A DNA stretch of 64,000 nt from Phycisphaerae bacterium (GTDB taxonomy: Bacteria; Planctomycetota; Phycisphaerae; UBA1845). Both the position numbers and the translations under genes were made by a program. Shown one piece after another: positions 1-64,000 of the stretch; the first letter of the stretch is position 1; every line of letters starts with the position of its first letter. The notes under the pieces were generated by a model. That model was not told where the DNA came from. It worked only from the letters and a program-made list of their open reading frames with translations, and made no database searches. The stretch spans positions 1 to 64,000 of the forward strand of contig JANQQK010000060.1 in NCBI GenBank assembly GCA_028289375.1. Reading direction: 5' to 3'.

Positions 1-35
1 AGCGCAAATGCGCGAAAACCACTTTACGTCAGGGG

Positions 36-692
36 TTATGAAACCGCTTCTACGCTATCGGCAGTGGCGACACTCGGAACCGAATTCGTTGCTGTGGGAT
101 ACAGCCAGTAGTCGTCTCCGTCTCCGCCGGCCGACGCAGGTTGGTGATATGCAGCCTTATACCATTCATTCTCGCTCGGGATGAAGAAGTCCGCACCCAT
201 CATGCGCGTTTCTGACAGGCCGTCACTGATCAAGTATGCCCCAGACTCAGTGGTTGAAGAACTCTGGGAGCCACTGGGCTGCCCGTTCTGCAGCCAATTG
301 ACGAAGCGCATGGCATCAAGATAAGAAACGTAATTGACCGGTTTGTCTTCCATATTGGGCTTCGTGGAGTACGCAAAACTACCACTCATGCCAGTTCGCA
401 CAATTCCGCCGCGTGGATTTGATTCCATATTGGGCGAGAATAAGCCGTTCGAGTCTGTCGAGGCAACAGCGTTCAAGAACTCAACATACTGTGCGTTTGT
501 AACTTCATTTCTTGAAATAAGATATGTTTCCTCAACAGTCCCGATCGTGTCGATCAAGCCTGTGTTGAGTGGATCGGGAGGATTGCCGGGGTTTCCGACT
601 ATTGCCCATTCGAAACTGACTTCAGCATATACTACCGAGGCGATCAGTGCCGAGACGCCCAACGCAAGCGGAGTAAACTTGTTTCCCACCAC
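36..692 (-). CDS. Truncated FGE/SUMF1-like exported protein
   Basis: The first GTG at 692 is chosen because an AGGAGG lies six bases upstream; the longer TTG start at 713 would place that Shine-Dalgarno inside the gene. The product (218 aa) opens with a signal peptide (hydrophobic stretch ending SVVYA) and continues into a formylglycine-generating-enzyme-like fold, seen in ISRNEVTNAQYVEFLNAV, KPVNYVSYLDAMRFVNWL and PSENEWYKAAYH. Family members continue for about 100 residues with a GNVWEW motif and an RGG-S segment; here a TAA follows EAVS, so the C-terminal half is missing. The gene is AT-richer than its neighbours. It may be a frameshifted or decayed copy, or the rest may lie beyond the window edge in another frame. 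A catalytic role is unlikely. Confidence 0.6.
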   Translation of the reverse strand: MVGNKFTPLALGVSALIASVVYAEVSFEWAIVGNPGNPPDPLNTGLIDTIGTVEETYLISRNEVTNAQYVEFLNAVASTDSNGLFSPNMESNPRGGIVRTGMSGSFAYSTKPNMEDKPVNYVSYLDAMRFVNWLQNGQPSGSQSSSTTESGAYLISDGLSETRMMGADFFIPSENEWYKAAYHQPASAGGDGDDYWLYPTATNSVPSVATADSVEAVS

Positions 693-877
693 CTCAGTCC
701 TCCTTGCCCACAACTAGGCTAAACTACTCAATAGTATTGGGGTTGCTAATCAGCCCGCATCGGTCGTCTAAAGACTTGAAGAGAACCGAGGGAGCGCAGT
801 ATGGAGTGCAATCGCTTGAAAATCAAGTGATTTTTCCGGGCATGGTCGGGTCATGTTTATCAACAAAATTACTGAAA

Positions 878-2380
878 TTACTCAATCCGCCACAGAGTGC
901 CGTCGGGGCGGTCTTCCAAGGTGACGCCGGCGGCGGCGAGCTGGTCGCGGATGGAATCTGATATCTCGAATTGCTTGGCTTTGCGCGATTGGGCGCGGGC
1001 GTCGATGAGGATGGCCATCAGTTTGCCGACGAGTTCGTCGTCGCCGCCCTTGGCCGACTCGGGACGGGTGCGGAACAGGCCCAGCAGTTGGCCCATGCGC
1101 ATGAGTTCGCGGGTGGCGGCGATGGCGGTCTGTTTGGCGACTACGTTGTCTTCGGTTTCGAGTTTGTTTTCCTCGATGAAGCGGTTCGTGCGGTTGGCGA
1201 AGTCGAACAGCGTGGCGATGGCAGCGGCTGTGTTGAAGTCGTCGTCCATCACTTCGACGAAGCGGGCGGCGAAGGTGTCGACCTCTTTGGCGAAGTCGGC
1301 GTCGGTCTTTTCGGCGGACTTCCATTCATCTTCGGAGTCGGCGGGCGTGGCGAACAGGTCGGTGCCGGTGACGCGTTCGATGCGTTCGAAGAGGCGGTGG
1401 AAAGTAGCGAGGCCTTTCTTCTTGGCGTCGAGTTCGCCGTCGGAGAATTCGATGGGGCGGCGGTAGTGGGTGGAGATGACGAAGTAGCGCAGCTGTTCGC
1501 CGGTGAATTGGCTTAGCAGGTGGCTGAGGGTCATCTTCTTGAGGGCGTCCTGCATTTCCGTGTCGGACTTGCTGATCTTCTTGGTGTTAAAACGCGTCAG
1601 GCCATGGTGAAGCCAATACTTGACGAAGGTCTTGCAGGTGGCGGACTCGGCTTGGGCGATTTCGTTTTCGTGGTGGGGGAAGATGAGGTCCATGCCGCCG
1701 CCGTGGATGTCGAACGTGTCGCCGAGGTAGCGGGTGGACATGGCGGAGCATTCGATGTGCCAGCCTGGTCGGCCTTTGCCCCATGGCGAGTCGTAGATGA
1801 CGGAGTCGGGTTCTTCGGGTTTGGCGGCTTTCCAGAGGGCGAAGTCGCCGGGGTTTCGTTTGGTTTGGCCGACGACGTCGCGGTGTTCGGTCTGGTCTTC
1901 GATCTTGCGGTTGGAGAGTTTGCCGTAGTCGTCGTCTCTGGTGACATCGAAGTAGACATCGCCGCCGGACACGTAGGCAACATCGTTGTCGATGAGGGTC
2001 TGGATGTTGTCGCAGATGTCTTTGATGTGCTCGCTGGCCTTGGGCATGATGTCGATGGAGTCGATGCCGAGGGCGTTCATGGCGGCGAGGTAGTTGTCGA
2101 GCACGCGGTTGGCGAGTTCGGGGACGGTCGTGTTCTGCGCTTCGGCTTCGATGATGAGTTTGTCGTCGACGTCGGTGACGTTGATGACGAAGGTGACGTC
2201 GTAGCCTCGGTATTGGAGGTAGCGCTTGATGCAGTCGAAGATGATGGGTCCGACGGCGTGGCCTATGTGGGACGGCTTGTAGACGGTCGGGCCACAGAGG
2301 TAGATGCCGACCCTGGGCGGGCTGAGCGGTTCGAAAGGCTCTTTCTGGTGGGTGAGCGTGTTGTAGACGCGGATGGCCAT
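878..2380 (-). CDS. cysS: Cysteine--tRNA ligase
   Basis: Class I aminoacyl-tRNA synthetase that charges tRNA-Cys in the cytoplasm; 500 aa, close to the usual 460-500. The start is the ATG at 2380 (AIRVYNTLT), preceded by AGGAAA; the upstream in-frame extension has no family similarity. The zinc and HIGH region reads [15 protein letters not shown]; further zinc ligands are in [10 protein letters not shown] and HHENEIAQ, and the KMSKS signature is present as KKISKSD. The C-terminal helical region ends in [10 protein letters not shown], the normal end of the family. It lies downstream of ispF on the same strand with a 197-bp gap holding a hairpin. This is almost certainly the housekeeping enzyme. 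Confidence 0.97.
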
Positions 2381-2476
2381 GGCGGTGCTTTTCCTGCTGA
2401 AATCGTCGAATCGGTTACCAAGTTGAGCGATGCCTTGGGTGTAGCGATCGGGGCGGACTATAGCGGGTCGTGTTCC

Positions 2477-2497
2477 CGTCACCCACAAGGGGTGACG
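2477..2497. repeat. Short perfect hairpin between ispF and cysS
   Basis: CGTCACCC (2477-2484) and GGGTGACG (2490-2497) form an eight-base perfect inverted repeat with a five-base loop, in the gap between ispF and cysS. No T-run follows on either strand, so it is not a classic terminator. The form resembles small dispersed palindromic repeats found in planctomycete genomes, but only one copy was noticed in this window. Confidence 0.35.
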
Positions 2498-2577
2498 CTA
2501 CAGAGTACGGGCATTGCTCGTGGGAGGCATGATAGCGAAGCGGGCGGCAGATTGGTAGGCGAGCCGTTCGGTTCGAT

Positions 2578-3060
2578 CTAGGCGGGATTGAGCATGACGG
2601 CGGTGGTGCAGGCGATGCCGTGGCCTATGCCGATTGGGCCTAGGCCTTCGTTGGTTTTGGCTTTGATATTGACGGCGGATGGGTCGAGCTTGAGCAGGGC
2701 GGCCACGCTTTCGCGGATGGCGGGTTTGTGGGGTTTGAGCTTGGGGCGTTCGGCGTGGATGTTGATGTCGATGTTGACGATCGTGTAGCCGGCAGCGTTG
2801 ACCTTGGCGAGGACGTCGGCAAGGAGGACTGTGCTGTCGGCGTCCTTGAATTTCGGGTCGGTGTCCGGGAAGTGTTCGCCGATGTCGCCGAGGCCGGCAG
2901 CACCGAGGAGGGCGTCGGTGATTGCGTGCAGCACGACGTCGCCGTCGGAGTGGCCGAGGAGGCCTGTGTGGTGATCGATCTTGACACCGCCGAGGATGAG
3001 CGGGCGGCCTTCGACGAGGCGGTGGATGTCGTAACCGAGGCCAATGCGTGGGGCGGTCAT
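2578..3060 (-). CDS. ispF: 2-C-methyl-D-erythritol 2,4-cyclodiphosphate synthase
   Basis: Cyclises 4-diphosphocytidyl-2-C-methylerythritol 2-phosphate with release of CMP in the MEP pathway of isoprenoid synthesis. The 160-residue product has the expected size and motifs: GLGYDIHRL near the N terminus (metal ligands D and H), [18 protein letters not shown], and the C-terminal [15 protein letters not shown]. The ATG at 3060 has GGAGA upstream; a longer frame back to 3123 adds unrelated residues. It is divergent from the ArsC-like gene with 75 bp between the starts, so the two probably have separate promoters in that gap. The MEP pathway is usual in this phylum. Confidence 0.96.
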
Positions 3061-3135
3061 GGCGAATCTCCGTTTGGGCGCGGAATTCGTGGGATTAGGA
3101 TGGACGCTCTGCCGGCGAGTCATACACTACGCGGC

Positions 3136-3618
3136 ATGAGCGATCAAATCGGGGTTCTGTTTTTGTGCACAGCCAACAGCTGCCGGTCGCAGATGGCCGA
3201 GGCGTTGCTGCGCGAGGTTGGCGGGAAGCGGTTCAAGGCGATGAGCGCGGGGGCGACGCCATGTGGATACATCCATCCGCTTGCAATAGCGACGATGGAG
3301 AAGATGGGCGTGTCGATGGATGGCCAGCGATCCAAGGGGCTGGAGGAATTCGCCGACGTGAAAGTGGATGTGGCCATCACGGTGTGCGAGGCGGCGGCGA
3401 AAGAGGCGTGTCCGACGTGGCCTGGGGCGACGGGGTTCGTGAACTGGGGGCTGCCGGATCCGGCTGGTTTCAACGGGACCGATGAGCAGCGGCTGGAGTT
3501 TGCGGTGCTGGTGGCGAAGCGGATCAAGGCGAAGGTGGCGGCGTTGGTCATGCTGGACTTCGACAAGCTCTCGGCGGGTGAATTGCTGCGGGAAATTGCG
3601 GCGCTGAAGGAACTGTAG
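3136..3618 (+). CDS. Arsenate reductase-like low-molecular-weight protein tyrosine phosphatase family protein
   Basis: A 160-residue protein of the thioredoxin-coupled ArsC family. The P-loop is LCTANSCRS with nucleophile C11, a second Cys C16 and R17 (the C-x5-R signature), and the DP loop is WGLPDPAG with D108 as probable general acid. Two more cysteines, C84 and C92 in the ITVCEAAAKEAC segment, match the pair that relays the disulfide in Staphylococcus-type ArsC, though the spacing is one residue longer. This favours arsenate reduction over tyrosine phosphatase activity. No ArsR, ArsB or Acr3 gene is adjacent, so it is not in a recognisable arsenic operon. The ATG at 3136 is used; the track frame runs much further upstream without sense. 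Confidence 0.85.
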   Translation: MSDQIGVLFLCTANSCRSQMAEALLREVGGKRFKAMSAGATPCGYIHPLAIATMEKMGVSMDGQRSKGLEEFADVKVDVAITVCEAAAKEACPTWPGATGFVNWGLPDPAGFNGTDEQRLEFAVLVAKRIKAKVAALVMLDFDKLSAGELLREIAALKEL

Positions 3619-3766
3619 GTCGGCGGGCGTTGCTCACATCTCCATTTGACTGATTCTTGAAATCAACAACGTGCGTTTCCGGTGCGGGCGGTTCGACGAC
3701 ATCGATGGCGACATGGTTCTCGGCGATGGCGTGACGTTCAACGCGAAAGAGTCGGGACCAGTCTGA

Positions 3767-4609
3767 TCAGGGAATTGGTGACAGGCGGAGGTCGTACAGC
3801 GGCGATGGTCTGTCCAGGCGGTTGAGAATCGGCAAGGGCTGATCGAGAACGAGGCTGGTGACGTCGGACAGGGGGCGGATCTGGTAGTACGTGTCGGCGA
3901 TGGTTTTGTCGAGTTGGGACGGCATGCATCGGCAGATGACGGTGATGGGATTTCGGCCTTCATCGAGATAGACCCACGGGCCCATCGGAACCGGGCCGTC
4001 GGCCAGGATGCGCGGGACGATCAGGTTGGGGTGTTCATTTACGGGTGGTTCGACGTGATGACGGCGGTGTGTGGCGGGTTCGGTGTTGGCTGCCGATTCC
4101 GATTCGAGCGACTGGGCGACGAATGCCTGCACCAATTGATCGTCGTCGCCAAGAATCTCCCAGATGACCGGTGCGCCGGACGTGTCGAGCGTCATCCGAA
4201 GCGCACGCGCGTGCAACTCTTGGCTGTCACTCGCCAGGTAAAACCAGACATAGGTGATCTGGGGATGGGTTTGACCATGGAGCGTGATGTTTGATTCATG
4301 GACGTAGGCGGTTGGCTCGTTGGGTTGGCTATTTGTCGGTGGGTCGACGGGCACGAGGTAGCCTGCGAGATCGGTCGAGGTGGTTTCGTGCACGATCAGC
4401 GGCGCGAGGGCGGACCACATCTCATTGTCGCGATGGTCGCGCGGTTTGAAGAGGTTGGCTGAGGCGAGGATGCGCGATTGCTGGTCGTAAATACGCGCGT
4501 GTTCACGTAGATCGGGCGTTTGGCAGCCTGTGAGCAGCGTCGCCACCAGAATAGTGAGCGCGAGCTGGCAGGAGAAACGCGCTGGGAACTCGATCTGCAG
4601 CGTCATCAT
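3767..4609 (-). CDS. Predicted lipoprotein of unknown function
   Basis: A 280-residue protein with a signal peptide ending in a lipobox (LLTGC), so it should be a lipid-anchored envelope protein. I do not recognise the family. The mature part has no repeats or evident catalytic motif; the middle (about 165-190) is rich in Glu, Ser and His and is probably a linker. Two adjacent ATG codons (4609 and 4606) are both possible starts; the frame extends to a TTG at 4627, which lies in the terminator hairpin of the upstream gene. No strong ribosome binding site is visible. The 148 bases downstream (3619-3766) hold no gene I can support. Confidence 0.75.
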   Translation of the reverse strand: MMTLQIEFPARFSCQLALTILVATLLTGCQTPDLREHARIYDQQSRILASANLFKPRDHRDNEMWSALAPLIVHETTSTDLAGYLVPVDPPTNSQPNEPTAYVHESNITLHGQTHPQITYVWFYLASDSQELHARALRMTLDTSGAPVIWEILGDDDQLVQAFVAQSLESESAANTEPATHRRHHVEPPVNEHPNLIVPRILADGPVPMGPWVYLDEGRNPITVICRCMPSQLDKTIADTYYQIRPLSDVTSLVLDQPLPILNRLDRPSPLYDLRLSPIP

Positions 4610-4625
4610 GTCGGGATTGTAGGCC

Positions 4626-4669
4626 AAAACGCGAGGCTGACACGTCGCTGTGACGGCCAGCCTCGCGTT
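4626..4669 (-). terminator. Rho-independent terminator of the His-rich DUF1579 gene
   Basis: AACGCGAGGCTG (4628-4639) pairs perfectly with CAGCCTCGCGTT (4658-4669), a 12-bp stem. Read on the minus strand the stem is followed by a short T-run (GTTTTGG). It lies 30 bases past the stop of the 4699-5418 gene and just before the lipoprotein start. Confidence 0.8.
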
Positions 4670-4698
4670 CTTAGCGGTAATGAGTGGCTGCAGGCAAG

Positions 4699-5418
4699 TC
4701 AGCCGCCCGCGACGCGCGTGACGGTGAAGTCCATTTGGAGTTTCTCATCCGCGCCGGCTCGTTTCTCGTACATCTTGAAGCTGTACTTGTTGTCGTTGAT
4801 GACCTTGATCACGGTTCTTGTCGGCGTGTGGGTGCCTTTGGCTGCATCAAACATCTTGCCGGTGTGCGTAAACACTTTGCCGGAGTCGTCGCACGTGCCC
4901 GACGCCTGCGACGTGGTCGTGCTCATGTTGTCAATCCACGTCGAGACAAAGCGCTGCTTGGCATTGTCGTAGCCAAGAACTTCCATGCCGTGGAAATCCT
5001 CGGGCCCGAACGGATTCGGTCCGTGCCATCGCGACACGAGAAAACGACCGCCCATGTCGAGCTTCGCATCGACGGTTCCGGTGATTTCCATCGGGGGCAT
5101 GTCGCCTTCGCCGTACATCTTGGCGACATAGTCCCATTTGCCTTCAAAAAATCGGAGATGTTTGTGGTGCTGTCCTGGCGTGGCATGCTTGATTCTGGCC
5201 ATCATTTCTTTTTGCATTTCCGGCGTCATTTCGGGCATGCCGCCGTGGGCGTGATCGTGCTTGCCGTGTTCATGATCGTGATGACCGTGGTCGTGATCGT
5301 GATGCTTGTGGTCATGATTGTGGTCATGCTTGTGGTCGTGCTGGGCAACGGCAGTGGTGGTGCACCAAGCCAGCAACGCGAGGGCGGCCAATGCATAATG
5401 GGTCACGTGACGGTTCAT
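4699..5418 (-). CDS. Exported DUF1579-like protein with His-rich N-terminal segment
   Basis: The 239-residue product starts with a signal peptide (ending TTTAVA) followed by a run of about 35 residues containing 17 histidines interleaved with Asp and Lys, then a Met-rich linker and a domain resembling DUF1579 (for example HLRFFEGKWDYVAKMY, DMGGRFLVSRWHG and TWIDNMSTTT). DUF1579 proteins are small beta-barrel-like proteins without a settled function. The His tract would bind transition metals such as zinc, nickel or copper and suggests metal buffering in the periplasm; that is inference. It is monocistronic, ending in a good terminator. Confidence 0.8.
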   Translation of the reverse strand: MNRHVTHYALAALALLAWCTTTAVAQHDHKHDHNHDHKHHDHDHGHHDHEHGKHDHAHGGMPEMTPEMQKEMMARIKHATPGQHHKHLRFFEGKWDYVAKMYGEGDMPPMEITGTVDAKLDMGGRFLVSRWHGPNPFGPEDFHGMEVLGYDNAKQRFVSTWIDNMSTTTSQASGTCDDSGKVFTHTGKMFDAAKGTHTPTRTVIKVINDNKYSFKMYEKRAGADEKLQMDFTVTRVAGG

Positions 5419-5606
5419 GTGCGCGTCCTTTCAAAAAACACACTCTGTTGACGCACCGCCAAACACAGCGGTGCCGAGTCGAGCATCGCCCACTGTAAGC
5501 GTTAGGTTGTTGTTAGGTCAATGTGCGGGTGCACGAATTTGCAGATTTTTTCGGACCTTGGATGCAGTATGACTGGACGTTCCGGAATCGGCGATGCGTT
5601 GTAAGT

Positions 5607-6365
5607 TCAGTCGGATTGGGTGTTTAGACCCTGTTCACGCATCAGTTTTCCGACGTTGCGGCGTTTGGGGAACCCGCCGGTGCGCTGGGCCATGATGGCG
5701 GACCAGCGTGGTTCGGTCGGGTGCATGCCGTGCTCTTCGAAGTAGGCGGACATGAGCCCGTCGTAGGCTTGGATGAGTTCGCGGAGCTCGTCGTCTGAGC
5801 GGTAGCGTTCGCGATGCCAGATGGCGTCGAGTGGCAGGCGCAGTTTGGGTTCGCGCTTTTCCGCCGGCCAACCGAGGCAGAGACCTGAGAGAGGGAAGAC
5901 GTGGTCGGGGAGTTGGAGGGCGTCACGGACATCGTGCGGGTGGTTGCGCATGGCGCCGATCATGCAGATGCCGAGGCCAACGGACTCAGCCGCGATGGCG
6001 ATGGTCTGCATGACGAGGGCGGTGTCGACGATGGCGACGACGGCGGCTTCGGTGATGCCGAAGTCGGACTCGGTGTCGTGCATGTCGTTGCAGAGTTTGA
6101 GTTTGTGCATGTCGGCACAGCAGGCGAGAAAGGCGGCGGACTGGTGAATCTGCTGCTGATCGGCGCAGAGCTTGGCGAGGTGCGTCTTGTGGTCGGGTTC
6201 GGTGATGGAGATGACGGTGTAGGCCTGCATGTTGGAGGAGGTGGATGCACGGGTGCCGGCTTCGATGAGCGTCTGGAGCAGGTCGTCGGCGATGGGTTCG
6301 TCTGTGAACTTGCGGACGGAGATGTGTCCGTGGATGACGTCGAGTGTGGAGCGGTGTTCGGACAT
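5607..6365 (-). CDS. Nitroreductase family FMN-dependent oxidoreductase
   Basis: A 252-residue protein of the NfsA/FRP-like nitroreductase group. The FMN-binding N terminus reads ISVRKFTDEPI and the next helix contains the phosphate-contacting ASTSSNMQAYTV. The middle segment GLGICMIGAMRN and LSGLCLGWPAEKREPK (the GxP/GWP region) are also typical. The C-terminal 50 residues are the extension seen in NfsA-type enzymes. The natural substrate cannot be told from sequence; flavin or quinone reduction with NAD(P)H is the family activity. It starts 10 bp after the metG stop on the same strand, so it is probably co-transcribed with metG. Confidence 0.9.
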   Translation of the reverse strand: MSEHRSTLDVIHGHISVRKFTDEPIADDLLQTLIEAGTRASTSSNMQAYTVISITEPDHKTHLAKLCADQQQIHQSAAFLACCADMHKLKLCNDMHDTESDFGITEAAVVAIVDTALVMQTIAIAAESVGLGICMIGAMRNHPHDVRDALQLPDHVFPLSGLCLGWPAEKREPKLRLPLDAIWHRERYRSDDELRELIQAYDGLMSAYFEEHGMHPTEPRWSAIMAQRTGGFPKRRNVGKLMREQGLNTQSD

Positions 6366-6375
6366 GGTGTTGTTC

Positions 6376-8094
6376 TTATGATGCGATCAGTTCCTCGGGG
6401 TCGAGTTTCTTGACGAGGAATTGGGGTTCGCCGAGGGCGTGGCCATCGGGGAGTTGGTCGGTGGCGGAGGACCACTGGATCGCGTCGTCGTCGAGTTGGA
6501 GCATGTCGCGGCATTTTGCGGCGATGTGCGGGAGGAAGGGGGCGATGATGGTCGTGAGGGCGCGGGTGGTCTGGCAGCAGACGTTGATGGCTCGGCCACA
6601 GGCGTCCATGTCGGTCTTTCGTGAGCGGAACGGGGCGGTGGTGTCGAAGTAGGCGTTGGCGTCGCGGGCGAGTTGCATGGCGCGGTTGAGCGCGGATTTG
6701 AACTTGCAGGCTTCGAGGTCTGCGGCGACTTCGTCGGCGGCGGTCTTGCAACGGGCAATCTGTTCGTTGTCGATGTCTTCGCGGGTGCCGGCCGGTGGCA
6801 CTTTGCCGTCGAAGTATTTGTGGGCGAAGGTGAAGGATCGGTTGACGAAGTTGCCAAGGGCTGCGAGCAGTTCGGTGTTGTTGCGATTCAGGAAGTCTTC
6901 AAAGTCGAAGGCGGTGCGCCCTCCCTCGGGTGCATTGGCGGTGAGGTAGTAGCGTAGCGGATCGGGGTCGAAGTCGTTGAGGTATTCCTCGATCCAGACG
7001 GCGGTGCCGCGCGACTTGCTGATTTTCTCCTCTTCCTTGCCGGGGAACTTGATGTTGAGAAACGCGTTGGCGACGACGTTTTCGGGCAGTTGGTATTCGC
7101 CTTCGTCGCCCTGGATATTCTCGGAGTTGTGCGTGGCGAGCAGCATGGCCGGGAACGTCAAGGCGTGGAAGACGATGTTGTCCTCGCCGATGAAGTTGAC
7201 GACCTTGCACTCCGGGTTCTTCCACCAGTTCTGATAGGCCTCCCAGCCTTCGCCGAGGTTTTCGCAGAGTTTGGCGGTGAATGAAACGTAGCCAATGGGT
7301 GCGTCGAACCAGACGTAGAGGGCTTTGCCTTTGGCATCGGGGTCGTCGAGCGGCACGGGGACGCCCCATTCGAGGTCGCGCGTCATTGCGCGTTCGGGGA
7401 GGCCTTCATCGATCTGGCCAAGGACGAAGTTGACGACAGTGGGTCGCCAGTCTTTGCGTTTGGATTCCAGCCATTCGGCGAGCTTGGGTTGAAGCTGATC
7501 GAGGCGGAGATACCAGTGGACGGTTTCGCGTGGTTCGGGTGTGGTGCCGGTCATCGTGCTGACGGGGTTGATCAGTTCGAGGGCGTCGAGACTTGCGCCG
7601 CAGCTTTCGCACTGATCGCCAAAGGCGTTGTCGGACTTGCACTTCGGACACGTTCCTTTGACAAAACGATCGGGAAGGAACTGCCTGGCTTCGACGTCGT
7701 ATAGTTGGCGTGTCGTTTTCTTGTTGAAGAATCCCTTCTCGTGAATGCGAAGGAACAGGTCTTGGCTTAGCTTCTCATGCAGTTCGACGTAATCGGGTTG
7801 ATGCGTGCCGCCGTAGATGTCGAATTTGATTCCGAGTCCGTCGAATGATTGCTTCTGCGACTGATTGAAATGGGCGGTGAGTTCCTCGACGGAGCGGCCT
7901 TGCTCGCGGGCGGTCTTGATGGCGGCGACGCCGTTGTCATCCGAGCCGCAGATGAATCGGACGTCCGCACCGGTGGCGCGGAGGTACCGGACGTAGATGT
8001 CGGCCGGCAGATACGCACCGGCGATGTGGCCAACGTGGAGTCTTCCATTGGAGTAGGGCAGAGCGGCGGTGATGAGGAATTGTCGGTTGGCCAT
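6376..8094 (-). CDS. metG: Methionine--tRNA ligase, short form
   Basis: Class I synthetase charging initiator and elongator tRNA-Met. The HIGH motif is HVGHIAG in the first 30 residues, the zinc knuckle is CPKCKSDNAFGDQCESCG, and the KMSKS loop is KISKSRG, followed by the usual WIEEYL. The catalytic core and anticodon-binding helical bundle are complete, but the protein (572 aa) lacks the C-terminal EMAP/Trbp111-like tRNA-binding domain of the long form (about 670 aa). ATG at 8094 is preferred over the GTG at 8103. The nitroreductase gene follows after 10 bp. Confidence 0.96.
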   Translation of the reverse strand: MANRQFLITAALPYSNGRLHVGHIAGAYLPADIYVRYLRATGADVRFICGSDDNGVAAIKTAREQGRSVEELTAHFNQSQKQSFDGLGIKFDIYGGTHQPDYVELHEKLSQDLFLRIHEKGFFNKKTTRQLYDVEARQFLPDRFVKGTCPKCKSDNAFGDQCESCGASLDALELINPVSTMTGTTPEPRETVHWYLRLDQLQPKLAEWLESKRKDWRPTVVNFVLGQIDEGLPERAMTRDLEWGVPVPLDDPDAKGKALYVWFDAPIGYVSFTAKLCENLGEGWEAYQNWWKNPECKVVNFIGEDNIVFHALTFPAMLLATHNSENIQGDEGEYQLPENVVANAFLNIKFPGKEEEKISKSRGTAVWIEEYLNDFDPDPLRYYLTANAPEGGRTAFDFEDFLNRNNTELLAALGNFVNRSFTFAHKYFDGKVPPAGTREDIDNEQIARCKTAADEVAADLEACKFKSALNRAMQLARDANAYFDTTAPFRSRKTDMDACGRAINVCCQTTRALTTIIAPFLPHIAAKCRDMLQLDDDAIQWSSATDQLPDGHALGEPQFLVKKLDPEELIAS

Positions 8095-8206
8095 GGTGGT
8101 CACGTCTCGGGGCTAGCGGGCGAATTCACGCGGACTCATCGTCTGCGTGTGATTCTACTGGCCAATACGTGCGACACAACTTGCGGAACGTGATGGCGCC
8201 GCGGAC

Positions 8207-9238
8207 CTATTGCCCACCGTCGCCGGCGGAGTCGTCCTTCTTGTCCTTGGGTTTGAACAGGTCGCCGACGCCCTTGCCGAGATCCTTGATGCCTTTGTCG
8301 ACGCCCTTGGCAGCACCTTCGAGCCCCTTGCCGATCTCTTCGCCGGTCTTCTTAAGTCCTTCACCGATGTCATCGCCGACGCGCTTGAGGTCTTCACCGG
8401 CTTTCACGGTGCCTGCGTGGAGCGACTTGAGAACGTCAGCGCTGACTTCACCCACCTTCATGACTTCGCCGCCGATGATGGTTGTGACATCGCCGACGAT
8501 CTTGATCGGCACTTCCCCGAGCTTGGCGAGCGCACCGAGGCCGCTCTTCAGTTCACCGGCGATTTCCGGTGGCAGCAGCCCGCCGGCATGGACGACGACC
8601 GACTCGAGGATGGCTTTCATGATGATGCCGGTCAGTTCCGCCATCGCCAGCCCGTTGTCGGTGTCGGTGCCGATGTCGCGGATCTCGATCTTGGGGATCG
8701 TCACGGGAATGGTGGTGAGCTTGCCGCCGATGGGAATGGTGTTCACCGAGACGTTGACATCTTCGATGATCAGATTGCTGACGACAAAGTGTTTTCCTTC
8801 GGATTGGCCTTCGGGCTTCTTGTCTTTGCCGGAGTTTGGCGATTTGAGGCGTTCGAGGTTGTCGATGATTTTCTGATAGTTGCTGCCGTTGAGCTTGCGT
8901 TCAAGGTTGAGATTTACGCCGCTCAGCCGCAATTCCGGAACCACGATGCGATCGCTGCGCAGCGTCGGTAGCGATACCGCCAGTCGACCGTCATTGAGTT
9001 GCATGAAGTGATCGTCGGTGAACCCCTCCGGATTGGTGACGTGCAGTTCGTTCAGGCCGACAGTGCCCGCGAAGATGCCGAGCTTGAAGTCGGCCAACGT
9101 CGTGGGCACGCCCAGCGCAAACGTCGCACCTTTCTCAATGCCAACCCGTGCGAGCCGATCAATCGAGTAAAAGACGATGCCGATAACCAGTGCCAGAAGC
9201 AGCACGCCTGCGAGGACAAGTCGTTTGATGAGTTTCAT
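8207..9238 (-). CDS. AsmA-like membrane-anchored protein
   Basis: A 343-residue protein with one N-terminal transmembrane helix (about 5-27) and a following region like the AsmA N terminus: VGIEKGATFALGVPTTL, then a beta-rich part with GTVGLNELHVTNPEGF and a VPELRLSGVNLNLE segment. AsmA-like proteins are envelope proteins linked to lipid transfer between membranes. From residue about 240 the sequence becomes a long amphipathic, Gly/Lys-rich helix with a repeating pattern (VGDDIGEGLKKTGEEIGKGLEG) that could lie along a membrane. The C terminus is charged. It seems to be a single-gene unit, with metG downstream after 112 bp. Confidence 0.7.
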   Translation of the reverse strand: MKLIKRLVLAGVLLLALVIGIVFYSIDRLARVGIEKGATFALGVPTTLADFKLGIFAGTVGLNELHVTNPEGFTDDHFMQLNDGRLAVSLPTLRSDRIVVPELRLSGVNLNLERKLNGSNYQKIIDNLERLKSPNSGKDKKPEGQSEGKHFVVSNLIIEDVNVSVNTIPIGGKLTTIPVTIPKIEIRDIGTDTDNGLAMAELTGIIMKAILESVVVHAGGLLPPEIAGELKSGLGALAKLGEVPIKIVGDVTTIIGGEVMKVGEVSADVLKSLHAGTVKAGEDLKRVGDDIGEGLKKTGEEIGKGLEGAAKGVDKGIKDLGKGVGDLFKPKDKKDDSAGDGGQ

Positions 9239-9325
9239 GGTGATGACCTCTTTGATTGAATGAACGAAAACCCCTCAGAGACTTGACTAAACCGCGCGGG
9301 GCGACGTGTGTCAAGCTGACTGCCG

Positions 9326-10264
9326 CTATTCGCTCGGCGTAACCTTGCGAAGCCCGTCTCTCTTGAGCATGGACTCAAGTTCGTCACGTGATGATGACTT
9401 CCGTGGTCTGTAGTGATAGTGCACGTATTCGCGTTCGAGGCTTTGGAGAGCCTTGGCGGGATGCAGTCCCGAATTACGGATCATGCATTCGAATTCGTTG
9501 GCCCACGATTCGTCGTCGGCGAGCAGATCGATGGTCTTGTGCTCGGTCAGCCGTAGGGTACTTCTCTCATTTCGCGCATAGACGGCCACCTCGACGAATC
9601 CATTTCGCAGGAGCTGATTTCGTCGTTCATCCAGATAGGCGACAAGATCGTCTCGTCTTGGGAAGTTTGGGGTGAGCCAGACATGGTCCGTACCGTGATC
9701 GTCATAGTCACCGCAGACTCTAATTTCGATGGCGTCTGCGGACGGAAGCCCTTCGATGAGTTCAAAAAAAAACGATTCGACTTGGCGACCATCGACAACG
9801 GCTGTGACCGAATATGTATCGTCGTACTGTCGGCGCTGATAGGCCTCGTGGATGTCGTCCGTATCGAAGCCATCACGTTGATGAAATGATGGGACGACGC
9901 CCGCCGGAAATCGAAATCCCTCATTGAATTCCTCGATCGGGTATGCGTGGATTGTCCCAACGCGGTAGACGCAACCGGGGACCATCTCAATGGCGTCGTC
10001 CGGGATATTGTCTTTGTCGCACCAGTCTGCATTGTCTGCGAATGCGGTTTTGCATTCGAGATCAGGCGAGGTTGCGATTTCGATTGCGCGATCGATCGCA
10101 AGGCCGAGACGATGTGTCTTGATCCAAAAGTCGATGAATGCGCCGCCGTCGCCAGTGTCGACATCCAGGCTAACGCGCGCAAGGTCTTCGCGAACCGGGG
10201 ACGGGCGGTGCCGCGATCGTTTCCCATCCTTCTTGACGGATGTTCTGATCTTCTTGCGAGCCAT
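9326..10264 (-). CDS. Hypothetical cytoplasmic protein
   Basis: A 312-residue acidic protein I do not recognise. It has no signal peptide or membrane segment. The first 20 residues are strongly basic (RKKIRTSVKKDGKRSRHR), then comes a region rich in Asp, Tyr and aromatic residues with two Cys (ADWCDKDN, VPGCVYRV). The ATG at 10264 is preferred to the GTG at 10276. The gene is somewhat AT-richer than its flanks and sits between ndk and the AsmA-like gene, both common genes, so it may be a strain-variable insertion. Confidence 0.6.
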   Translation of the reverse strand: MARKKIRTSVKKDGKRSRHRPSPVREDLARVSLDVDTGDGGAFIDFWIKTHRLGLAIDRAIEIATSPDLECKTAFADNADWCDKDNIPDDAIEMVPGCVYRVGTIHAYPIEEFNEGFRFPAGVVPSFHQRDGFDTDDIHEAYQRRQYDDTYSVTAVVDGRQVESFFFELIEGLPSADAIEIRVCGDYDDHGTDHVWLTPNFPRRDDLVAYLDERRNQLLRNGFVEVAVYARNERSTLRLTEHKTIDLLADDESWANEFECMIRNSGLHPAKALQSLEREYVHYHYRPRKSSSRDELESMLKRDGLRKVTPSE

Positions 10265-10324
10265 CACGTTGTCCACCGACGCCGCAGGCCTGTAGCCGAG
10301 AATAGACGCCGAACGATCTGCGTC

Positions 10325-10786
10325 CTAATTCTCACCCGGCTTGAAGATCCAGCCTTCGGCGGCGGTTGAGTAGTTGAGCAGTTCGTCGGATTTGAAGTAG
10401 AGGGCGATTTCGGTCTCAGCCGACTCGGGGGCGTCGCTGCCGTGGATGAGATTGAACGTCTTGGACGCACCGAAGTCGCCGCGGACGGTGCCGGGTTCGG
10501 CGTCAAAGCCAAACGTCGCGCCCATCAGCTTGCGGGCGATGCTGATCACGTTCACGCCCGACAGCACCATCACGACGACCGGACCGCTCGTGATGTACTC
10601 GATGAGGCCTGGGTAGAACGGCTTGCCCTGGTGTGGTGCGTAGTGCTTCTCAGCCAGCTCTTTGCTGATGTGCATGAGCTTCATGCCGGCGATGTTGAGG
10701 CCTTTGTCCTCAAATCGCTGAACAACGCGTCCGATGAGGCCTCGCTGAATGCAGTCGGGCTTGAGGATGATGAGTGTCTTTTCCAT
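10325..10786 (-). CDS. ndk: Nucleoside diphosphate kinase
   Basis: Transfers the gamma phosphate of ATP to nucleoside diphosphates through a phosphohistidine. The 153-residue product begins MEKTLIILKPDCIQRGLIG and carries the active-site signature NLIHGSDAPESAE with H115 as phosphoacceptor. The ATG at 10786 is preceded by AAAGGA; the frame upstream to 10825 is not part of the family. The C terminus is about 10 residues longer than in short bacterial NDKs. It looks monocistronic; 60 bp separate its stop from the start of the hypothetical gene. Confidence 0.97.
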   Translation of the reverse strand: MEKTLIILKPDCIQRGLIGRVVQRFEDKGLNIAGMKLMHISKELAEKHYAPHQGKPFYPGLIEYITSGPVVVMVLSGVNVISIARKLMGATFGFDAEPGTVRGDFGASKTFNLIHGSDAPESAETEIALYFKSDELLNYSTAAEGWIFKPGEN

Positions 10787-10979
10787 GGTGTTGTCCTTTG
10801 GTGTTGAATGTTCCCGATGTCCCACGACGCCGTCCGATCGCCTGCCGCTCCCACGTGACAGGCGTCGCCGAAGGGCGTCTGACGGCGGAGGTGGTACACG
10901 AAAAATGGAACGCGTTCAAGTTCGGCACGTCCGAGGCTTTGCAGCGTCATCAAGCAGAAATTGACCGCGGGCAGCCGGG

Positions 10980-11009
10980 TTGAATTCTGAAGAATGCTTC
11001 GAATAGAAT
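10980..11009 (+). promoter_or_regulatory. Possible sigma70-type promoter of the propeller protein gene
   Basis: TTGAAT (10980-10985) and TAGAAT (11004-11009) are separated by 18 bases and lie 47 bases before the ATG at 11056. A short dyad (GAAGAATGCTTC) sits in the spacer. Each box matches four or five of six consensus positions, so this is a moderate prediction. The remaining gap back to ndk holds nothing else that I can name. Confidence 0.4.
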
Positions 11010-11055
11010 GAAGCCCGTCGAATTCCAAAGCTCATTTCGTTGAGGGAAATCAGAT

Positions 11056-13569
11056 ATGCAAGGTTCCTTCAGGGCTGCTTGCGTGACACTACTTGTCATC
11101 CTTGCGGTTGGCGAGGCAGATGCGCAGACCCGACTTGTCGGAACCACCACCCGATTCTTTCTGGAAATCGACGTGTCCACGGGAGAAACAACGCGTGTCT
11201 CAGGCGTCAACCTGTTGGGATATCAGAGCATCTCCGGATTGACAGTTGACCCTGAAACAGGCGACCTGTTTGGCATTGATGGCGAGACGGACGAGCTGCT
11301 CAGAATCGACGCCGCGACAGGCGATGCTGTGGTTCTTGGTGGAAGCGGGTTCGAGTCAGATGGCGGGCTGGCCTATGACACCGCTACGGACACCTTGTTC
11401 TGGAATTCGAGACTTGAACATCTCATCGTGAAGCTTGACTTGTTGACCGGTACGTCAACTACATTGGATTTGCCCGCAACTCCTGATATTCGTGGGATGG
11501 CCTTTCGTCCGAGCCGAAACACACTCTATGGTAATGACGAGTTTGGTGATCTTTATACCATCAATACGACTACTGGTGATTTGACGTTCGTCGGTAGTCA
11601 CGGATTGGAACTCGATGAGCGCTTGTCCGGGCTGGCCTACGATTCAGTAAGGGATCAGTTGTACAGTATCAAGAACGATACACTTGAGCTCTATGCGATC
11701 GATCCTCAAATGGGCTCAGCGGCGTTGCTGGGCAGCGTTGCCGGTAGGCCTATATCTGGGCTCGGATTTGACCCGATCGCGGACCGTCTCTACGGCATGC
11801 AAGGATTCACTCGACTGATCTCTATCGATCCAACGACTTTGGAGAGTTTGATGATTGGCTCGTTGGGCATATTCGCCCAATGGGGGTTCGCCTACGATGG
11901 TGGCTCTGACACTTTCTTTGCGACCGGTGGTGATTCACTGTTTCGCGTGGACGTGACGAACGGAACCGCCGTTTTCGTCGGTGCTTTGGGATTCCGCCAG
12001 GTTTTCGGCCTCGCGATCGATGAATCGACCGGCACGTTCTATGGTGTCGATCTAGAAACGGCACAGCTCATCACGATCGACCCTCTGACTGGTAGTGGGG
12101 TCGCAGTTGGCCCGATCGGATTCGACGGCGTGCTCTCGTTGGTATTTGATCGAGATACTCAATCGCTCTACGCAGTGGATCTGTCCACGAATTCCTTGAT
12201 CGAGATCGACATAATGTCGGGCGCGGGCAGCCTGATTGGCCCTATTGGCGTGAACGGAATCAGATCGCTCGCACTGGACTCTTCTGGTGCGCTATTCGGC
12301 TTGGGGTTGGGCGGTGGTGTCGTTGGCAGTCAACTGGTAACTATTGATCGATCCAGTGGTATGGGGGCCTTGGTCGGGCCTACGGGATACAGTCTGAATG
12401 GACTCGAATTTGATCAGAGCCGCGGTTCGCTCCTTGGCATGGGGCAATCTGTGGTCACGATCGACCCAGAAACCGGTGCAGGATCCTCGATTGGCACCTT
12501 GGGGACGCGGGGAATCGTGGGTCTCGGATTCGACCCTCTTGCGGGAACGCTTCATGGGCTGGACATGGCCTTCGCGGGTCTTAAGACTGTCAATCCACTG
12601 ACCGGCGAGACCCAGTTCAATGGGACGATCGGGGGCGGTGGCCCCGTGAGTGGGAGTAGTCTTTCGTACGATGTGCACGATGGTGTGCTCTACGCGGTCG
12701 ATTCACTCCTTGATCGACTCTATCGGATCGTCCCCGAGACGGGCATTGGAACACTCATCAGTGGTCCTCTGGGTTTTAGCGGGGTTGAGTGTATTGCATC
12801 AGATCGCGAAACTGGTGTGTTGTACGGCGTCGATGTTGAGACAGACCAGCTCATTACCATCAACAAGAACAGCGGCATTGGAGCAGTTGTTGGCCCGGTT
12901 GGTTTCGATGATGTCCGTTCCATGGATTATGATCCGGAGACGGGCCAGTTGTATGCGTTCGATTTTGCGACAGATCAACTCATCTCCATCGATCCGATGA
13001 CAGGTGCGGGCACGGCCATTGGCCCCAGTGGGTATATCAACATCCAGGCGTTAGCGTTTGTCAGTCCACCGCCCGTTTGCGGAAACGGTATCCTGGACTT
13101 CGGCGAGGAATGCGACGACGGATCGGGCAATGCAGACGTGGCCGATGCGTGTCGGACGGATTGCACGTTGCCGACATGCGGTGATGCGATTGTCGACACA
13201 GGCGAGCAGTGTGACGATGGCTTGCTCAATGCCGAAGTGGCCGATGCCTGCCGAACGAATTGTCGATTGCCGGTATGCGGGGATGGGATCGTCGACTTCG
13301 AGGAAGCGTGCGACGAAATGGGTGAGACGATCGAGTGCGACGATGACTGCACCGTGCCGGTTTGCGGAGATGGCAATGTCAATCAGGCAGCCGGCGAAGA
13401 GTGCGACGACGGCAATACAACGGACGGCGACGGTTGTGCGGCCAACTGCGGCCTCGACGCGGCCGCCCCGATCCCAGCCCTTGGCGGCGCGGGCATGGCG
13501 TTGCTCATTGGCGTACTCGCGGTTCTTCTCGTCGCACAGGTTCGCCGATCAGGCGTGCAGCACTTCTGA
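11056..13569 (+). CDS. Exported beta-propeller protein with Cys-rich repeats and PIPALG-type C-terminal anchor
   Basis: An 837-residue secreted protein. A signal peptide (ending GEADA) is followed by about 13-14 repeats of 45 residues, each like GVDLETAQLITIDPLTGSG with a following VGPIGF strand; these should form one or two beta-propellers. Residues about 673-815 hold four Myxococcus-type Cys-rich repeats (CGNGILDFGEECDDG and variants). The C terminus is PIPALGGAGMALLIGV, a hydrophobic helix and an RR end, which resembles the IPTL-CTERM class of tripartite sorting signals. A GAGGGA sits before the ATG. The gene is AT-richer than the housekeeping genes around it. Surface display is likely; binding partners are unknown. 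Confidence 0.8.
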   Translation: MQGSFRAACVTLLVILAVGEADAQTRLVGTTTRFFLEIDVSTGETTRVSGVNLLGYQSISGLTVDPETGDLFGIDGETDELLRIDAATGDAVVLGGSGFESDGGLAYDTATDTLFWNSRLEHLIVKLDLLTGTSTTLDLPATPDIRGMAFRPSRNTLYGNDEFGDLYTINTTTGDLTFVGSHGLELDERLSGLAYDSVRDQLYSIKNDTLELYAIDPQMGSAALLGSVAGRPISGLGFDPIADRLYGMQGFTRLISIDPTTLESLMIGSLGIFAQWGFAYDGGSDTFFATGGDSLFRVDVTNGTAVFVGALGFRQVFGLAIDESTGTFYGVDLETAQLITIDPLTGSGVAVGPIGFDGVLSLVFDRDTQSLYAVDLSTNSLIEIDIMSGAGSLIGPIGVNGIRSLALDSSGALFGLGLGGGVVGSQLVTIDRSSGMGALVGPTGYSLNGLEFDQSRGSLLGMGQSVVTIDPETGAGSSIGTLGTRGIVGLGFDPLAGTLHGLDMAFAGLKTVNPLTGETQFNGTIGGGGPVSGSSLSYDVHDGVLYAVDSLLDRLYRIVPETGIGTLISGPLGFSGVECIASDRETGVLYGVDVETDQLITINKNSGIGAVVGPVGFDDVRSMDYDPETGQLYAFDFATDQLISIDPMTGAGTAIGPSGYINIQALAFVSPPPVCGNGILDFGEECDDGSGNADVADACRTDCTLPTCGDAIVDTGEQCDDGLLNAEVADACRTNCRLPVCGDGIVDFEEACDEMGETIECDDDCTVPVCGDGNVNQAAGEECDDGNTTDGDGCAANCGLDAAAPIPALGGAGMALLIGVLAVLLVAQVRRSGVQHF

Positions 13570-13590
13570 TTCAGATCGGGAGCATTACAC

Positions 13591-14163
13591 TTAGAACACT
13601 TCGTTCAGCGCGAGGAGTTCCTTCACGCCGTGGGGGTGGTGTTCCAGTTCGATGTTGAGATCGCGGAAGGGGATGTCGGGCGAGGGGACCCGATGGTCGG
13701 GCCAATGCTCCGACAGGATCGCGGCGATGTCGGCAACCTGGGTGACCGAGGTAGTCCGGTCGGTCGGAATGGCCACCGGAGCACGGTTTGGCCAATTCTG
13801 ATAGCGTCTGAAGGCAGACCGCAGAAACCGAACGTCGACCGTCCTGGTGTTCTCCGGCAGTGGCGGGCCGGCTGACTCGAGCTTGCGACCTTCGAAGCGG
13901 AATGACCGCACGCCGCGATCGGTGAACACTGTCTGAAGCGTCTGATTCTGGGCCAGTCGATGCTCGATGGCGACGATCGGCGGCAGCAGATTCTCCGCAT
14001 CCTCCGCCACCCACCATGCGACGTTCCGATCAGGATTCTGCGGCAGCGACGGTTGAATGCGAAATGGCTGTGCACAGCCCGCCAGCAACGTGATGACCGG
14101 CAGCATCGCCAGAATGCGCGAACACCCGTGCGCCGAATTCGCCAACGACCCATGCCTTGTCAT
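13591..14163 (-). CDS. Small predicted lipoprotein coupled to ffh
   Basis: A 190-residue protein with a signal peptide and lipobox LLAGC near residue 30, then a soluble domain I do not recognise (AWWVAEDAENLLPPIVAIEHRL, TVDVRFLRSAFRRYQNW). Its ATG overlaps the ffh stop (ATGA), so translation is coupled to ffh. An internal start at the second Met (about residue 20, LPVITLLAGC) would still give a lipoprotein. Being coupled to the SRP GTPase does not prove a role in secretion. The stop lies 21 bp from the convergent propeller gene. Confidence 0.75.
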   Translation of the reverse strand: MTRHGSLANSAHGCSRILAMLPVITLLAGCAQPFRIQPSLPQNPDRNVAWWVAEDAENLLPPIVAIEHRLAQNQTLQTVFTDRGVRSFRFEGRKLESAGPPLPENTRTVDVRFLRSAFRRYQNWPNRAPVAIPTDRTTSVTQVADIAAILSEHWPDHRVPSPDIPFRDLNIELEHHPHGVKELLALNEVF

Positions 14164-15593
14164 CGGCGCTTCCGCTTCTTGCGTTTGTCTTTCTTGCTGA
14201 GCGTGCGCTTGGTGGCCGACGTCTTGGTTTTGAACTTGGGCATCATTCCGCCAGCCGCACCCATTTTGGAGAGCTGTGTGCCGAACTTCATCCGCTGCAT
14301 GAAGTTCATCCCCGACATCATCTTCATGGCGTCGCGCATTTGATCGAACGACTTGACCAGCCCGCCGACGTCTTTGGGATCGGTGCCGCTTCCGCGTGCG
14401 ATGCGGCGACGTCGTGACGCGTCGATGATGGACGGGTTCTGCCGCTCTTTTTTCGACATCGACAGCACCATGGCTTCCATGCGGCCCAACTCACTGTCGT
14501 CGACATCCATCCCGGCGGCCATGTCACCCATCCCCGGGATCTTCTTGATGAGGTCCTTCATCGACCCCATCTTCTTCATCTTGCGAAGGTGACCGAGAAA
14601 GTCGTCAAGGTCGAACTTGCCGCTGGCCATCTTCTTCTCGACCTTGGCGGCTTCGTCGGCGTCAAACTGTTCCTGCGCCTGTTCGACGAGCGACAGAACG
14701 TCACCCATGCCCAGAATGCGACCGGCGATGCGATCGGGGTGGAACGGCTCGATCTGTTCGAGCTTTTCACCGACACCCATGAACTTGATCGGTTTGCCGG
14801 TGATCTTCTTGGCTGACAGGGCAGCGCCACCGCGCGTGTCGGAGTCGAATTTGGTAAGGATCAGGCCATCGAGTTCGAGGCGCTCGTTGAACGCCTTGGC
14901 AGTTGCGACCGCATCCTGGCCGGTCATGGCGTCCAGGACGAGGAAGACCTGATGTGGCGAGGTCACGTCCGAGATCTTGGCAACCTCTGCCATCAGTTCA
15001 TCGTCGATGGCCAGTCGACCGGCGGTGTCGAGAATCACCACGTCACGATCGGTCTTCTTGGCATGCTTGAGGCCGTTGCGACAGACCTTGACGGCATTTT
15101 CATGCCCACGTTCGGTGTAGACAGGCACGCCAACCTGTCCGCCGACAACCTCAAGTTGGTCGATAGCGGCGGGGCGTTTCAGGTCTGCCGCGACGAGCAG
15201 GGGGCGCTTGGCTTGATTGAGAATCATCCGCGCCAGTTTGCCGCACGTGGTCGTCTTGCCCGAACCCTGAAGGCCGGCCATCAGAATGACGGTTGGCCCT
15301 GGTGAGACATATGGAATCCGCGGGTCGACGGGGCCCATGAGCTGGACAAGCTCGTCATGGACGATCTTGATGATGACCTGATCGGGCTTGAGCGTATTGA
15401 TGACGTCGGCGCCGATCGCCTTCTCGCGGACCGTGTTGCAGAACTCGGTTGCGACTTCGACGTTGACGTCGGCCTCAAGCAGGGCGGTCCGCACCTCGCG
15501 CATCGCGTCGCGGATGTTGTCCTCGGTGATCTTCCCGCGACCCCTCAGGCCGGAAAAGACGTTACTGAATTTCTCACTCAGGCTGTCAAACAT
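14160..15593 (-). CDS. ffh: Signal recognition particle protein
   Basis: SRP54 GTPase that binds signal sequences and 4.5S RNA and delivers ribosomes to FtsY at the membrane. The 477-residue protein has the N helical domain, the G domain with P-loop GLQGSGKTT (107-115), DTAGRL and TKFDSDTRGGAALS, and the Met-rich M domain with MEAMVLSMSKKERQNP and RRRRIARGSG. The tail is very basic (KKDKRKKRKRR) and longer than in E. coli. Start ATG at 15593. The downstream lipoprotein gene overlaps by four bases. No SRP RNA was recognised in the window. Confidence 0.97.
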   Translation of the reverse strand: MFDSLSEKFSNVFSGLRGRGKITEDNIRDAMREVRTALLEADVNVEVATEFCNTVREKAIGADVINTLKPDQVIIKIVHDELVQLMGPVDPRIPYVSPGPTVILMAGLQGSGKTTTCGKLARMILNQAKRPLLVAADLKRPAAIDQLEVVGGQVGVPVYTERGHENAVKVCRNGLKHAKKTDRDVVILDTAGRLAIDDELMAEVAKISDVTSPHQVFLVLDAMTGQDAVATAKAFNERLELDGLILTKFDSDTRGGAALSAKKITGKPIKFMGVGEKLEQIEPFHPDRIAGRILGMGDVLSLVEQAQEQFDADEAAKVEKKMASGKFDLDDFLGHLRKMKKMGSMKDLIKKIPGMGDMAAGMDVDDSELGRMEAMVLSMSKKERQNPSIIDASRRRRIARGSGTDPKDVGGLVKSFDQMRDAMKMMSGMNFMQRMKFGTQLSKMGAAGGMMPKFKTKTSATKRTLSKKDKRKKRKRR

Positions 15594-15695
15594 GGCGGTT
15601 CATCCCTGGAATCAATAGGCACACGTTGTACTTATGGCACGGGGATGGGTCAACTCCGGACGGAGCTGATACGGATGTGGCCGACGCGAACCGGA

Positions 15696-18104
15696 TCAGT
15701 CTGATGTCAAAGCCATTGGCGAGGCGGGTTGGTCTTTGATCTGATCGAGAACTGCCTCCACAAGGCGATGTCGGTCGATTGGCTTGGTCAGGTATTCGTT
15801 GCACCCGGCATCGATGCACCGGCTGCGGTCCTTCGAGGACGCATGGGCCGTCAGTGCGATGATGGGAATGTTGCAGCCTTGTTCCCGGAGCTTGCGACAG
15901 GCTGTGTAGCCGTCCATCTCGGGCATCTGCATGTCGCTCAGGAAGACGTCAAATGCGTTGGTATCTGCTTCGCGAGATATGGCGTCGATTGCCAGTACCC
16001 CGTTCTCGACGACCAGCACGTTGGCGCCGGCTTTGGAGAGGATGTGTCGGATCAGTCGCTGATTGTCTGGCCCATCTTCTGCAACGAGGATTTTTAAACC
16101 GCGGAGTTGATCTTGCTTCTGGGCTGCGACTTGGACGGTCGCAGGGTCTGGTAAGTCGGGCACTGAGACCAACTTCTCGCATTCGGTCGGTGAGACAGGC
16201 AGCGCCAACCTGAACGTGCTTCCATCCCCGACGCGGGATTCCACCAGGCGCAGATCGCCGGAGAGGAGTTCGGCCCATTTCTTGCTAATGGCCAGCCCGA
16301 TTCCGACACCACCATTTCGTCTGGTCATGGTGTCGTCGACCTGGCTGAATGCCTCGAACAGCGTATCGATTCGGTCGCTTGGTATCCCAGAGCCTGAATC
16401 CTTAACGTCGAAGTGTAGTTCTCGGACATCCTGATTGCGCATGAAGGAGACGCGCAGCTCAACGTCTCCTTCTTGCGTGAATTTGATCGCGTTGTTGACC
16501 AGCATGCTGATGACTTGCCTGATGCGTCCCGGGTCCGATCTGATGACCTCGGGAATCTTCGTCGTTGCGTGGCATTTGAACTCAAGACCCGCCTGCCGAA
16601 CAGACGAACTCGCCGATTGGGCGATACCGACGAACAGGTTCGACGTCCGAATCTCCACAACGCTGCAATGCATCGTGTCCATTCGCATTTGGGAGACTTC
16701 CAGCAGATCTTCAATCAGATTCGTCAACCGCTTCGAATTGCGACGAATTGTGTCGATGTTCTCTTTTATCGGAATGTTGTTACCGACATCAAGGTCCGAG
16801 AGCGATTCCGCGAATCCAACGACCGCTGTCAGTGGTGTGCGGATCTCGTGGCTGATGTTGGCGATGAATTGTGACTTGGTCTCCTCAGCCTGCTTCACTT
16901 TCGTCAGGTCGCGAACGATCCCGGTGAACCACGGGCGTTCGACGCCAGGTATGTCGACTTTCGCCACCTTGACTTCGCACGGAAACTCGGTTCCATCTTT
17001 TCGCAATGCACGCAGTTCGCGCGTGTCGCCGACAAGCGATTCGCGTCCGAACTGACGATAGGCATCCATCGCCTGTTCCTGGGCTGCACGATGAGACTCA
17101 GGGATGATGATGTGAATACTCTGGCCGATGATTTCGTGTGGTTTCCAGCCGAACACGGTTTCCACCGAATCGCTGACGGATTGGATGATGCCGTCTGCGT
17201 CCACCGAGATCATCGGATCGATGGATGCCGCCATAATGGCGCTTTGGCGTTCCTGGGTTGCCAGAAGGGCCGCCTCGTCACGTTTGCGTGACGTGACGTC
17301 TCGTATCGTGCCGGTGAACCAAGGCTCTTTCTGGCCTGGAACATCCACGCGCGACACGTTGATCTCGCACGGAAAGATATTTCCGTCTTTCCGCATCGCC
17401 TGAAACTCGCGCGTTTGCCCCAGAATCCGCGATGCGCCAGTGCGACGATAAGCCTCGAGGTACCGGTCGTGTTCCGAGCGGTAGGGATCTGGCATCAGCA
17501 TCTTGATATTCTGCCCGACAACTTCGCCTGGCTTCCACCCAAACACCCGTTCGATCGAGTTGCTTGCCGACTGAATGATGCCTTGCACGTTGATGGTGAT
17601 CATCGGGTCGAGCGACGCAGCCATCACGGCGGCCTGCCGCGCTTGTGTTGCCCAGAGAACGGCTTCGGCGCGTTTCCGTTCGGTGATGTCGCGAATGATT
17701 CCCGTGAACCACGGAAAGTCACCGTCCGGACGATCGACGCGAGCCACCCGGATTTCGCACGGGAACAGACTTCCGTCCTTACGCTGTGCGTGAAACTCGC
17801 GCGTGACGCCCAGGATTCGCGATGCACCGGTATCACGATAACGCTGAAGATAGCCGTCATGCTCGCTGCGATATGGCTCGGGCATGAGCAGTTTGATATT
17901 CTGGCCGATGACCTCTTCGGACTTCCATCCGAACACGCGCTCGATCGAAATGCTGCAGGTCATGATCGTCCCGAGATGATCAATGGTGAGCAATGGATCC
18001 AGCGATGCCGAAGACACCGCGGACCACGTAGCGGCATCGATCGTTGGAGCGTCGGATGTGCCAGGGTTTGGCGTCGGTTGCGTGCAATCGTTTCCTGCAG
18101 CCAT
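15696..18104 (-). CDS. Hybrid sensor histidine kinase with three PAS domains, two of FixL type
   Basis: An 802-residue cytoplasmic hybrid kinase without membrane segments. Three PAS/PAC units repeat with an exact period of 130 residues (cores about 30-145, 160-275, 290-405). They are followed by HisKA (IANISHEIRTPL, phospho-acceptor H419), HATPase (NNAIKFTQEG, DSGSGIP, GVGIGLAI) and a C-terminal receiver (FLSDMQMPEMDG). PAS1 and PAS2 contain H82 and H212 in YRSEHD, each 20 residues before an Arg (R102, R232), exactly like the haem-binding H200 and R220 of Bradyrhizobium FixL; PAS3 has Gln in place of His. Oxygen or another gas may thus be the signal. No partner phosphotransfer protein or regulator is adjacent. 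The start ATG at 18104 has no strong ribosome binding site. Confidence 0.92.
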   Translation of the reverse strand: MAAGNDCTQPTPNPGTSDAPTIDAATWSAVSSASLDPLLTIDHLGTIMTCSISIERVFGWKSEEVIGQNIKLLMPEPYRSEHDGYLQRYRDTGASRILGVTREFHAQRKDGSLFPCEIRVARVDRPDGDFPWFTGIIRDITERKRAEAVLWATQARQAAVMAASLDPMITINVQGIIQSASNSIERVFGWKPGEVVGQNIKMLMPDPYRSEHDRYLEAYRRTGASRILGQTREFQAMRKDGNIFPCEINVSRVDVPGQKEPWFTGTIRDVTSRKRDEAALLATQERQSAIMAASIDPMISVDADGIIQSVSDSVETVFGWKPHEIIGQSIHIIIPESHRAAQEQAMDAYRQFGRESLVGDTRELRALRKDGTEFPCEVKVAKVDIPGVERPWFTGIVRDLTKVKQAEETKSQFIANISHEIRTPLTAVVGFAESLSDLDVGNNIPIKENIDTIRRNSKRLTNLIEDLLEVSQMRMDTMHCSVVEIRTSNLFVGIAQSASSSVRQAGLEFKCHATTKIPEVIRSDPGRIRQVISMLVNNAIKFTQEGDVELRVSFMRNQDVRELHFDVKDSGSGIPSDRIDTLFEAFSQVDDTMTRRNGGVGIGLAISKKWAELLSGDLRLVESRVGDGSTFRLALPVSPTECEKLVSVPDLPDPATVQVAAQKQDQLRGLKILVAEDGPDNQRLIRHILSKAGANVLVVENGVLAIDAISREADTNAFDVFLSDMQMPEMDGYTACRKLREQGCNIPIIALTAHASSKDRSRCIDAGCNEYLTKPIDRHRLVEAVLDQIKDQPASPMALTSD

Positions 18105-18222
18105 TGCCGATGTATCGGACCGCCCGGCCCGGAGCTTTGGGGGTTTTTGTTAGCGCCGGGAATCGGGGCGTGGCGGGACGTAGGGGCCGATAAAGTCGAT
18201 CGAAACGTGCGATGGCGTCAGC

Positions 18223-18642
18223 ATGGGGTGCTTGCCTGATTCGTCCGTCAGCTTCATGATGCCTCGAATGGGAACGGTTGATCCAACCGGTGTCCACTGC
18301 CTGCTGGAAATGCACGAATGTTCGCCGACGCTTCTGGCCGACGAGTGTTTCGTGAATCATTGTCTGCGCAGGGCGGTGGAGGCGGGTTTTGCGACCTTGA
18401 TCAAACGCGTCTCCCACGCCTTCACGCCACACGGCGTCACCGCCATTGCCCTCATCGCCGAATCCCACGTCTCGATCCACACGTGGCCCGAATGTGGATA
18501 CGTCGCAGCCGACGCGTTCACCTGCGGCGATCGTGCCAACGCCGAGAACGCCTGCCGCCGACTGGTCGAACTGTTCGAGCCTGGGCATCACGAAATGAAG
18601 ACGATCTTGCGCGGCCAATCAGTCCCCACAACCGCTTCCTGA
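18223..18642 (+). CDS. speD: S-adenosylmethionine decarboxylase proenzyme
   Basis: Makes decarboxylated AdoMet for spermidine synthesis. The 139-residue product fits the small class-1B bacterial form. The self-cleavage site is the AESHVSIHTWPE segment, where the Ser becomes the pyruvoyl group, followed by the catalytic CGYVAADAFTCGD. The ATG at 18223 is the first; family alignment fits better with an ATG at 18256 or 18268 (GTVDPTGVHCLLEM), and no clear ribosome binding site decides between them. It is transcribed away from the histidine kinase and converges with the membrane protein gene. No spermidine synthase gene is nearby. Confidence 0.92.
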   Translation: MGCLPDSSVSFMMPRMGTVDPTGVHCLLEMHECSPTLLADECFVNHCLRRAVEAGFATLIKRVSHAFTPHGVTAIALIAESHVSIHTWPECGYVAADAFTCGDRANAENACRRLVELFEPGHHEMKTILRGQSVPTTAS

Positions 18643-18672
18643 ATTGCGGTAAGACACTGCTCAGCGGCAGCG

Positions 18673-20235
18673 TCAATCATCGCGTTTGATGCGCAGTATA
18701 TGACGTGTGCCCTCCGGACTGCGCAACACCGGCTCCACAACGTCCCACGCCAAGAGGCGGTTTCGATATTTCAAATCGTAACTGGTGAGGTAGACGTACC
18801 GAGCATCGTGCTTCTCGACGGCAAGTCGCCACCAGACATCCGGGGCGCGCGTGGTCTTCATGCGCGACAGATCGCGCCGACGCTCCGTCACCATCGCGGC
18901 GAGATTGGCGCGCGCTTCCGGCATCAACACCAGTTTGCGGCCTGTCCGTGCTGCCACGTCGTAATAGGCAGGAATGTAGTTGGCCAGAATCACGTCATTG
19001 ATGTGCGTGTTTGATTTGATCCAGTCGACCATGGGTTGAACTTCGTCGGGGCACCGACTTGGTATCCAGAAGGCTGCGTAGCGTCGCAGCGGATTGAGTC
19101 CGTCCGGCGAAGCGGTCGCAAGAAGAATGCATGAGGCCGCAACAGCCATACCCGCACGTGATGGCGTTTTCCCGAGCCGTCGAGCACACCACCGCGCCGA
19201 AACGACAACGCCGACGCCGGCCAGTGCGCTGAAACCCGTGAGCGTGTGCCATTGAAACTCATGCGGCAAGACGGAGGGCATCCATGTCACGCCGGCATGA
19301 CGAATCAGTCCTGTGATCTGCCCAATCAATCCGATCGTGATGACACCAAATGCCCACCAGATCTCATGTCGCCGTTGGCGATAAACGACAATTCCGCCGA
19401 TCAGCAGCATCACAACATAGAGCGGCGTGCGGGCATGGAAGGCGAAGTCGACCTCCAATGCAGATGACGCAATGCTGTAGTGTGCGTAATTGTTCCACGG
19501 CATGGACAGCAAGTGCCACGCAGCCGGTGACACCAGTACGCCGCAGATCGCGCCGGTGATCAGGGCACGCCGAAACACAGTCCGCCCAGCGTGGTTGCCT
19601 GACGAACGAAGCCAATACAACGCGTGGAATCCGATGGCCCCGCAGGCGACGATCCCGCAGATCAGATGGTGCCAAGTCGTCGCAGCGAGCACGATGCCGC
19701 AAACAAACAGCCAGACGCCGCCACGCGTAAACGCCGGACGCCACACGATGAATGACAAGAGCGTGAGGATGACACCGTGCGTGGACGGCATCGGCATCGA
19801 ACAGTGCGTTTGCCACCACAGACACCCGACACTTCCCGCCAGCAATGCACAAAGCCCCGTCGCCTGGTCCGTGTAGACCCGAACAAGCCAGTAGAACAGG
19901 ATCGCAAGCCACACGTTCAGCCACAAAATGCTGTACGTGTATGCTTCCAACGGCAGCCAACCGGTAAGCTTGCACACGCCCGCAAAGAACACGGCGCTGC
20001 CCGGCATGTACCACCATTCAAATCCGCGCATCGACGGATCCTGCCAGACGTAGCCTTCCATCGCGTTGTGCACGTAGGCGGTGTCGCGAAACGTATCATC
20101 ACCCACCGGCATCTCGCTCATGACGGGCGCGTACAGCAGCCATTGCCAACCGATGACGATGCCCACAATCACCAGCGCGTCGAATACCCAGCGCTGACGC
20201 GGCGGGGCGGGATGACTTTCCGTCGCAATTCGCAT
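18673..20235 (-). CDS. Polytopic membrane protein, possible GT-C type glycosyltransferase
   Basis: A 520-residue protein with about ten predicted transmembrane helices. The layout (a first helix, an acidic motif VGDDTFRD in the first outer loop, multiple hydrophobic segments up to about residue 380, then a soluble C-terminal domain of about 140 residues) resembles GT-C-fold glycosyltransferases that use polyprenyl-phosphate sugars. The soluble part includes DEVQPMVDWIKSNTHINDVI and YYDVAARTGRKLVLMPEA, similar to the extracytoplasmic domain of such proteins. I cannot assign a family firmly. It converges with speD and follows the alpha/beta hydrolase gene on the same strand. Confidence 0.65.
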   Translation of the reverse strand: MRIATESHPAPPRQRWVFDALVIVGIVIGWQWLLYAPVMSEMPVGDDTFRDTAYVHNAMEGYVWQDPSMRGFEWWYMPGSAVFFAGVCKLTGWLPLEAYTYSILWLNVWLAILFYWLVRVYTDQATGLCALLAGSVGCLWWQTHCSMPMPSTHGVILTLLSFIVWRPAFTRGGVWLFVCGIVLAATTWHHLICGIVACGAIGFHALYWLRSSGNHAGRTVFRRALITGAICGVLVSPAAWHLLSMPWNNYAHYSIASSALEVDFAFHARTPLYVVMLLIGGIVVYRQRRHEIWWAFGVITIGLIGQITGLIRHAGVTWMPSVLPHEFQWHTLTGFSALAGVGVVVSARWCARRLGKTPSRAGMAVAASCILLATASPDGLNPLRRYAAFWIPSRCPDEVQPMVDWIKSNTHINDVILANYIPAYYDVAARTGRKLVLMPEARANLAAMVTERRRDLSRMKTTRAPDVWWRLAVEKHDARYVYLTSYDLKYRNRLLAWDVVEPVLRSPEGTRHILRIKRDD

Positions 20236-20335
20236 GTTCTGCTACCTGTGGATTCCGTGGCGGAAGCTGCCGGATCAGAATCGACTCCCCAAAATGTAGC
20301 CGGCCATTCATGAAGTGCAAGACAGAAGAGCGGGG

Positions 20336-21148
20336 TTATTGCCCGTGTGTCGATACGCGCGGGTCGATCAGCCCTGCCAGCACATTTGCTGCCCAACGCT
20401 TCGACAGCCACGTCGTATGCGACCCATTGTGCCCGTACGCTCGCCACTCCGACGACCAACCGATCTGCCGCAGTTTGTCGTGACGCAATGCGTTCCCGGA
20501 CGAATCCTGAAATCCGACCAGGCCCGCCGACGTCACGCGAGATCGGTCCATCGTGCCGAAAAGCGACGTCCCAAGCCCGAGGATGATCCGATCGCGCGGA
20601 CTGTACAGGTTCAGTACCTCGACTGCCGTCCGATCAATCGCCGTCGATAGATCATACGTGGGGGAGATGGCCGCAGCGATCAGGATCAGACGCTCAAGTT
20701 GCACGTCCTGCGGCAGCGCCTCAGCCACGAAAACCGCAAGCCCACCGCCACCGCTGTACCCGACCAGCGTGATCGGTGTGTCGGGATGTTCGCGACGGTG
20801 CGTCGCGATCTTTTCGGCAATGTCCGACGCCCGCTGCCGATTCGTCTCGTAGCTCATCAGGTTTTGCAGGCCGCCGGGAAAGTGCGATCCCCATTCGATC
20901 ACTTCGATGTCCCGTGTCAGCCCGGCATCACGAAATCCCTGAATCGTCGGCGAGAGTATCCAAGCCTCCGACTGTATCCCCGGCAATAGCACAACCCGCC
21001 CCGACGGCGCACCGCCTTCGAACGGATATTCCTTGGGTGCGCAGCCGGTACCGATGAGCAATCCCCCGACGATGAAGGCACACAGGTTTCGAAATATACG
21101 CACCCTGCAGGAAATGGTGTCGCTCCCGCCAATGAGGGATTTGGACAT
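20336..21148 (-). CDS. Alpha/beta-hydrolase lipoprotein
   Basis: A 270-residue predicted lipoprotein (signal segment to IGTGC at about residue 36) with an alpha/beta-hydrolase core. The nucleophile elbow is GYSGGG in ITLVGYSGGGGLAVFV, the first strand and oxyanion region is VVLLPGIQSEAW, a likely acid lies in NLYSPRDRIILG, and a C-terminal His is in YGHNGSHTTW. So Ser, Asp and His of a triad are all visible. The substrate is unknown; esterase or lipase-like activity in the envelope is plausible. RidA lies 11 bp downstream of its reading direction start, so it may be the last gene of the trpS-scpA-ridA unit. Confidence 0.8.
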   Translation of the reverse strand: MSKSLIGGSDTISCRVRIFRNLCAFIVGGLLIGTGCAPKEYPFEGGAPSGRVVLLPGIQSEAWILSPTIQGFRDAGLTRDIEVIEWGSHFPGGLQNLMSYETNRQRASDIAEKIATHRREHPDTPITLVGYSGGGGLAVFVAEALPQDVQLERLILIAAAISPTYDLSTAIDRTAVEVLNLYSPRDRIILGLGTSLFGTMDRSRVTSAGLVGFQDSSGNALRHDKLRQIGWSSEWRAYGHNGSHTTWLSKRWAANVLAGLIDPRVSTHGQ

Positions 21149-21159
21149 GATGTCCAGGA

Positions 21160-21624
21160 TTAGCCGGCGACCTCGACCGTCAGCTCAAGCTCGACCGCGG
21201 CGTTGAGCGGCAACTCTGCCACGCCGACAGCCGCTCGCGCGTGTTTGCCGGCATCGCCGAACACCTTGACCAGCAGGTCGCTGGCCCCGTTGGCAACCTG
21301 GGCCTGATCGAAGAAGCCCGGTGCACTGTTCACAAACACGCCGAGGCGAATCACCCGCTGAATGTTGTCCACCCCGCCCGTCACGGAAGACGCAGCCGCC
21401 AGTGCATTCACCACCGCCACCGCCGCGGCATCTGCCGCGTGCTCGATGGTCGCCCCCGTTCCGCCGACCTTTCCGAGCACGGTCAACTCGCCATCCTTCA
21501 ACGGCAACTGACCGCTTGTGATCACCAGGTTCCCCGACCGAATGGCCGGAACATAACTGCCGACCGGCGTCGCGACAGGGGGCAATTCGATTCCCATCTT
21601 CGCCAGGTTCTCTGATGCGCTCAT
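21160..21624 (-). CDS. RidA family (YjgF/YER057c/UK114) protein
   Basis: A 154-residue protein of the YjgF/RidA superfamily, the subgroup with a longer N terminus ([66 protein letters not shown]). The conserved Arg of the imine/enamine deaminase site is present in KHARAAVG. Enamine deamination protects PLP enzymes, but many members have other roles. The start is ATG 21624 with GGAGA upstream inside the scpA end; the gap to the scpA stop is four bases, so it is translated from the same mRNA as scpA and trpS. Confidence 0.9.
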
Positions 21625-21628
21625 CGAT

Positions 21629-22537
21629 TCAGTCTCCGTGATACCGCAGTTCGCCCTCCGCCGGTTTGTCCGGTCGCAGATAGCGATCCTCGTCGATGTC
21701 TTCCGAATCCGTCTCGAAATCGAGCAGGTGCACGGCGATGTCCCCGAACGCCTGCTCCTGCGACACGCGGACACGCTTGTTGCGGATCAACTCAAGCAGC
21801 GCGAGGAAAAGCCCAATCATTTCGACCTTGTTGCGACCCGTGAACACGTCCACGAATCTCATCGAACCGCCCGACCGTTCCAGATGGTCGACCAGATCGT
21901 CGGCGTGCATCGTGATCGGCGTGTCGTCGTAGACGACCTCGTGCATCGGTTTGGCTTTGCCGATCTGGTCGAGCAGGCTGCCGAACGCGTTCATCAGCGT
22001 CCAGACGCTCACGTCTTCGAGATCAATTTCGTCCGGATCACGCGGCGGCGCCACTGGTGCCCGCGGGTGGCGAAGCTGGAATACCTGCGCCGAAAGATCG
22101 AGTTGCTGCGCGGCGTCCTTAACGCCTTTGTACGCCAGCAGTTGCCGCACGAGTTCCATGCGCGGATCTTCAAACGCGTCTTCCTCTTCCTCGACCGCGA
22201 GGTGTCGCGGCAACATCGCGCGAGACTTGATTTCCAGCAGCGTCGCCAGCATCACCAGATATTCGCCCGCCACGTTCGGGTCGATGGCTTTGAGGATGTC
22301 GACAAAGGTGATGTACTGCTCGGTGACGCTCGCGATGGGAATGTCGTAGATGTCGATCTCGTCACGCCGGATCAGATACAGCAGCAGTTCAAGCGGGCCG
22401 TTGTAGGAATCGACACTGACGCGGTAGCCATCATCGCCTTCCATTTCCGAAGCGACGAACTCAGCATCGGACGCCGGCGAGGGCTCGATCTTTGACTGTG
22501 GTTCCGATTCGTTGGGTTGGACGTTTTCTTCGATCAT
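21629..22537 (-). CDS. scpA: Segregation and condensation protein A
   Basis: Kleisin subunit that links the two Smc heads with ScpB. The 302-residue protein has the N-terminal signature VDSYNGPLELLLYLIRRDEIDIYDIPI, a helical middle (EYLVMLATLLEIKSRAMLP) and a C-terminal winged-helix segment (MIGLFLALLELIRNKRVRV). The first 45 residues are an acidic, disordered-looking extension. Start is ATG 22537, which overlaps the trpS stop as ATGA, so it is translationally coupled to trpS. No scpB gene is in the window. Confidence 0.95.
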   Translation of the reverse strand: MIEENVQPNESEPQSKIEPSPASDAEFVASEMEGDDGYRVSVDSYNGPLELLLYLIRRDEIDIYDIPIASVTEQYITFVDILKAIDPNVAGEYLVMLATLLEIKSRAMLPRHLAVEEEEDAFEDPRMELVRQLLAYKGVKDAAQQLDLSAQVFQLRHPRAPVAPPRDPDEIDLEDVSVWTLMNAFGSLLDQIGKAKPMHEVVYDDTPITMHADDLVDHLERSGGSMRFVDVFTGRNKVEMIGLFLALLELIRNKRVRVSQEQAFGDIAVHLLDFETDSEDIDEDRYLRPDKPAEGELRYHGD

Positions 22538-23523
22538 CCGTGCAATTCCCGGGCGATGACCAGTCCGCACGCGTCGCGCACCTCGGCCATCACTTCCTTG
22601 GCAATGTTTCGCGCCTTCTTTGCACCGTCGACGAGGATGTCCTCGACCGCGTCCAAATCACCAGCCAGCTTCTCACGTCGCTCGCGGGCAGGCCCCAGTG
22701 TCTCCTCAAAGAGCTCGGCCACGCGTTTCTTCACGTCGCCGTAACCCATGCCGCCGGCGCGGTATCGATCCGCCCACTCGGCTGTCTCTTCGGGCGTTGC
22801 CAGCAGCTTCAGAATTGCAAAGACGTTGCAGCTGTCGGGATCCTTGGGGTCTTCGACGGGCGTGCTGTCGGTCTGGATGCTCATGATCCGCTTGCGCGAT
22901 TTCTTGGGCGTGTCGAAAATGTCGATCGAGTTGCCGTAGCTCTTGGACATTTTCTGACCATCGATGCCCGGGACGATCTGGGCTTCGTTGAGTTTGGCTT
23001 CGGGGCGTACCAGCACTTCACAATTGTACGTGTTGTTGAAGTAGCCGGCCATGTCCTGAGTCATTTCGATGTGCTGCACCTGGTCCTTGCCGACGGGGAC
23101 GATGTTGCTCTTGTAGATCAGGATGTCCGAGGCCATCAGAAGCGGGTAGCACATCAAGCCCATGCTTGGGGCGATGCCCTTGGCGATTTTGTCCTTGTAG
23201 GAGTGTGCGCGTTCCAGCAGGCCTTTACCGGTGACGGTGGCCAGGATCCAGGTCAGTTCGGTGACCTCGGGGATGTCGGTCTGGCGGAAGAAGGTGGCTT
23301 TTTCCGGGTCGAGGCCGAGTGCGAGGTAGTCGAGTGCGACGTCGAGGGTGAGTTGGCGGAGTTGCTGGGCGTCGTTGATGGTGGTTAGCGAGTGGTAGTT
23401 GGCGATGAAGTAGAACGCATCGCCTGCGTACTGGTGCTGCAGCTCGATGTGCTGCTTGATGGCACCGAGGTAGTTGCCCAAATGGAGCTTGCCGCTTGGT
23501 TGTACGCCAGACAGGACGCGCAT
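22534..23523 (-). CDS. trpS: Tryptophan--tRNA ligase
   Basis: Class I synthetase charging tRNA-Trp; 329 aa, the normal bacterial length. The HIGH-type motif is HLGN at 14-17 in LSGVQPSGKLHLGNYLGA, and KMSKS lies at 191-195 in GQKMSKSYGNSI. It opens the trpS-scpA-ridA unit. The ATG at 23523 follows GGAG ten bases upstream. This is the only trpS in the window and looks complete. Confidence 0.97.
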   Translation of the reverse strand: MRVLSGVQPSGKLHLGNYLGAIKQHIELQHQYAGDAFYFIANYHSLTTINDAQQLRQLTLDVALDYLALGLDPEKATFFRQTDIPEVTELTWILATVTGKGLLERAHSYKDKIAKGIAPSMGLMCYPLLMASDILIYKSNIVPVGKDQVQHIEMTQDMAGYFNNTYNCEVLVRPEAKLNEAQIVPGIDGQKMSKSYGNSIDIFDTPKKSRKRIMSIQTDSTPVEDPKDPDSCNVFAILKLLATPEETAEWADRYRAGGMGYGDVKKRVAELFEETLGPARERREKLAGDLDAVEDILVDGAKKARNIAKEVMAEVRDACGLVIARELHG

Positions 23524-23632
23524 GGTTCATGGTCTCCGGGTGGAAAGGTCGGTCGCGGGCGCGGTTCTGTCAAGCGCTGAGCGGAGGCCGCCAACTGGTG
23601 GGGTTGCAGCGTCATTGAAATTCGGAGAGTCG

Positions 23633-25270
23633 TCATGTCCGAAACTGAGCTTTCACCATCAAGTCAACGGAGTCGACGCAGTTAAGATCGAAAGCAGCAT
23701 CTATCGGCCTGAGGGCTTTTTGAACTTCGAGCGCCTCTGCCTTCGTACCTTTGCGTAATTGTGGGTATGAAATCCACGTTTGAAGTGCTGATCGAGCTTC
23801 GTCCACTAGGATCGCTCTCTTCGACTGGATTGCACGGAGTATGAGTATCGCAGAATACCATGTGTATTGGCGCGCGATATGGGTCAGGCAATTGTGAACG
23901 ACATGACGCCGTTCTGCGATTTCAACGCCTTGAAATAGCAGATCCACATTGACCAATTGCGGGGCGCTACTCAAGTACGCGGATGCGGTCTTGGACACCG
24001 CAGGGCTTGGGTCCATGAGCAATCGATTTGCCAAAACAGGAACCTCAGCTGCCCCAAGTTGAACGAGTGAATGAAAGGAAACTCTTCGTACTCTTGGCAC
24101 CAAGTGTTTTGTAAACGGGGCGATAGCGGAAGTGTCTTTGATGTCTCCTGTTTCGCCGATTCCCGCGACAACGGCAACGAGCTTCTTGGTATCCGATATT
24201 CCCAGTAGCTTCTTGTACTCGGTATTGAACGACCGATGGGGCTGCTGACGTCTGAGATAGAACTGAGCCAAGTGTCGAATTGACGAGTGAGGGTTGATAA
24301 GTGCTTCCTCAAGGTAATCGTCCGCATCGTGGGGAAATTGCTCGACCATCCCCTGTAGAGCTTCCCTTTTGACGAGCGTAGACTTGTCAGAAATGAACAT
24401 CGTCAGAACTGTTCGGAGTTGGTCGCCCGACTGTGATCGCATTGCCGCCTGAATAGCGCGAAGCCGAACGATCGGATCGCTGCAAAACTTGGCTAGCGTG
24501 AAGCACTCGCTCTGTGGCACATAGGGGCTTTGGAGCAAGTGCGCGAAAGAAGCCCGTTGGATGAGAATGTCGGGATCGCCAAGTCCCCTTTTCAGGATCG
24601 TCGTTGTCGCGGGTCTTAAGAGCAGGCTGCTTATCTGCGAAATCAAGTCAGAATGATCCGCACGGTGGCAGTCGCGTAGCCGTTCGACAAGGCTAAAGTT
24701 CGTGAGGAAGTGGTTTGCGTATTGATCGGATAATCGATTTGAGATTGCTCGGCATGCCCTGCGACGGACTTGCTCAACCCAGTCATTGCATCTCACGAGT
24801 AAGAATGGGATTTCCCAACCACTTGATATAGCTCTATCGAGAAAATCGACAGCGGACTCACGTACGAATCCATTGCGATGTGTGGCGGCGAGAGCGGCGA
24901 TGGCAAACCCGTTGTCACTTCGCCTCACCGCTTTCTTAAATGCAGAAAACGTGAATTTTCTGGTCCAATGGTAGGACATCATTGAGGCGTCCCGCATCTG
25001 GGCGTCAAGCCAGACATGGTCGCGGATGTGCACGAGTTTCAACAGCTTCATTACTGCTGCCTCAGCAGCCGCGCGTACATGCTTGTCGCCAGCGATGAGC
25101 GCGTCGCGGAGGTATGGAAGTGCAGCAACTTCACCGCGGTCGGCGATGGCATGCAATACGGATACCCGCGCATCTTGTTGTCGTGAGACCAAACGCGGCC
25201 AGCGCATTGGCTGCGAAGGAAACAGAAGCTCCTCGATCAACCCACGCGTCTCTGACGATAATGCTCTCAT
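23633..25270 (-). CDS. HEAT-repeat-like protein
   Basis: A 545-residue soluble protein made of helical pairs resembling HEAT or PBS-lyase repeats: ARVSVLHAIADRGEVAALPYLRDALIAG, GFVRESAVDFLDRAI, DPIVRLRAIQAAMRS, HSSIRHLAQFYLRRQ, RVRRVSFHSLVQLGAAEVPVLA. Such solenoids bind proteins or phosphorylated ligands; no catalytic motif was seen. Start: ATG 25270 (RALSSETRG); a longer frame to 25375 looks non-coding. The gene is clearly AT-richer than the flanking trpS and kdsC genes and breaks up the local gene order, so recent transfer is possible. Function unknown. Confidence 0.7.
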   Translation of the reverse strand: MRALSSETRGLIEELLFPSQPMRWPRLVSRQQDARVSVLHAIADRGEVAALPYLRDALIAGDKHVRAAAEAAVMKLLKLVHIRDHVWLDAQMRDASMMSYHWTRKFTFSAFKKAVRRSDNGFAIAALAATHRNGFVRESAVDFLDRAISSGWEIPFLLVRCNDWVEQVRRRACRAISNRLSDQYANHFLTNFSLVERLRDCHRADHSDLISQISSLLLRPATTTILKRGLGDPDILIQRASFAHLLQSPYVPQSECFTLAKFCSDPIVRLRAIQAAMRSQSGDQLRTVLTMFISDKSTLVKREALQGMVEQFPHDADDYLEEALINPHSSIRHLAQFYLRRQQPHRSFNTEYKKLLGISDTKKLVAVVAGIGETGDIKDTSAIAPFTKHLVPRVRRVSFHSLVQLGAAEVPVLANRLLMDPSPAVSKTASAYLSSAPQLVNVDLLFQGVEIAERRHVVHNCLTHIARQYTWYSAILILRAIQSKRAILVDEARSALQTWISYPQLRKGTKAEALEVQKALRPIDAAFDLNCVDSVDLMVKAQFRT

Positions 25271-25594
25271 GACCGCTTTAGAATAACGCAACAAAGGGCT
25301 GCAGAGAAATTGAACTGTCGTGGAGTGAATATGGACTGCAGAGTGTGCGGTGGTGCGATCACGCGATGGTGACATGACTTATATCAGACATACCGTGCGT
25401 ACTGCATCTCCGTGAGCCCGGTCGTCATGGGCTTAAACGAATCACCGCCTCCGCTGTCGGCGCCGTGAAAGTTGGTGAGCCATTGATCCGACAGGGGGCG
25501 ACAACGAGGTGCAGGAATCGACAGGGCGGCGGGGGCGATTTGGTTGACCTTTGGCGGAAAGAGGGGATAGTTGGCGGGTTTGGAAGGGCGTAGC

Positions 25595-26098
25595 ATGGAT
25601 TTGGCGCGGATTTCGGGGCTGGTGCTGGATGTCGACGGCGTGCTGACGCGCGGGGACGTGACGTTCGACGATCGCGACGGGCAACAGCTCTCGTTCAACA
25701 TCAACGACGGGGCGGCCATCAAGCTCTGGGAGCGGGCCGGGTACCGCACAGCCATCCTCAGCGGGCGAGACAACGCGATCGTCAGCCGCCGGGCGAAGGA
25801 TCTGGGCATTTCGCCGGTCTGTCAGGGGCAGTTTGATAAACGGGCGGCGTTTGCGAATATCTCCGATGAGTTCGGCGTTCCCGAGTCGGCCATCTGCTAC
25901 GTCGGCGACGATGTGCTGGACATCTGCGTGCTGGATCGGTGCGGATTTGCGGTCGCGGTGGCCAACGCGGTGCCGACGGTGAAGCGCGTGGTGGACTACG
26001 TGACCCGTCGATCGGGCGGCGGTGGGGCGGTGGCTGAGGCGATCGAACTCATCCTCCGCAAGCAGGGCCGGTGGACGGAACTGGTGCGGCAGCTCTGA
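25595..26098 (+). CDS. kdsC: KdsC-like 3-deoxy-D-manno-octulosonate 8-phosphate phosphatase
   Basis: HAD superfamily (C0 type, no cap) phosphatase that releases Kdo from Kdo-8-phosphate for lipopolysaccharide. The 167-residue protein shows motif I LVLDVDGVLT, motif II AILSGRDNAIV with the GISPVCQGQFDKRAAF segment typical of KdsC, and motif III-IV CYVGDDVLDICVLDRCGF. Start ATG 25595 follows GGAAGGG; the TTG 24 bases upstream is less likely. The next gene (63 bp later, same strand) is an LPS-transport-like protein, matching the kdsC-lptC order of Proteobacteria, which supports the assignment. Confidence 0.88.
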   Translation: MDLARISGLVLDVDGVLTRGDVTFDDRDGQQLSFNINDGAAIKLWERAGYRTAILSGRDNAIVSRRAKDLGISPVCQGQFDKRAAFANISDEFGVPESAICYVGDDVLDICVLDRCGFAVAVANAVPTVKRVVDYVTRRSGGGGAVAEAIELILRKQGRWTELVRQL

Positions 26099-26160
26099 AT
26101 GCGACATTCGGTCGGTATGGTGCGGCGACGGTGCGGTTGGTCGGGTAAACTGGTTGGATT

Positions 26161-29100
26161 ATGGTTCGTTCGCTGATTCTGGTTGTGTCGACGTTGGCTG
26201 TCGTGGGCGTGCTGTTCTCGGTCTATCAGTACGCCACCGCGCTCAAGCCCGATCCGCAACCACCCAAGCTGGTCAATGTCGAGGATCTGCCCGAGCCGCC
26301 GAGTCCGCAGGACGGCGACGATGATCAGAAGGTCATCAAGATCGGCGCCGGTGGACAACTCGGCAAAGGCGAGCGCATCAGCCACACCTGGTACGAACCG
26401 GGCAGCACGACGCCGCGTCTGAAGGCGGAGGTGGATCGCTGGGAGCCGGTCGGCGATGACAGCGATGAATTTTACCTGGTCAATCCGGATGTACGCCTGA
26501 AGACGCCCGAGGGCCAGGAGGTCCGCGTCGTGTCGAGGGAGGCGTGGGTCAAGCTGATTCGTCGCGGCGGCGGTGCATACGAAGCCAAGAGCGGGCGGTT
26601 TGTCGGGGCGGTCGAGATTGACATCGATCGGTTGTCGGAGGATGAGCGCGTCAAGTTGCCGGAAGACGAGCGCGACGTGGCCGACCCGTCGAGGATGATC
26701 CACCTGACGTTCGAGGAATTGTCGTTCGACCTGGAGCAGTCGCAGATTTCCACGGAGCATGCGTTTTCGCTGCGCATGCAGGAAGCGGAGATGACGGCTG
26801 AGGGGTTGCTCGCGCGGTACAACGAGGTGGATCGCCGGTTGGAGTTCTTCGAGATTCTGCGTGGTGGCGCGTTGGAGGTGTTGGCCCCGTCGCAGCTTCT
26901 GGATACATCACTGCCGGGTGGCGATGAGACAGTGGTCGACGAGGAGTCGGCCGATGATGAGGTTGTGGTCGACGCAGCGCCGTCGATACCCGCCGTCGAC
27001 GAGTCGGGCATCCCGATTTTCATTCCCGGTGCACCCCAGCCCAAGCCACGCAAGATTCAGCCCTACGTGGCCAAGGCGCGCGGCGATGTGTCGATCCACC
27101 AGCGGTCGGGGGACGAAGTTGTCTGGCGATTGACGTCGGATGCGCTGCGTGTGTTGTTCGATTTCGGTCGCGAAGAGCGGGAGGCAACGCGATTGGGCAA
27201 GCCGATTACCGCCGATGGGGACGCAGCGGAATCGAATGAAGGCGACGAGTCGGAACTGGACAAGCCGGAGCAGAACAACGAGCGCATCCGATTTGTCTGG
27301 AGCGAAACACTCACGATCACGCCGGAGGAATTGATCTCGGCGGCGGATCAGGAATTCAGTGAAAAGCGTTTGCGGCTGTTGGCAACGGGGGATCAGGTTC
27401 GGTTCGTCGACCGGCAGGCGGATGTCACCTGCACGTTGCTCGAGGCACAGCGCGACACGCAGGTGTTGCGTCTTGAGGGAAGCGAAGACAAGCCGATCCA
27501 TGTCACATCGGACCAGTGCTCGGAATTGACCGGTGTGGCGTTGCTGGTGGACCGGGGCAATCAGGTGGCCCGGCTGATCGGTCCGGCTCGGGTTGCCGAC
27601 GGCAGCGGTGAACAGCCGATCGACGTTCGGTTCAATGATTACGCTGAATTGCTTTCAAGCCGCCACGAAACGACCCGAAAACACCCGGTGACGGGCGAAG
27701 TGCAAACGATTCGGCGAGAGTACATTTCCTCGGCGACGTTTGTGGGCGATGCGCAGATGAAACAAGGCCCCCAGCTTGTGGCAGGCGATACCGTTTTTGC
27801 GACGTTCGATCCGCCGACGCAGTCGGGTGGATTTGGGGAGAACGTTCGTACCGTCGAAGCCCAGGACGACGTGGTAACTGTTGTTGAAACCGACAAGAAC
27901 ATGTTCACGCGCATGACCTGCGATGACTTGAAGATGGCGTTCGTGCCCGATCCGGGGGGCAGCATGAAGCCCCGGTTTGCCGAGGCGCTCGGGGACGTGT
28001 TCATTTCGCAGGCGTCGCGAACGGTGTACGCACGTGATCAGTTGACCATGTACATGGTGCCGATGGTGAAAGAGAAGAAGCCCTTCTCGATGACCGAAGC
28101 GCGGATCGTGGCGATCAATCGCGGTTTGGACCCCGCAAAGGTGGATTGGGAAAAAGAGCGTCTCAGGTACGAGCAGTCGGTCGAGTACACCGTGGGATTG
28201 GAAAGTTTGACGGCGCGTGGGGCTGTCAGTGCGTTCGATCCGGACGAGGCGATGAACATCTCGGCTGAAACGCTTGCGTGTACGTTCCAAAACAGGCGTG
28301 ACATCGAGACCGCGGATATTGAAGGTGCTCCGGGGGAAGAGGCTGTCGTACAGTTCGGGGACTTCTCGGTGCAGGCTCATGAGGTGCATGTTGACCGCGT
28401 GAAGGACCGCATCGACGTGCCGGGACGCGGAACCGTCTGGTTTGTGACCAATCGCGGGCTGGACGGAACTGTCGCAACGTCTCCGCAGGATGTCGAGATC
28501 GCCTGGTCGAAAGAGATGCGGTTCCTCGCGGCGAACAACACGGCCAAGTTTGTCGGCGATGTGCAGGCTGTGACGCGTCGCAAGGTTTTGCCTGAGGCCA
28601 GTCTGATGAGCTGGCTGCGCGGCGGTGTCGAACCGACGTCGATTGAGGGCATGACGTTCGATGCGCACGAACTTGATATTCACTTCGTTGACCGAGAGGC
28701 GACGCGGACCGCGCATTCCTCGGTCGACACCGACTGGTGGGTGTTCGAACCTCTGGTCAACAGGATGACGCGACAAAGCCCGTCGTCCCAATCGTCAACG
28801 ATCGCCTTTGACAAAGAGCCTTCGTACATGGTCGCCAATGACGACGTGGTGGCTGTCTTCGCGAATGTCGTGCCGGATTCGGATGTTGTGCAGAATCGAA
28901 TTCGAATCGCGTCCGCCGACATGACCGTCGATCTGCGCTCGGAGATGCTGACGGTGCCCGAGGCAGGATCGTTGCTGATCGAGGATTACCGCATACGCGA
29001 GATACCGCAGGCCGGCGACAATCAGTCCGCATCCGCCGATGACACACTGCCTGTCGGCGAAGCCGGTCTGACGGCGTTCACTTCGTCTCAGAGTGGTTTG

Positions 29101-29619
29101 CCGTCGCAGACCTACATCACGTGGGAAGAGGCGATGACGTTCTTCGCCGATCGGCGGCGGATCGATTTCCAGGGGGACGTGCGGATGGACCACCGCAGCG
29201 GTTCCAAATTGCCCTTCGCGCGTGAGATGCTCAAGGACCATGCATTCGATGTGGCATCAGCCCGAAACATCGGACGGCGGACGCGCTTCTCGGGCGGGTC
29301 GCTGATGGTGGAATTTGGAGCGGACAGTGCGGCCGATGTTGCGGCAGCGGGTATGGGGCAGATGAGTTTCGGCGATGTTCGGCAACTTGAAGCCACCGGC
29401 GGGGTGGCCATTGACGACGACACCGTGTCCATCCGCGCGTTTCGCATCGTGAAATTCGACGAGAGCGAGCTGCTCAAGATTCTGGGAACCAAGCGGGAGC
29501 CCGCCGAGATTTTCAGCGCGACTGATTCATGGTCATTCCTCGGCAATGAAATGAGCTACAATCTCAAATCAGGCAAAGTGGACATTCTGGAGGAACACGT
29601 CGTCCGCATTCGTCGTTAG
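26161..29619 (+). CDS. Giant LptC/LptA-like envelope protein
   Basis: A 1152-residue protein with one N-terminal transmembrane helix (about 3-25), so it is probably anchored in the inner membrane with a periplasmic body. The body is beta-rich and contains recurring OstA/LptA-like strands: ARGDVSIHQRSGDE, EALGDVFISQASRTVYARD, FVGDVQAVTRR, FQGDVRMDHRSG and ATGGVAIDDDTVSI. LptC is usually about 190 residues, so this is several times larger, as if LptC and repeated LptA units were fused into one periplasmic bridge. Its place 63 bp after kdsC supports a role in moving LPS. The acidic, Asp/Glu-rich composition is notable. No lptB is adjacent. Function is inferred from weak repeats and context. Confidence 0.6.
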   Translation: MVRSLILVVSTLAVVGVLFSVYQYATALKPDPQPPKLVNVEDLPEPPSPQDGDDDQKVIKIGAGGQLGKGERISHTWYEPGSTTPRLKAEVDRWEPVGDDSDEFYLVNPDVRLKTPEGQEVRVVSREAWVKLIRRGGGAYEAKSGRFVGAVEIDIDRLSEDERVKLPEDERDVADPSRMIHLTFEELSFDLEQSQISTEHAFSLRMQEAEMTAEGLLARYNEVDRRLEFFEILRGGALEVLAPSQLLDTSLPGGDETVVDEESADDEVVVDAAPSIPAVDESGIPIFIPGAPQPKPRKIQPYVAKARGDVSIHQRSGDEVVWRLTSDALRVLFDFGREEREATRLGKPITADGDAAESNEGDESELDKPEQNNERIRFVWSETLTITPEELISAADQEFSEKRLRLLATGDQVRFVDRQADVTCTLLEAQRDTQVLRLEGSEDKPIHVTSDQCSELTGVALLVDRGNQVARLIGPARVADGSGEQPIDVRFNDYAELLSSRHETTRKHPVTGEVQTIRREYISSATFVGDAQMKQGPQLVAGDTVFATFDPPTQSGGFGENVRTVEAQDDVVTVVETDKNMFTRMTCDDLKMAFVPDPGGSMKPRFAEALGDVFISQASRTVYARDQLTMYMVPMVKEKKPFSMTEARIVAINRGLDPAKVDWEKERLRYEQSVEYTVGLESLTARGAVSAFDPDEAMNISAETLACTFQNRRDIETADIEGAPGEEAVVQFGDFSVQAHEVHVDRVKDRIDVPGRGTVWFVTNRGLDGTVATSPQDVEIAWSKEMRFLAANNTAKFVGDVQAVTRRKVLPEASLMSWLRGGVEPTSIEGMTFDAHELDIHFVDREATRTAHSSVDTDWWVFEPLVNRMTRQSPSSQSSTIAFDKEPSYMVANDDVVAVFANVVPDSDVVQNRIRIASADMTVDLRSEMLTVPEAGSLLIEDYRIREIPQAGDNQSASADDTLPVGEAGLTAFTSSQSGLPSQTYITWEEAMTFFADRRRIDFQGDVRMDHRSGSKLPFAREMLKDHAFDVASARNIGRRTRFSGGSLMVEFGADSAADVAAAGMGQMSFGDVRQLEATGGVAIDDDTVSIRAFRIVKFDESELLKILGTKREPAEIFSATDSWSFLGNEMSYNLKSGKVDILEEHVVRIRR

Positions 29620-30425
29620 AGGGTGATCGGAAACCGGTTGAATTCTGCGCGCGTGGCGGGCGATTTTGGGGTTGTCGGGAATTGTCGCTTGCCTTGGGGG
29701 TATCGCGGTCAATAATCAATTGAATGCGTTGGCTGTAGGGTGTTTCATATGGGTGGCCAACCGTGTTGCATCTCGCCACCTTCCTGCGGCTTGTGCATTT
29801 CGAGGCGGCGTCGGTGGGCCTGTCGGTCACCGATGAATTTCAGACAAGCGAGTTGTGTTGTCGCGATCAGGCGCGTCGGTGTGCGTTAGCAAACATCGGC
29901 TGTGCGCTGAGAAGGGAATGTCTGTGCATCAGCCTCGGTTCATGCGTGAACGCCATCGTTGTGGTTCGGTGGCGTGGGTTCCAATTCAGCCGCAACTGTG
30001 TGTTGATGCGAGAAGCATGTCGGTGGGCGCGTTGCGCGCCGGCTGACCCATGAGGTCGGGCTTGGGGAAGTGGTGGTGCTCTCCGGAGCATGGTCGATGC
30101 GCGTATTGGAGGGCGGGCATCGATCGGGGAGGAAGCGAGGCGTCGTGATCGCCGACGTGGTCGTCGGGTGTTCGCATCGCGTGCTCGCCAGGAGGGGGGA
30201 AGAAGCAGGACGCCCACCGGGTTGTTCCGCAACCTCGTTGCGGTCGCCCGGGCGTCCTCGAATTTTCGCGATGGGGTTGGTACGCACAATCAGGGCTTAA
30301 CCTCGTGCAGCGGCCGATTCTTGTGGGGTAGCGGCTGCGGTGCGAGTTTTTCAAGCCGCCGCGGTGGTCTCGTGTCCGATCATCGCGGCGGTGTTGCGCG
30401 CTGTGAACAGTGTTGACTGGATGGC
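29620..30425. other. Gene-poor 806-bp gap with several strong hairpins
   Basis: No convincing coding frame is present; short frames on both strands have implausible composition. The stretch contains several stable inverted repeats on the plus strand: GGCGCG/CGCGCC (30026-30040), TGCTC/GAGCA with a UCCG tetraloop (30077-30090), AGGACGCCC/GGGCGTCCT (30207-30258) enclosing CCGCAAC/GTTGCGG (30227-30243), and CCGCCGCG/CGCGGCGG (30356-30391). A possible promoter lies at 29690-29717. The set suggests a structured RNA, but it lacks the conserved blocks of RNase P, tmRNA or SRP RNA. Confidence 0.45.
29690..29717 (+). promoter_or_regulatory. Possible sigma70-type promoter in the gene-poor gap
   Basis: TTGCCT (29690-29695) and AATAAT (29712-29717) are 16 bases apart. 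It would transcribe into the hairpin-rich part of the gap. The spacing is one base short of optimum. Confidence 0.3.
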
Positions 30426-31271
30426 TTACAGACCGTTTGGCTGAACCTGTCCGAACGCGATGACCTCGTTCATGCTGCCGCTGCGGAAGCCCCTGAGATC
30501 AACCGTGATGTACTGGTAGCCGGCGTCGCGGAAATGCTCGTCGATGCGCTGGCGGAGTTTGGGGTCGAGCAGTTCGGCGATGCGTTCTGACGGCACTTCG
30601 ATGCGTGCGAGATTATCGTGATGACGCACGCGACACTCGCGAAATCCAACCCTGTGCAGGAACGCCTCGCACGATTCGATTCGACGCAGCTTCTCCGGCG
30701 TAATCTCCTCGCCATACTGCACGCGACTCGATAGGCAGGGACTTGCTGGCTTGTCAAAGGTCGGCAGGTTCATCTCGGCCGACAACCAGCGAATGTCGTC
30801 CTTGGTCAACCCCGCGTCGGCTGCGGGGGTGAGTACGTTGTGTTCGCGGGCGGCCTGGATGCCGGGGCGGTGGTCGCCGAGGTCGTCGGCGTTGATGCCG
30901 TTGATGGCCGCCGCGATGCCGCGCGACGCACAGAAGTCGGCCATTTGGTTGTAGAGGGTTGTCTTGCAGAAGTAGCAGCGGTTGGTCGGGTTGGCCAGGT
31001 AGTCAGGGTTCTCGAATTCGTCCGTCTCGATCACGACGTGCTCGACGCCGACGAGGTTGGCCAATGCGACGGTCTGCTCGAATTCCGACGTGGCGAGGCT
31101 GTCGCTCCGGGCGGTGACAGCCACCACATTCTCGCTTCCCAGCGTGTCAGCGGCGAATCGCAAAATGAATGTGGAGTCCACCCCGGCTGAAAACGCAACC
31201 GCGACGCGTTCCAGCGGTTTCAAAATGGCGGTAAGCCGGTCGGTCTTTTCTTTCAGCGTTGGTTGACCCAT
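30426..31271 (-). CDS. larE: ATP-dependent sacrificial sulfur transferase LarE-like
   Basis: A 281-residue PP-loop ATP pyrophosphatase. The P-loop is AVAFSAGVDSTFIL, and the segment NPTNRCYFCKTTLYNQM and the PCLSSR motif are characteristic of LarE, which inserts sulfur into the nickel-pincer cofactor of lactate racemase. Three cysteines (C99, C102 as CxxC, and C179 in PASPCLSS) are present. LarE enzymes with three such cysteines can hold a [4Fe-4S] cluster and reuse it, whereas the single-Cys type sacrifices its own sulfur; this one is more likely the cluster type. No larA, larB or larC is nearby, so it is an orphan here. Confidence 0.88.
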   Translation of the reverse strand: MGQPTLKEKTDRLTAILKPLERVAVAFSAGVDSTFILRFAADTLGSENVVAVTARSDSLATSEFEQTVALANLVGVEHVVIETDEFENPDYLANPTNRCYFCKTTLYNQMADFCASRGIAAAINGINADDLGDHRPGIQAAREHNVLTPAADAGLTKDDIRWLSAEMNLPTFDKPASPCLSSRVQYGEEITPEKLRRIESCEAFLHRVGFRECRVRHHDNLARIEVPSERIAELLDPKLRQRIDEHFRDAGYQYITVDLRGFRSGSMNEVIAFGQVQPNGL

Positions 31272-31453
31272 GCATATTCACCGTCGAATGACGAAGACCA
31301 TCATAGTCCTGCCCGTATCATCGGACAAACGGCTCGCCCGTCTGTGCGGGGTTCACAATGGGCAAGGCAACGCCTATAGTCGCCCTGCGCACCGGCCAAG
31401 CTGCGTGCTCGGAGGCGGAGACGGCGACTTCAGCGAGATGGGAGCGTAACTCG

Positions 31454-34180
31454 ATGCGAGAACAGGTTCGTGAACTGACGCCGCTGACAATCATCCTCGG
31501 CGTGCTGATCGGTTGCGTGATGGGCGCGGCCAACGCATATGTCGGGTTGAAGTTCAGTTTGACAATCTCTGCTTCGATTCCGGCTGCCGTCATCTCCATG
31601 GGCATCATGCGTGGTGTCCTGCGTCGTGGTTCTCTGCTAGAGAACAACATGGTGCAGACGATCGGTTCTGCCGGTGAGTCACTTGCCGCCGGCGTCATTT
31701 TCACGGTCCCCGCGTTGTTCATCCTCGCACCACAGTACCCGGACGCCGATCTTGAACCGGATTACTTGCGAATCGTGATATTCGCGTTGCTTGGTGGCGT
31801 GTTGGGCATCCTGATGATGATCCCTTTGCGACGCTATCTGATCGTCAAGCAACACAATAGCCTGCCCTATCCTGAGGGCACAGCGTGCGCCGAAGTGCTC
31901 AAGAGTGGTCAAAGCGGGGGCAGTGGCGCGGTGCTTGTGTTCGGGGGCCTCATCATCGGATTCCTCCACAAGATGCTGCAGGCATTGTTCAAATTGTGGG
32001 AAGAGGGCATCGTCGTTCCGGTTAAGTCCAAGCTTGCCGCGATGGACATGAAGACTGAAGTCGCGATGGAGAGTTCCGCCGTCCTGCTCGGTGTGGGTTA
32101 CATTCTCGGAATTCGTGTGTCGGCGATCATGGTCAGCGGTGGCTTGATCGCCTGGCTGGTGATCATTCCGATGATCGCGTATTTCGGCGCGAATCTGTCT
32201 GAACCATTTGCACCCGCGAAAATGTTAATCAGCGATATGAATCCGTCGCAGATATGGACGAATTACATTCGCTATGTCGGTGCGGGTGGCGTTGTGTTTG
32301 GCGGTCTGATTTCGCTGCTTCGCGCGTTCCCCGCCATCACGGCATCAGTCTGGCACGCTGTCGCGCAGCTCTTCAGTGGGCGCAGTCAGGCAAATGACCG
32401 CACAGATCGTGACCTGCCGATTTGGATCGTCATCGGCGGTTCGATACTCATCATCCTCGGTGTCTATCTGATCAACATCGATAACCAGGCCGGTTGGAGC
32501 GTGGCCATTGCGACGGCGGTCGCGGGCTTCGTTTTTGTTGCGGTGGCGTCGCGAATCGTCGGTCTTGTGGGAAGTACGTCATCACCGGTATCGGGAATGA
32601 CCATCGCGACACTGATGGCAACCGCTGTCATCTTCCGTGCCATGGGAATGTCGGGCCCCGAAGTCATCGGAGCACTGATTGGCGTCGGGGCCGTTGTGTG
32701 CATCGCGATTGCGATGGCCGGCGACTGTTCCCAGGATCTCAAGACGGGATATCTTGTCGGCGCCACGCCCGGCAAACAGCAGATTGGCGAACTCATCGGC
32801 GTCGTGACATCCGCAATTACGTGCGCGGGAGTGCTCCTGCTCTTGAATGATCAATACGGTTTCGTCCCGGACACGAACCTCGCCGAAGGAGGAGAGCCGC
32901 GCGAGACTCTCCTGGCGGCGCAAGCCAACGTGATCAGCCTTGTTGTGAAGGGCATTATGGAGCAGAGCCTGCCATGGGAGCTGATCTTCATTGGCGCCGC
33001 CTGTGCGTTCGTCGCAGAGTGCCTCGCTGTTCCGTCGTTGCCGTTCGCAGTCGGTCTCTATCTGCCACTGTCCGTCACGTCACCGATCTTCGGCGGTGGT
33101 CTCCTGCACTGGTTGGTCGCGGGGCGCAAGAAAGATGAGAAGGCGACCCATGCCGGCATTCTCGGCTCATCGGGACTCGTCGCCGGCGGGGCGTTGATGG
33201 GCCTCGGCATGGCGGCGTTGAGCTACTTCGAACTGCAGAAACAGCAGTTCTGGATTGACTTCATGAAGAAGCTCAATGAGACCCCGTATGTGCAGGATGT
33301 GATGCAGTGGTGGAAGCCGGCGGAAGGGACCGCCCCCGAATGGCGGGGCTGGGTCGTCTCCTTCGTACCGTTCCTGCTGCTGATGCTCTGGCTGGCGTTC
33401 ATTTCGTGGCGAAACCGAGCACGTCCGGGCCAATCGCCGCCGCCGGATTCGGGTGGCGATAATCGTCCGCCCGTATCAATGCCACCATCTGCCGACAGAC
33501 CGACCGGACCGCCCGCCACGCCGGAGCCTGATGATCAGGGTGGCCGCATCGTGACCGGCGGACCGATTCCGCTCTCGGGCAGCCCCGAGCCAACCGCAGC
33601 ACCCCCGGCGATTCAGCCACCCCCGAGCGAACCGCCGGCTCCGCTTTCACCGACGCCGCAGCCTGCTCCGCCGGGTACGGCACCTGTGCCGGACCCAGCC
33701 GCCCCCAAGGTTCCCAAGCCGTCGCCCGGTCCGCTCGCACCGCGCGAGGATTGGTTCGCGTCGTCGCCGGCAGCGCCCGAAGCACAACAGCCTCCGGCAG
33801 CGCCGCTCGCTTCTGATTACGGCACACCGCCGCAACAGTCGCTGGCTGACGATGTCCGTCAGGAGTCGTCCATTCCGCCCGAGTCGATTGCCATGGGCCG
33901 TGATCCAGCCGGACCATCGTCACTGCCTCCGACGACCATCTCGTCGCGTCCGCCGGGGGATCAGCCTGTACGTCCGGACGAGTCGATGTACATCATCGGG
34001 ACGTCACACGAGGAGTCACCCACGCCCGACGCAGGCAGTGAACAACCGCCTGGCGAGGGCTCGACCGATACGCTTGGTTTGCTCGATGAATTGGGACCGC
34101 CGCCGGAAGGTCCGTCCGACGACGAAACGCGCGAATGGGATGGCGATGACAACCCCAAGCCGCCGTCGTTCGGCATCTGA
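31454..34180 (+). CDS. OPT family oligopeptide/metal-complex transporter with long C-terminal tail
   Basis: A 908-residue protein. Residues 1 to about 655 are an OPT transporter with many hydrophobic helices; recognisable segments are ANAYVGLKFSLTISASIPA, NNMVQTIGSAGES, LPYPEGTACAEVLKSG and AGDCSQDLKTGYLVGATP. OPT proteins import peptides or siderophore-metal complexes by proton symport. The last ~250 residues are a Pro/Ser/Ala-rich, low-complexity cytoplasmic or periplasmic tail that ordinary OPT proteins lack. The ATG at 31454 (REQVRELTP) is preferred; a longer frame from 31358 adds a non-conserved stretch. It converges with the SSS transporter with a gap of 17 bp. Substrate unknown. Confidence 0.9.
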   Translation: MREQVRELTPLTIILGVLIGCVMGAANAYVGLKFSLTISASIPAAVISMGIMRGVLRRGSLLENNMVQTIGSAGESLAAGVIFTVPALFILAPQYPDADLEPDYLRIVIFALLGGVLGILMMIPLRRYLIVKQHNSLPYPEGTACAEVLKSGQSGGSGAVLVFGGLIIGFLHKMLQALFKLWEEGIVVPVKSKLAAMDMKTEVAMESSAVLLGVGYILGIRVSAIMVSGGLIAWLVIIPMIAYFGANLSEPFAPAKMLISDMNPSQIWTNYIRYVGAGGVVFGGLISLLRAFPAITASVWHAVAQLFSGRSQANDRTDRDLPIWIVIGGSILIILGVYLINIDNQAGWSVAIATAVAGFVFVAVASRIVGLVGSTSSPVSGMTIATLMATAVIFRAMGMSGPEVIGALIGVGAVVCIAIAMAGDCSQDLKTGYLVGATPGKQQIGELIGVVTSAITCAGVLLLLNDQYGFVPDTNLAEGGEPRETLLAAQANVISLVVKGIMEQSLPWELIFIGAACAFVAECLAVPSLPFAVGLYLPLSVTSPIFGGGLLHWLVAGRKKDEKATHAGILGSSGLVAGGALMGLGMAALSYFELQKQQFWIDFMKKLNETPYVQDVMQWWKPAEGTAPEWRGWVVSFVPFLLLMLWLAFISWRNRARPGQSPPPDSGGDNRPPVSMPPSADRPTGPPATPEPDDQGGRIVTGGPIPLSGSPEPTAAPPAIQPPPSEPPAPLSPTPQPAPPGTAPVPDPAAPKVPKPSPGPLAPREDWFASSPAAPEAQQPPAAPLASDYGTPPQQSLADDVRQESSIPPESIAMGRDPAGPSSLPPTTISSRPPGDQPVRPDESMYIIGTSHEESPTPDAGSEQPPGEGSTDTLGLLDELGPPPEGPSDDETREWDGDDNPKPPSFGI

Positions 34181-34197
34181 TTCACGCGGCGTGCCGG

Positions 34198-35637
34198 TCA
34201 GCGTTCTTCCTTGACGAACGGTCGCCACTGCTCTTCGCGAGGTGGTGGGGTCAACAGGCTGACGGAGATCAGCGCCGTCACCGACACGACGATCGCCGGC
34301 AGAACCGAATCCACAGACGCGATCCACGAGTCGTCGGCCAGATAACCATTCTTCGACGCAACCGACCAGAGCACGGTCATGATCGCCCCCGATGCGATGG
34401 ACGCGGTCGCCCCCGCCGTCGTTGCCCGATTCCAGAAGAACGTCGCGATCATGGCCGGCGTGATCGATGCGCCATAGATCGTGTACGCCCACAGCGCGAC
34501 GTCGAGGAACTTCTCGCTTGCCTGAGAGGCTGCGTATGCGACCAGGCCAAGCCCGACGACGGCGGCCCGCGAGAAGATGACCATGTTCCGCGGCGACGCA
34601 TCGGGGTTGATGAAGCGCTGATAAACATCGCGGGCCAGCGACGTGCCAATGACCAGCAGAAACGAGTCCGCCGTCGAGACGATGATCGCCACCGCGGCCG
34701 CCAACATCAGTCCACCCAGGATGGCGGGCAGGTGGTCCTTCGCTGCGATCAGCAGAATGTGCGCGGGATTCTCCGGTTGAACAAATGAACTGGCTACCCA
34801 CGCCGTCGCGATGATCATCATCTCAACCGACGCGATTGCCGGAATCAGCAGCAACGAGCTCACCCTCGCCGTCCGCACGTCCTTGGCGGAGAAGAATCGC
34901 TGATACAGATTGGCTTCGCCCATCACGAGCAAAAACGCTGGCAGCATCAGGTTCACCGCTTCCAGAGGCGAGATCGGTCCGAACAGGTCCATACGCGTCG
35001 GCGATTCAGCAAACGCCTCACGCATGCCGTCCAACCCGCCGGCCTTGCCGAAAAGGAGGGGCAGGGCGATGACGAAGCCGACGATCATGATGACGCCGTT
35101 GGCCACGTCTGTCCGCGCGACCGAGAACATGCCGGCCAAAACGGTATAGACGATGATGAAACCCGCTGCGATCTGCGTGCAAGTGGTCAGCGAGCCGATT
35201 TTGCCGCCCGTGACCTGAAAGAGAACCGCGCCGCCCGCTCGGTATTGGTAACTCACGATGACGAGGTACGCGGTGATCAGGGCGACCGTGCCGAGCAATC
35301 GAGGCCCAACGCCGAATCGCGTCTCGAGGATGTCGAGCACCGTGATTTTCTCGAATCGCCGGACACGCGCAGCCACGATCGAAATCAGCATGATCCCGAG
35401 GATGCCGCCGAGCGGGATGATGATGGCGGAGATCCCGATTTCGCAGGTTTTCTCGGAGTGCCCGAGCAGGCTTCCCGTTCCGATCCACGTGGTCATCATC
35501 GTGCCGACGAGGACGGGGATCGTGAGCGATCGCCCCGCGACGGCGAAATCCTCCTGCGTCTTGATACGGTTGGCATGCCAAGCCCCAACCAGCACCAACG
35601 CCCCGAGGTGAATCAAGATGACAATGACGTAGAACAT
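34198..35637 (-). CDS. Sodium:solute symporter (SSS) family protein
   Basis: A 479-residue protein with about 13 hydrophobic helices. The family signatures are seen at GTMMTTWIGTGSLLG, GGILGIMLI, YQYRAGGAVLFQVTGG and VSTADSFLLVIGTSLARDVYQR (sodium-site helix). Members move sugars, amino acids, carboxylates or iodide with sodium; the substrate is not predictable. It is divergent from the sigma54 activator gene; the 134 bp between them should hold both promoters. No sensor-kinase domain follows the transporter. Confidence 0.9.
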   Translation of the reverse strand: MFYVIVILIHLGALVLVGAWHANRIKTQEDFAVAGRSLTIPVLVGTMMTTWIGTGSLLGHSEKTCEIGISAIIIPLGGILGIMLISIVAARVRRFEKITVLDILETRFGVGPRLLGTVALITAYLVIVSYQYRAGGAVLFQVTGGKIGSLTTCTQIAAGFIIVYTVLAGMFSVARTDVANGVIMIVGFVIALPLLFGKAGGLDGMREAFAESPTRMDLFGPISPLEAVNLMLPAFLLVMGEANLYQRFFSAKDVRTARVSSLLLIPAIASVEMMIIATAWVASSFVQPENPAHILLIAAKDHLPAILGGLMLAAAVAIIVSTADSFLLVIGTSLARDVYQRFINPDASPRNMVIFSRAAVVGLGLVAYAASQASEKFLDVALWAYTIYGASITPAMIATFFWNRATTAGATASIASGAIMTVLWSVASKNGYLADDSWIASVDSVLPAIVVSVTALISVSLLTPPPREEQWRPFVKEER

Positions 35638-35771
35638 GTTTCCGGCACCTGGGATCGAAGGTTATCGGCTGTCGAGCCTCACGCCAAATGGTCGCTGGGA
35701 AACCGGTTGCGTGAATTGCCCAGCGTGACGGATGGTTGGACCCGCGCGAAATCCCGATCTATAAACAACAC

Positions 35772-36803
35772 ATGGCCACCTCCGATCCGACCACATCCCA
35801 AACGACCGATATCATCGCAGCCAGTGACGCGATGAAACGCGTGCTCGCTCTTGCGACGCAGGCGGCGTCTTCGGATGTAACCGTGCTGATCCAGGGGGAA
35901 ACCGGGACGGGCAAGGAACTGGTGGCCCAGCACATCCATCGAGCGAGTCGACGGTCGGGTCAGCCGTTCGTGGCCGTCAACTGCGGTGCCTACACGGACA
36001 GCCTGTTGGCGTCGGAGCTGTTTGGCCACGTACGCGGCGCGTTCACAGGTGCGGTGGCCGATCGGGCGGGGGTTTTTGAAACGGCTGACGGCGGTACGGT
36101 TTTTCTCGACGAGATCGCCGACATGAGCCCAGCCATGCAGGTCAAGGTGCTGCGTGTCCTGCAGGAAGGGCGTGTGATGCGCGTCGGGGCGTCCAGCGAG
36201 ATCGGCATCGACGTGCGGGTCATCGCCGCCACCAATGCCAATCTGGCTTCAATGGTGGCAGCCGGAACATTCCGCGAAGATCTGTACTACCGCATCAAGG
36301 TCGTCCTTTGCGACATTCCACCATTGCGTGACCGATCCGATGACATCCCAGCCATCCTCGATCATTACCTGGCCAAGTTTTGCCGCGAAGCTGAAAAGGG
36401 GGTCGTGACGCTGAGCAGTGATGCCGTCAGCAGGCTCTCGACGTTCCGCTGGCCTGGTAACGTCCGGCAGCTCCGCAGCGAGATCGAGCAGCTTGTGGCA
36501 TTGTCCTCTGGTGGCGAGGAGATTGGCGTGGACCGCCTGTCACCGGAGGTCGTTGGCGTCGGCGGGGCGCCGGCTACGGAAACTTCGGCAGCAAAGCAGG
36601 ATACGCCCACCCCCGACGCAGATAATGCAGATGATGATGCCACGTACCAGGAACTGCTCGACCGCTGGACAGCCGACGTCCTGGAACGGCGACTGGCTCG
36701 GTTTGACGGCAACATCTCCAAGACGGCCCAATCGCTGGCGATTTCCCGGACCACGCTTTACGCACTCTTGAAAAAATACGGCATGCATGGAGCGGACGAC
36801 TGA
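35772..36803 (+). CDS. Sigma54-dependent transcriptional activator without N-terminal sensor domain
   Basis: A 343-residue bacterial enhancer-binding protein. The AAA+ domain starts almost at once: Walker A QGETGTGKE (41-49), intact GAFTGA loop (89-94) that contacts sigma54, Walker B GGTVFLDEIADMSP, and the arginine-finger region. It ends with a Fis-type helix-turn-helix (NISKTAQSLAISRTTLYALLKK). The ATG at 35772 is the start; a TTG in frame 36 bases upstream has no ribosome binding site. There is no receiver, GAF or PAS domain, so its activity must be controlled by a partner, another protein or its own level. The next gene downstream has a sigma54 promoter (36971-36986), making it the obvious target. 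Confidence 0.93.
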   Translation: MATSDPTTSQTTDIIAASDAMKRVLALATQAASSDVTVLIQGETGTGKELVAQHIHRASRRSGQPFVAVNCGAYTDSLLASELFGHVRGAFTGAVADRAGVFETADGGTVFLDEIADMSPAMQVKVLRVLQEGRVMRVGASSEIGIDVRVIAATNANLASMVAAGTFREDLYYRIKVVLCDIPPLRDRSDDIPAILDHYLAKFCREAEKGVVTLSSDAVSRLSTFRWPGNVRQLRSEIEQLVALSSGGEEIGVDRLSPEVVGVGGAPATETSAAKQDTPTPDADNADDDATYQELLDRWTADVLERRLARFDGNISKTAQSLAISRTTLYALLKKYGMHGADD

Positions 36804-36819
36804 CCCCGTTGTGCGCAAC

Positions 36820-36871
36820 GTGAACACATGTGTCCAGACGTTGGACAGCGGGCTGTTCACGCCATGGACAC
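36820..36871. promoter_or_regulatory. Candidate upstream activator sites of the sigma54 promoter
   Basis: Two nested inverted repeats: GTGAACA (36820-36826) with TGTTCAC (36854-36860), and inside it TGTCCA (36831-36836) with TGGACA (36842-36847, five-base gap). A third TGGACA is at 36865-36870. They lie about 105-150 bp before the -24 element, the usual distance for enhancer-binding proteins that loop to sigma54. Which protein binds them is inferred only. Confidence 0.5.
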
Positions 36872-36970
36872 GTCGGCGTGTCGGCGATCGTCCGGAAATG
36901 CGTTCCATCTATAAGGGTCTATCAAATAAAGGTTAAGCGTGCTTCGGCCGATTCGAAGAATGAGCGGGAG

Positions 36971-36988
36971 TTGGCACGGCGTGTGCTA
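36971..36988 (+). promoter_or_regulatory. Sigma54 (-24/-12) promoter
   Basis: TTGGCACGGCGTGTGCTA (36971-36988) has the invariant GG (36973-36974) and GC (36985-36986) exactly ten bases apart, close to the consensus TGGCACG-N4-TTGC. It is 106 bp before the ATG at 37092, so the leader would be about 90 nt. The remaining part of the gap from 36804 is AT-rich near 36910-36935. Confidence 0.75.
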
Positions 36989-37091
36989 GCTAAGCGATAG
37001 AGAAACGTACGCGCGATCCAATTCGTGTGTGACTGAATTAGACGCGGGATGTGCCCGCTGGGGTTTTCTAGAAGGACGAGGAGAAGGTTTG

Positions 37092-38453
37092 ATGAGGACT
37101 TTGAGCACAATGGTGCTGGCGGTGGCGGTCTTGGCGACGGGAATGGTCGCCTCGGCTCAGGATTCGGACAGTCGTTTCAGCAACGATGGCCGCTATCTGG
37201 TGAATCCGAACTACGATGCGAACGCAGCGGAGCAGCCCTCGGCTGCGGGTGACACGGATTCGAGTTGCCAGGAACCGGATCAGGCCGGTGCGGGTGGTAT
37301 TCTTGCGGTGACGTCGGATATTGAAGCTGGCTTTCTGGCAGCGGACAACTTCCGGTTCCTGACACCTGGTGAGGTGACCCAGATTGATTGGTGGGGTCTG
37401 TGGATCGATCCACCACCAGACGCATTCGAAGACTGCTCGCCTTTCGGTGTGAACAACTTCCGCGTCCGCATTCTCGGCGACAACAACGGCGTTCCTGACA
37501 ATGACAACATCATCACTGTTTTGACGCAGGCAGACGGCAATCTGACGAACGCTCCGACTGGCGCGCTCATTGGTGGCTTCCCTGAGATTCAGTGGACCTT
37601 TGTGCCCACTACCCCGATTGAGCTTCCACTTGACGAGTACTGGCTTGAGGTTGCCAACGAGGCGGCTGATGGTACGACGTGCTTCTTCTTCTGGGAGGCA
37701 GTCTCCGGTTTCGATGAGTCGTCGGCGGGCGAAGATGATGGTGACGGCGTCTACGATCCTGACGAGGTTGGTCCTGCACCGCCTGCCGAGAATGACTTTG
37801 ACCTGTCCTACTGCCTGACCTTCGAGTCGAGCGGTGCGCAGCAGGTCGTGCCTGGTGCTGAGATCTTCCTGACAGACGTATCTGATCCTGAGACCGGTTG
37901 CTGCAACTATGGCGTCGTTGTTGAGAACCGCAACACGCCGGCTCCGGGCTTTCAAATCGAGGAGTTCTACGTAGCCATCAGCAAGGGCGACGGTGCCAGC
38001 GACTGCGAAGACATCACCCTTGTCACGCCGCCGCCTGGTTTTGATGTGGAATTCTGCGAGCCATGGGACAGTGGCCTTGTTGTGTATCGCTTCTTTGGTG
38101 GATTCCTCGAGCCGCAGGATGAGACGTTCTTCCGCGTTTCAGCGGGGCGGAACGGCGAAGAGGATACGAGCGTGATGGCGCGCGTCGTGGTTGGTGAGGA
38201 CATCGTCACCGAAGAGCAGACGATTTTCGCTCAGGGTGTTCGCGCCTGGGCATCGCAGTCGGACCCGGCTGGTGCCTGCGGTTCGGGTAACTTCAGCCCG
38301 CTCGGCACGATCGGTGACTGGAGCCGAGGCGAGGACAGCATCTGCCGCATCGAGCCGATTCCGGCGATGGGTCAGACGACGAAGATTGCGTTGGCCTGCC
38401 TGTTCGTGGGCATGGGCTTTGTGCTCGTGATGCGTTCGCGTCAGACGGCGTAA
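37092..38453 (+). CDS. Exported protein with PIPAMG-type C-terminal membrane tail
   Basis: A 453-residue secreted protein. An AGGAGAAGG four bases before the ATG at 37092 fixes the start. The signal peptide ends MVASA. The mature part is acidic (theoretical composition rich in Asp, Glu, Phe) with paired Cys; segments such as AADNFRFLTPGEVTQIDWWGLW and PIELPLDEYWLEVANEAADG resemble a jelly-roll or lectin-like fold often found in planctomycete surface proteins, but I do not recognise a defined family. The C terminus is IEPIPAMGQTTKIALACLFV, hydrophobic, then RSRQTA. This is a tripartite signal like IPTL-CTERM. The sigma54 promoter drives it, and the terminator at 38508 ends the unit. Confidence 0.75.
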   Translation: MRTLSTMVLAVAVLATGMVASAQDSDSRFSNDGRYLVNPNYDANAAEQPSAAGDTDSSCQEPDQAGAGGILAVTSDIEAGFLAADNFRFLTPGEVTQIDWWGLWIDPPPDAFEDCSPFGVNNFRVRILGDNNGVPDNDNIITVLTQADGNLTNAPTGALIGGFPEIQWTFVPTTPIELPLDEYWLEVANEAADGTTCFFFWEAVSGFDESSAGEDDGDGVYDPDEVGPAPPAENDFDLSYCLTFESSGAQQVVPGAEIFLTDVSDPETGCCNYGVVVENRNTPAPGFQIEEFYVAISKGDGASDCEDITLVTPPPGFDVEFCEPWDSGLVVYRFFGGFLEPQDETFFRVSAGRNGEEDTSVMARVVVGEDIVTEEQTIFAQGVRAWASQSDPAGACGSGNFSPLGTIGDWSRGEDSICRIEPIPAMGQTTKIALACLFVGMGFVLVMRSRQTA

Positions 38454-38507
38454 TGTCGGGCAATTGAAGATGCGACGTGGTATTCACGTTGCCATCAGGT
38501 AATATGA

Positions 38508-38550
38508 CTCGGGTCGGCAGTGAGACGCTGTCGGCCCGAGTTTCTTGTTT
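38508..38550 (+). terminator. Rho-independent terminator after the PIPAMG-tail protein gene
   Basis: CTCGGGTCGGCAG (38508-38520) pairs with CTGTCGGCCCGAG (38528-38540), one mismatch and one G-T pair, with a seven-base loop, followed by TTTCTTGTTT. It ends the 37092-38453 transcript before the small membrane protein gene at 38604. Confidence 0.8.
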
Positions 38551-38603
38551 GGATCGATCGGGATCATGATGACGCGCGTTTTGACGGAGAAGAAGGGGCG
38601 ATC

Positions 38604-39050
38604 ATGAAGCGCTACGTCGTGTTGCCGTGGCTGGGCGGTCTTCTGGTGGCGTCGGGGTTCTGGCTACTGTTTGGCGCGGGGTCATCGGCTGCTGTGGCAG
38701 GTCAGGTCGAAGTACCCAGTCTGACGCAATGGGGCAAGATCTACGCATTGTTGCTGCTGGCGGCGTTGGGGGTGGCCTATCTCGTATGGCGTCGGCCGAT
38801 CATGCAGGCCCAGGCCGTTCTGGAGACTTCGCCGCTGGGCGAGAAGAGTCCACCGCTGGTTGATTGGTCGTCGTACCTGAAACTCCTGGTCATCATGGAA
38901 ATTGTGGCGGGTGGTGTCATCGGCATTCTGATGCAATCTGGTATGGCCATCGATGGGATCAACACAATCGGGGCGTTGGGTGCCACGGCGATCGTGGCGT
39001 TCGTCGTTCATCTGCTGTGGCTCGCGCGATCAAGCGATGGACAGCGGTAA
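38604..39050 (+). CDS. Small membrane protein with internal IPTL-like motif
   Basis: A 148-residue protein with about four hydrophobic segments. AGGGG lies before the ATG at 38604. The first segment looks like a signal anchor. Residues about 35-62 read EVPSLTQWGKIYALLLLAAL followed by a hydrophobic stretch and RR, which matches the IPTL-CTERM pattern ([IV]P[TS]L..WG, helix, Arg pair), yet the chain continues for another 85 residues with two more helices. It lies after the terminator of the PIPAMG-tail gene and may have its own promoter. I know no assigned function; a link to surface-protein sorting is a guess. Confidence 0.6.
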   Translation: MKRYVVLPWLGGLLVASGFWLLFGAGSSAAVAGQVEVPSLTQWGKIYALLLLAALGVAYLVWRRPIMQAQAVLETSPLGEKSPPLVDWSSYLKLLVIMEIVAGGVIGILMQSGMAIDGINTIGALGATAIVAFVVHLLWLARSSDGQR

Positions 39051-39063
39051 TCGTCACGTCAGG

Positions 39064-40278
39064 TCAATCTTTCAACGCTTCGTAGATGATCTCGACTTCG
39101 CCCGTGGCTGACAAAAACGCCTCGACGATGTCCGGATCGAAGTGTGTGCCGGTTCCCTGGCGAATGATCTGCACGGCTTCTTCGAACGGAAACGCATTCT
39201 TGTACACACGTTTGCACGTGAGGGCATCGAACACGTCGGCCACTGCGCAGATCCGCCCAGTCAGCGGAATCGCATCACCCTTCAGTCCTCGCGGATAACC
39301 GGAACCGTCCCATTTCTCGTGGTGCGACAGCGCGATCTCCTCAGCCATGGCGACGATGTCATTGTCCGAACCGTGGAGAATTCGGCCACCGATGGTCGTG
39401 TGGTCTTGCATGGTCAATCGTTCTTCGCGCGTGAGCGGACCGGGTTTCGTGAGGATGGCGTCGGGGATGCCGAGTTTGCCGATGTCGTGCATGGGACTGG
39501 CGAAGATGATGAGCTGCGAGACGTCGGTGCCGCACCCTGCGTTGCGGGCGACCGTCTCGCAATAAAAGCTGACGCGGCGAATGTGCTGACCCGTATCGTC
39601 GTCGCGAAATTCGGCTGCCGTCGAGAGGCGCATGATCGTGTCGAGGTGCGAGTCGCGCAGGTGGTCGCGGAGTCGCGCGTTGCGAATACACACGGCTGCG
39701 AGGGACGCCACAGCCAATGCGATCTGCTGATCGCGTTCGGTGAATCCGCCGATCTCGTCGTTGTCAGAATCCTGCTTGTTGATCAGTTGGAGGACGCCGA
39801 CCGAGTCGCCCATGCGATCGATCAGCGGAATGACAAGCAGCGACTTGGTACGGTAGCCGGTGGCTTCGTCGTAGGCGGGTTTGAATTGGTAGGGGGCGTT
39901 CACTGCGATGGCGTACGCATCGTCGATCCGCAGCGGTTCCTGGTGCTGTGCGACGTAGCCGGCCAATGACGCGTCGTTTACCGGGATGGACGTACCCGAC
40001 AGGGCGACGCGTTCCAGTTCATATGGTTTTGGTGCGACGCCCAGGTCGGGGCGAGCATCGTTCTGGCAACAGACGAATTGCAACTCATCATGATGAACCA
40101 GAAAGACCGTACCCGCCTGTGCCTTGACCAGCCGCCTCGCCTGCAACAGCAGATTGTCCAGCATTTCCTGTGACGTTCCCGGCTGATTCAGTGTCGAGCA
40201 GACGTTGAGCAGCGTATCGAACGCCAGCTCGGTACCAGCGGGCAGATTGAGGGATGCGGCGATGGGTGAATCGGTCAT
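39064..40278 (-). CDS. GAF/HD-GYP domain c-di-GMP phosphodiesterase
   Basis: A 404-residue cytoplasmic protein. Start is ATG 40278 (TDSPIAASLN). Residues about 25-190 form a GAF domain (LLVIPLIDRMGDSVGVLQLINK). The C-terminal HD-GYP domain carries AEFRDDDTGQHIRRVSF, HDIGKLGIPDAIL, HHEKWDGSGYPRGL and VADVFDALTCKRVYK, with all ligands for a metal centre and the GYP motif, so it should hydrolyse c-di-GMP to GMP. It lies 79 bp after the GAP1-like gene in the same direction and could be read from the same transcript. The signal sensed by GAF is unknown. Confidence 0.93.
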   Translation of the reverse strand: MTDSPIAASLNLPAGTELAFDTLLNVCSTLNQPGTSQEMLDNLLLQARRLVKAQAGTVFLVHHDELQFVCCQNDARPDLGVAPKPYELERVALSGTSIPVNDASLAGYVAQHQEPLRIDDAYAIAVNAPYQFKPAYDEATGYRTKSLLVIPLIDRMGDSVGVLQLINKQDSDNDEIGGFTERDQQIALAVASLAAVCIRNARLRDHLRDSHLDTIMRLSTAAEFRDDDTGQHIRRVSFYCETVARNAGCGTDVSQLIIFASPMHDIGKLGIPDAILTKPGPLTREERLTMQDHTTIGGRILHGSDNDIVAMAEEIALSHHEKWDGSGYPRGLKGDAIPLTGRICAVADVFDALTCKRVYKNAFPFEEAVQIIRQGTGTHFDPDIVEAFLSATGEVEIIYEALKD

Positions 40279-40357
40279 GGGCACACGCTTGAAGAGGGAT
40301 CGTCGGCCATTGGGATGATACCCGTGCGACGTGCCGCGTACAACAGAACGGGGTAGC

Positions 40358-41536
40358 TCAGGCGTGTGTCGCGGCGGTTGCCTCGGTTTCGGAGTCCTGC
40401 TCCAGCCACGGGCAGTGGAGTTCTTCGCACCGCGCTGCCACCTCTTCGCATGACTGGCGGATGCGATCATCGCAATCAGCCACGCGCAGCAGGTGTGACC
40501 AATACGGTCTCAACGCCATGGCATCGGTTTTCTTGAGCTTGGTGACGGTCTGGTCCTTCTTGGTGGTGATGTAGCGAGCGAGCATGTTGCGCTCGATGTG
40601 GGATTCCGGGAGTTCATCCTCCTCGGTTGCCTGCCATGCAGCGAGCAATGCCTCAAGCGGCTCGTCGTCGATGTGGTTGATCGCCCTCTGATAGGCAGCC
40701 ACTTCGCTCAGCGTGTGGTCCTCAATGCTGTCAAAATCCTCGTTGGCGACGTCGAGAAGGGCGTTGAGCTTTCCGGTGTTTTCGGCGTCGAACCAGAGAT
40801 CGACCCACGGTGCATCGGGCAAGTTGGGCGTGTTTTCGCCGAAGTTTTCGATCAGTTGGATCGGTTGGCCGCGGACAATGCGCTTGGTGGCGATGTCTGC
40901 TTCACCGATCGCGTGCATGCGATATCGTCTCGCCATCGCAAACTTCAGCCCGATGGTGAACGAGTATTCCAGTCGAAGCGGTTTCGGCAGAAACAGGATG
41001 GCCATTTCCAGGGTCGTTGCGATGTCCGGCGCGTTGGCGGCGATCAAGGTATCGTCGGCGAAGGCCGTCGCGACAAGGGCGGCCGTCGCCGAAACGCTGC
41101 CCATGACATTGCCATGCTTGCGGTCCGTTGCCGCTGGGAGCGACACACACGCGAGTTGTCCTTTCGGCAACTCATCGAATTCCATGACCCCGGCAGCCTG
41201 CAATGCGCGGAGGCAGGCGAACGGGTTGTTGTCGAACGTGTTGAGCTGATCGGCCGTGAGTGCAAAGCAATGCGTCAGCACACGCTGGCCACCGCGCGCC
41301 GTCTGCTCCAGACCGGCGTGCGTCGATCTGGCGATGCAGTATCGCCCCGTCTTGAGCGGGTAGAACGCGAGACCAACGTTGTCGTCGTTGACCGCCGCCA
41401 TGGCTGAGTGTGACGGGCTTGCGGTCGTGATGTGTTTCTTCTCGTCGGAGGTCAGTCCCGCCGACGACGCGACGATGCGGTACCCCTGCGCCATGCGCGT
41501 GGCGGTTGAGGTGAACACAGCATGGTCAATCTGCAT
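40358..41536 (-). CDS. GTPase-associated protein 1 (GAP1)-like protein
   Basis: A 392-residue soluble protein. The N-terminal part (QIDHAVFTSTATRMAQGYRI, SSAGLTSDEKK) looks like the GAP1-N2 domain, a domain known from comparative genomics next to bacterial GTPases; the middle and C-terminal parts would be GAP1-M and -C. Its ATG overlaps the GTPase stop (TGATG), so both are translated in tandem and probably act together. No catalytic motif is visible. The extra N-terminal residues in the longer frame (to 41704) overlap the GTPase gene and are not part of the protein. Confidence 0.75.
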   Translation of the reverse strand: MQIDHAVFTSTATRMAQGYRIVASSAGLTSDEKKHITTASPSHSAMAAVNDDNVGLAFYPLKTGRYCIARSTHAGLEQTARGGQRVLTHCFALTADQLNTFDNNPFACLRALQAAGVMEFDELPKGQLACVSLPAATDRKHGNVMGSVSATAALVATAFADDTLIAANAPDIATTLEMAILFLPKPLRLEYSFTIGLKFAMARRYRMHAIGEADIATKRIVRGQPIQLIENFGENTPNLPDAPWVDLWFDAENTGKLNALLDVANEDFDSIEDHTLSEVAAYQRAINHIDDEPLEALLAAWQATEEDELPESHIERNMLARYITTKKDQTVTKLKKTDAMALRPYWSHLLRVADCDDRIRQSCEEVAARCEELHCPWLEQDSETEATAATHA

Positions 41537-42405
41537 CACAGGGCGGTGATCAGCCATTCGAACGGCTCCAGAATGCCCCTTGGGGCCGAGTGCAGCGGAA
41601 CCGAGATGACGTTGTCGTCCTCGTCGGTTCCAAACCCGATGGCTCCGATCACGCTGGCGGCAAAGTAGGCCACGTTCGCAAATCGTGAGTCGCAGAGATT
41701 CCACAGACGATTCAGGTTGGTCTGAGCGAATGTGATCGGATCGTCAAACGACTGCGGGCAGTAGTCCGACTTGCACAGCACGACACCCACCGGCGTGTCG
41801 ACTTTGGTGTCCGTGCCAAGGCCTGTCAGTTGGTCAACATAGCTCATCAGCTTGAATGCGAAGAAGTCAGCCTGCACATTGCCCATCGCCGCCGCCGACG
41901 CGTCCACCAGCAGCATGATCCCGCGACTCTGTGTCAGCAATCCGCGAATGGCGGGATAACTGCCCGGTGCATCCAGTTCGGTCGCGATCGACTCGCCGGC
42001 CATGTCGGGCATGACCAGGTCGTAGAGATAGTCGGGACGGCGTTTGTGGGCGATCTGGCAATACGCCCAGTGCCACTGATCGACCTCGTTCGGCGTCTTC
42101 GGTGGGAAGAGACGCATGGCGAGATGGCCCATAACGTTCTGTTGCAGGTTGATCGAGAATGGGCCTTTGGGCACCGACTCGTATTCGCCCGCTCGCCGGG
42201 TGAGCATATCGAGCAGATACCCGAGGTAGACGGTTTTGCCGACGTTGCTGTCGCCGATGACCGTGACCATGTTCGGCAGGCGATTCTGCGTGAGCGCCTC
42301 CCGCGACATCGACAACGGCGCCGAGCAACCCGCACAGCAGTACGCGTCCTCCGCGTTCTCCTGCTGGCAGATCAGGCACTGTGTGGCACTTAATGCAATT
42401 GACAT
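41536..42405 (-). CDS. Zinc-ribbon GTPase of a GAP1-associated type
   Basis: A 289-residue protein. The N terminus has a zinc ribbon (C10, C13, C24 and C27: CLICQ and CCAGC). The GTPase part has P-loop GDSNVGKT (51-58), a switch-II-like MPDMAGE (D134), LLVDAS, and LCKSD (211-214) as the base-specificity motif. It fits TRAFAC-like GTPases of uncommon type linked to GAP1 proteins. Its ATG directly follows the stop of the FGE-like gene, and its stop overlaps the GAP1 start. Probably a switch in a multi-protein assembly; effectors are unknown. Confidence 0.85.
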   Translation of the reverse strand: MSIALSATQCLICQQENAEDAYCCAGCSAPLSMSREALTQNRLPNMVTVIGDSNVGKTVYLGYLLDMLTRRAGEYESVPKGPFSINLQQNVMGHLAMRLFPPKTPNEVDQWHWAYCQIAHKRRPDYLYDLVMPDMAGESIATELDAPGSYPAIRGLLTQSRGIMLLVDASAAAMGNVQADFFAFKLMSYVDQLTGLGTDTKVDTPVGVVLCKSDYCPQSFDDPITFAQTNLNRLWNLCDSRFANVAYFAASVIGAIGFGTDEDDNVISVPLHSAPRGILEPFEWLITAL

Positions 42406-43461
42406 TTACTCGTCCCCTTCGGTGGCAACCTCTTCTTCTGTTCCGTCGATGTCGATGACGCACCGGAAGCCGATGTTGTGTGTGCGCCCCAGGGCAATCT
42501 GGCCTGAACGGAACAGACTGGTCGCCTGTGCTTCAAAATAGGTATCAAACGCGCCGCCGCGAACGCCCATCATGGGCATCTCGCCGACGATCGGTGAGTG
42601 GTCGTCTGCCAGGATGTTGAACTCCGTCCCGACCCATTCCCAGACGTTGCCGATCAACTGCAGGACATTGTTGGGCCCGGCGCCTTCGGTGTACTCATCC
42701 ACCGGTACGGTCGTGCCGCGACCGGCATTCCACAGGTTGCAACGCGTCCAGTCCATCGCATCGCCCCACGGGAAACGACGGAACACGTCGGCCGAACTTC
42801 GGATCCGCCAACTGGCCGCCATCTGCCATTCCGCTTCCGACGGCAGCCGCAATCCCGCCCACGCGGCGTACGCATTCGACTCGTACCAGCTCACGCCGAC
42901 AACCGGGTGGTTGGCTTTTCGCGTGTCGTGGCGTCCCTCGCGCCAGAAACGCGGACCAGCCGTACCGGTCAGGTCGTGAAACTCGATGAGGTAAGGCCAG
43001 ATTTCCTCAGGCCACAGGTCGAGGTTCTCGTAGGCGCCATCGTCAACGAAGTATTGAAAATCACCGTTCGTGACCGGATGGATCGCCAAGAGGAATGGAT
43101 CGGTTTCGCACTCGAGTTGTGGACTTCCGGGGTCGTCCGACACGGTCTGTGCGATCGCGGCACCACCTGCCGGGACAAGCGCGTACATGCGCTCAAGATT
43201 TTCATGCGACTGATCGCAGATGCGCTCGTGGCTTGGGTGCGATTCCCAATGCTGCTCGTTATCGATGATGAACGAATAGCGTCGCTGCTGAAACAGTCGA
43301 AGAAGCTCGTCCTTTTCCGGCTCTTCGGGTTCGGATGGTCGGAACTCAGCGAGCAGCGAATCGGGCAGCGGCGGTGGTGGTTCCACGCGCAATGGCGTGC
43401 GAACCTCGACGTCCGATCCTGTCGGTACGTCCTTCTTCTTGGAAAACAGTGAAAGTGCCAT
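42406..43461 (-). CDS. FGE/sulfatase-modifying-factor-like (FGS) protein
   Basis: A 351-residue protein with a charged, Pro-rich N terminus and a C-terminal FGS domain (about 95-340): LLAIHPVTNGDFQYFVDDG, HPVVGVSWYESNAYAAWAGLRLPSEAEW, NVWEWVGTEF and GVRGGAFDTYFE. True formylglycine-generating enzymes have two catalytic Cys near the end; here the segment RGGAF to FRCVID has a Cys only in FRC, so it is probably not a catalyst but a ligand-binding or scaffold domain. It is in the GTPase operon: its stop abuts the GTPase start, and the upstream coiled-coil gene ends 44 bp before. Confidence 0.85.
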   Translation of the reverse strand: MALSLFSKKKDVPTGSDVEVRTPLRVEPPPPLPDSLLAEFRPSEPEEPEKDELLRLFQQRRYSFIIDNEQHWESHPSHERICDQSHENLERMYALVPAGGAAIAQTVSDDPGSPQLECETDPFLLAIHPVTNGDFQYFVDDGAYENLDLWPEEIWPYLIEFHDLTGTAGPRFWREGRHDTRKANHPVVGVSWYESNAYAAWAGLRLPSEAEWQMAASWRIRSSADVFRRFPWGDAMDWTRCNLWNAGRGTTVPVDEYTEGAGPNNVLQLIGNVWEWVGTEFNILADDHSPIVGEMPMMGVRGGAFDTYFEAQATSLFRSGQIALGRTHNIGFRCVIDIDGTEEEVATEGDE

Positions 43462-43505
43462 CTAACAGGTCCCCTTTGGTTTGTGCTCCGTTGTTGACGC
43501 GCGCT

Positions 43506-44381
43506 CTAGCCAAGCCCCTTCACGCGACGCTTCGCATCACGCCGCAGTTTGCGGAACTGATCCGCCGCCGGATGCATTCGTTGTGGACGCTCGGGCACCG
43601 GCTCGGCGACGCCTTCGTTCTCCATGGGCTGCGATTGCGGCTCGGGAGCGCGAACGCGCGGCATCTGCTTCGGTGTCGCCACAGCCTGATCCTGCGCCGA
43701 CTTCGGCAACGGTGGTGCGATCGGCTCCGGATCGATCTCGGCGGCTGGTCCCAAACGCTTGGCCAACTGTTCACGCTGCGCGGTCAGTTCGCGATGCTCG
43801 CGTTTCAACTGCTCGGTCAGCATCTCGAGATCCTCGCGACGCGACTCCAGTTCCGCCGTCTGAGCCTTCAAGCCCGCCTCACGCTGGTCCAGTCCGCTGT
43901 TGCGCTGCTCGAGTTCGCCGGCGCGCTCTTCCAGGCGATGGTGCGCCTCGGTCAGCTCCTCACGGTTGACCTTCAGCGACGCCGTGGCGTCCTGAAGCGC
44001 CTTCTCGGACGCACTCAGTTCCGCCTGTTCATTGGCAAGCACCCCACGCGCGGTTTCCAGCTTGTCATAGTCATCGGCCAATGACCGCTCTCGCTGCGCA
44101 ATGGCGTTCTTCTCAACGTCGAGATTGTCCTGAATGGAGGCAAGCTCGCGTTCGCGTGATTCGAGTGTGGCGGTTTGTTCGAGGAGTTGTTTGCGCTCTG
44201 CTTGTACTTTTGTTCGTGCAGATTCAATGCGCGCATGTTCCTGGAACAATTCGTCCGCACGCGTCCGGATAACGCTCAACGCCTTGGCCAGCTCAGCCAC
44301 AGCTTCATCCGCCAGCTGCTTTAATGGCTCCAGCCCTGGTGGCGCGGTCAGCACTTCCATGTTTTTTGCTCTATTGGCCAT
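43506..44381 (-). CDS. Coiled-coil protein of the GTPase operon
   Basis: A 291-residue protein that opens the operon. Residues about 25-210 form a continuous coiled coil (LEQTATLESRERELASIQDNL). Then comes a Pro/Gln-rich linker (210-265) and a basic C-terminal helix (QFRKLRRDAKRRVKGLG). ATG 44381 has GGGGAGAG upstream. Its layout mirrors the giant coiled-coil gene transcribed the other way: long coil, flexible Pro-rich linker, charged C terminus. So the two may be partners. The 239-bp gap between them is their shared promoter region. Confidence 0.8.
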   Translation of the reverse strand: MANRAKNMEVLTAPPGLEPLKQLADEAVAELAKALSVIRTRADELFQEHARIESARTKVQAERKQLLEQTATLESRERELASIQDNLDVEKNAIAQRERSLADDYDKLETARGVLANEQAELSASEKALQDATASLKVNREELTEAHHRLEERAGELEQRNSGLDQREAGLKAQTAELESRREDLEMLTEQLKREHRELTAQREQLAKRLGPAAEIDPEPIAPPLPKSAQDQAVATPKQMPRVRAPEPQSQPMENEGVAEPVPERPQRMHPAADQFRKLRRDAKRRVKGLG

Positions 44382-44584
44382 CGTGGCTCTCCCCACCCTG
44401 TCCCGAGGTGGTCGTAGTTCAAAAGCCAACGCCCTCGTGTCGATCTAGATAGGACGTGTCGATGCGCACATGCCACATCGCACGATCCAAATTGTACGAT
44501 ACGTTTGCGGCAAGCCAGACACTTTGTCAGATCGAAGGGTAGAGTTTTCCGCACGACGTCGTTGGGACCGATTGGGGGCACTTG

Positions 44585-44604
44585 TGATCGGACCTCGCCG
44601 ATCA
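44585..44604. promoter_or_regulatory. Dyad next to the start of the giant coiled-coil gene
   Basis: TGATCGG (44585-44591) and CCGATCA (44598-44604) form a seven-base inverted repeat with a six-base gap, 16 bases before the ATG and touching the AGGAA that may serve as ribosome binding site. It could be an operator or an RNA hairpin that limits translation. No promoter boxes were clear in the rest of the 239-bp gap. Confidence 0.35.
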
Positions 44605-44620
44605 GGAATCGCGCAACATT

Positions 44621-47600
44621 ATGACTGATGCAAAGCTAGCGAAAACGGGACAGGAGTCCGCTGCGCCCGATAACGCGCACGACGATGCGCGGACGGATGT
44701 TGTGGCGTCTCATGATCAGGTCGCGGACGTTCTCTCAACCGTCACCGAACGCATCGAGACCATTCAGCGCAGCGTCACCGATTCGTGGAAACAGATCGAT
44801 AACTGGCGCGCTCGCGTCGAAGAATTTGCAGAAAAAGTCGGCCAGCGCGCAGATGAAGTCGACGCCGCGGATGCAGCCGTCCGAGAACGTGCGCAACAAC
44901 TCGACGCCCAAGCCAAACAGCAGCAAGACAACGCCACCGCGCTCACCGAACGCGATCAGTCCCTGCAGCAACGCCTGCAGCAGCTCGAACAGCAGCAGAA
45001 AGACCTGCAGAATCAGGCATCTGAAATCGAGGGTGCACGGCAGAAGCTCCAGTCCGAGAACGAACAAATCGCCAGTGCGAAGTCCAAACAGCAGTCCGAC
45101 GCCCAGAAGCTCGCCGACCGCGAATCATCACTCAAGAAGGAACTTGCCAACCTCGAGCGCATGAAAACGGACTACGCCGCGCGCGATCGCGAGTGGTCCG
45201 AACGCAACGCCAAGCTCGAAGAACGTCAGAAGAAAATCACCACAGCAGAGCAGTCCGTCGCCCAGCGCGAATCCGGGCTTGAGTCCAACAACGCCAAACT
45301 CGCCGACTCACAGAAAGCACTGGCCGACCAACAGAAGAAGCTGAACAGCGACGTCGAAACACTCAAGGCCCACAAAGCCCAACTCGACAAGCAAGCCGAA
45401 GAGCAGAAGAAGCAACACGAGCAGTCCAAGCAGGAAAAGGCCGCCATCGGTCAAGCCAATCAGCAACTCGATGCGCGAACGAAGGAGATTGAGTCACGAT
45501 CGGCCAAGCTCAACGAGCATCAGCAGGGACTCGAGAACACGGCCAGACAGCAGCAGCAAACCGCCGCCAAACTCGAGAAGCAGCAAGAGGACAACGAAGC
45601 GACAAAGCAGTCGCTCGAACAGCAGGCGATCGACATCGCCAAACAGAATCAGCATCTCGAACATCAACGAAGCGAACTGCTCAAGTTCAAGCAGCAACTT
45701 GAGTCTGATGGTCAGAAGCTGGACGATCAGCGCAAGCGTCTCGAGGCCGACACCAAACAGCACGCCGCCAATACCCAGCAACTCCAGGCCCGCAGCCAGG
45801 AATTGGATCAGAATGCCAAGTCCCTCGATCAGCGCCAGTCTGAGCTGACCAAACAACAGCAGTCGCTCGAATCGGCAAGCAAGGAGCTGGACGCGCAGAA
45901 GTCTGCGCTGACCAAGCAACATGAGCAGGTCACTGCCGCCGCTCAGTCGAACAAGGATCGCGAAGCGCAGCTATCCGCCACCCAAAAGAAGCTCGATGAG
46001 CAGAGTGCCCAGCTTCGCGAACAGGCCAAGAAGCAGGAATCCGACAACGCCGCCCTGCAGCAGGAAAAGGCCAAGCTCAACGATCGTGCCCAAAGTATCG
46101 CCGCCGGCGAAACCGAAATCGCCAAGACGAAGCAGGCCATCGAAGCTGATCGCAAAGCGCTCGACGAACACAAGTCCAAGCTCGCCGACGAAAGAAAGCA
46201 AGTCGAACAATCTCGGAAATCCGTCGCGGACGAAACCGCGAAGGTCACCCAGCGCGAACAGAAACTCGTCGAGCGATGTCAGCAGGTCGACAAGCAGTCT
46301 GCCGATCTGGCCAAAAGGTCAGCCGATCTCGACAAGCAAACCGCAGGCGTCGCCGATCAGCACAAGCAGTTGCAGCAACAGCAACAGTCGCTCGAGAAAA
46401 CTGCGAACGACCTGAAACAACAGGAAGCCCAAGCTGCCAAGAAGCAAGCGGATCTACAGGCCACCGCAAAGAAACTCGAACAGCAGCACGCAGACCTCAA
46501 GAAGCAGGCGGATGCGGTTGCCGAACAGCAAAAACACGCCGAGAAACGCGAAGCCGCTGTCCAAACAGCTGGCCAGAAAGTGCAGACCGAGCGGCAGGAA
46601 TTGTCGCAGCACCGTGACAAGCTGCGTCAGCAGGCGTCCGAACTCGACGCCCGAAACGAGAAGCTACAGTCACAGCATGCCGAGCAACAGAAGCTGCAAG
46701 CCGACCTGACGCAATGGAAGCAGCAGGCCGAGCAGGAAAGGAAGCAACTCGACGCCGCCAAGTCCAAAGTGGTGTCCGACACCGAGCAACTGCGTAAGGA
46801 ATCAGGACGTGTAGAGGCTGAGTCGAAGAAACTCGCCGAGCAACGCGAGAGTGTCGGCCGCGATCAGGAGCAGGTGGCAGAGTTGCGGCAGAAACTCACC
46901 GCCGACCGTGAACGAATCGACAGCGAACGCAAGCAGTTTGAAGACGCCCGCCAGCGCTTCCAGAAGGAAGTCGACCAGAGTCGCGACGAAGGCGAACGCT
47001 ACGCTGCCGAGCGCGAAATGCTCCAGTCCGAACGCGAACACATCGCCACCGAGCGATCGCAACTCAGCAGCGAGCGCGCCGAAATCGACAAGGCGCGCGC
47101 TCAAACCGAAGCACTCCAGCAACGCATTCGCGACGAACGCGAGGAAGTCAAAGCCGCACGCCTTGAAATCGAACAGCAGCGGCAGGCGATCGAATCAACC
47201 AGCGAGAAACTTGCCGAGCAAAAGGCCGAAGCAGACACCGAATCACAACGCGTGCAGGCGTTGAGCGAAAAGCAGAATGCCGAACTTGCCCAGCTCAAGT
47301 CCGAGCGTGAGGAACTGGCGGAAAAACGCCGTCAGATCAAGCTTGATCAGCAACGACTCGCCGACGAACGCGCCGAACTCGACGGAGAACGCGATCGCCT
47401 GACGTCACAGGTCGGCGAGCATCAGGACGAAGCCACGCAACTCGCCACCGAACGTCAACGCCTCGCGGCCGAGCGCGAAAAGCTGCAACTGCAACGCGAC
47501 GAACTGTCGGCCAAGCTGGAAAAGTCAGCAAGCGACCAGGCCACGCTCGAAGTCGAACGCGAGAAGGTCGAAGCCGACGCACGGCAGTTGGCTGACCGCG

Positions 47601-48754
47601 TGACCGAACTCGAAGCCGAGCGCGAAAAACTACAAAGCGAAAACAGCAAACTGCAGGCATTGAAGGACGACCTGCAGCAACAGCAGTCGACGCAGCAATC
47701 CGAGACAGCCGCCATCGCCGAGCAGCGACAAGAGGTCGAACAGCAGCAGGCTACGATCAAGCAGTTGCGTGCAGAGGTTGAATCCAAAGAGGAGCAACTC
47801 CGGAAGCAAACGGACGAGCTTGAATCACAGCGCAGGCAACTTGACGAACAGGCCGACGAACTCTCCAGGAAACAGAGTGAGGCGGCCAAGTCCGAAACGT
47901 CGGTCACCGAGCAAAGTCAGGCGCTCGAATCGCAACGGTCTGACATCGAGGAGCAACTCCGCGCCGTCGCCGAACGGGAGATGGCGCTGACGAGTGAGAG
48001 ACTCGCGTTCGAAACGGAACGAAAGATGCTCGAGGAGCATTGTCAGACACTGCAGCAGCAGGTTGCCGAATTTCAGGAAGGCGGCGTCGAGTCAGCCGAG
48101 TCTGATCAGAAGGCCGCCGCACGGAAGGCCGAGGTCGAGAAATGGGCAGAGGAGCTGTCCTCAGAGCGCAAAGCGCTGGAACAATGGCGTGATGATCTCG
48201 ACAAACACCGCCTCGCGCTGGAAGAACTCCAAACCACGATCACGCAGCAGCAAAACGAGATCGGCGAAATGACCAGCCAGGTTGCCGCCGCTGCCGAGGA
48301 AACGACAAAGCTGGTTGAAGGGTCCGAGCAGAAAGCAGAAAAGAGCGACACACAGGGACGAACGACCCCTACAGCGAAGAAGCAGGATCCCAAGGAGTCC
48401 TCCAGCCCGGTTGAGACTGGCGGCAAAGACAATAAGCCCAACGCCACCCCCAAGCCCAAAAAGATGCGGAAGAAGTCGGCCAGCGAGACTGTGCCGACGC
48501 CGAAGTCTGCTTCCAGAAAGCGCGTCGAACCAGAAGCCGCACCCGCTGACACAAAGGCCGAAACGCCTCCAGCCGACGACGATATTCTTGCCGGTCTCGA
48601 CGAGGAAACACTCGACAAACTACGCATGCTCCGTCGCATCAAGGGACCATCCAAGAGCGACGCCGATCTGCTCAAGATCATCGAGCAGGAGCAGGAACAA
48701 CCCGACCCATCAGGTCAGGGTAAGAAGAAGTGGTGGAAATTCCGCGGGGAATGA
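44621..48754 (+). CDS. Giant coiled-coil protein (1377 aa)
   Basis: Almost the whole protein (about 40-1240) is one coiled coil rich in Gln, Lys and Glu with heptad periodicity (for example LQQRLQQLEQQQKDLQNQ). It would be over 150 nm if extended. No P-loop or hinge of SMC type is present, so it is not an SMC protein. From about 1250 a Lys/Pro/Thr-rich linker follows, then an acidic-to-basic conserved-looking tail (DEETLDKLRMLRRIKG, KKKWWKFRGE). It has no signal peptide and should be cytoplasmic. It is divergent from the GTPase operon, and the tail layout matches the 291-residue coiled-coil protein, so it may form a filament or scaffold for that system. Nucleotide repetition gives spurious ORFs in other frames. 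Confidence 0.85.
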   Translation: MTDAKLAKTGQESAAPDNAHDDARTDVVASHDQVADVLSTVTERIETIQRSVTDSWKQIDNWRARVEEFAEKVGQRADEVDAADAAVRERAQQLDAQAKQQQDNATALTERDQSLQQRLQQLEQQQKDLQNQASEIEGARQKLQSENEQIASAKSKQQSDAQKLADRESSLKKELANLERMKTDYAARDREWSERNAKLEERQKKITTAEQSVAQRESGLESNNAKLADSQKALADQQKKLNSDVETLKAHKAQLDKQAEEQKKQHEQSKQEKAAIGQANQQLDARTKEIESRSAKLNEHQQGLENTARQQQQTAAKLEKQQEDNEATKQSLEQQAIDIAKQNQHLEHQRSELLKFKQQLESDGQKLDDQRKRLEADTKQHAANTQQLQARSQELDQNAKSLDQRQSELTKQQQSLESASKELDAQKSALTKQHEQVTAAAQSNKDREAQLSATQKKLDEQSAQLREQAKKQESDNAALQQEKAKLNDRAQSIAAGETEIAKTKQAIEADRKALDEHKSKLADERKQVEQSRKSVADETAKVTQREQKLVERCQQVDKQSADLAKRSADLDKQTAGVADQHKQLQQQQQSLEKTANDLKQQEAQAAKKQADLQATAKKLEQQHADLKKQADAVAEQQKHAEKREAAVQTAGQKVQTERQELSQHRDKLRQQASELDARNEKLQSQHAEQQKLQADLTQWKQQAEQERKQLDAAKSKVVSDTEQLRKESGRVEAESKKLAEQRESVGRDQEQVAELRQKLTADRERIDSERKQFEDARQRFQKEVDQSRDEGERYAAEREMLQSEREHIATERSQLSSERAEIDKARAQTEALQQRIRDEREEVKAARLEIEQQRQAIESTSEKLAEQKAEADTESQRVQALSEKQNAELAQLKSEREELAEKRRQIKLDQQRLADERAELDGERDRLTSQVGEHQDEATQLATERQRLAAEREKLQLQRDELSAKLEKSASDQATLEVEREKVEADARQLADRVTELEAEREKLQSENSKLQALKDDLQQQQSTQQSETAAIAEQRQEVEQQQATIKQLRAEVESKEEQLRKQTDELESQRRQLDEQADELSRKQSEAAKSETSVTEQSQALESQRSDIEEQLRAVAEREMALTSERLAFETERKMLEEHCQTLQQQVAEFQEGGVESAESDQKAAARKAEVEKWAEELSSERKALEQWRDDLDKHRLALEELQTTITQQQNEIGEMTSQVAAAAEETTKLVEGSEQKAEKSDTQGRTTPTAKKQDPKESSSPVETGGKDNKPNATPKPKKMRKKSASETVPTPKSASRKRVEPEAAPADTKAETPPADDDILAGLDEETLDKLRMLRRIKGPSKSDADLLKIIEQEQEQPDPSGQGKKKWWKFRGE

Positions 48755-48788
48755 TCTGCGTGAGGTCTGCGAGCGTGAACGGCGGGAG

Positions 48789-49601
48789 TCATTCGCCGTT
48801 GCGGGCGTCCTCAAAGGCACTGAAGTCGTCGAGGTCGATGTCGTCATCGATATCAAAATCGAACGCAACGCAACCGTCGGTGAGTTCATCGTTCTCGTTG
48901 CCGGTGGCACAATCCTGCAGGCGACCGAAGTCGAGCAGATCCAGATCATCATCACCGTCACCATCGCCCAGCTGAGCTGGGATCGTGCGGACTTCCGATG
49001 CTCCAAGCGTCCCCTTGATATCGCATCCAGCCACGATGCCCGATGCGACAGCAGTCACGGAGAACTGACCAAGTTCCTCGGGGATGGAAACCATCGTCAT
49101 GACGCTTGGGCCGAGCACGCGGAAGCGAAAAGTCGTCACCAGCAGTCCGTCCGGCGTAGCCAACGCAGGGCCTGGTCCGAATGGCGGCGGTGCCAACTGC
49201 TGATACGCATCGAAACGGCAATCGCCATCATTGCCGGGTACCTCGCCAAACGGCGCGTTCAAACCATCCAATCCGGAGTCATTGGGAAACAGTGTGTCCA
49301 GCCATTCGTACGGACCGTTGTCGACGTTCCCGAGAAGTTGGAGTTTCTCCGGATCCCACTGCAGCAAGATTTGCAGCGCGGACATTGGCTCATTGGATAT
49401 CCCGTCTGCGGAGACAGCGAACAGATCAAGGTCGATCGTGTCGCCCACCATGGCCATGCTCTCATCGGAACGCCATTCGAGGTTCACCCGATTCGAAATG
49501 TTCTCGCAGAGTTGGGCTGACGCGGTGGACGCAGCGAGTGCGACACCGGCCAATCCACATGCGATGGATCGCATGCAGCGTTGGGTCAGGTTGTTTTGCA
49601 A
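48789..49601 (-). CDS. Exported cohesin-like/dockerin-like protein
   Basis: A 270-residue secreted protein. The start is the TTG 49601 (GGGAG ten bases upstream) or the ATG 49574 without a clear site; either gives a signal peptide ending TASA. The mature part is a beta-sandwich like a cohesin (SALQILLQWDPEKLQLLG, LLVTTFRFRVLG). The C-terminal 60 residues resemble a type I dockerin: DGDGDDDLDLLDFGRLQDC and DFDIDDDIDLDDFSAFE, two EF-like loops with Asp at the calcium positions. It converges with the giant coiled-coil gene 34 bp away. Probably part of an extracellular assembly with the next three genes, which have related modules. Confidence 0.8.
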   Translation of the reverse strand: MQNNLTQRCMRSIACGLAGVALAASTASAQLCENISNRVNLEWRSDESMAMVGDTIDLDLFAVSADGISNEPMSALQILLQWDPEKLQLLGNVDNGPYEWLDTLFPNDSGLDGLNAPFGEVPGNDGDCRFDAYQQLAPPPFGPGPALATPDGLLVTTFRFRVLGPSVMTMVSIPEELGQFSVTAVASGIVAGCDIKGTLGASEVRTIPAQLGDGDGDDDLDLLDFGRLQDCATGNENDELTDGCVAFDFDIDDDIDLDDFSAFEDARNGE

Positions 49602-50356
49602 GATTGAGTGACTCCCGCCCCGCCAAGTATTACCGGACCAAACCGCACACATGAGACACAAGCGGTGCGAACCGATCCGGCGTGATGAATCTTTCCCCGA
49701 CGAGCGAGTATAGGCGGGCAGGACGCACCAATGCAAGGTCCGTGACCAGCTTGGGGCGATTTGAGTCCACACGAGCCGGGCGATCAAGAGGGCCCCGTGG
49801 TTCATGCTGGTTTTCATCGCTGCTTTAACCGGGCGGGGAAGCCGGGATCTTGGGTCTGATCTGGACCGCAAGGTCCCGAAAACGCCAACACCGGGTAAGG
49901 CAAATGATTGCGTCCGAATCGGTCAATGAGTGCGGACGTGTATCGGCGGCCGATGATGTCGAATCTTGAAAGTAACCCACGATCGTGGTACACTTCGCAG
50001 TGGCGGAAGAAGGCGTAACTCCAAGTTCTTGGGGCTGGTTGTGGCGTTATTCCGAGATGTCCGGCGAATGCAGGCGGTCGTTTGGGTGAGGCCCATCGGG
50101 GTGGCCGGCATTTTTGGAACGAACCATTTCTTCAAGTTTCAGTGGAATTCGCTTGGCATTTCCGCCATTTCGCCCGTCGCAGCGGCAGGCTGGTCATCGT
50201 GGTCCGGCATGCGTGCGTGTGTGGGTTCAGAAGCGTGGTGAAATGGGCGTGGGTTGTCTCTCGGCAATCTGATCTTCAAGAGGGTACATGGACACAGCGT
50301 ACAGGTTCGCGTTGGACTGCGTGAACCGACCAAGTTCAGGGAAAAGGACGAAAGAA
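49602..50356. other. Divergent 755-bp intergenic region
   Basis: No gene is supported. Small frames on both strands lack family-like sequence. A strong sigma70-type promoter is at 49966-49994, so the plus-strand gene would have a leader of about 355 nt. Minus-strand promoter elements of the cohesin-like gene were not identified. Confidence 0.6.
49966..49994 (+). promoter_or_regulatory. Sigma70-type promoter with extended -10
   Basis: TTGAAA (49966-49971) and TACACT (49989-49994) are exactly 17 bases apart, and TGG directly before the -10 makes it an extended type. It faces the 939-residue protein gene, whose ATG is at 50357. The long leader may carry regulation. Confidence 0.6.
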
Positions 50357-53176
50357 ATGCAAAGTCGGATATGGCTTGGCCTGTTGGCGTTGGTGGTGTT
50401 CGTCGGCGCGCTCGGTACGACGCCAGTCGTGGCGCAGGAATTCTGCTTCAACGGGGTCGATGACGATGGCGATATGCTCGTCGATTGTTTCGACGACGAT
50501 TGCTGGGGTGACCCAGTATTCTGCTGTGGCGATGGGACGTTTATCTGTGACCCCATCGAGTTGAGCACCTGTTCCTGCCCGCAGGATTGTTCGGTTACCG
50601 ACCCTGATCAGGAAGAGGTTCGGTGCGAAGACGGGTTCGACAACGACTGTGACGGCCTCATCGATGGCTGCGATCAGGATTGTGTCGTGCTCGTGGAGAC
50701 ACGTTGTGGGGACGGTGTCGACAACGACTGTGATACGCTCTTTGACTGTGATGATCCCGATTGTGTGAATGCGCCCCAGTGCTGCGTTGTGTCGGAACCT
50801 GGAACGGAGTTGACCTGTAACGACGGATTGGACAACGACTGCAATGGCGACGTGGACTGCGACGACGCCGCGTGCGCTTCGCTTCTGGTTTGCACATGCC
50901 CGCCACCCATGGGTAGCGGGACATGTGACCCCACCGAAAATCCGTGTAGCTGTCTTCCTGATTGCGGTTCTCCCGAAAACATGGGCGAGGTAACTTGTGA
51001 CGACGGCATCGACAACGACTGTGATGGCTTGTTTGACTGTGATGACGTTGATTGCTTTGACGCGTGTTGTGGCAATGGTTCTTTGGATCCGCTGGAGGAG
51101 TGCGATGACGGGCCTGGCAATTCGGATACTCTGCCCGACGCCTGCCGTACCGATTGCACTGAGGCGACTTGCGGTGACGGAATAATCGACACGGGTGAGG
51201 ACTGCGACCTTGGCCCTGCGAATTCGGACGATCCCGAAGCCACCTGTCGCACCGACTGCACCTTCCGCCGTTGCGGCGACGGTATTTGTGACAGTGGGCC
51301 ATCAATGGAGAACAACTGCAACTGCGCAGATTGCATCGACGTCGACGAGGGCGACACCGAAGTCAGTTGCGCCGATATATTCGATAACGACTGTGATGGA
51401 CTTCTCAACTGCAGCGACCCGGACTGTTTCGCCAGTCCGGACTGTTGCGGTGATGGCATTTGTCGCCCGGGTGAGAATCAGTGCAGCTGCCTGGCTGACT
51501 GCGGTGCGACGGTCGAAGATCCGGAGGCCACTTGCGATGACGGTCTGGACAACGACTGTGATGGCGATTTCGACTGTGATGACGTGGATTGTCACGGAAC
51601 GCCGGAATGCTGTGGCAATGGAATTCAGGACACGATCGAGGAATGCGACCTGGGATTGGCCAATTCCGACGATCCAGGGCTTCCCGGAGCAACCTGCCGT
51701 ACGGATTGCACCTTCGCAACGTGCGGAGATGGGATTACCGATGTGGGTGAGGAGTGCGACGGAGCGGATGATTTGTCGTGCCCCGGTGGATGTAATTCCA
51801 TGTGCGAGTGCCCGCCTTGCGGTGACATTGGATGTGCCGTCGACATCAGATTTACCGCTCCCGCGCAGGTGACGCTGAACGAGGAGTTCGAAGTGACCTT
51901 GCGGATCAATTCGATCACGGGCGTTGCTGAACCATTTAGCGGCCTGAGTGCCGTCATCATTTGGGATCCGACGGTTTTTGAGTTCATCGAGTACATTCCC
52001 GACACCGAGTTCGCGTACCCGTACGAATTCCTTGGCGCTGGTTTGCCGGACGATTCCTCTGGCGATGGATTCAACGATACTTTTGCTGACGGGGATGCGT
52101 ATTTCCAGGCATTGTCACAGCTTCCGCCAAATCCGCCGGCCATCGCACCCGTTGGGGCTGGCCTGATTGTGGCCAAGTTCCGCTTCCGCGCGATCGGTGA
52201 AGGTGGTGCCTCGGAAATCGGCTTCCGCCGCGACCTTTTCTCCGCCGTGACGACTGCGGTCACCGACGAAGCCGTGGCTGGAATCAGTATTCTCGATACG
52301 GCGAACCCGATCTCGATCACGGTTCCGTGCAATGAGTGTGCGTGCACCTTGGACGAGAATTTCGATCCGCTGCCCGGCATTAGCGTCTGCATGCATGAAA
52401 CGTGTGACTTCGCAGGAGGCTGTACGTCGTTCCAGGTCGGCTATGGCGATCTTGTTGAGCCATTCTTGTTGCCGCCGCTTGTGCAGACCGACGACATTCT
52501 CTGTGCCGTTGCGGGCTTTGGCAGTTACTGTGTTTGTCCAAACGCAGATATTGCGGGCTGTGTTGCCAGCGGACTTCCGATCGGCACAAACGACATCCTC
52601 GCGGTCGTGGAGGCTTTCGGTGGTGCCAATCCATGTGGTTGTCCTGTGTTCCCGCAGGCTGCGGCAGCCAGTAACGCAAATCAGGTCGGGGCGATCCACA
52701 TGGTGAGCGATGACAAGCCGGCAGTGGTCGAGTTGCAACCTCGCTCGCGCGTCGTACGCCCCGGTGAAGTCGTCGAGATTGACGCCTTCGGCCGAGGGTT
52801 TACGGCAGTAACTGGTTTCGAACTGGCGGTTGCCGCCAGCGAAATGCGACTCGGAACGGTCACCCTCGACCATGTCGCCGTGGACACACTGCGATCGAAC
52901 TATGTCTTCCGAGATGTGGACCATGTTCCGCTGACGGATATGGAATTCGGGCGTATCGGCAGCGCATCCCTTGGCGGAGCGGTCCATGCATCGAAATCGA
53001 GCCCCGTGTACCTCGGTACATTCACGTATCGTGTCAGCGATAATGCCGTAGGCTCGATCCGTTTCGGCGTGGACACGCATCTGAGTGCATTCTGGAAATC
53101 GTCCATTGAGGAACACCGGATTCAGACCGCTGACGACGTCGTCATCATGGTCACCGTCGAGAAGCCAAGCCGATAG
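50357..53176 (+). CDS. Exported Asp/Cys-rich repeat protein with cohesin-like and dockerin-like modules
   Basis: A 939-residue secreted protein. ATG 50357 is preceded by AAGGA; the signal peptide ends TPVVA. The first half holds about six units of the type CDDGIDNDCDGLFDCDDVDC, like the putative metal-binding motif of MopE (copper-binding) proteins, alternating with Myxococcus-type Cys repeats (CGDGIIDTGEDCD). Next comes a cohesin-like sandwich (nt about 51840-52320, SAVIIWDPTVFEFIEYI). Then a duplicated dockerin-like module (52442-52645: LVQTDDILCAVAGFGSY and NADIAGC plus IGTNDILAVVEAFGG) and a final cohesin-like domain with YVFRDVDHVPLTD and the end HLSAFWKSSIEEH. Calcium or other metal binding is likely. 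Function inferred to be structural or adhesive. Confidence 0.8.
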   Translation: MQSRIWLGLLALVVFVGALGTTPVVAQEFCFNGVDDDGDMLVDCFDDDCWGDPVFCCGDGTFICDPIELSTCSCPQDCSVTDPDQEEVRCEDGFDNDCDGLIDGCDQDCVVLVETRCGDGVDNDCDTLFDCDDPDCVNAPQCCVVSEPGTELTCNDGLDNDCNGDVDCDDAACASLLVCTCPPPMGSGTCDPTENPCSCLPDCGSPENMGEVTCDDGIDNDCDGLFDCDDVDCFDACCGNGSLDPLEECDDGPGNSDTLPDACRTDCTEATCGDGIIDTGEDCDLGPANSDDPEATCRTDCTFRRCGDGICDSGPSMENNCNCADCIDVDEGDTEVSCADIFDNDCDGLLNCSDPDCFASPDCCGDGICRPGENQCSCLADCGATVEDPEATCDDGLDNDCDGDFDCDDVDCHGTPECCGNGIQDTIEECDLGLANSDDPGLPGATCRTDCTFATCGDGITDVGEECDGADDLSCPGGCNSMCECPPCGDIGCAVDIRFTAPAQVTLNEEFEVTLRINSITGVAEPFSGLSAVIIWDPTVFEFIEYIPDTEFAYPYEFLGAGLPDDSSGDGFNDTFADGDAYFQALSQLPPNPPAIAPVGAGLIVAKFRFRAIGEGGASEIGFRRDLFSAVTTAVTDEAVAGISILDTANPISITVPCNECACTLDENFDPLPGISVCMHETCDFAGGCTSFQVGYGDLVEPFLLPPLVQTDDILCAVAGFGSYCVCPNADIAGCVASGLPIGTNDILAVVEAFGGANPCGCPVFPQAAAASNANQVGAIHMVSDDKPAVVELQPRSRVVRPGEVVEIDAFGRGFTAVTGFELAVAASEMRLGTVTLDHVAVDTLRSNYVFRDVDHVPLTDMEFGRIGSASLGGAVHASKSSPVYLGTFTYRVSDNAVGSIRFGVDTHLSAFWKSSIEEHRIQTADDVVIMVTVEKPSR

Positions 53177-53203
53177 GTTCGGGCGAACACCTTCACCAAC
53201 ATC

Positions 53204-53241
53204 AAAGGCTGACGGGTCAGCGTGATCCGTCAGCCTTTTTT
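53204..53241 (+). terminator. Rho-independent terminator after the 939-residue protein gene
   Basis: AAAGGCTGACGG (53204-53215) pairs perfectly with CCGTCAGCCTTT (53227-53238) with an 11-base loop, and a run of six T follows. It ends the 50357-53176 transcript. Confidence 0.9.
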
Positions 53242-53345
53242 CGTGCATGACGCCTGTGCACGGCGATGAACGATTTGCGTTCGCTCTGCCAGGAAATCGT
53301 TCATTTTCGATGCCACCGCGTGTCCTGGGATTTATCGGACGACGA

Positions 53346-53374
53346 TTGCATCTGCGCTCGACGTCTGATATAGT
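53346..53374 (+). promoter_or_regulatory. Sigma70-type promoter of the 2185-residue protein gene
   Basis: TTGCAT (53346-53351) and TATAGT (53369-53374) are 17 bases apart; TGA before the -10 gives an extended type. It lies about 180 bases before the GTG at 53552. The rest of the 375-bp gap (53177-53551) holds only the terminator of the previous gene. Confidence 0.65.
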
Positions 53375-53551
53375 GCGTGCAATGCTCGGAGGGTTGCACG
53401 AGCATCATTCTGGGGACGCGGTATCCCGAGGGAACTTTCACGGGTAGGAACATCACTCAATCATCACGTGCGTCATCAGCACCATGCGACGACGCCGAAG
53501 GCCTGAGTCTACCCGCATCATCAGACAAAGCGTGAAAGGAAAGGATCGCCT

Positions 53552-56500
53552 GTGAGTAACAACTGTTTGATCCAGCGAGCCGGATTGTGTGTCCTGTTGA
53601 CCGGATGTCTTCTCAGTGCTGCTGAGCGAGATACCGTCGCATTGCCTGTCGAGATTCAGCAGACTTTCGCCGCCGAATCGACGGTGCTGAGCCTCGAACT
53701 CGATGGCGTGCTCGTCACGAAGCAGGGTGTAAGTTTGGCCGTTGAACGCAATGGTGAATCACTCGCGGGTCCTGCATTGCAGTTCAACGAGACGCTCACC
53801 GACACGCCGATACAGGCGTTGGTGACGAACGATGCCTACCGCGGCTTACTCGCGGGCACCATGCTCGTCGCGGACGAGTCGATCACGCTGAGCGGTCGAT
53901 CGGCGCGGTCGTTTTCACTGGATGGGCTGCACTTGGTTTTCGATCCTGCCGGCAGCCTCGATCATGAGATCCTGCTCGTTGGTGATCGCGGATGGCGAAC
54001 GAAGGTCTTCGGAGTCGATGGCACGAATTCCGAGTTCGATGTTCAGACAGGCCAACTGACGATTTCCGGTCGGGTCTCCTGGACGGCAGAGATGGTTCAG
54101 GCCTTGGGCATCGAGCGATACGCAGATCAGGCCATTGGCACCATCGTCATCACGATGAACATGGTCGTGACCGAAACACGCGAAATCACGCAGGAAGGGG
54201 CCATTGAGTCGGTCGTGGTGAACACCGAGCCAACAGCTGCCGGTGGTTTCCCATCGCCAGGGCCTGATGTCATCGTCGGTGACCTGCCTGCCACAGCACA
54301 GCAGGGACGTCGGGGAACCTATCCAAACGGTATCGTCGGTATTTCCGTTGGTACGACTTCCTGCAACAAGGGTGATGTTCCGTTCAACTGGTTTGCCCTG
54401 CCGAACGTGGATCACCCGGTCATTCCCTACAACCTGTATCGCCTGCGAACCGAGAATGGCAGTGATCGCTTTGAGCAGATCGGCTGGAGCTGGATGAAGC
54501 ATGGATTCACCGCGCTTCAGCAGAACATCTGCGGTTTTGGTTGTACTTCCAGCGGCACGGGTTCGCTGTTGGGCGTTGGTTGCTCCGATCCGTATAGCGT
54601 TGGGCGTAATGGTGGACAGTGTGGTCTTGGCGCTCGCGAACAGGTCAATCCGTACACCGGTGCAATGCCGGGTGGACCAAACCTGGGCGGCAGTCCGTGT
54701 GGCTCGTCAAACTACCCCTCACGCGATCACCGTGGTCACGTGTTTGATGGTGCCTCCCTCCGTTGCCAGGTTCGCGACTCAGACCTGATTCCGGCGCAGA
54801 ACGTTGGTGCTCGCTATTTCTCTGAGGCGCAATACGTCAACCCGCACGAGTACAACAATCCTCAATCGCGCGCGAACCAGAACATGAACAACAATGTGTC
54901 TTACCGCGAACTGTCGGTGAGCATGCCTTCCAACGGAAACTACAACTTCTCCAACGTCGGCGCGACCGTTCGAGAGCAGCCGGCTGTCGAGGCGTGGCCG
55001 GGAGCGAGTTCGACGCTGATCGAGCCTGCATTCGATGTCGATGGCCGTGCCTTCCTGTACTACGAAGTGACCGATATCGGTGGCGGCTTGTGGCACTATG
55101 AGTACGCCCTTTACAACATGCACCTTGATCGGGCCATTCAGTCGTTCAGTGTGCCGATTCCATCGGGCGTCATATTGAGCAACGTGCAATTCCATGCTCC
55201 CCCGAACCACGACGATGTGGGCGTTGACCCGTCCGAGGAGTATTCGAACACGCCATGGACGTTCACGAACAGCGGTGGAATCGCAACATGGGAGACCGAG
55301 ACGTTTGCTCAGAACACCCAGGCCAACGCCATTCGCTTCGGTACGCTTTACAACTTCCGATTTGACGCCAACGCGCCGCCTCAAAACATCAACTCGACGG
55401 TCGGCTTCTTCAAGATCGCCGGTTCTGCCAATGTCGCGACGCAGGCGCCGCAGGCGGTCGGCCCGCAGGATTGCAACGGCAATGGCATCGAGGACAGCTT
55501 GGAAATCGCAAACGGTCAGGCGCAGGACTGCAACAGCAACGGACGGCCTGATGACTGTGACCCGTTGGATCAGCTTCGGACTCGGCGCGTCGCCAGTGGT
55601 TTGACCAATCCGGTCGGCGTGTTCGCACCTCCGGGCGATACGGATCGGCTGTTCATCGTTGAGCAGGCTGGGTTGATCAAGATTCTCGATTTGACGACTG
55701 AAACCGTGCTGCCGACGCCGTACCTCAATGTAACCGGCATCACGAGCGGTGGTGGCGAGACCGGTTTGTTGAGCATGGCCTTCCATCCTGATTGGGAGAC
55801 CGACACGCGGTTTTTCATCTACTACACGCGTGTTCAGGGCGGGACCGATCCGACGGTGGTGGCAGAGTTCACGGCGAGCAGCCCGTCAGCCAACACGGCC
55901 AACGCTGCGTCACGGACCGATCTGCTGGTCATCCCGCAGGATTTCTCGAACCACAATGGTGGCGGAATGTACTTCGGTCCGGATGGCTATCTCTACGTCG
56001 CGACCGGTGACGGCGGAAGTGCCAACGATCCAAACAACCGCTCACAGGACACGAGCTCACTGCTGGGCAAGATGCTTCGCCTCGACGTTGACACGCCCGG
56101 TACGTACAGCAGTCCCGCTGGCAACCCATTTGTTGGCGCAGCCGGTGACGACGAAATCTGGGCGTACGGTCTTCGCAATCCGTGGCGGTTCAGCTTCGAC
56201 CGTCTGACCGGTGACATCTACATCGGCGACGTCGGCCAGGATGCCCGCGAGGAGATCGACTTCGAGCCGGCTGGTTTCGCCGGTGGCGGTAACTATGGCT
56301 GGGACTGCAAAGAAGGTTCGATTTGCACGCCAACGAGCAGTGGCGGGTTTGGTTGTTCCTGCGGTCAGGCGGGCCTGATCGATCCGATTCACGAAATTGC
56401 TCACGGAACGCTGGGCGTCTGCTCAATCACCGGTGGTCACGTCTACCGTGGCTGTGCGATCGGCGGCCTGTCCGGGACGTATTTCTTCTCCGATCTGTGC

Positions 56501-59500
56501 GGCAACTTTGTCCGCACGTTCCGCTACGACGCCATCACCGACACCGTCAACGAATTGACCGATCGCACGTCCGAACTGGCGCCGGACGCCGGATTCCTCG
56601 GACAGATCGTCTCGTTCGGTGAGGATGGCGACGGCGAGATGTACATCGTGTCGCACAGCGGCGACATCTTCAAAATCGAGTCGGCCACCGGCGGCCCGCA
56701 GTGCGGTGATGGTACCGTCGATCCGGGTGAGGAATGCGATGACGGCAACACGACGCCAGGCGATGGCTGCAGTGCGACCTGCACGAATGAAGGGTGTGGT
56801 TTCTGCGGTGACGGCATCGTCAGCATCGACGAAGCCTGCGACGACGGGAACAACAACTCTGGTGACGGCTGCAGCTCGACGTGTGTGACCGAGACGGCCA
56901 ACGCTTGTGCGGATGCTGCCCTGATCAATGAAGGAACGTGGGCCTTCAACACGTCTGGCGCGACCACAGACGGACCTTCGCACGCTGCATGCGCAGAGTC
57001 CGGTGACGGTGGTGCAACGGTTAACGACATCTGGTTCCAGTACATCCCCACATGTACCGGACAAATGACCATCGACTTGTGTGATTCCACGTACGACACC
57101 GACCTGGTCGTCTACGACAGCTGCACTTGTCCGACCAACTCGAGCACGCTCCTCGCCTGCAATGATGATGCCGATTGCGCGCTTCAGTATCGCTCGCGCC
57201 TGACGAATGTCAGTGTTACGCAGGGCAATTGCTACCTCATCCGCGTCGGCGGTTGGCGCAATGCAGGCGACGAAGGTCCCGGAAACATGACGCTGTCCAT
57301 TTCGGGCGGTACTTGCAACGACCTCTGCGGAAATGGCATCGTCGAGGATTGTGAAGAATGCGACGACGGCAACAGCAATCCGGCCGATGGCTGCGACAAC
57401 TGCGTCATCACCCAGTCCGACTGCGACAACGACGGCACCAGCGACGCGGAAGAGATTGCCAACTGCGACGCAGCCGATCCGCGTTGTAAAGACTGCAACA
57501 GCAACGGTATTCCGGATGGCTGCGAATACACCGACGACCCCGGCATCGATTGTGCCGGTGGGCCGATCGGCAGTTCGTCGTCCGGCATGAGCTTGTTTGT
57601 CGCCAACAACTGCTTGTTCTGCCATAGTGCAGACGGCAGCGGCGGGACTGGACCGGATATTCGCGACAAGACACGTGTCGAAATCTGGAACAAGATCGGC
57701 CCATACGGTGCACACCCGGGCAGTCAGTTCCCGCAGTTCACACTGACCGACTACGCCAACCTTGAGGCGTTCCTTGCCCAGGGTGGTAGCCGCGGTCGTC
57801 CCGACTTCATTCCGGATGAATGTCAATCCGGGTTCGCCAACTGCGACGGCGACAGCATTCCCGACGCTTGCGAACTGGAGAATGGCACGCAGGTGGACAT
57901 CAACTACAACGGTGTTCCCGACGATTGCGACGGCTGTGTTGGCGACGGCGACTGCGATGACGGTTCGTTCTGCAACGGTGCGGAAATCTGCGACAACGAA
58001 TCGTGCGTCGCCGGTTCCGATCCATGTCCGGGTCAACTCTGTGACGAAGGATCTGATGCCTGCGTCGATTGTCTCGACAGTGGCGACTGCGACGACGGCC
58101 TGTTCTGCAACGGTGCAGAGACCTGCTCAGGCGGTACCTGCCAGAGTGGTTCTTCTCCATGCGGCGTTGGCCAGTTCTGCATCGAGAGTGCTGACGAATG
58201 TGTTGATTGCATTGTCGACGCGCACTGCGATGACGGCGCCTTCTGTAACGGTGCCGAGACGTGTGTGAACGATGTTTGCGTCAGCGGCAGCGATCCTTGT
58301 CCGGGTCTCGCGTGTGACGACGGAGCGGATACCTGCCTGTGTGACGACAATGGCGATTGCGATGACGGCGTGTTCTGCAACGGTGCGGAATTCTGCGACG
58401 GCGGTGGCCAGTGTCAGGACGGTGCTGCTCCGTGCAATCCCGGCGACATCTGCGATGAGGACGGCGAGAACTGTCTCTCCGCGTCGCGCATGTTCCTCGT
58501 GCCCGCCGGAACCGATCCGTCGGCTACGACACCGGGTGAGAATATGCAGCTTGTCGTTGACGCCGGCGATCGCATGACGCTGGATGTCTACCTTGAGAAC
58601 CAGGCCGCTCCGATGAGTTCGTACGACGCCACCTTCGCCTGCAACTATGCGAGTTCTGAAGGTGCCCTGGGTGCGACGTTCGTTGACGGCTCCTCATCGG
58701 TGGACATTGGACGCTCGAATTATGTATTCGCGGGCACGTCCGCCTTCCCTGTGCTTGATCAGGGACAGTGTGACGAGTCGATCCCGTGCTCTGCGTCCAA
58801 GGAATGCCCGCCGGGCAACTCGGCCTGCGTCGACACCAACAGTGACGATGTTCCGGACACGTGTTCGGTTGAACCCCCACGTCTGGGGGGTGTTTCGCTT
58901 GCGGGTGACATTACGTTCACCGAACCGCGTTACCTCGGTTCAATTCAATTTGATTTCCCAACGTCGGCCCGCGGCCAGTACGCCATGGGATTCGTCTGCA
59001 CGCCGGATGATGGATGTCAGTTGACCACGACGCTTGTGCAGAATGCCTCGCTGCAAGCACTGCCCTTCACCAGCGACGGCCTGATTGTCACAATCGCCGT
59101 CGGTCGGTGCTGCCTGCAGGATGATGGTGATCCGCAGCTTGAGTGTTTCGAGTTAACGTCCGGTGAGTGTGCGGGACTGGGCGGTGCATTTACAGCCGGG
59201 CAGGATTGCAGCGGCGACGACCCGTGCGGTTGTCAGTCAGACTGTGATTGCGTCTTCCCATTCCAGGAGGGTGTCTCGACCGGTTCGGACACTTGTCTGC
59301 AGCAGACGTGCGGCCCGAACGGATGTGAAGAATTCGTGACGCGCTATGGCGACATCATCGAACCATTCGGCGGGCTGGTGCAGACCAGCGACATCCTGTG
59401 TGCGGTGGCGGCATTCGGTAGCTACTGTGATTGCCCGAACGCTGACATCGCAGGCTGTGTGGTCTCCGGCGTACCAGTCGGGACCGACGATATCCTCGCG

Positions 59501-60109
59501 GTCGTGGATGCGTTTGGCGGTCTCAATCCGTGCGGATGCGAGGTTCCCATGGGTGGTACGTCGGCCGCTTCAAGCGAGCCAGCCATCGTCTTCGACGCAC
59601 CGGTGCACTCGGTTAGTCCGGATGCCCCAGCCACCATCGCGCTTGTCCCGCAGAGTCGTCGCGCGGTGGCCGGCGGCACGGTCTCGGTCGATGTCTTCGT
59701 TGAGGGCGTCAGCCAGATGAGTGGCTATGAGTTGGGACTGACGGCTGGATTGACGGGCGGAACACGTCGGCTTGGGTTCAACCCGGCGGATGTGAGCCGC
59801 GTCTCGATCGACAGCACGCGCAGCGACTTCGTCTTTGTCGCGGCTGACAACATCCCGTTGACTGATGAGCAAGGCGGGCGTCTCGGTGCCGTGTCGCTCT
59901 CGGGCGGAGCCGATGTGACCGGCGGCAAGGTGGCGTACCTCGGAACGTTCGAGGTCACGGTTCCACAGGCAACCGGTCAGTTGACGATTTCTCTCGACGC
60001 CGCCGTCTCCGGCCTCTGGAAATCGTCGATCGAATCGATCGCGATGCGTCCGATCAAGCCCGTTGTGATTACGGTCGTTCAGTCGGAAATGCGACTCGGA
60101 TCACGTTAG
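53552..60109 (+). CDS. Giant exported PQQ-type sugar dehydrogenase / cytochrome c / Cys-rich / cohesin-dockerin-like protein
   Basis: A 2185-residue protein from a GTG start (AGGAAAGGA upstream), with a signal peptide. Residues 1-670 are an exported region of unknown fold. About 678-1045 form a glucose/sorbosone dehydrogenase-like PQQ propeller ([58 protein letters not shown]). Then Cys-rich repeats, a PPC-like domain (about 1118-1253) and a c-type haem domain with CLFCH at 1354-1358. Four CNGAE-type Cys repeats follow (about 1460-1643). The C-terminal cassette (nt 58487-60109) has a cohesin-like domain ([15 protein letters not shown]), a dockerin-like duplication (59345-59542) and a last cohesin-like domain ending [12 protein letters not shown]. 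Electron flow from PQQ to haem on the cell surface is inferred; the metal and cofactor ligands were not all checked. Confidence 0.85.
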
Positions 60110-60148
60110 CCGATCGTGAGGCTCGATGACTGATTGATGAAACATAGT

Positions 60149-60186
60149 GGCCGCTGGGGAATAGCGATTCTCCAGCGGCCTTTTCT
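60149..60186 (+). terminator. Rho-independent terminator after the 2185-residue protein gene
   Basis: GGCCGCTGG (60149-60157) pairs perfectly with CCAGCGGCC (60172-60180) and TTTTCT follows. It ends the previous transcript. The rest of the 344-bp gap (60110-60453) holds no gene that I can support; no clear promoter was found. Confidence 0.85.
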
Positions 60187-60453
60187 CATGGACCAAGACC
60201 TGAGTGAATTCGTTCATCCAATCGCCCCGTGGACGTGGCCGCCCGGTGCGAAATGGGCCCAATTCCATGCGGAAATGCTTGTTTTTGGACGAGTGACGGC
60301 CCAAAATAAGGAGCTGAGGGTATGCAACGTGGTCAACGCTTGCCAGCCCATGTGGTGGGTGATTCAGCATTCCCGTTCCGCACGAAACATCGGGGAATCG
60401 GCCAGTCACAGGAAATGGGCGTCTTTTCGGGGAACGTCGATGGAGGTGTCAGG

Positions 60454-63400
60454 ATGATGCAACAGACAACGGCAATGAAGAACATCAAGATGTCGCAAAT
60501 TCTCTGCGCATTGGTGGTCATGGCGACGTGCGTCATGGCTCAGCCCGTCGGCGACGTGGCACGCGAGGCGGCGACAACGCCGCCCAACATGCTCACCGAC
60601 GAACTGTCCTATGAAATTGTCGATCGTGTCGAGTGGAAGGCTGCCGCCAACGCCCACTTTGATGTCGCCGACTCCACCCTGCAACGCCTGACCGTCCCCG
60701 CCGGACGACCGGCTGCCTTCGCGACGCGCGCGGAACTCGGCCAGCAAGCCCGCACGATTCGATTCGAGAAACACTCGCTGCGCAGCAATGATTTCCGTGT
60801 ACTCATTCAAGCCGACGCAAGTGGCCAACTCACCGAGGTGGATGCTCCGCCGGTCAGCACGTACCGCGGCAGCGTCGATGGTCTGCCCGATGCCTACGTC
60901 CGCGCCGCGTTCTACGACGGCAAGCTCAGTGCGATGGTCACATTCGACGACGAGACGTACGCGATCGAGTCGATTAAGGGTGCCGTCCCCGAGGCGGACA
61001 ACGACATGTACGTCGTCCATCGCAGCTCCGACGCGCTCAACTCGCGCGGAGGAACCTGCGGCGTGAAGGACGATGAGGAAATGGCGCGGCGGATGTTTGA
61101 ACCGTTACCACCATCTGCCGCCGGCACAGGCCTCGAGATCACCGAGATCGGCATCGATGCGGATCACTCGTTTTATCTGCTCAACGGATCCAACGTGGTC
61201 AACACCGTGGTGGATGTCGAGCGCGTCATGAATGGTTTCTCCTCTGGTTCGACCACAGGCGTCGCTGGCCCCTACGCGATCCTGGACATCACTTTTGAAA
61301 TCACCACCATTATCGTCCGAACCAACCCGAACGACCCGTACACGACCAGCAATGCCGATTTCCTGCTCGATGATTTTCGCGATGTGTGGCGTACGCTTCC
61401 CGAGTCGGATATTCGCCGGGACGTCGCGCACCTTTTCACGGGCATCCCACTCGATCCACCCACGATCGGTATCGCATCCGTTGGTACCATTTGTCAATCC
61501 GTCAATGGATTTCATTACGGTCTGAGCGAATCTCGATTCTCAAGCAACATTGTGAGCCGCGTCGCCCTGACCGCCCACGAGATCGGGCACAATTACGATG
61601 CCTTGCACTGTGATGGCTCCTCGACGTGCCGGATCATGTGTTCCGGGCTTGGTGGTTGTGCAGGTCTCAGTCCGCTGACCTTCGGCACCAGCGCCAGCAA
61701 CCGCATCATCAATTACCGCAATGCCATCGGTTGCCTCGAACCGTTGCCGCCCGTGCAGACCATTCCTTTCTTTGATGACTTCCCGACGAATTCGCTCAAT
61801 AGCAATCGGTGGACCTACGTGGATGGCGTCTTTGCAAGCACCGGAGCGTCGAATCCGCCAAGTGGTTCCCGCGCCATGAACCTTGATGCCACCGGGGCCG
61901 ATCTGTACGAAGACAACGAAGCGCGGACGAACTTCATTGATCTCAGCGGAGTCGCGGAGGGCTCTGTCTCCTACTTCACGCAGCACATCGGCGTGGAGTC
62001 GGGTGAATCGCTCATCGTGGATTACTGGTCTGTCGTCGGCGCGACAAGACGGTGGATCGAACTGAATGAGATCATCTCCGATGGTACCAATCAGACCGAC
62101 TTTGTGTTCCATTCACATACGCTGCCGGCCGATGCCCTGCATGGTGAATTCCGACTGCGTTTTCGCGCGAACGTCGACCAAACGAACGACGACTGGTTCG
62201 TGGATGACCTGACCGTATCGACGGATGTCCCTCCGACGATCATCATTCAACCGCAGGACATCGACGCATGCGCCGGCGATCTTGTCATTATCGAGGTGGT
62301 CGCCGACGGAACCGCTCCATTGACCTACCAGTGGTTCAAAGATGGGGTACCGCTCATCGGCCAGGAAAACGCAGCATTGATCCTCAACAGCGCGTCACTG
62401 AGCGATTCAGGAAGCTATACCTGCCAGGTGACCAACAGTGAGGGACAGGTGTTGAGCGATCCAGCCATCCTGACCGTCCAGGATGCGGCAGGATGCGATG
62501 ATGGTTTGTTCTGCACTGGTGTCGAAACGTGCTCCGCCGGCGTTTGCGTGTCGCCCGGCTCGCCCTGCACTGATCCCGCCATTGCGATTTGTGATGAAGA
62601 CGGCGACGCCTGCTTGCCGACCCCGCGTGTGTTCCTCGTTCCCGCCGGAACCAGTCCATCAATGACCACGCCGGGGCAGGACTTTGAAACCGTCGTCTCC
62701 GGAGCGTCCTCATTTGTTGTTGAGGTGTTTCTTGAGAACGATTCTGCTGAAATCACGGGCTATACCGTCGCCGCCGCTTGTTCCTCAGAAAGCAGCGAGA
62801 TCGGGTCGCCCGACATTACGTACGTCCCGGAATCCGCTGATGTTGATCTTGGCCGCCCTGATTACGTATTTGCTGGTCTTGTGAACTTCACGCCAATCGA
62901 TGAAGGCCAATGCGACGACGGCATCTCCTGCGCCAGTTTCGCCGATTGCCCGATGGGCAACAGTGAGTGCATCGACACGGACATGGACACGGTTCCGGAT
63001 ACCTGCAGCGTTATCCCGCCGCGTACGGCAGCGGTCCTCTTTAACCCTATGGATGCACTCACGTTCCCGATGGCTCGATATGCTGGTCAGTTCGAGTTCC
63101 AGGTTCCGTCCAATGCTTCGGGTGAGTACCTGATTCAGGCGATCTGCCTGAGCGGTGATGGCTGCGACACCGACCTGACGGTTCTCAACGACGGCACTGA
63201 GAACCCGCCACTGCTCCTCGCAGACGGACTGCGCGTCACGGTCCCCGCTGGCCGGTGCTGCTATGACGGCGATGGGTCCGCGCCGCTCGAGTGCGTCGAA
63301 ACCACTGCGTTCGAATGTGCCAACACCTTCTCCGGCGCCTTCGCTGCCGGGCAGACTTGCAGCGGTGCTGATCCGTGTGCGTGTGAGACCGACTGCGACT

Positions 63401-64000
63401 GCGTGGTTCCCTTTGAATCCGGCGTCACCGGCGGTTCCGATGTCTGTCAGGTCCAATCCTGCGGAGGCGGCGGGTGCAATGAACTTCCGGTCCGCTATGG
63501 CAACATCGCCGAGCCATTCACTGGCCTTGTCCAGACGGACGACATCCTTTGCGGCGTGGCCGCATTTGGAAGCTACTGCGCATGCCCCAACGCGGACATC
63601 GCGGGGTGCATCGTTTCGGGTATTCCGATCTTGACCGCCGACATTCTGGCGTTGGTCGGTGCTTTCGGCGGTTTCGATCCGTGTGGCTGCCCGACGCCAC
63701 CCTCGGCTGCAACCGAAGGTGCCATCACAGTCCCAGCCCCGATTCGATTCACAGGTGATGGTCCTACTGCGGAGATCGTCCTGTCACCTGACCGTCGAAG
63801 CGTTCTTCCGGGGGATGCCGTCACCATCGATGTGCATCTTCGTAACGTCGAAGGCGTGACTGGATATGAAGTGGCACTGGATGCAGTGTTGGATACACGT
63901 GTCGGCAGGCAGGCAATCGCGACCAAACCGGTCGTCGACACCGCCCGTCGTTCCTTTGTATTCGAGGACGGAGATCATTACCCGCTTATCGACAATGAGT
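60454..64000 (+). CDS. Exported latent metzincin protease with Ig-like and cohesin-dockerin-like modules (partial at window edge)
   Basis: Open reading continues past position 64000 (1182 codons seen). GGAGG seven bases before ATG 60454 fixes the start; the signal peptide ends CVMA. The prodomain resembles reprolysin propeptides and carries a CGV cysteine-switch at C202. The catalytic motif is HEIGHNYDALH (H375, H379, H385) with Met-turn RIMC (M395); the eighth position, usually Gly in metzincins, is Asp. Then a jelly-roll-like part, an Ig-like domain (VVADGTAPLTYQWFKDGVPL), one Cys repeat, and the same cassette as in the upstream gene (FLVPAGTSPSMTTPG from 62626, dockerin-like duplication 63496-63693). 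Extracellular proteolysis is likely; the Asp may alter activity. Confidence 0.85.
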   Translation, partial: MMQQTTAMKNIKMSQILCALVVMATCVMAQPVGDVAREAATTPPNMLTDELSYEIVDRVEWKAAANAHFDVADSTLQRLTVPAGRPAAFATRAELGQQARTIRFEKHSLRSNDFRVLIQADASGQLTEVDAPPVSTYRGSVDGLPDAYVRAAFYDGKLSAMVTFDDETYAIESIKGAVPEADNDMYVVHRSSDALNSRGGTCGVKDDEEMARRMFEPLPPSAAGTGLEITEIGIDADHSFYLLNGSNVVNTVVDVERVMNGFSSGSTTGVAGPYAILDITFEITTIIVRTNPNDPYTTSNADFLLDDFRDVWRTLPESDIRRDVAHLFTGIPLDPPTIGIASVGTICQSVNGFHYGLSESRFSSNIVSRVALTAHEIGHNYDALHCDGSSTCRIMCSGLGGCAGLSPLTFGTSASNRIINYRNAIGCLEPLPPVQTIPFFDDFPTNSLNSNRWTYVDGVFASTGASNPPSGSRAMNLDATGADLYEDNEARTNFIDLSGVAEGSVSYFTQHIGVESGESLIVDYWSVVGATRRWIELNEIISDGTNQTDFVFHSHTLPADALHGEFRLRFRANVDQTNDDWFVDDLTVSTDVPPTIIIQPQDIDACAGDLVIIEVVADGTAPLTYQWFKDGVPLIGQENAALILNSASLSDSGSYTCQVTNSEGQVLSDPAILTVQDAAGCDDGLFCTGVETCSAGVCVSPGSPCTDPAIAICDEDGDACLPTPRVFLVPAGTSPSMTTPGQDFETVVSGASSFVVEVFLENDSAEITGYTVAAACSSESSEIGSPDITYVPESADVDLGRPDYVFAGLVNFTPIDEGQCDDGISCASFADCPMGNSECIDTDMDTVPDTCSVIPPRTAAVLFNPMDALTFPMARYAGQFEFQVPSNASGEYLIQAICLSGDGCDTDLTVLNDGTENPPLLLADGLRVTVPAGRCCYDGDGSAPLECVETTAFECANTFSGAFAAGQTCSGADPCACETDCDCVVPFESGVTGGSDVCQVQSCGGGGCNELPVRYGNIAEPFTGLVQTDDILCGVAAFGSYCACPNADIAGCIVSGIPILTADILALVGAFGGFDPCGCPTPPSAATEGAITVPAPIRFTGDGPTAEIVLSPDRRSVLPGDAVTIDVHLRNVEGVTGYEVALDAVLDTRVGRQAIATKPVVDTARRSFVFEDGDHYPLIDNE

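Follow-up and report, generated by a model that had tools for sequence, protein, structure and literature searches.

The window analyzed here, a stretch of 64,000 nucleotides from a Phycisphaerae bacterium, contains at positions 15696–18104 of the minus strand a gene for an 802-residue hybrid histidine kinase with the layout PAS1–PAS2–PAS3–HisKA–HATPase_c–REC, read from an ATG start as an uninterrupted frame of 802 codons. All of its domains accordingly lie on the minus strand. PAS1 (residues 22–145; 17670–18041) and PAS2 (residues 150–275; 17280–17657) are of the FixL type with the characteristic His and Arg present, and PAS3 (residues 280–405; 16890–17267) has a FixL-type fold and has lost the His. 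Pfam recognizes the remainder as a HisKA dimerization and phosphoacceptor domain (residues 409–472; 16689–16880) with the H-box SHEIR and H419, a HATPase_c domain (residues 523–637; 16194–16538) with N, G1, F and G2 boxes, and a receiver domain (residues 671–784; 15753–16094) with the phosphoacceptor D724 and the Thr and Lys motifs. The individual kinase motifs (H-box, N, G1, F and G2) and receiver motifs (Asp, Thr and Lys) were assigned from patterns that we take to be the canonical ones; with the HisKA H-box, the HATPase boxes and the receiver Asp all there, the protein has what defines a hybrid histidine kinase. The highest Kyte–Doolittle mean over 19 residues is 1.40 in the entire protein, which therefore has no evident membrane segment, and the kinase is predicted to be soluble (cytosolic).

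With respect to its surroundings, six of the eight adjoining ORFs that were scanned gave a Pfam match (Ffh, AdoMet decarboxylase, ScpA, a YjgF-like protein, a hydrolase and a DUF protein) and two gave none. Neither a receiver domain nor a FixJ-like response regulator was found among these eight, and the kinase is apparently without a linked partner gene. At the locus of the homologue described below (L169), where ORFs were read by eye, the neighbors differ from those in the window and no conserved context was seen. Elsewhere in the window, an 837-aa ORF (11056–13569, plus strand) has DUF4394/DUF6923 and DUF4215 matches and, by eye, a hydrophobic end; a 99-nt tandem array lies within it at 13128–13316. 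A coiled-coil-like ORF of 1377 aa (44621–48754, plus strand) is, judged by eye, strongly enriched in Gln, Lys, Glu and Ala, and this composition probably accounts for the strong AT skew of 0.384 in 44001–48000.

The sequence-only reading had drawn attention to the motif YRSEHD in PAS1 and PAS2, and the motif is indeed found in both, beginning at residues 78 and 208. It contains H82 (codon at 17859–17861, minus strand), which corresponds to H200 of Bradyrhizobium FixL (BjFixL), and H212 (17469–17471, minus strand), the putative proximal haem ligands of PAS1 and PAS2, respectively. Exactly 20 residues past each His, as had been stated, are R102 (17799–17801, minus strand) and R232 (17409–17411, minus strand), the counterparts of BjFixL R220; the claimed identity of this spacing with that of H200 and R220 is confirmed, as the H82/R102 and H212/R232 pairs both align to FixL without a gap. 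The proposed recurrence of the three PAS units every 130 residues is equally evident in the DNA, where three 227-nt direct repeats are separated by steps of 390 and 390 nt (130 codons) and the outer copies match the middle one at 72% and 60% identity. It is also correct that only the third unit lacks the His: PAS3 has Q342 (17079–17081, minus strand) at this position and retains R362, so that all three domains have Arg at the R220 place. At the protein level, PAS1 and PAS2 share 66% identity (82/124), PAS2 and PAS3 52%, and PAS1 and PAS3 48%.

PDB sequence matches, the predicted fold, the His and Arg residues and the aliphatic character of the distal pocket all uphold the FixL-like nature ascribed to PAS1 and PAS2. 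In phmmer searches of the PDB, FixL chains were the top matches for every domain (E values of 1e-28, 5e-26 and 1e-20 for PAS1, PAS2 and PAS3), and the runner-up was DosP at approximately 1e-12 (4e-13 for PAS1). Because FixL is the top match for each PAS and the alignment from His to Arg is gap-free, we attribute the His/Arg pattern to homology and not to chance. Homology to the FixL/DosP PAS domains extends to PAS1, PAS2 and PAS3, and a His on helix F-alpha at the H200 place is found in PAS1 (H82) and PAS2 (H212) and is replaced in PAS3 (Q342). By the account in PMC10468136, haem binding in the FixL/DosP cluster (cluster 3) depends chiefly on a His of the H200 type. The His–Arg spacing as such was discarded as proof of haem, since an Arg 20 residues past the His occurs in 122 of the 137 FixL-like domains in the best 79 of 113 relative loci and, being common within the FixL-like group, is not diagnostic.

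Residues 22–405 were modeled with AlphaFold2 as protein only, using an alignment that included 34 relatives drawn from the genome collection (mean pLDDT 92.4, pTM 0.58). H82 and H212 (model residues 61 and 191) are predicted to lie in F-alpha helices (57–71 and 187–201), R102 and R232 (model residues 81 and 211) in G-beta strands (80–86 and 210–216), and long helices are predicted to link PAS1 to PAS2 and PAS2 to PAS3 (residues 141–163 and 271–293). The best Foldseek match to this model was the tandem FixL PAS structure 8js5 (E 3.6e-21), and ranks 1–13 in VIA-align were without exception FixL haem PAS chains. Single-domain FixL structures matched the PAS2 part with Z scores of 18.4–19.4 and rmsd values of 1.1–1.4 Å, except 1d06 (3.7). 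Specifically, 1dp6 (Z 19.4, rmsd 1.2 over 116 residues) pairs model residue 145 with chain residue 154, and the same offset sets model residue 191 (H212) at 200. The tandem FixL PAS-A/PAS-B structure was aligned over 249 residues (Z 19.9, rmsd 3.3). After FixL came PpsR and then FG214 (10jx) and DosP at Z 15.7–17.0, with DosP itself at Z 15.7 and an rmsd of 1.8 over 110 residues; cofactor-free PAS domains and those with a different cofactor scored Z 14–15, near the FG214/DosP range, and no Aer2 structure was among the 50 VIA-align matches listed. Haem binding is not implied by a shared fold, and the positions of His and Arg in the model were read at the level of helices and strands.

The sequence-only reading had further suggested that two haem PAS domains in tandem would be unusual, and this expectation did not survive a wider survey. 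A scan of genome contigs with PAS1–PAS2 as the query was evaluated for the best 79 of 113 confirmed loci, which contain 137 FixL-like domains; 112 of these 137 conform to a strict FixL-type definition (H200, D201, G217 and R220, and not M216). Two or more FixL-type PAS domains lie side by side in 30 of these 79 loci, a figure that is evidence of recurrence and not of frequency because the query itself had two PAS domains, and at least three are adjacent in 7 of the best 79. Carriers of the tandem include gammaproteobacteria, Nitrospinaceae, Magnetococcales, Bacteroidota and others. In the order to which the window belongs, the strict tandem was seen in 1 of 28 loci in one sample (L141) and in 0 of 29 in another, and it is thus rare among the loci sampled from this order. 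When eight relatives were analyzed with Pfam, all five tandem ones (L052, L055, L057, L063 and L066) had HisKA and HATPase_c, and L052 and L057 had receivers as well. Longer arrays were also encountered: an ORF of 1362 aa from Microscilla (L071) has five FixL-like PAS domains, each with His and Arg, and an ORF of 751 aa (L023) has four consecutive PAS domains of an MGxGR branch, with His and Arg 20 residues apart in each and each nearest its own siblings in the tree. Use of this branch as a presumed non-haem control was given up, because 10jx, to which it matched best in the PDB, is itself a haem PAS. A literature search, patchy for subscription journals, returned no kinase shown to have two FixL-type haem PAS domains. 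Taken alone, the kinase is a modest finding, a plausible double gas sensor built from known parts in an arrangement that other bacteria also have.

The homologue L141 (genome G109), from the same order and another family, has PAS domains (d1, d2 and d3) at 38, 168 and 298, followed by a kinase and a receiver, with the 130-residue spacing of the window and with His and Arg in all three. In a small maximum-likelihood (ML) tree, PAS2 groups with d2 (bootstrap 88) and PAS3 with d3 (bootstrap 81); PAS1 and d1 are unpaired, and supports within the clade are low (20–66). Identity is 78% for PAS2 and d2, 55% for PAS3 and d3, 53% for PAS1 and d1, and 68% for PAS1 and d2; of the two resolved pairs, His-less PAS3 is the more diverged from its partner. 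Given the two pairings in this tree, the three-PAS array is probably old, and the simplest reading of the sequences is a common ancestor with three His residues and a probable loss of the PAS3 His on the window side. These pairings also weaken the idea of a recent PAS1–PAS2 doubling in the window lineage alone, and PAS1, as it does not pair with d1, may have been recopied. All of the window PAS domains fall in a clade with planctomycete and Nitrospinae domains (support 0.994; 100 in the ML tree). BjFixL and Sinorhizobium FixL (SmFixL) stand outside this clade in the domain trees, such that a grouping with FixL proper fails, and its one-PAS members (L080, L081, L085 and L142) all keep His and Arg (4/4). 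In G109, four ORFs on contigs 196, 199, 409 and 649 have matches that extend across both PAS1 and PAS2 (67, 44, 40 and 43% identity); the one on contig 196 was analyzed further.

Turning to the pocket, the distal positions 215/236/238 hold aliphatic residues throughout: I/I/V in PAS1 (I97/I118/V120), I/I/V in PAS2 (I227/I248/V250) and L/V/V in PAS3, the SmFixL counterparts being I209/L230/V232. Raw counts were compared over a small set of 15 pocket columns, consisting of residues named in the literature and neighbors of our own choosing, and in this set PAS2 and d2 are equal at 13/15 (74/96 elsewhere), PAS1 and d1 at 11/15, and PAS3 and d3 at 7/15 (54/95 elsewhere). PAS2 has Q230 at the FixL I218 place and A218 at the R206 place, where PAS1 has V100 and R88; the I218 place is D in PAS3 and N, M and N in L141. 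DosP has its Met (Met95) at this same place, and among the arrays compared only d2 shares it. Because the pockets of PAS1 and PAS2 differ in this manner, we would guess that their affinities may differ. R206 as a requirement for a haem PAS was dropped, as N (84) outnumbers R (32) there among the His-bearing domains of the best 79 of 113 loci.

Among known systems, FixL (Bradyrhizobium/Sinorhizobium) is likewise a tandem-PAS kinase, soluble in Bradyrhizobium, and has in common with the window PAS domains the haem-PAS fold, the H200/R220 positions and the distal aliphatic residues. Its Bj and Sm fragments are 43% and 53% identical to PAS1 and 44% and 47% identical to PAS2. In FixL, PAS-B is the one haem PAS and FixJ is a protein of its own; the window kinase has two His-bearing PAS domains and a His-less third, its receiver is fused to it, and no fixJ-like gene is linked. 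E. coli DosP, a PDB match at E 4e-13, belongs to the same haem-PAS cluster as described in PMC10468136; unlike the window kinase, it has a phosphodiesterase output. Haem PAS domains in tandem are described in a review (PMC13401364) for the two-PAS Aer2 of Vibrio cholerae and for the Aer2 of V. vulnificus, which has three haem PAS domains, a further reason not to call the tandem unusual. By its account all three PAS domains of the latter bind haem with similar O2 affinity and have different roles, PAS1 being “largely indispensable” in its wording, and V. vulnificus Aer2 is by analogy a working precedent for a multi-haem PAS line. Aer2 is a chemoreceptor, and it is set apart by description in PMC10468136, which assigns it to another PAS cluster with the haem His elsewhere (E-alpha/E-eta). 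FG214 of Fimbriimonas, a haem PAS with an HTH, is a more distant PAS in which haem binding by H156, the aligned F-alpha His and proximal ligand, has been demonstrated; it differs in being a transcription factor with bis-His or His–Met iron and in having no Arg at the R220 place.

Observed at this locus are the domains, their residues, the fold prediction and an array held in common with the homologue, and together these give the hybrid kinase a well-formed, probably functional pair of putative haem PAS domains of the FixL type. On balance, we favor a reading in which PAS1 and PAS2 both bind haem and gate the kinase by gas, with PAS3 as a haem-free relay; the haem, the gas, the direction of the switch and the phosphorelay are what we infer. 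Each of PAS1 and PAS2 would carry one b-type haem through H82 or H212 on helix F-alpha, and a gas, most likely O2 and possibly NO or CO, would bind to the free face of the iron. R220 of FixL moves from a haem propionate to the ligand, and R102 and R232 would swing in the same way. The signal would then travel along the helices joining PAS1, PAS2 and PAS3 into the kinase core, PAS3 without haem serving as the last relay of a single signal line, and phosphate would pass from H419 to D724, to an Hpt protein and then to some response regulator. In favor of this reading, the genome encodes Hpt proteins, including a stand-alone one, and the two COX1 genes described below. Counting against it are the Q at the I218 place and the A at the R206 place of PAS2, the missing matches for ferrochelatase, HemE and HemQ detailed below, and the lack of a linked response regulator among the eight ORFs scanned.

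The difference between the pockets (V100/R88 as opposed to Q230/A218) would also fit an alternative that we consider unlikely, in which gas sensing falls to a single haem PAS, PAS2 being the likeliest, and the other domain plays a structural part without haem. The FixL tandem, as presented in PMC8534201, senses O2 via haem in PAS-B only, and for this reason PAS1 or PAS2 could be apo; this tandem is moreover the best match to the whole model, with PAS1 on PAS-A and PAS2 on PAS-B. Nonetheless, His, Arg and the distal aliphatic residues are present in both domains, their pockets are alike at 13/15 columns versus 64/96 of the other columns, and L141 keeps the His in all three of its PAS domains.

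A second alternative, that the PAS domains sense haem supply or redox state and not gas, with reversible haem reporting availability, appears very unlikely and draws on the haem biosynthesis genes. The kinase's own genome (G000; computed completeness 99.3%) has HemB/ALAD, and a profile search of it gave no match for the ferrochelatase, URO-D/HemE or HemQ families; four matches to AhbD were all below the cut-off, the best ORF being MoaA-like by eye. No ferrochelatase match was obtained in the same-genus genome G001 either. The haem enzymes may be divergent or absent from the assembly, or haem may be taken up; haem auxotrophy or an unrecognized route is possible. It is because the last steps of haem synthesis are not recognized that haem sensing has to be considered, and a polar residue or Met at the I218 place (PAS2; N, M and N in L141) would permit a six-coordinate redox switch. 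Against this, 14 of 30 relatives have a ferrochelatase match (and 23 of the 30 one for ALAD), the tandem type is found in many unrelated bacteria, divergent enzymes may escape a profile search, and known FixL-type pockets hold haem tightly. The ferrochelatase matches in relatives often sit in ORFs of about 800 aa. The genome also has two COX1 genes, one beside CoxB-/CoxC-like ORFs and one beside c-type-cytochrome-like ORFs, and these clusters, read by eye, would be aa3-type and cbb3-type oxidases.

Least likely of all is a PAS array without haem, in which the His would survive from the FixL-like cluster as a relic, and each domain would bind another ligand or simply transmit: approximately 40% of the FixL/DosP cluster is without the His as given in PMC10468136, PAS3 being an example, and having the His is no proof of binding, but His and Arg are kept in PAS1, PAS2, 3/3 homologue PAS domains and 4/4 other domains of the clade, and the lone His-less domain, PAS3, is the most diverged of the two resolved pairs (55% versus 78%).

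A more ambitious view, which we regard as quite unlikely, is that of an ancient three-haem array whose differing distal pockets (V, Q and D at the I218 place, and N, M and N in L141) make it a multi-affinity or gas-discriminating sensor on a single kinase, with the third site now a haem-free relay in the window lineage and haem supply and gas perhaps read together. Returning to the favored reading, in which PAS1 and PAS2 both hold haem, this protein and its many relatives would each line up two to five gas sites on one kinase. PAS3 without the haem ligand and the homologue with all three His residues would be built-in controls, and the system could show whether repeating a sensor broadens the range of O2 covered, makes the switch sharper or helps to discriminate between gases.

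Follow-up and report, generated by a model that had tools for sequence, protein, structure and literature searches.

A diverged dockerin without calcium loops, paired with a predicted cohesin fold, as a C-terminal tail on about 25 exported proteins of a Phycisphaerae bacterium

The window, that is, the whole 64,000-nucleotide stretch analysed here, corresponds to bases 1-64000 of contig C22 in a 4.99 Mb Phycisphaerae assembly of 94 contigs that is 99% complete. Toward its end lie the genes P1 to P4 (Table 1), described in the initial annotation as an array of four consecutive genes that begins with a cohesin-like/dockerin protein of 270 aa. All four proteins are present and P1 has both modules, but P1 is shorter than described and is divergent from the other three genes, which rules out an operon of four. 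The same block is found on contig C97 of G001, the sister-species MAG 'Phycisphaerae bacterium OFTM371' (class Phycisphaerae), in which a divergent P1 is followed by P2-P3-P4-P5 and P1 to P4 share 61-68% identity with those of the window.

Table 1. Genes P1 to P4 and their modules, in positions of the window
Feature	Position	Strand	Description and basis
P1	48789..49574	-	261 aa from ATG at 49574; signal-peptide-like start, cohesin-like domain, calcium-loop dockerin
P1 C-terminal dockerin-like pair	48792..48968	-	DxDxDxxxDxxD loops intact, read directly in the sequence
P2	50288..53176	+	962 aa; signal peptide, acidic double-disulfide repeats, cohesin-like domain, variant dockerin, C-terminal cohesin domain
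P2 cohesin-like domain, 5' of the unit	51800..52342 (borders approximate)	+	PF00963 E 0.071, under the cut-off; resembles P1
P2 variant dockerin unit	52442..52642	+	profile A1
P2 domain B, C-terminal predicted cohesin fold	52718..53173	+	profile A3, E 9e-52
P3	53552..60109	+	2185 aa, exported; GSDH domain, DUF4215 disulfide repeats, weak cytochrome c match, C-terminal cassette
P3 glucose/sorbosone dehydrogenase domain	55637..56545	+	PF07995 E 3e-33
P3 domain A, cohesin-like with Cys-rich insertion	58541..59056	+	domain B profile E 4.5e-6; DxxRxxYVF motif in common
P3 Cys-rich stretch running into the unit	59285..59344	+	alignment and paired-Cys analysis
P3 variant dockerin unit	59345..59539	+	profile A1; hhalign; structure model
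P3 domain B	59618..60088 (model); 59627-60094 (profile)	+	residues 378-534 of the cassette model; profile A3
P4	60322..64221 (passes the window end at 64000)	+	1299 aa; exported M12B metalloprotease, Ig domain, C-terminal cassette
P4 M12B reprolysin-like domain	61147..61632	+	PF13688 E 7e-15
P4 domain A, part matched	62680..62916	+	domain B profile E 3e-5
P4 variant dockerin unit	63496..63690	+	profile A1
P4 domain B	63766..64212 (beyond the window end)	+	profile A3, E 5.5e-43

P5 adjoins P4 in G001 as well as here. It lies past the window (L009:4637-8110, about 64637-68110 of C22) and encodes an exported protein of 1157 aa with long Cys-rich repeats, CEGGEVCNPATGICEAQPDAPSGTSC, and an IPTL-CTERM sorting tail. 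Beside P1, positions 44621-48754 of the window encode a coiled coil of 1377 aa consisting of almost pure Gln/Glu/Lys heptads, and its single Pfam match, to FBF1, is weak. At 40358-42405, on the minus strand, genes for a GAP1-N2 GTPase-associated protein and a Double-GTPase are adjacent to each other and near an FGE-sulfatase-like gene.

P1 ends in a dockerin with ordinary calcium loops and therefore does not carry the variant unit of the other three proteins. Its cohesin-like part (aa 23-186) matches the G001 orthologue of P2 (E 1e-17), and a Pfam search gave no match to the whole protein or to its dockerin. P2 matches NF033662 (E 3e-22). Variant units had been located from the sequence in P2, P3 and P4, each followed by a cohesin-like domain, and both claims hold: the units lie at those three places with 77-80% identity to the P3 unit, and one profile finds all three C-terminal domains. 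The cassettes of P3 (58487-60109) and P4 (from 62626) can be aligned end to end at 48% identity, and their sister position in the tree of tails supports the duplication that had been suggested for them.

The unit of 65-67 residues belongs to a genome-wide family with about 25 copies in its own genome and 24 in G001 (profile A1, E down to 1e-36). By these genome-wide profile matches, a chance explanation of the units is excluded. G004 has a single copy, and apart from these three genomes no match at 1e-12 was found among 298 genomes sampled from the class. As judged from this sampling, the calcium-less form is confined to one genus, plus the one G004 copy. The G004 sequence (L079, JANQQE010000001.1) is titled Alphaproteobacteria, groups with this Phycisphaerae family and is probably mislabelled.

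Each unit consists of two tandem loop-helix repeats ending in DI(L)xxVxAFG. The proposal that it is dockerin-like receives no direct help from Pfam or NCBIfam, which make no dockerin call on the variant units (Dockerin_1 is absent in 13 members scanned), or from a direct profile-profile comparison of the unit with eight dockerins of this genome that Pfam does recognize (set A6), which gave no match. The connection is found instead through bridge units in G020 and G014 (set A5), for example YGDVNNDGNIDIFDVLCALDGFAG, which retain calcium loops. The variant profile A1 matches A5 across its full length (hhalign probability 98.1, E 1.1e-13), and A5 in turn matches the Pfam-positive dockerins of A6 (E 9.3e-6). 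Since calcium-loop relatives in G020 connect the variant units to Pfam-positive dockerins in this way, the unit is, as far as profiles can tell, a diverged dockerin that descended from the calcium type. The same genome has 43 PF00404 matches of other types, and several of them lie near the C-terminus with a common NGxxPxxxxW tail.

The predicted structure of the unit is consistent with this descent. The model was built from 23 alignment rows, has a middling pLDDT of 72.9, and places helices at 34-42 and 67-77, where they are expected. When it was compared with 239 PDB chains, a Z of at least 2 was reached for four dockerins only, the best being 5lxv_B (Z 4.1, rmsd 2.8 over 55). A match at Z 4.1 to a model would prove little alone, and because a Foldseek search with the same model gave nothing at E below 0.5, we read the four matches as no more than supportive. 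A sequence search of solved structures with the unit and with domain B as queries gave nothing meaningful.

The calcium loops are where the unit departs from its relatives. An EF-hand loop is kept in 0 of 43 units of the genus, as compared with at least one in 8 of 9 sequences of A5 and 8 of 8 of A6. Loop 1 has 14 or 16 residues and loop 2 has 16 to 31, as against the canonical 12. No variant unit has Asp or Asn at position 3 of loop 1, 26 of 42 have Asn, Gln or Ser in place of Asp1 of the same loop, and position 5 of loop 2 is Gly in all 40. Position 10 is Thr in 41 of 42 first loops and 39 of 40 second loops, and positions 10-11 are Ile-Phe in the calcium-type relatives. Asp12 remains in all loops and Asp1 remains in loop 2, which leaves room for metal binding of a weak or unusual kind. 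The inserted loop residues and the Cys linker of the initial annotation are thus both real, but the calcium ligands are lost and not merely interrupted.

The cysteines of the unit occur in pairs. The loop-1 Cys co-occurs with the Cys just before the unit (preceding RR) in 36 of 37 and the odd Cys of loop 2 with a CxC tail in 37 of 37, counts that are not independent events because the copies are related. The first Cys of the linker co-occurs with the second Cys of the upstream DCDC motif without exception (three rows read by eye). Losses are also paired: the helix-1 and linker Cys are both lost in L016, and the DCDC/linker pair was lost along the L091 branch. The simplest reading of this covariation among related copies is that the pairs would form disulfides that hold the loops.

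C-terminal to the unit is domain B, with about 150 residues. In a model of the P3 cassette (540 residues, 20 alignment rows), confidence is high in this last domain and pLDDT is low around the unit. The modelled domain superimposes on the cohesin 4uyp_A with Z 13.3 and rmsd 2.6 over 131 residues, and nearly all of the top 50 entries are cohesins. Domain B is thus predicted to be a cohesin fold, a nine-strand jelly-roll, in line with the identity first assigned to it, and this fold is unseen by sequence methods, since none of 18 members scanned matches the Pfam cohesin family (PF00963) and NCBIfam gave no cohesin call on the domain either. Of the 51 family genomes, 34 contain it according to its profile A3, with up to 54 copies; a search at 1e-8 of 293 genomes from elsewhere in the phylum, with the best 13 candidates of each genome scored, found none. 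Some small secreted proteins of the family consist of domain B alone, and in others it follows different domains. Domain A of P3 and P4 is homologous to domain B according to the profile matches of Table 1, and this relationship gives P2, P3 and P4 the same order of cohesin-like domain, dockerin-derived unit and cohesin.

The unit and domain B form a fixed tail of about 230 residues, with a linker of roughly 10-60 residues between them. Wherever the end of a carrier is intact (23 of 23), domain B comes next after the unit, and no more than about 16 residues lie between it and the end of the protein; one carrier has a second, N-terminal unit. By its distribution in the predicted proteins, the cassette is a C-terminal tag that recurs across the genome, on about 25 exported proteins unrelated to one another. 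Besides the GSDH domain of P3 and the M12B protease of P4, the carriers include a subtilase (S8 protease) and a di-haem oxidoreductase, and further ones have lamin tail domains (L128, L135), P-domains with MAM (L130), an HYR-like domain (L141), beta-helix and FG-GAP. No glycoside hydrolase, CBM, cellulase or scaffoldin was found among the scanned carriers.

A small protein, L138 (G000:C27:15000-19062), is scaffoldin-like, in that a variant dockerin comes after two domain-B-like cohesins; the protein is cut by the contig end. Beside it is a frame of 846 aa that ends in domain B and has no dockerin.

The tree of tails places P3 beside P4 as its sister (support 99/97). Each of them has its own G001 orthologue, so their duplication predates the split of the two species, and the long-loop subtype expanded further within each species. 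Between orthologues, the unit has a dN of 0.16 and 76% identity, and domain B has a dN of 0.45 and 50% identity, with dS saturated. On these values no part of the cassette is better conserved than the unit, which appears to be under strong purifying selection. A degenerate relic is ruled out, as a merely decayed unit would not be the best conserved part. In other genera, a dockerin-like pair directly precedes domain B in 19 of 20 long proteins, which were hand-picked and read by eye and are not a random sample, and the loops vary between genera. This position in other genera suggests that the dockerin-cohesin tail, found across the family, is of old standing there, and that the plug without calcium loops arose late, at the level of one genus. 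Another long-loop dockerin type, FADAGGAFGACPVDGFSNIHDRNHALTCFSG, with two symmetric halves, occupies the same position in L144-L153 (G060, G059, G021), and up to 54 domain-B copies occur in a single one of these genomes.

We consider it about an even bet (roughly 0.5) that the two-module tail couples the approximately 25 exported proteins by means of a dockerin-derived plug and a cohesin socket, with disulfides in place of calcium. The disulfides would have taken over from calcium in holding the two recognition helices, and the plug would then no longer need metal. The uniformity of the plugs on many proteins suggests a shared partner: all of them would be accepted by one shared group of cohesins. 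This group would most likely take in the cohesins in the tails of other carriers, as well as their additional ones upstream. In this way proteases, oxidoreductases and adhesive domains would be linked extracellularly, as chains or as a matrix. Such coupling would resemble that of the cellulosome, except that it would have no dedicated scaffoldin and that the scanned carriers include no cellulases. On the other hand, domain B appears far less conserved than the unit in the orthologue comparison, which is unexpected for a shared receptor, and the cohesin fold serves other adhesion roles too. The full version of this reading, in which a dockerin lineage moved from calcium to disulfides and its redox-held plug and own socket join about 25 exported proteins into a scaffoldin-less extracellular matrix, is put forward more tentatively.

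The tail may alternatively be a sorting or secretion signal, with a machine recognizing the uniform unit or the final beta-sandwich after cohesin binding was lost. We regard this as unlikely, although it shares with known sorting domains a constant place at the extreme C-terminus of unrelated exported proteins and would suit a uniform unit beside a variable domain B. The exosortase route, for which this genome has two exosortases, is ruled out for the cassette proteins, since the tail has no terminal transmembrane helix. Against a signal, the two modules have their origin in a binding pair, the family has small secreted proteins with only domain B, and each half of the unit retains the symmetric Thr10-Asp12 and helix motif. 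Still less probable is that the unit binds its own neighbouring domain B within the chain as a rigid clamp, giving long extracellular proteins a stable end. The two modules are adjacent and inherited together, and the linker is long enough for folding back, but the unit does not track the divergence of domain B as a private partner should, and no interface can be read from the model. That the loops still bind calcium through other ligands, which would make the unit an ordinary dockerin with long loops, is the least credible reading: the retained Asp residues and the lengthened, more acidic loops of related genera agree with it, and the absence of Asp or Asn at position 3 of loop 1, the invariant Gly at position 5 of loop 2 and the frequent replacement of the loop-1 Asp1 go against it.

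To our knowledge, a need for calcium is taken as part of what defines a dockerin, and a literature search for calcium-independent disulfide dockerins found none. If the coupling reading is true, a natural lineage that lost the loops, retained symmetric residues of the recognition type and acquired Cys pairs would show how a metal-dependent interface can be converted, and calcium-independent parts for protein coupling would become available. It would also support cohesin-dockerin coupling in planctomycetes for broad extracellular assembly and not for cellulose breakdown.

Compared with type I dockerins (PF00404) and cohesins (PF00963), the cassette has the duplicated helix motif, the symmetry of recognition positions and the predicted cohesin fold. 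In contrast, it lacks EF loops, has added Cys pairs, and both of its modules fall under the Pfam cut-off. Since a calcium loop is kept in 0 of 43 units, we do not file the unit as a type I dockerin, despite the cohesin-dockerin anatomy. Cellulosomes differ in that no cellulases, CBM or scaffoldin accompany the scanned cassette carriers.

In X-module-dockerin dyads, the X-module precedes the dockerin. The XDoc dyads of scaffoldins such as CipA are similar to the cassette in having a beta-sandwich that adjoins a dockerin at the chain end, whereas the beta-sandwich of the cassette comes after the dockerin and is itself predicted to be a cohesin fold. PEP-CTERM and IPTL-CTERM proteins likewise have a common tail on unrelated exported proteins of one genome; the cassette tail is instead a folded, two-domain structure of about 230 residues without a transmembrane helix.

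The nearest published idea is the 'planctosome' of freshwater Phycisphaerae (Nemodlikiaceae), a hypothetical calcium-dependent cohesin-dockerin complex proposed as a single anchor-adaptor-peptidase complex, with cohesin and dockerin in one adaptor chain (Andrei et al. 2019, PMC6461901). It comes from the same class, and cohesin and dockerin share one chain in both systems. The lamin tail, P-domain, HYR-like and M12B domains of the cassette proteins, which also figure in the planctosome proposal, are a further likeness. However, the cassette dockerin has no calcium loops, forms a fixed dockerin-cohesin tail, and is found on about 25 carriers that include oxidoreductases as well as proteases. 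Taken with these comparisons, the cassette looks like a repurposed form of the plug-and-socket system that builds cellulosomes.
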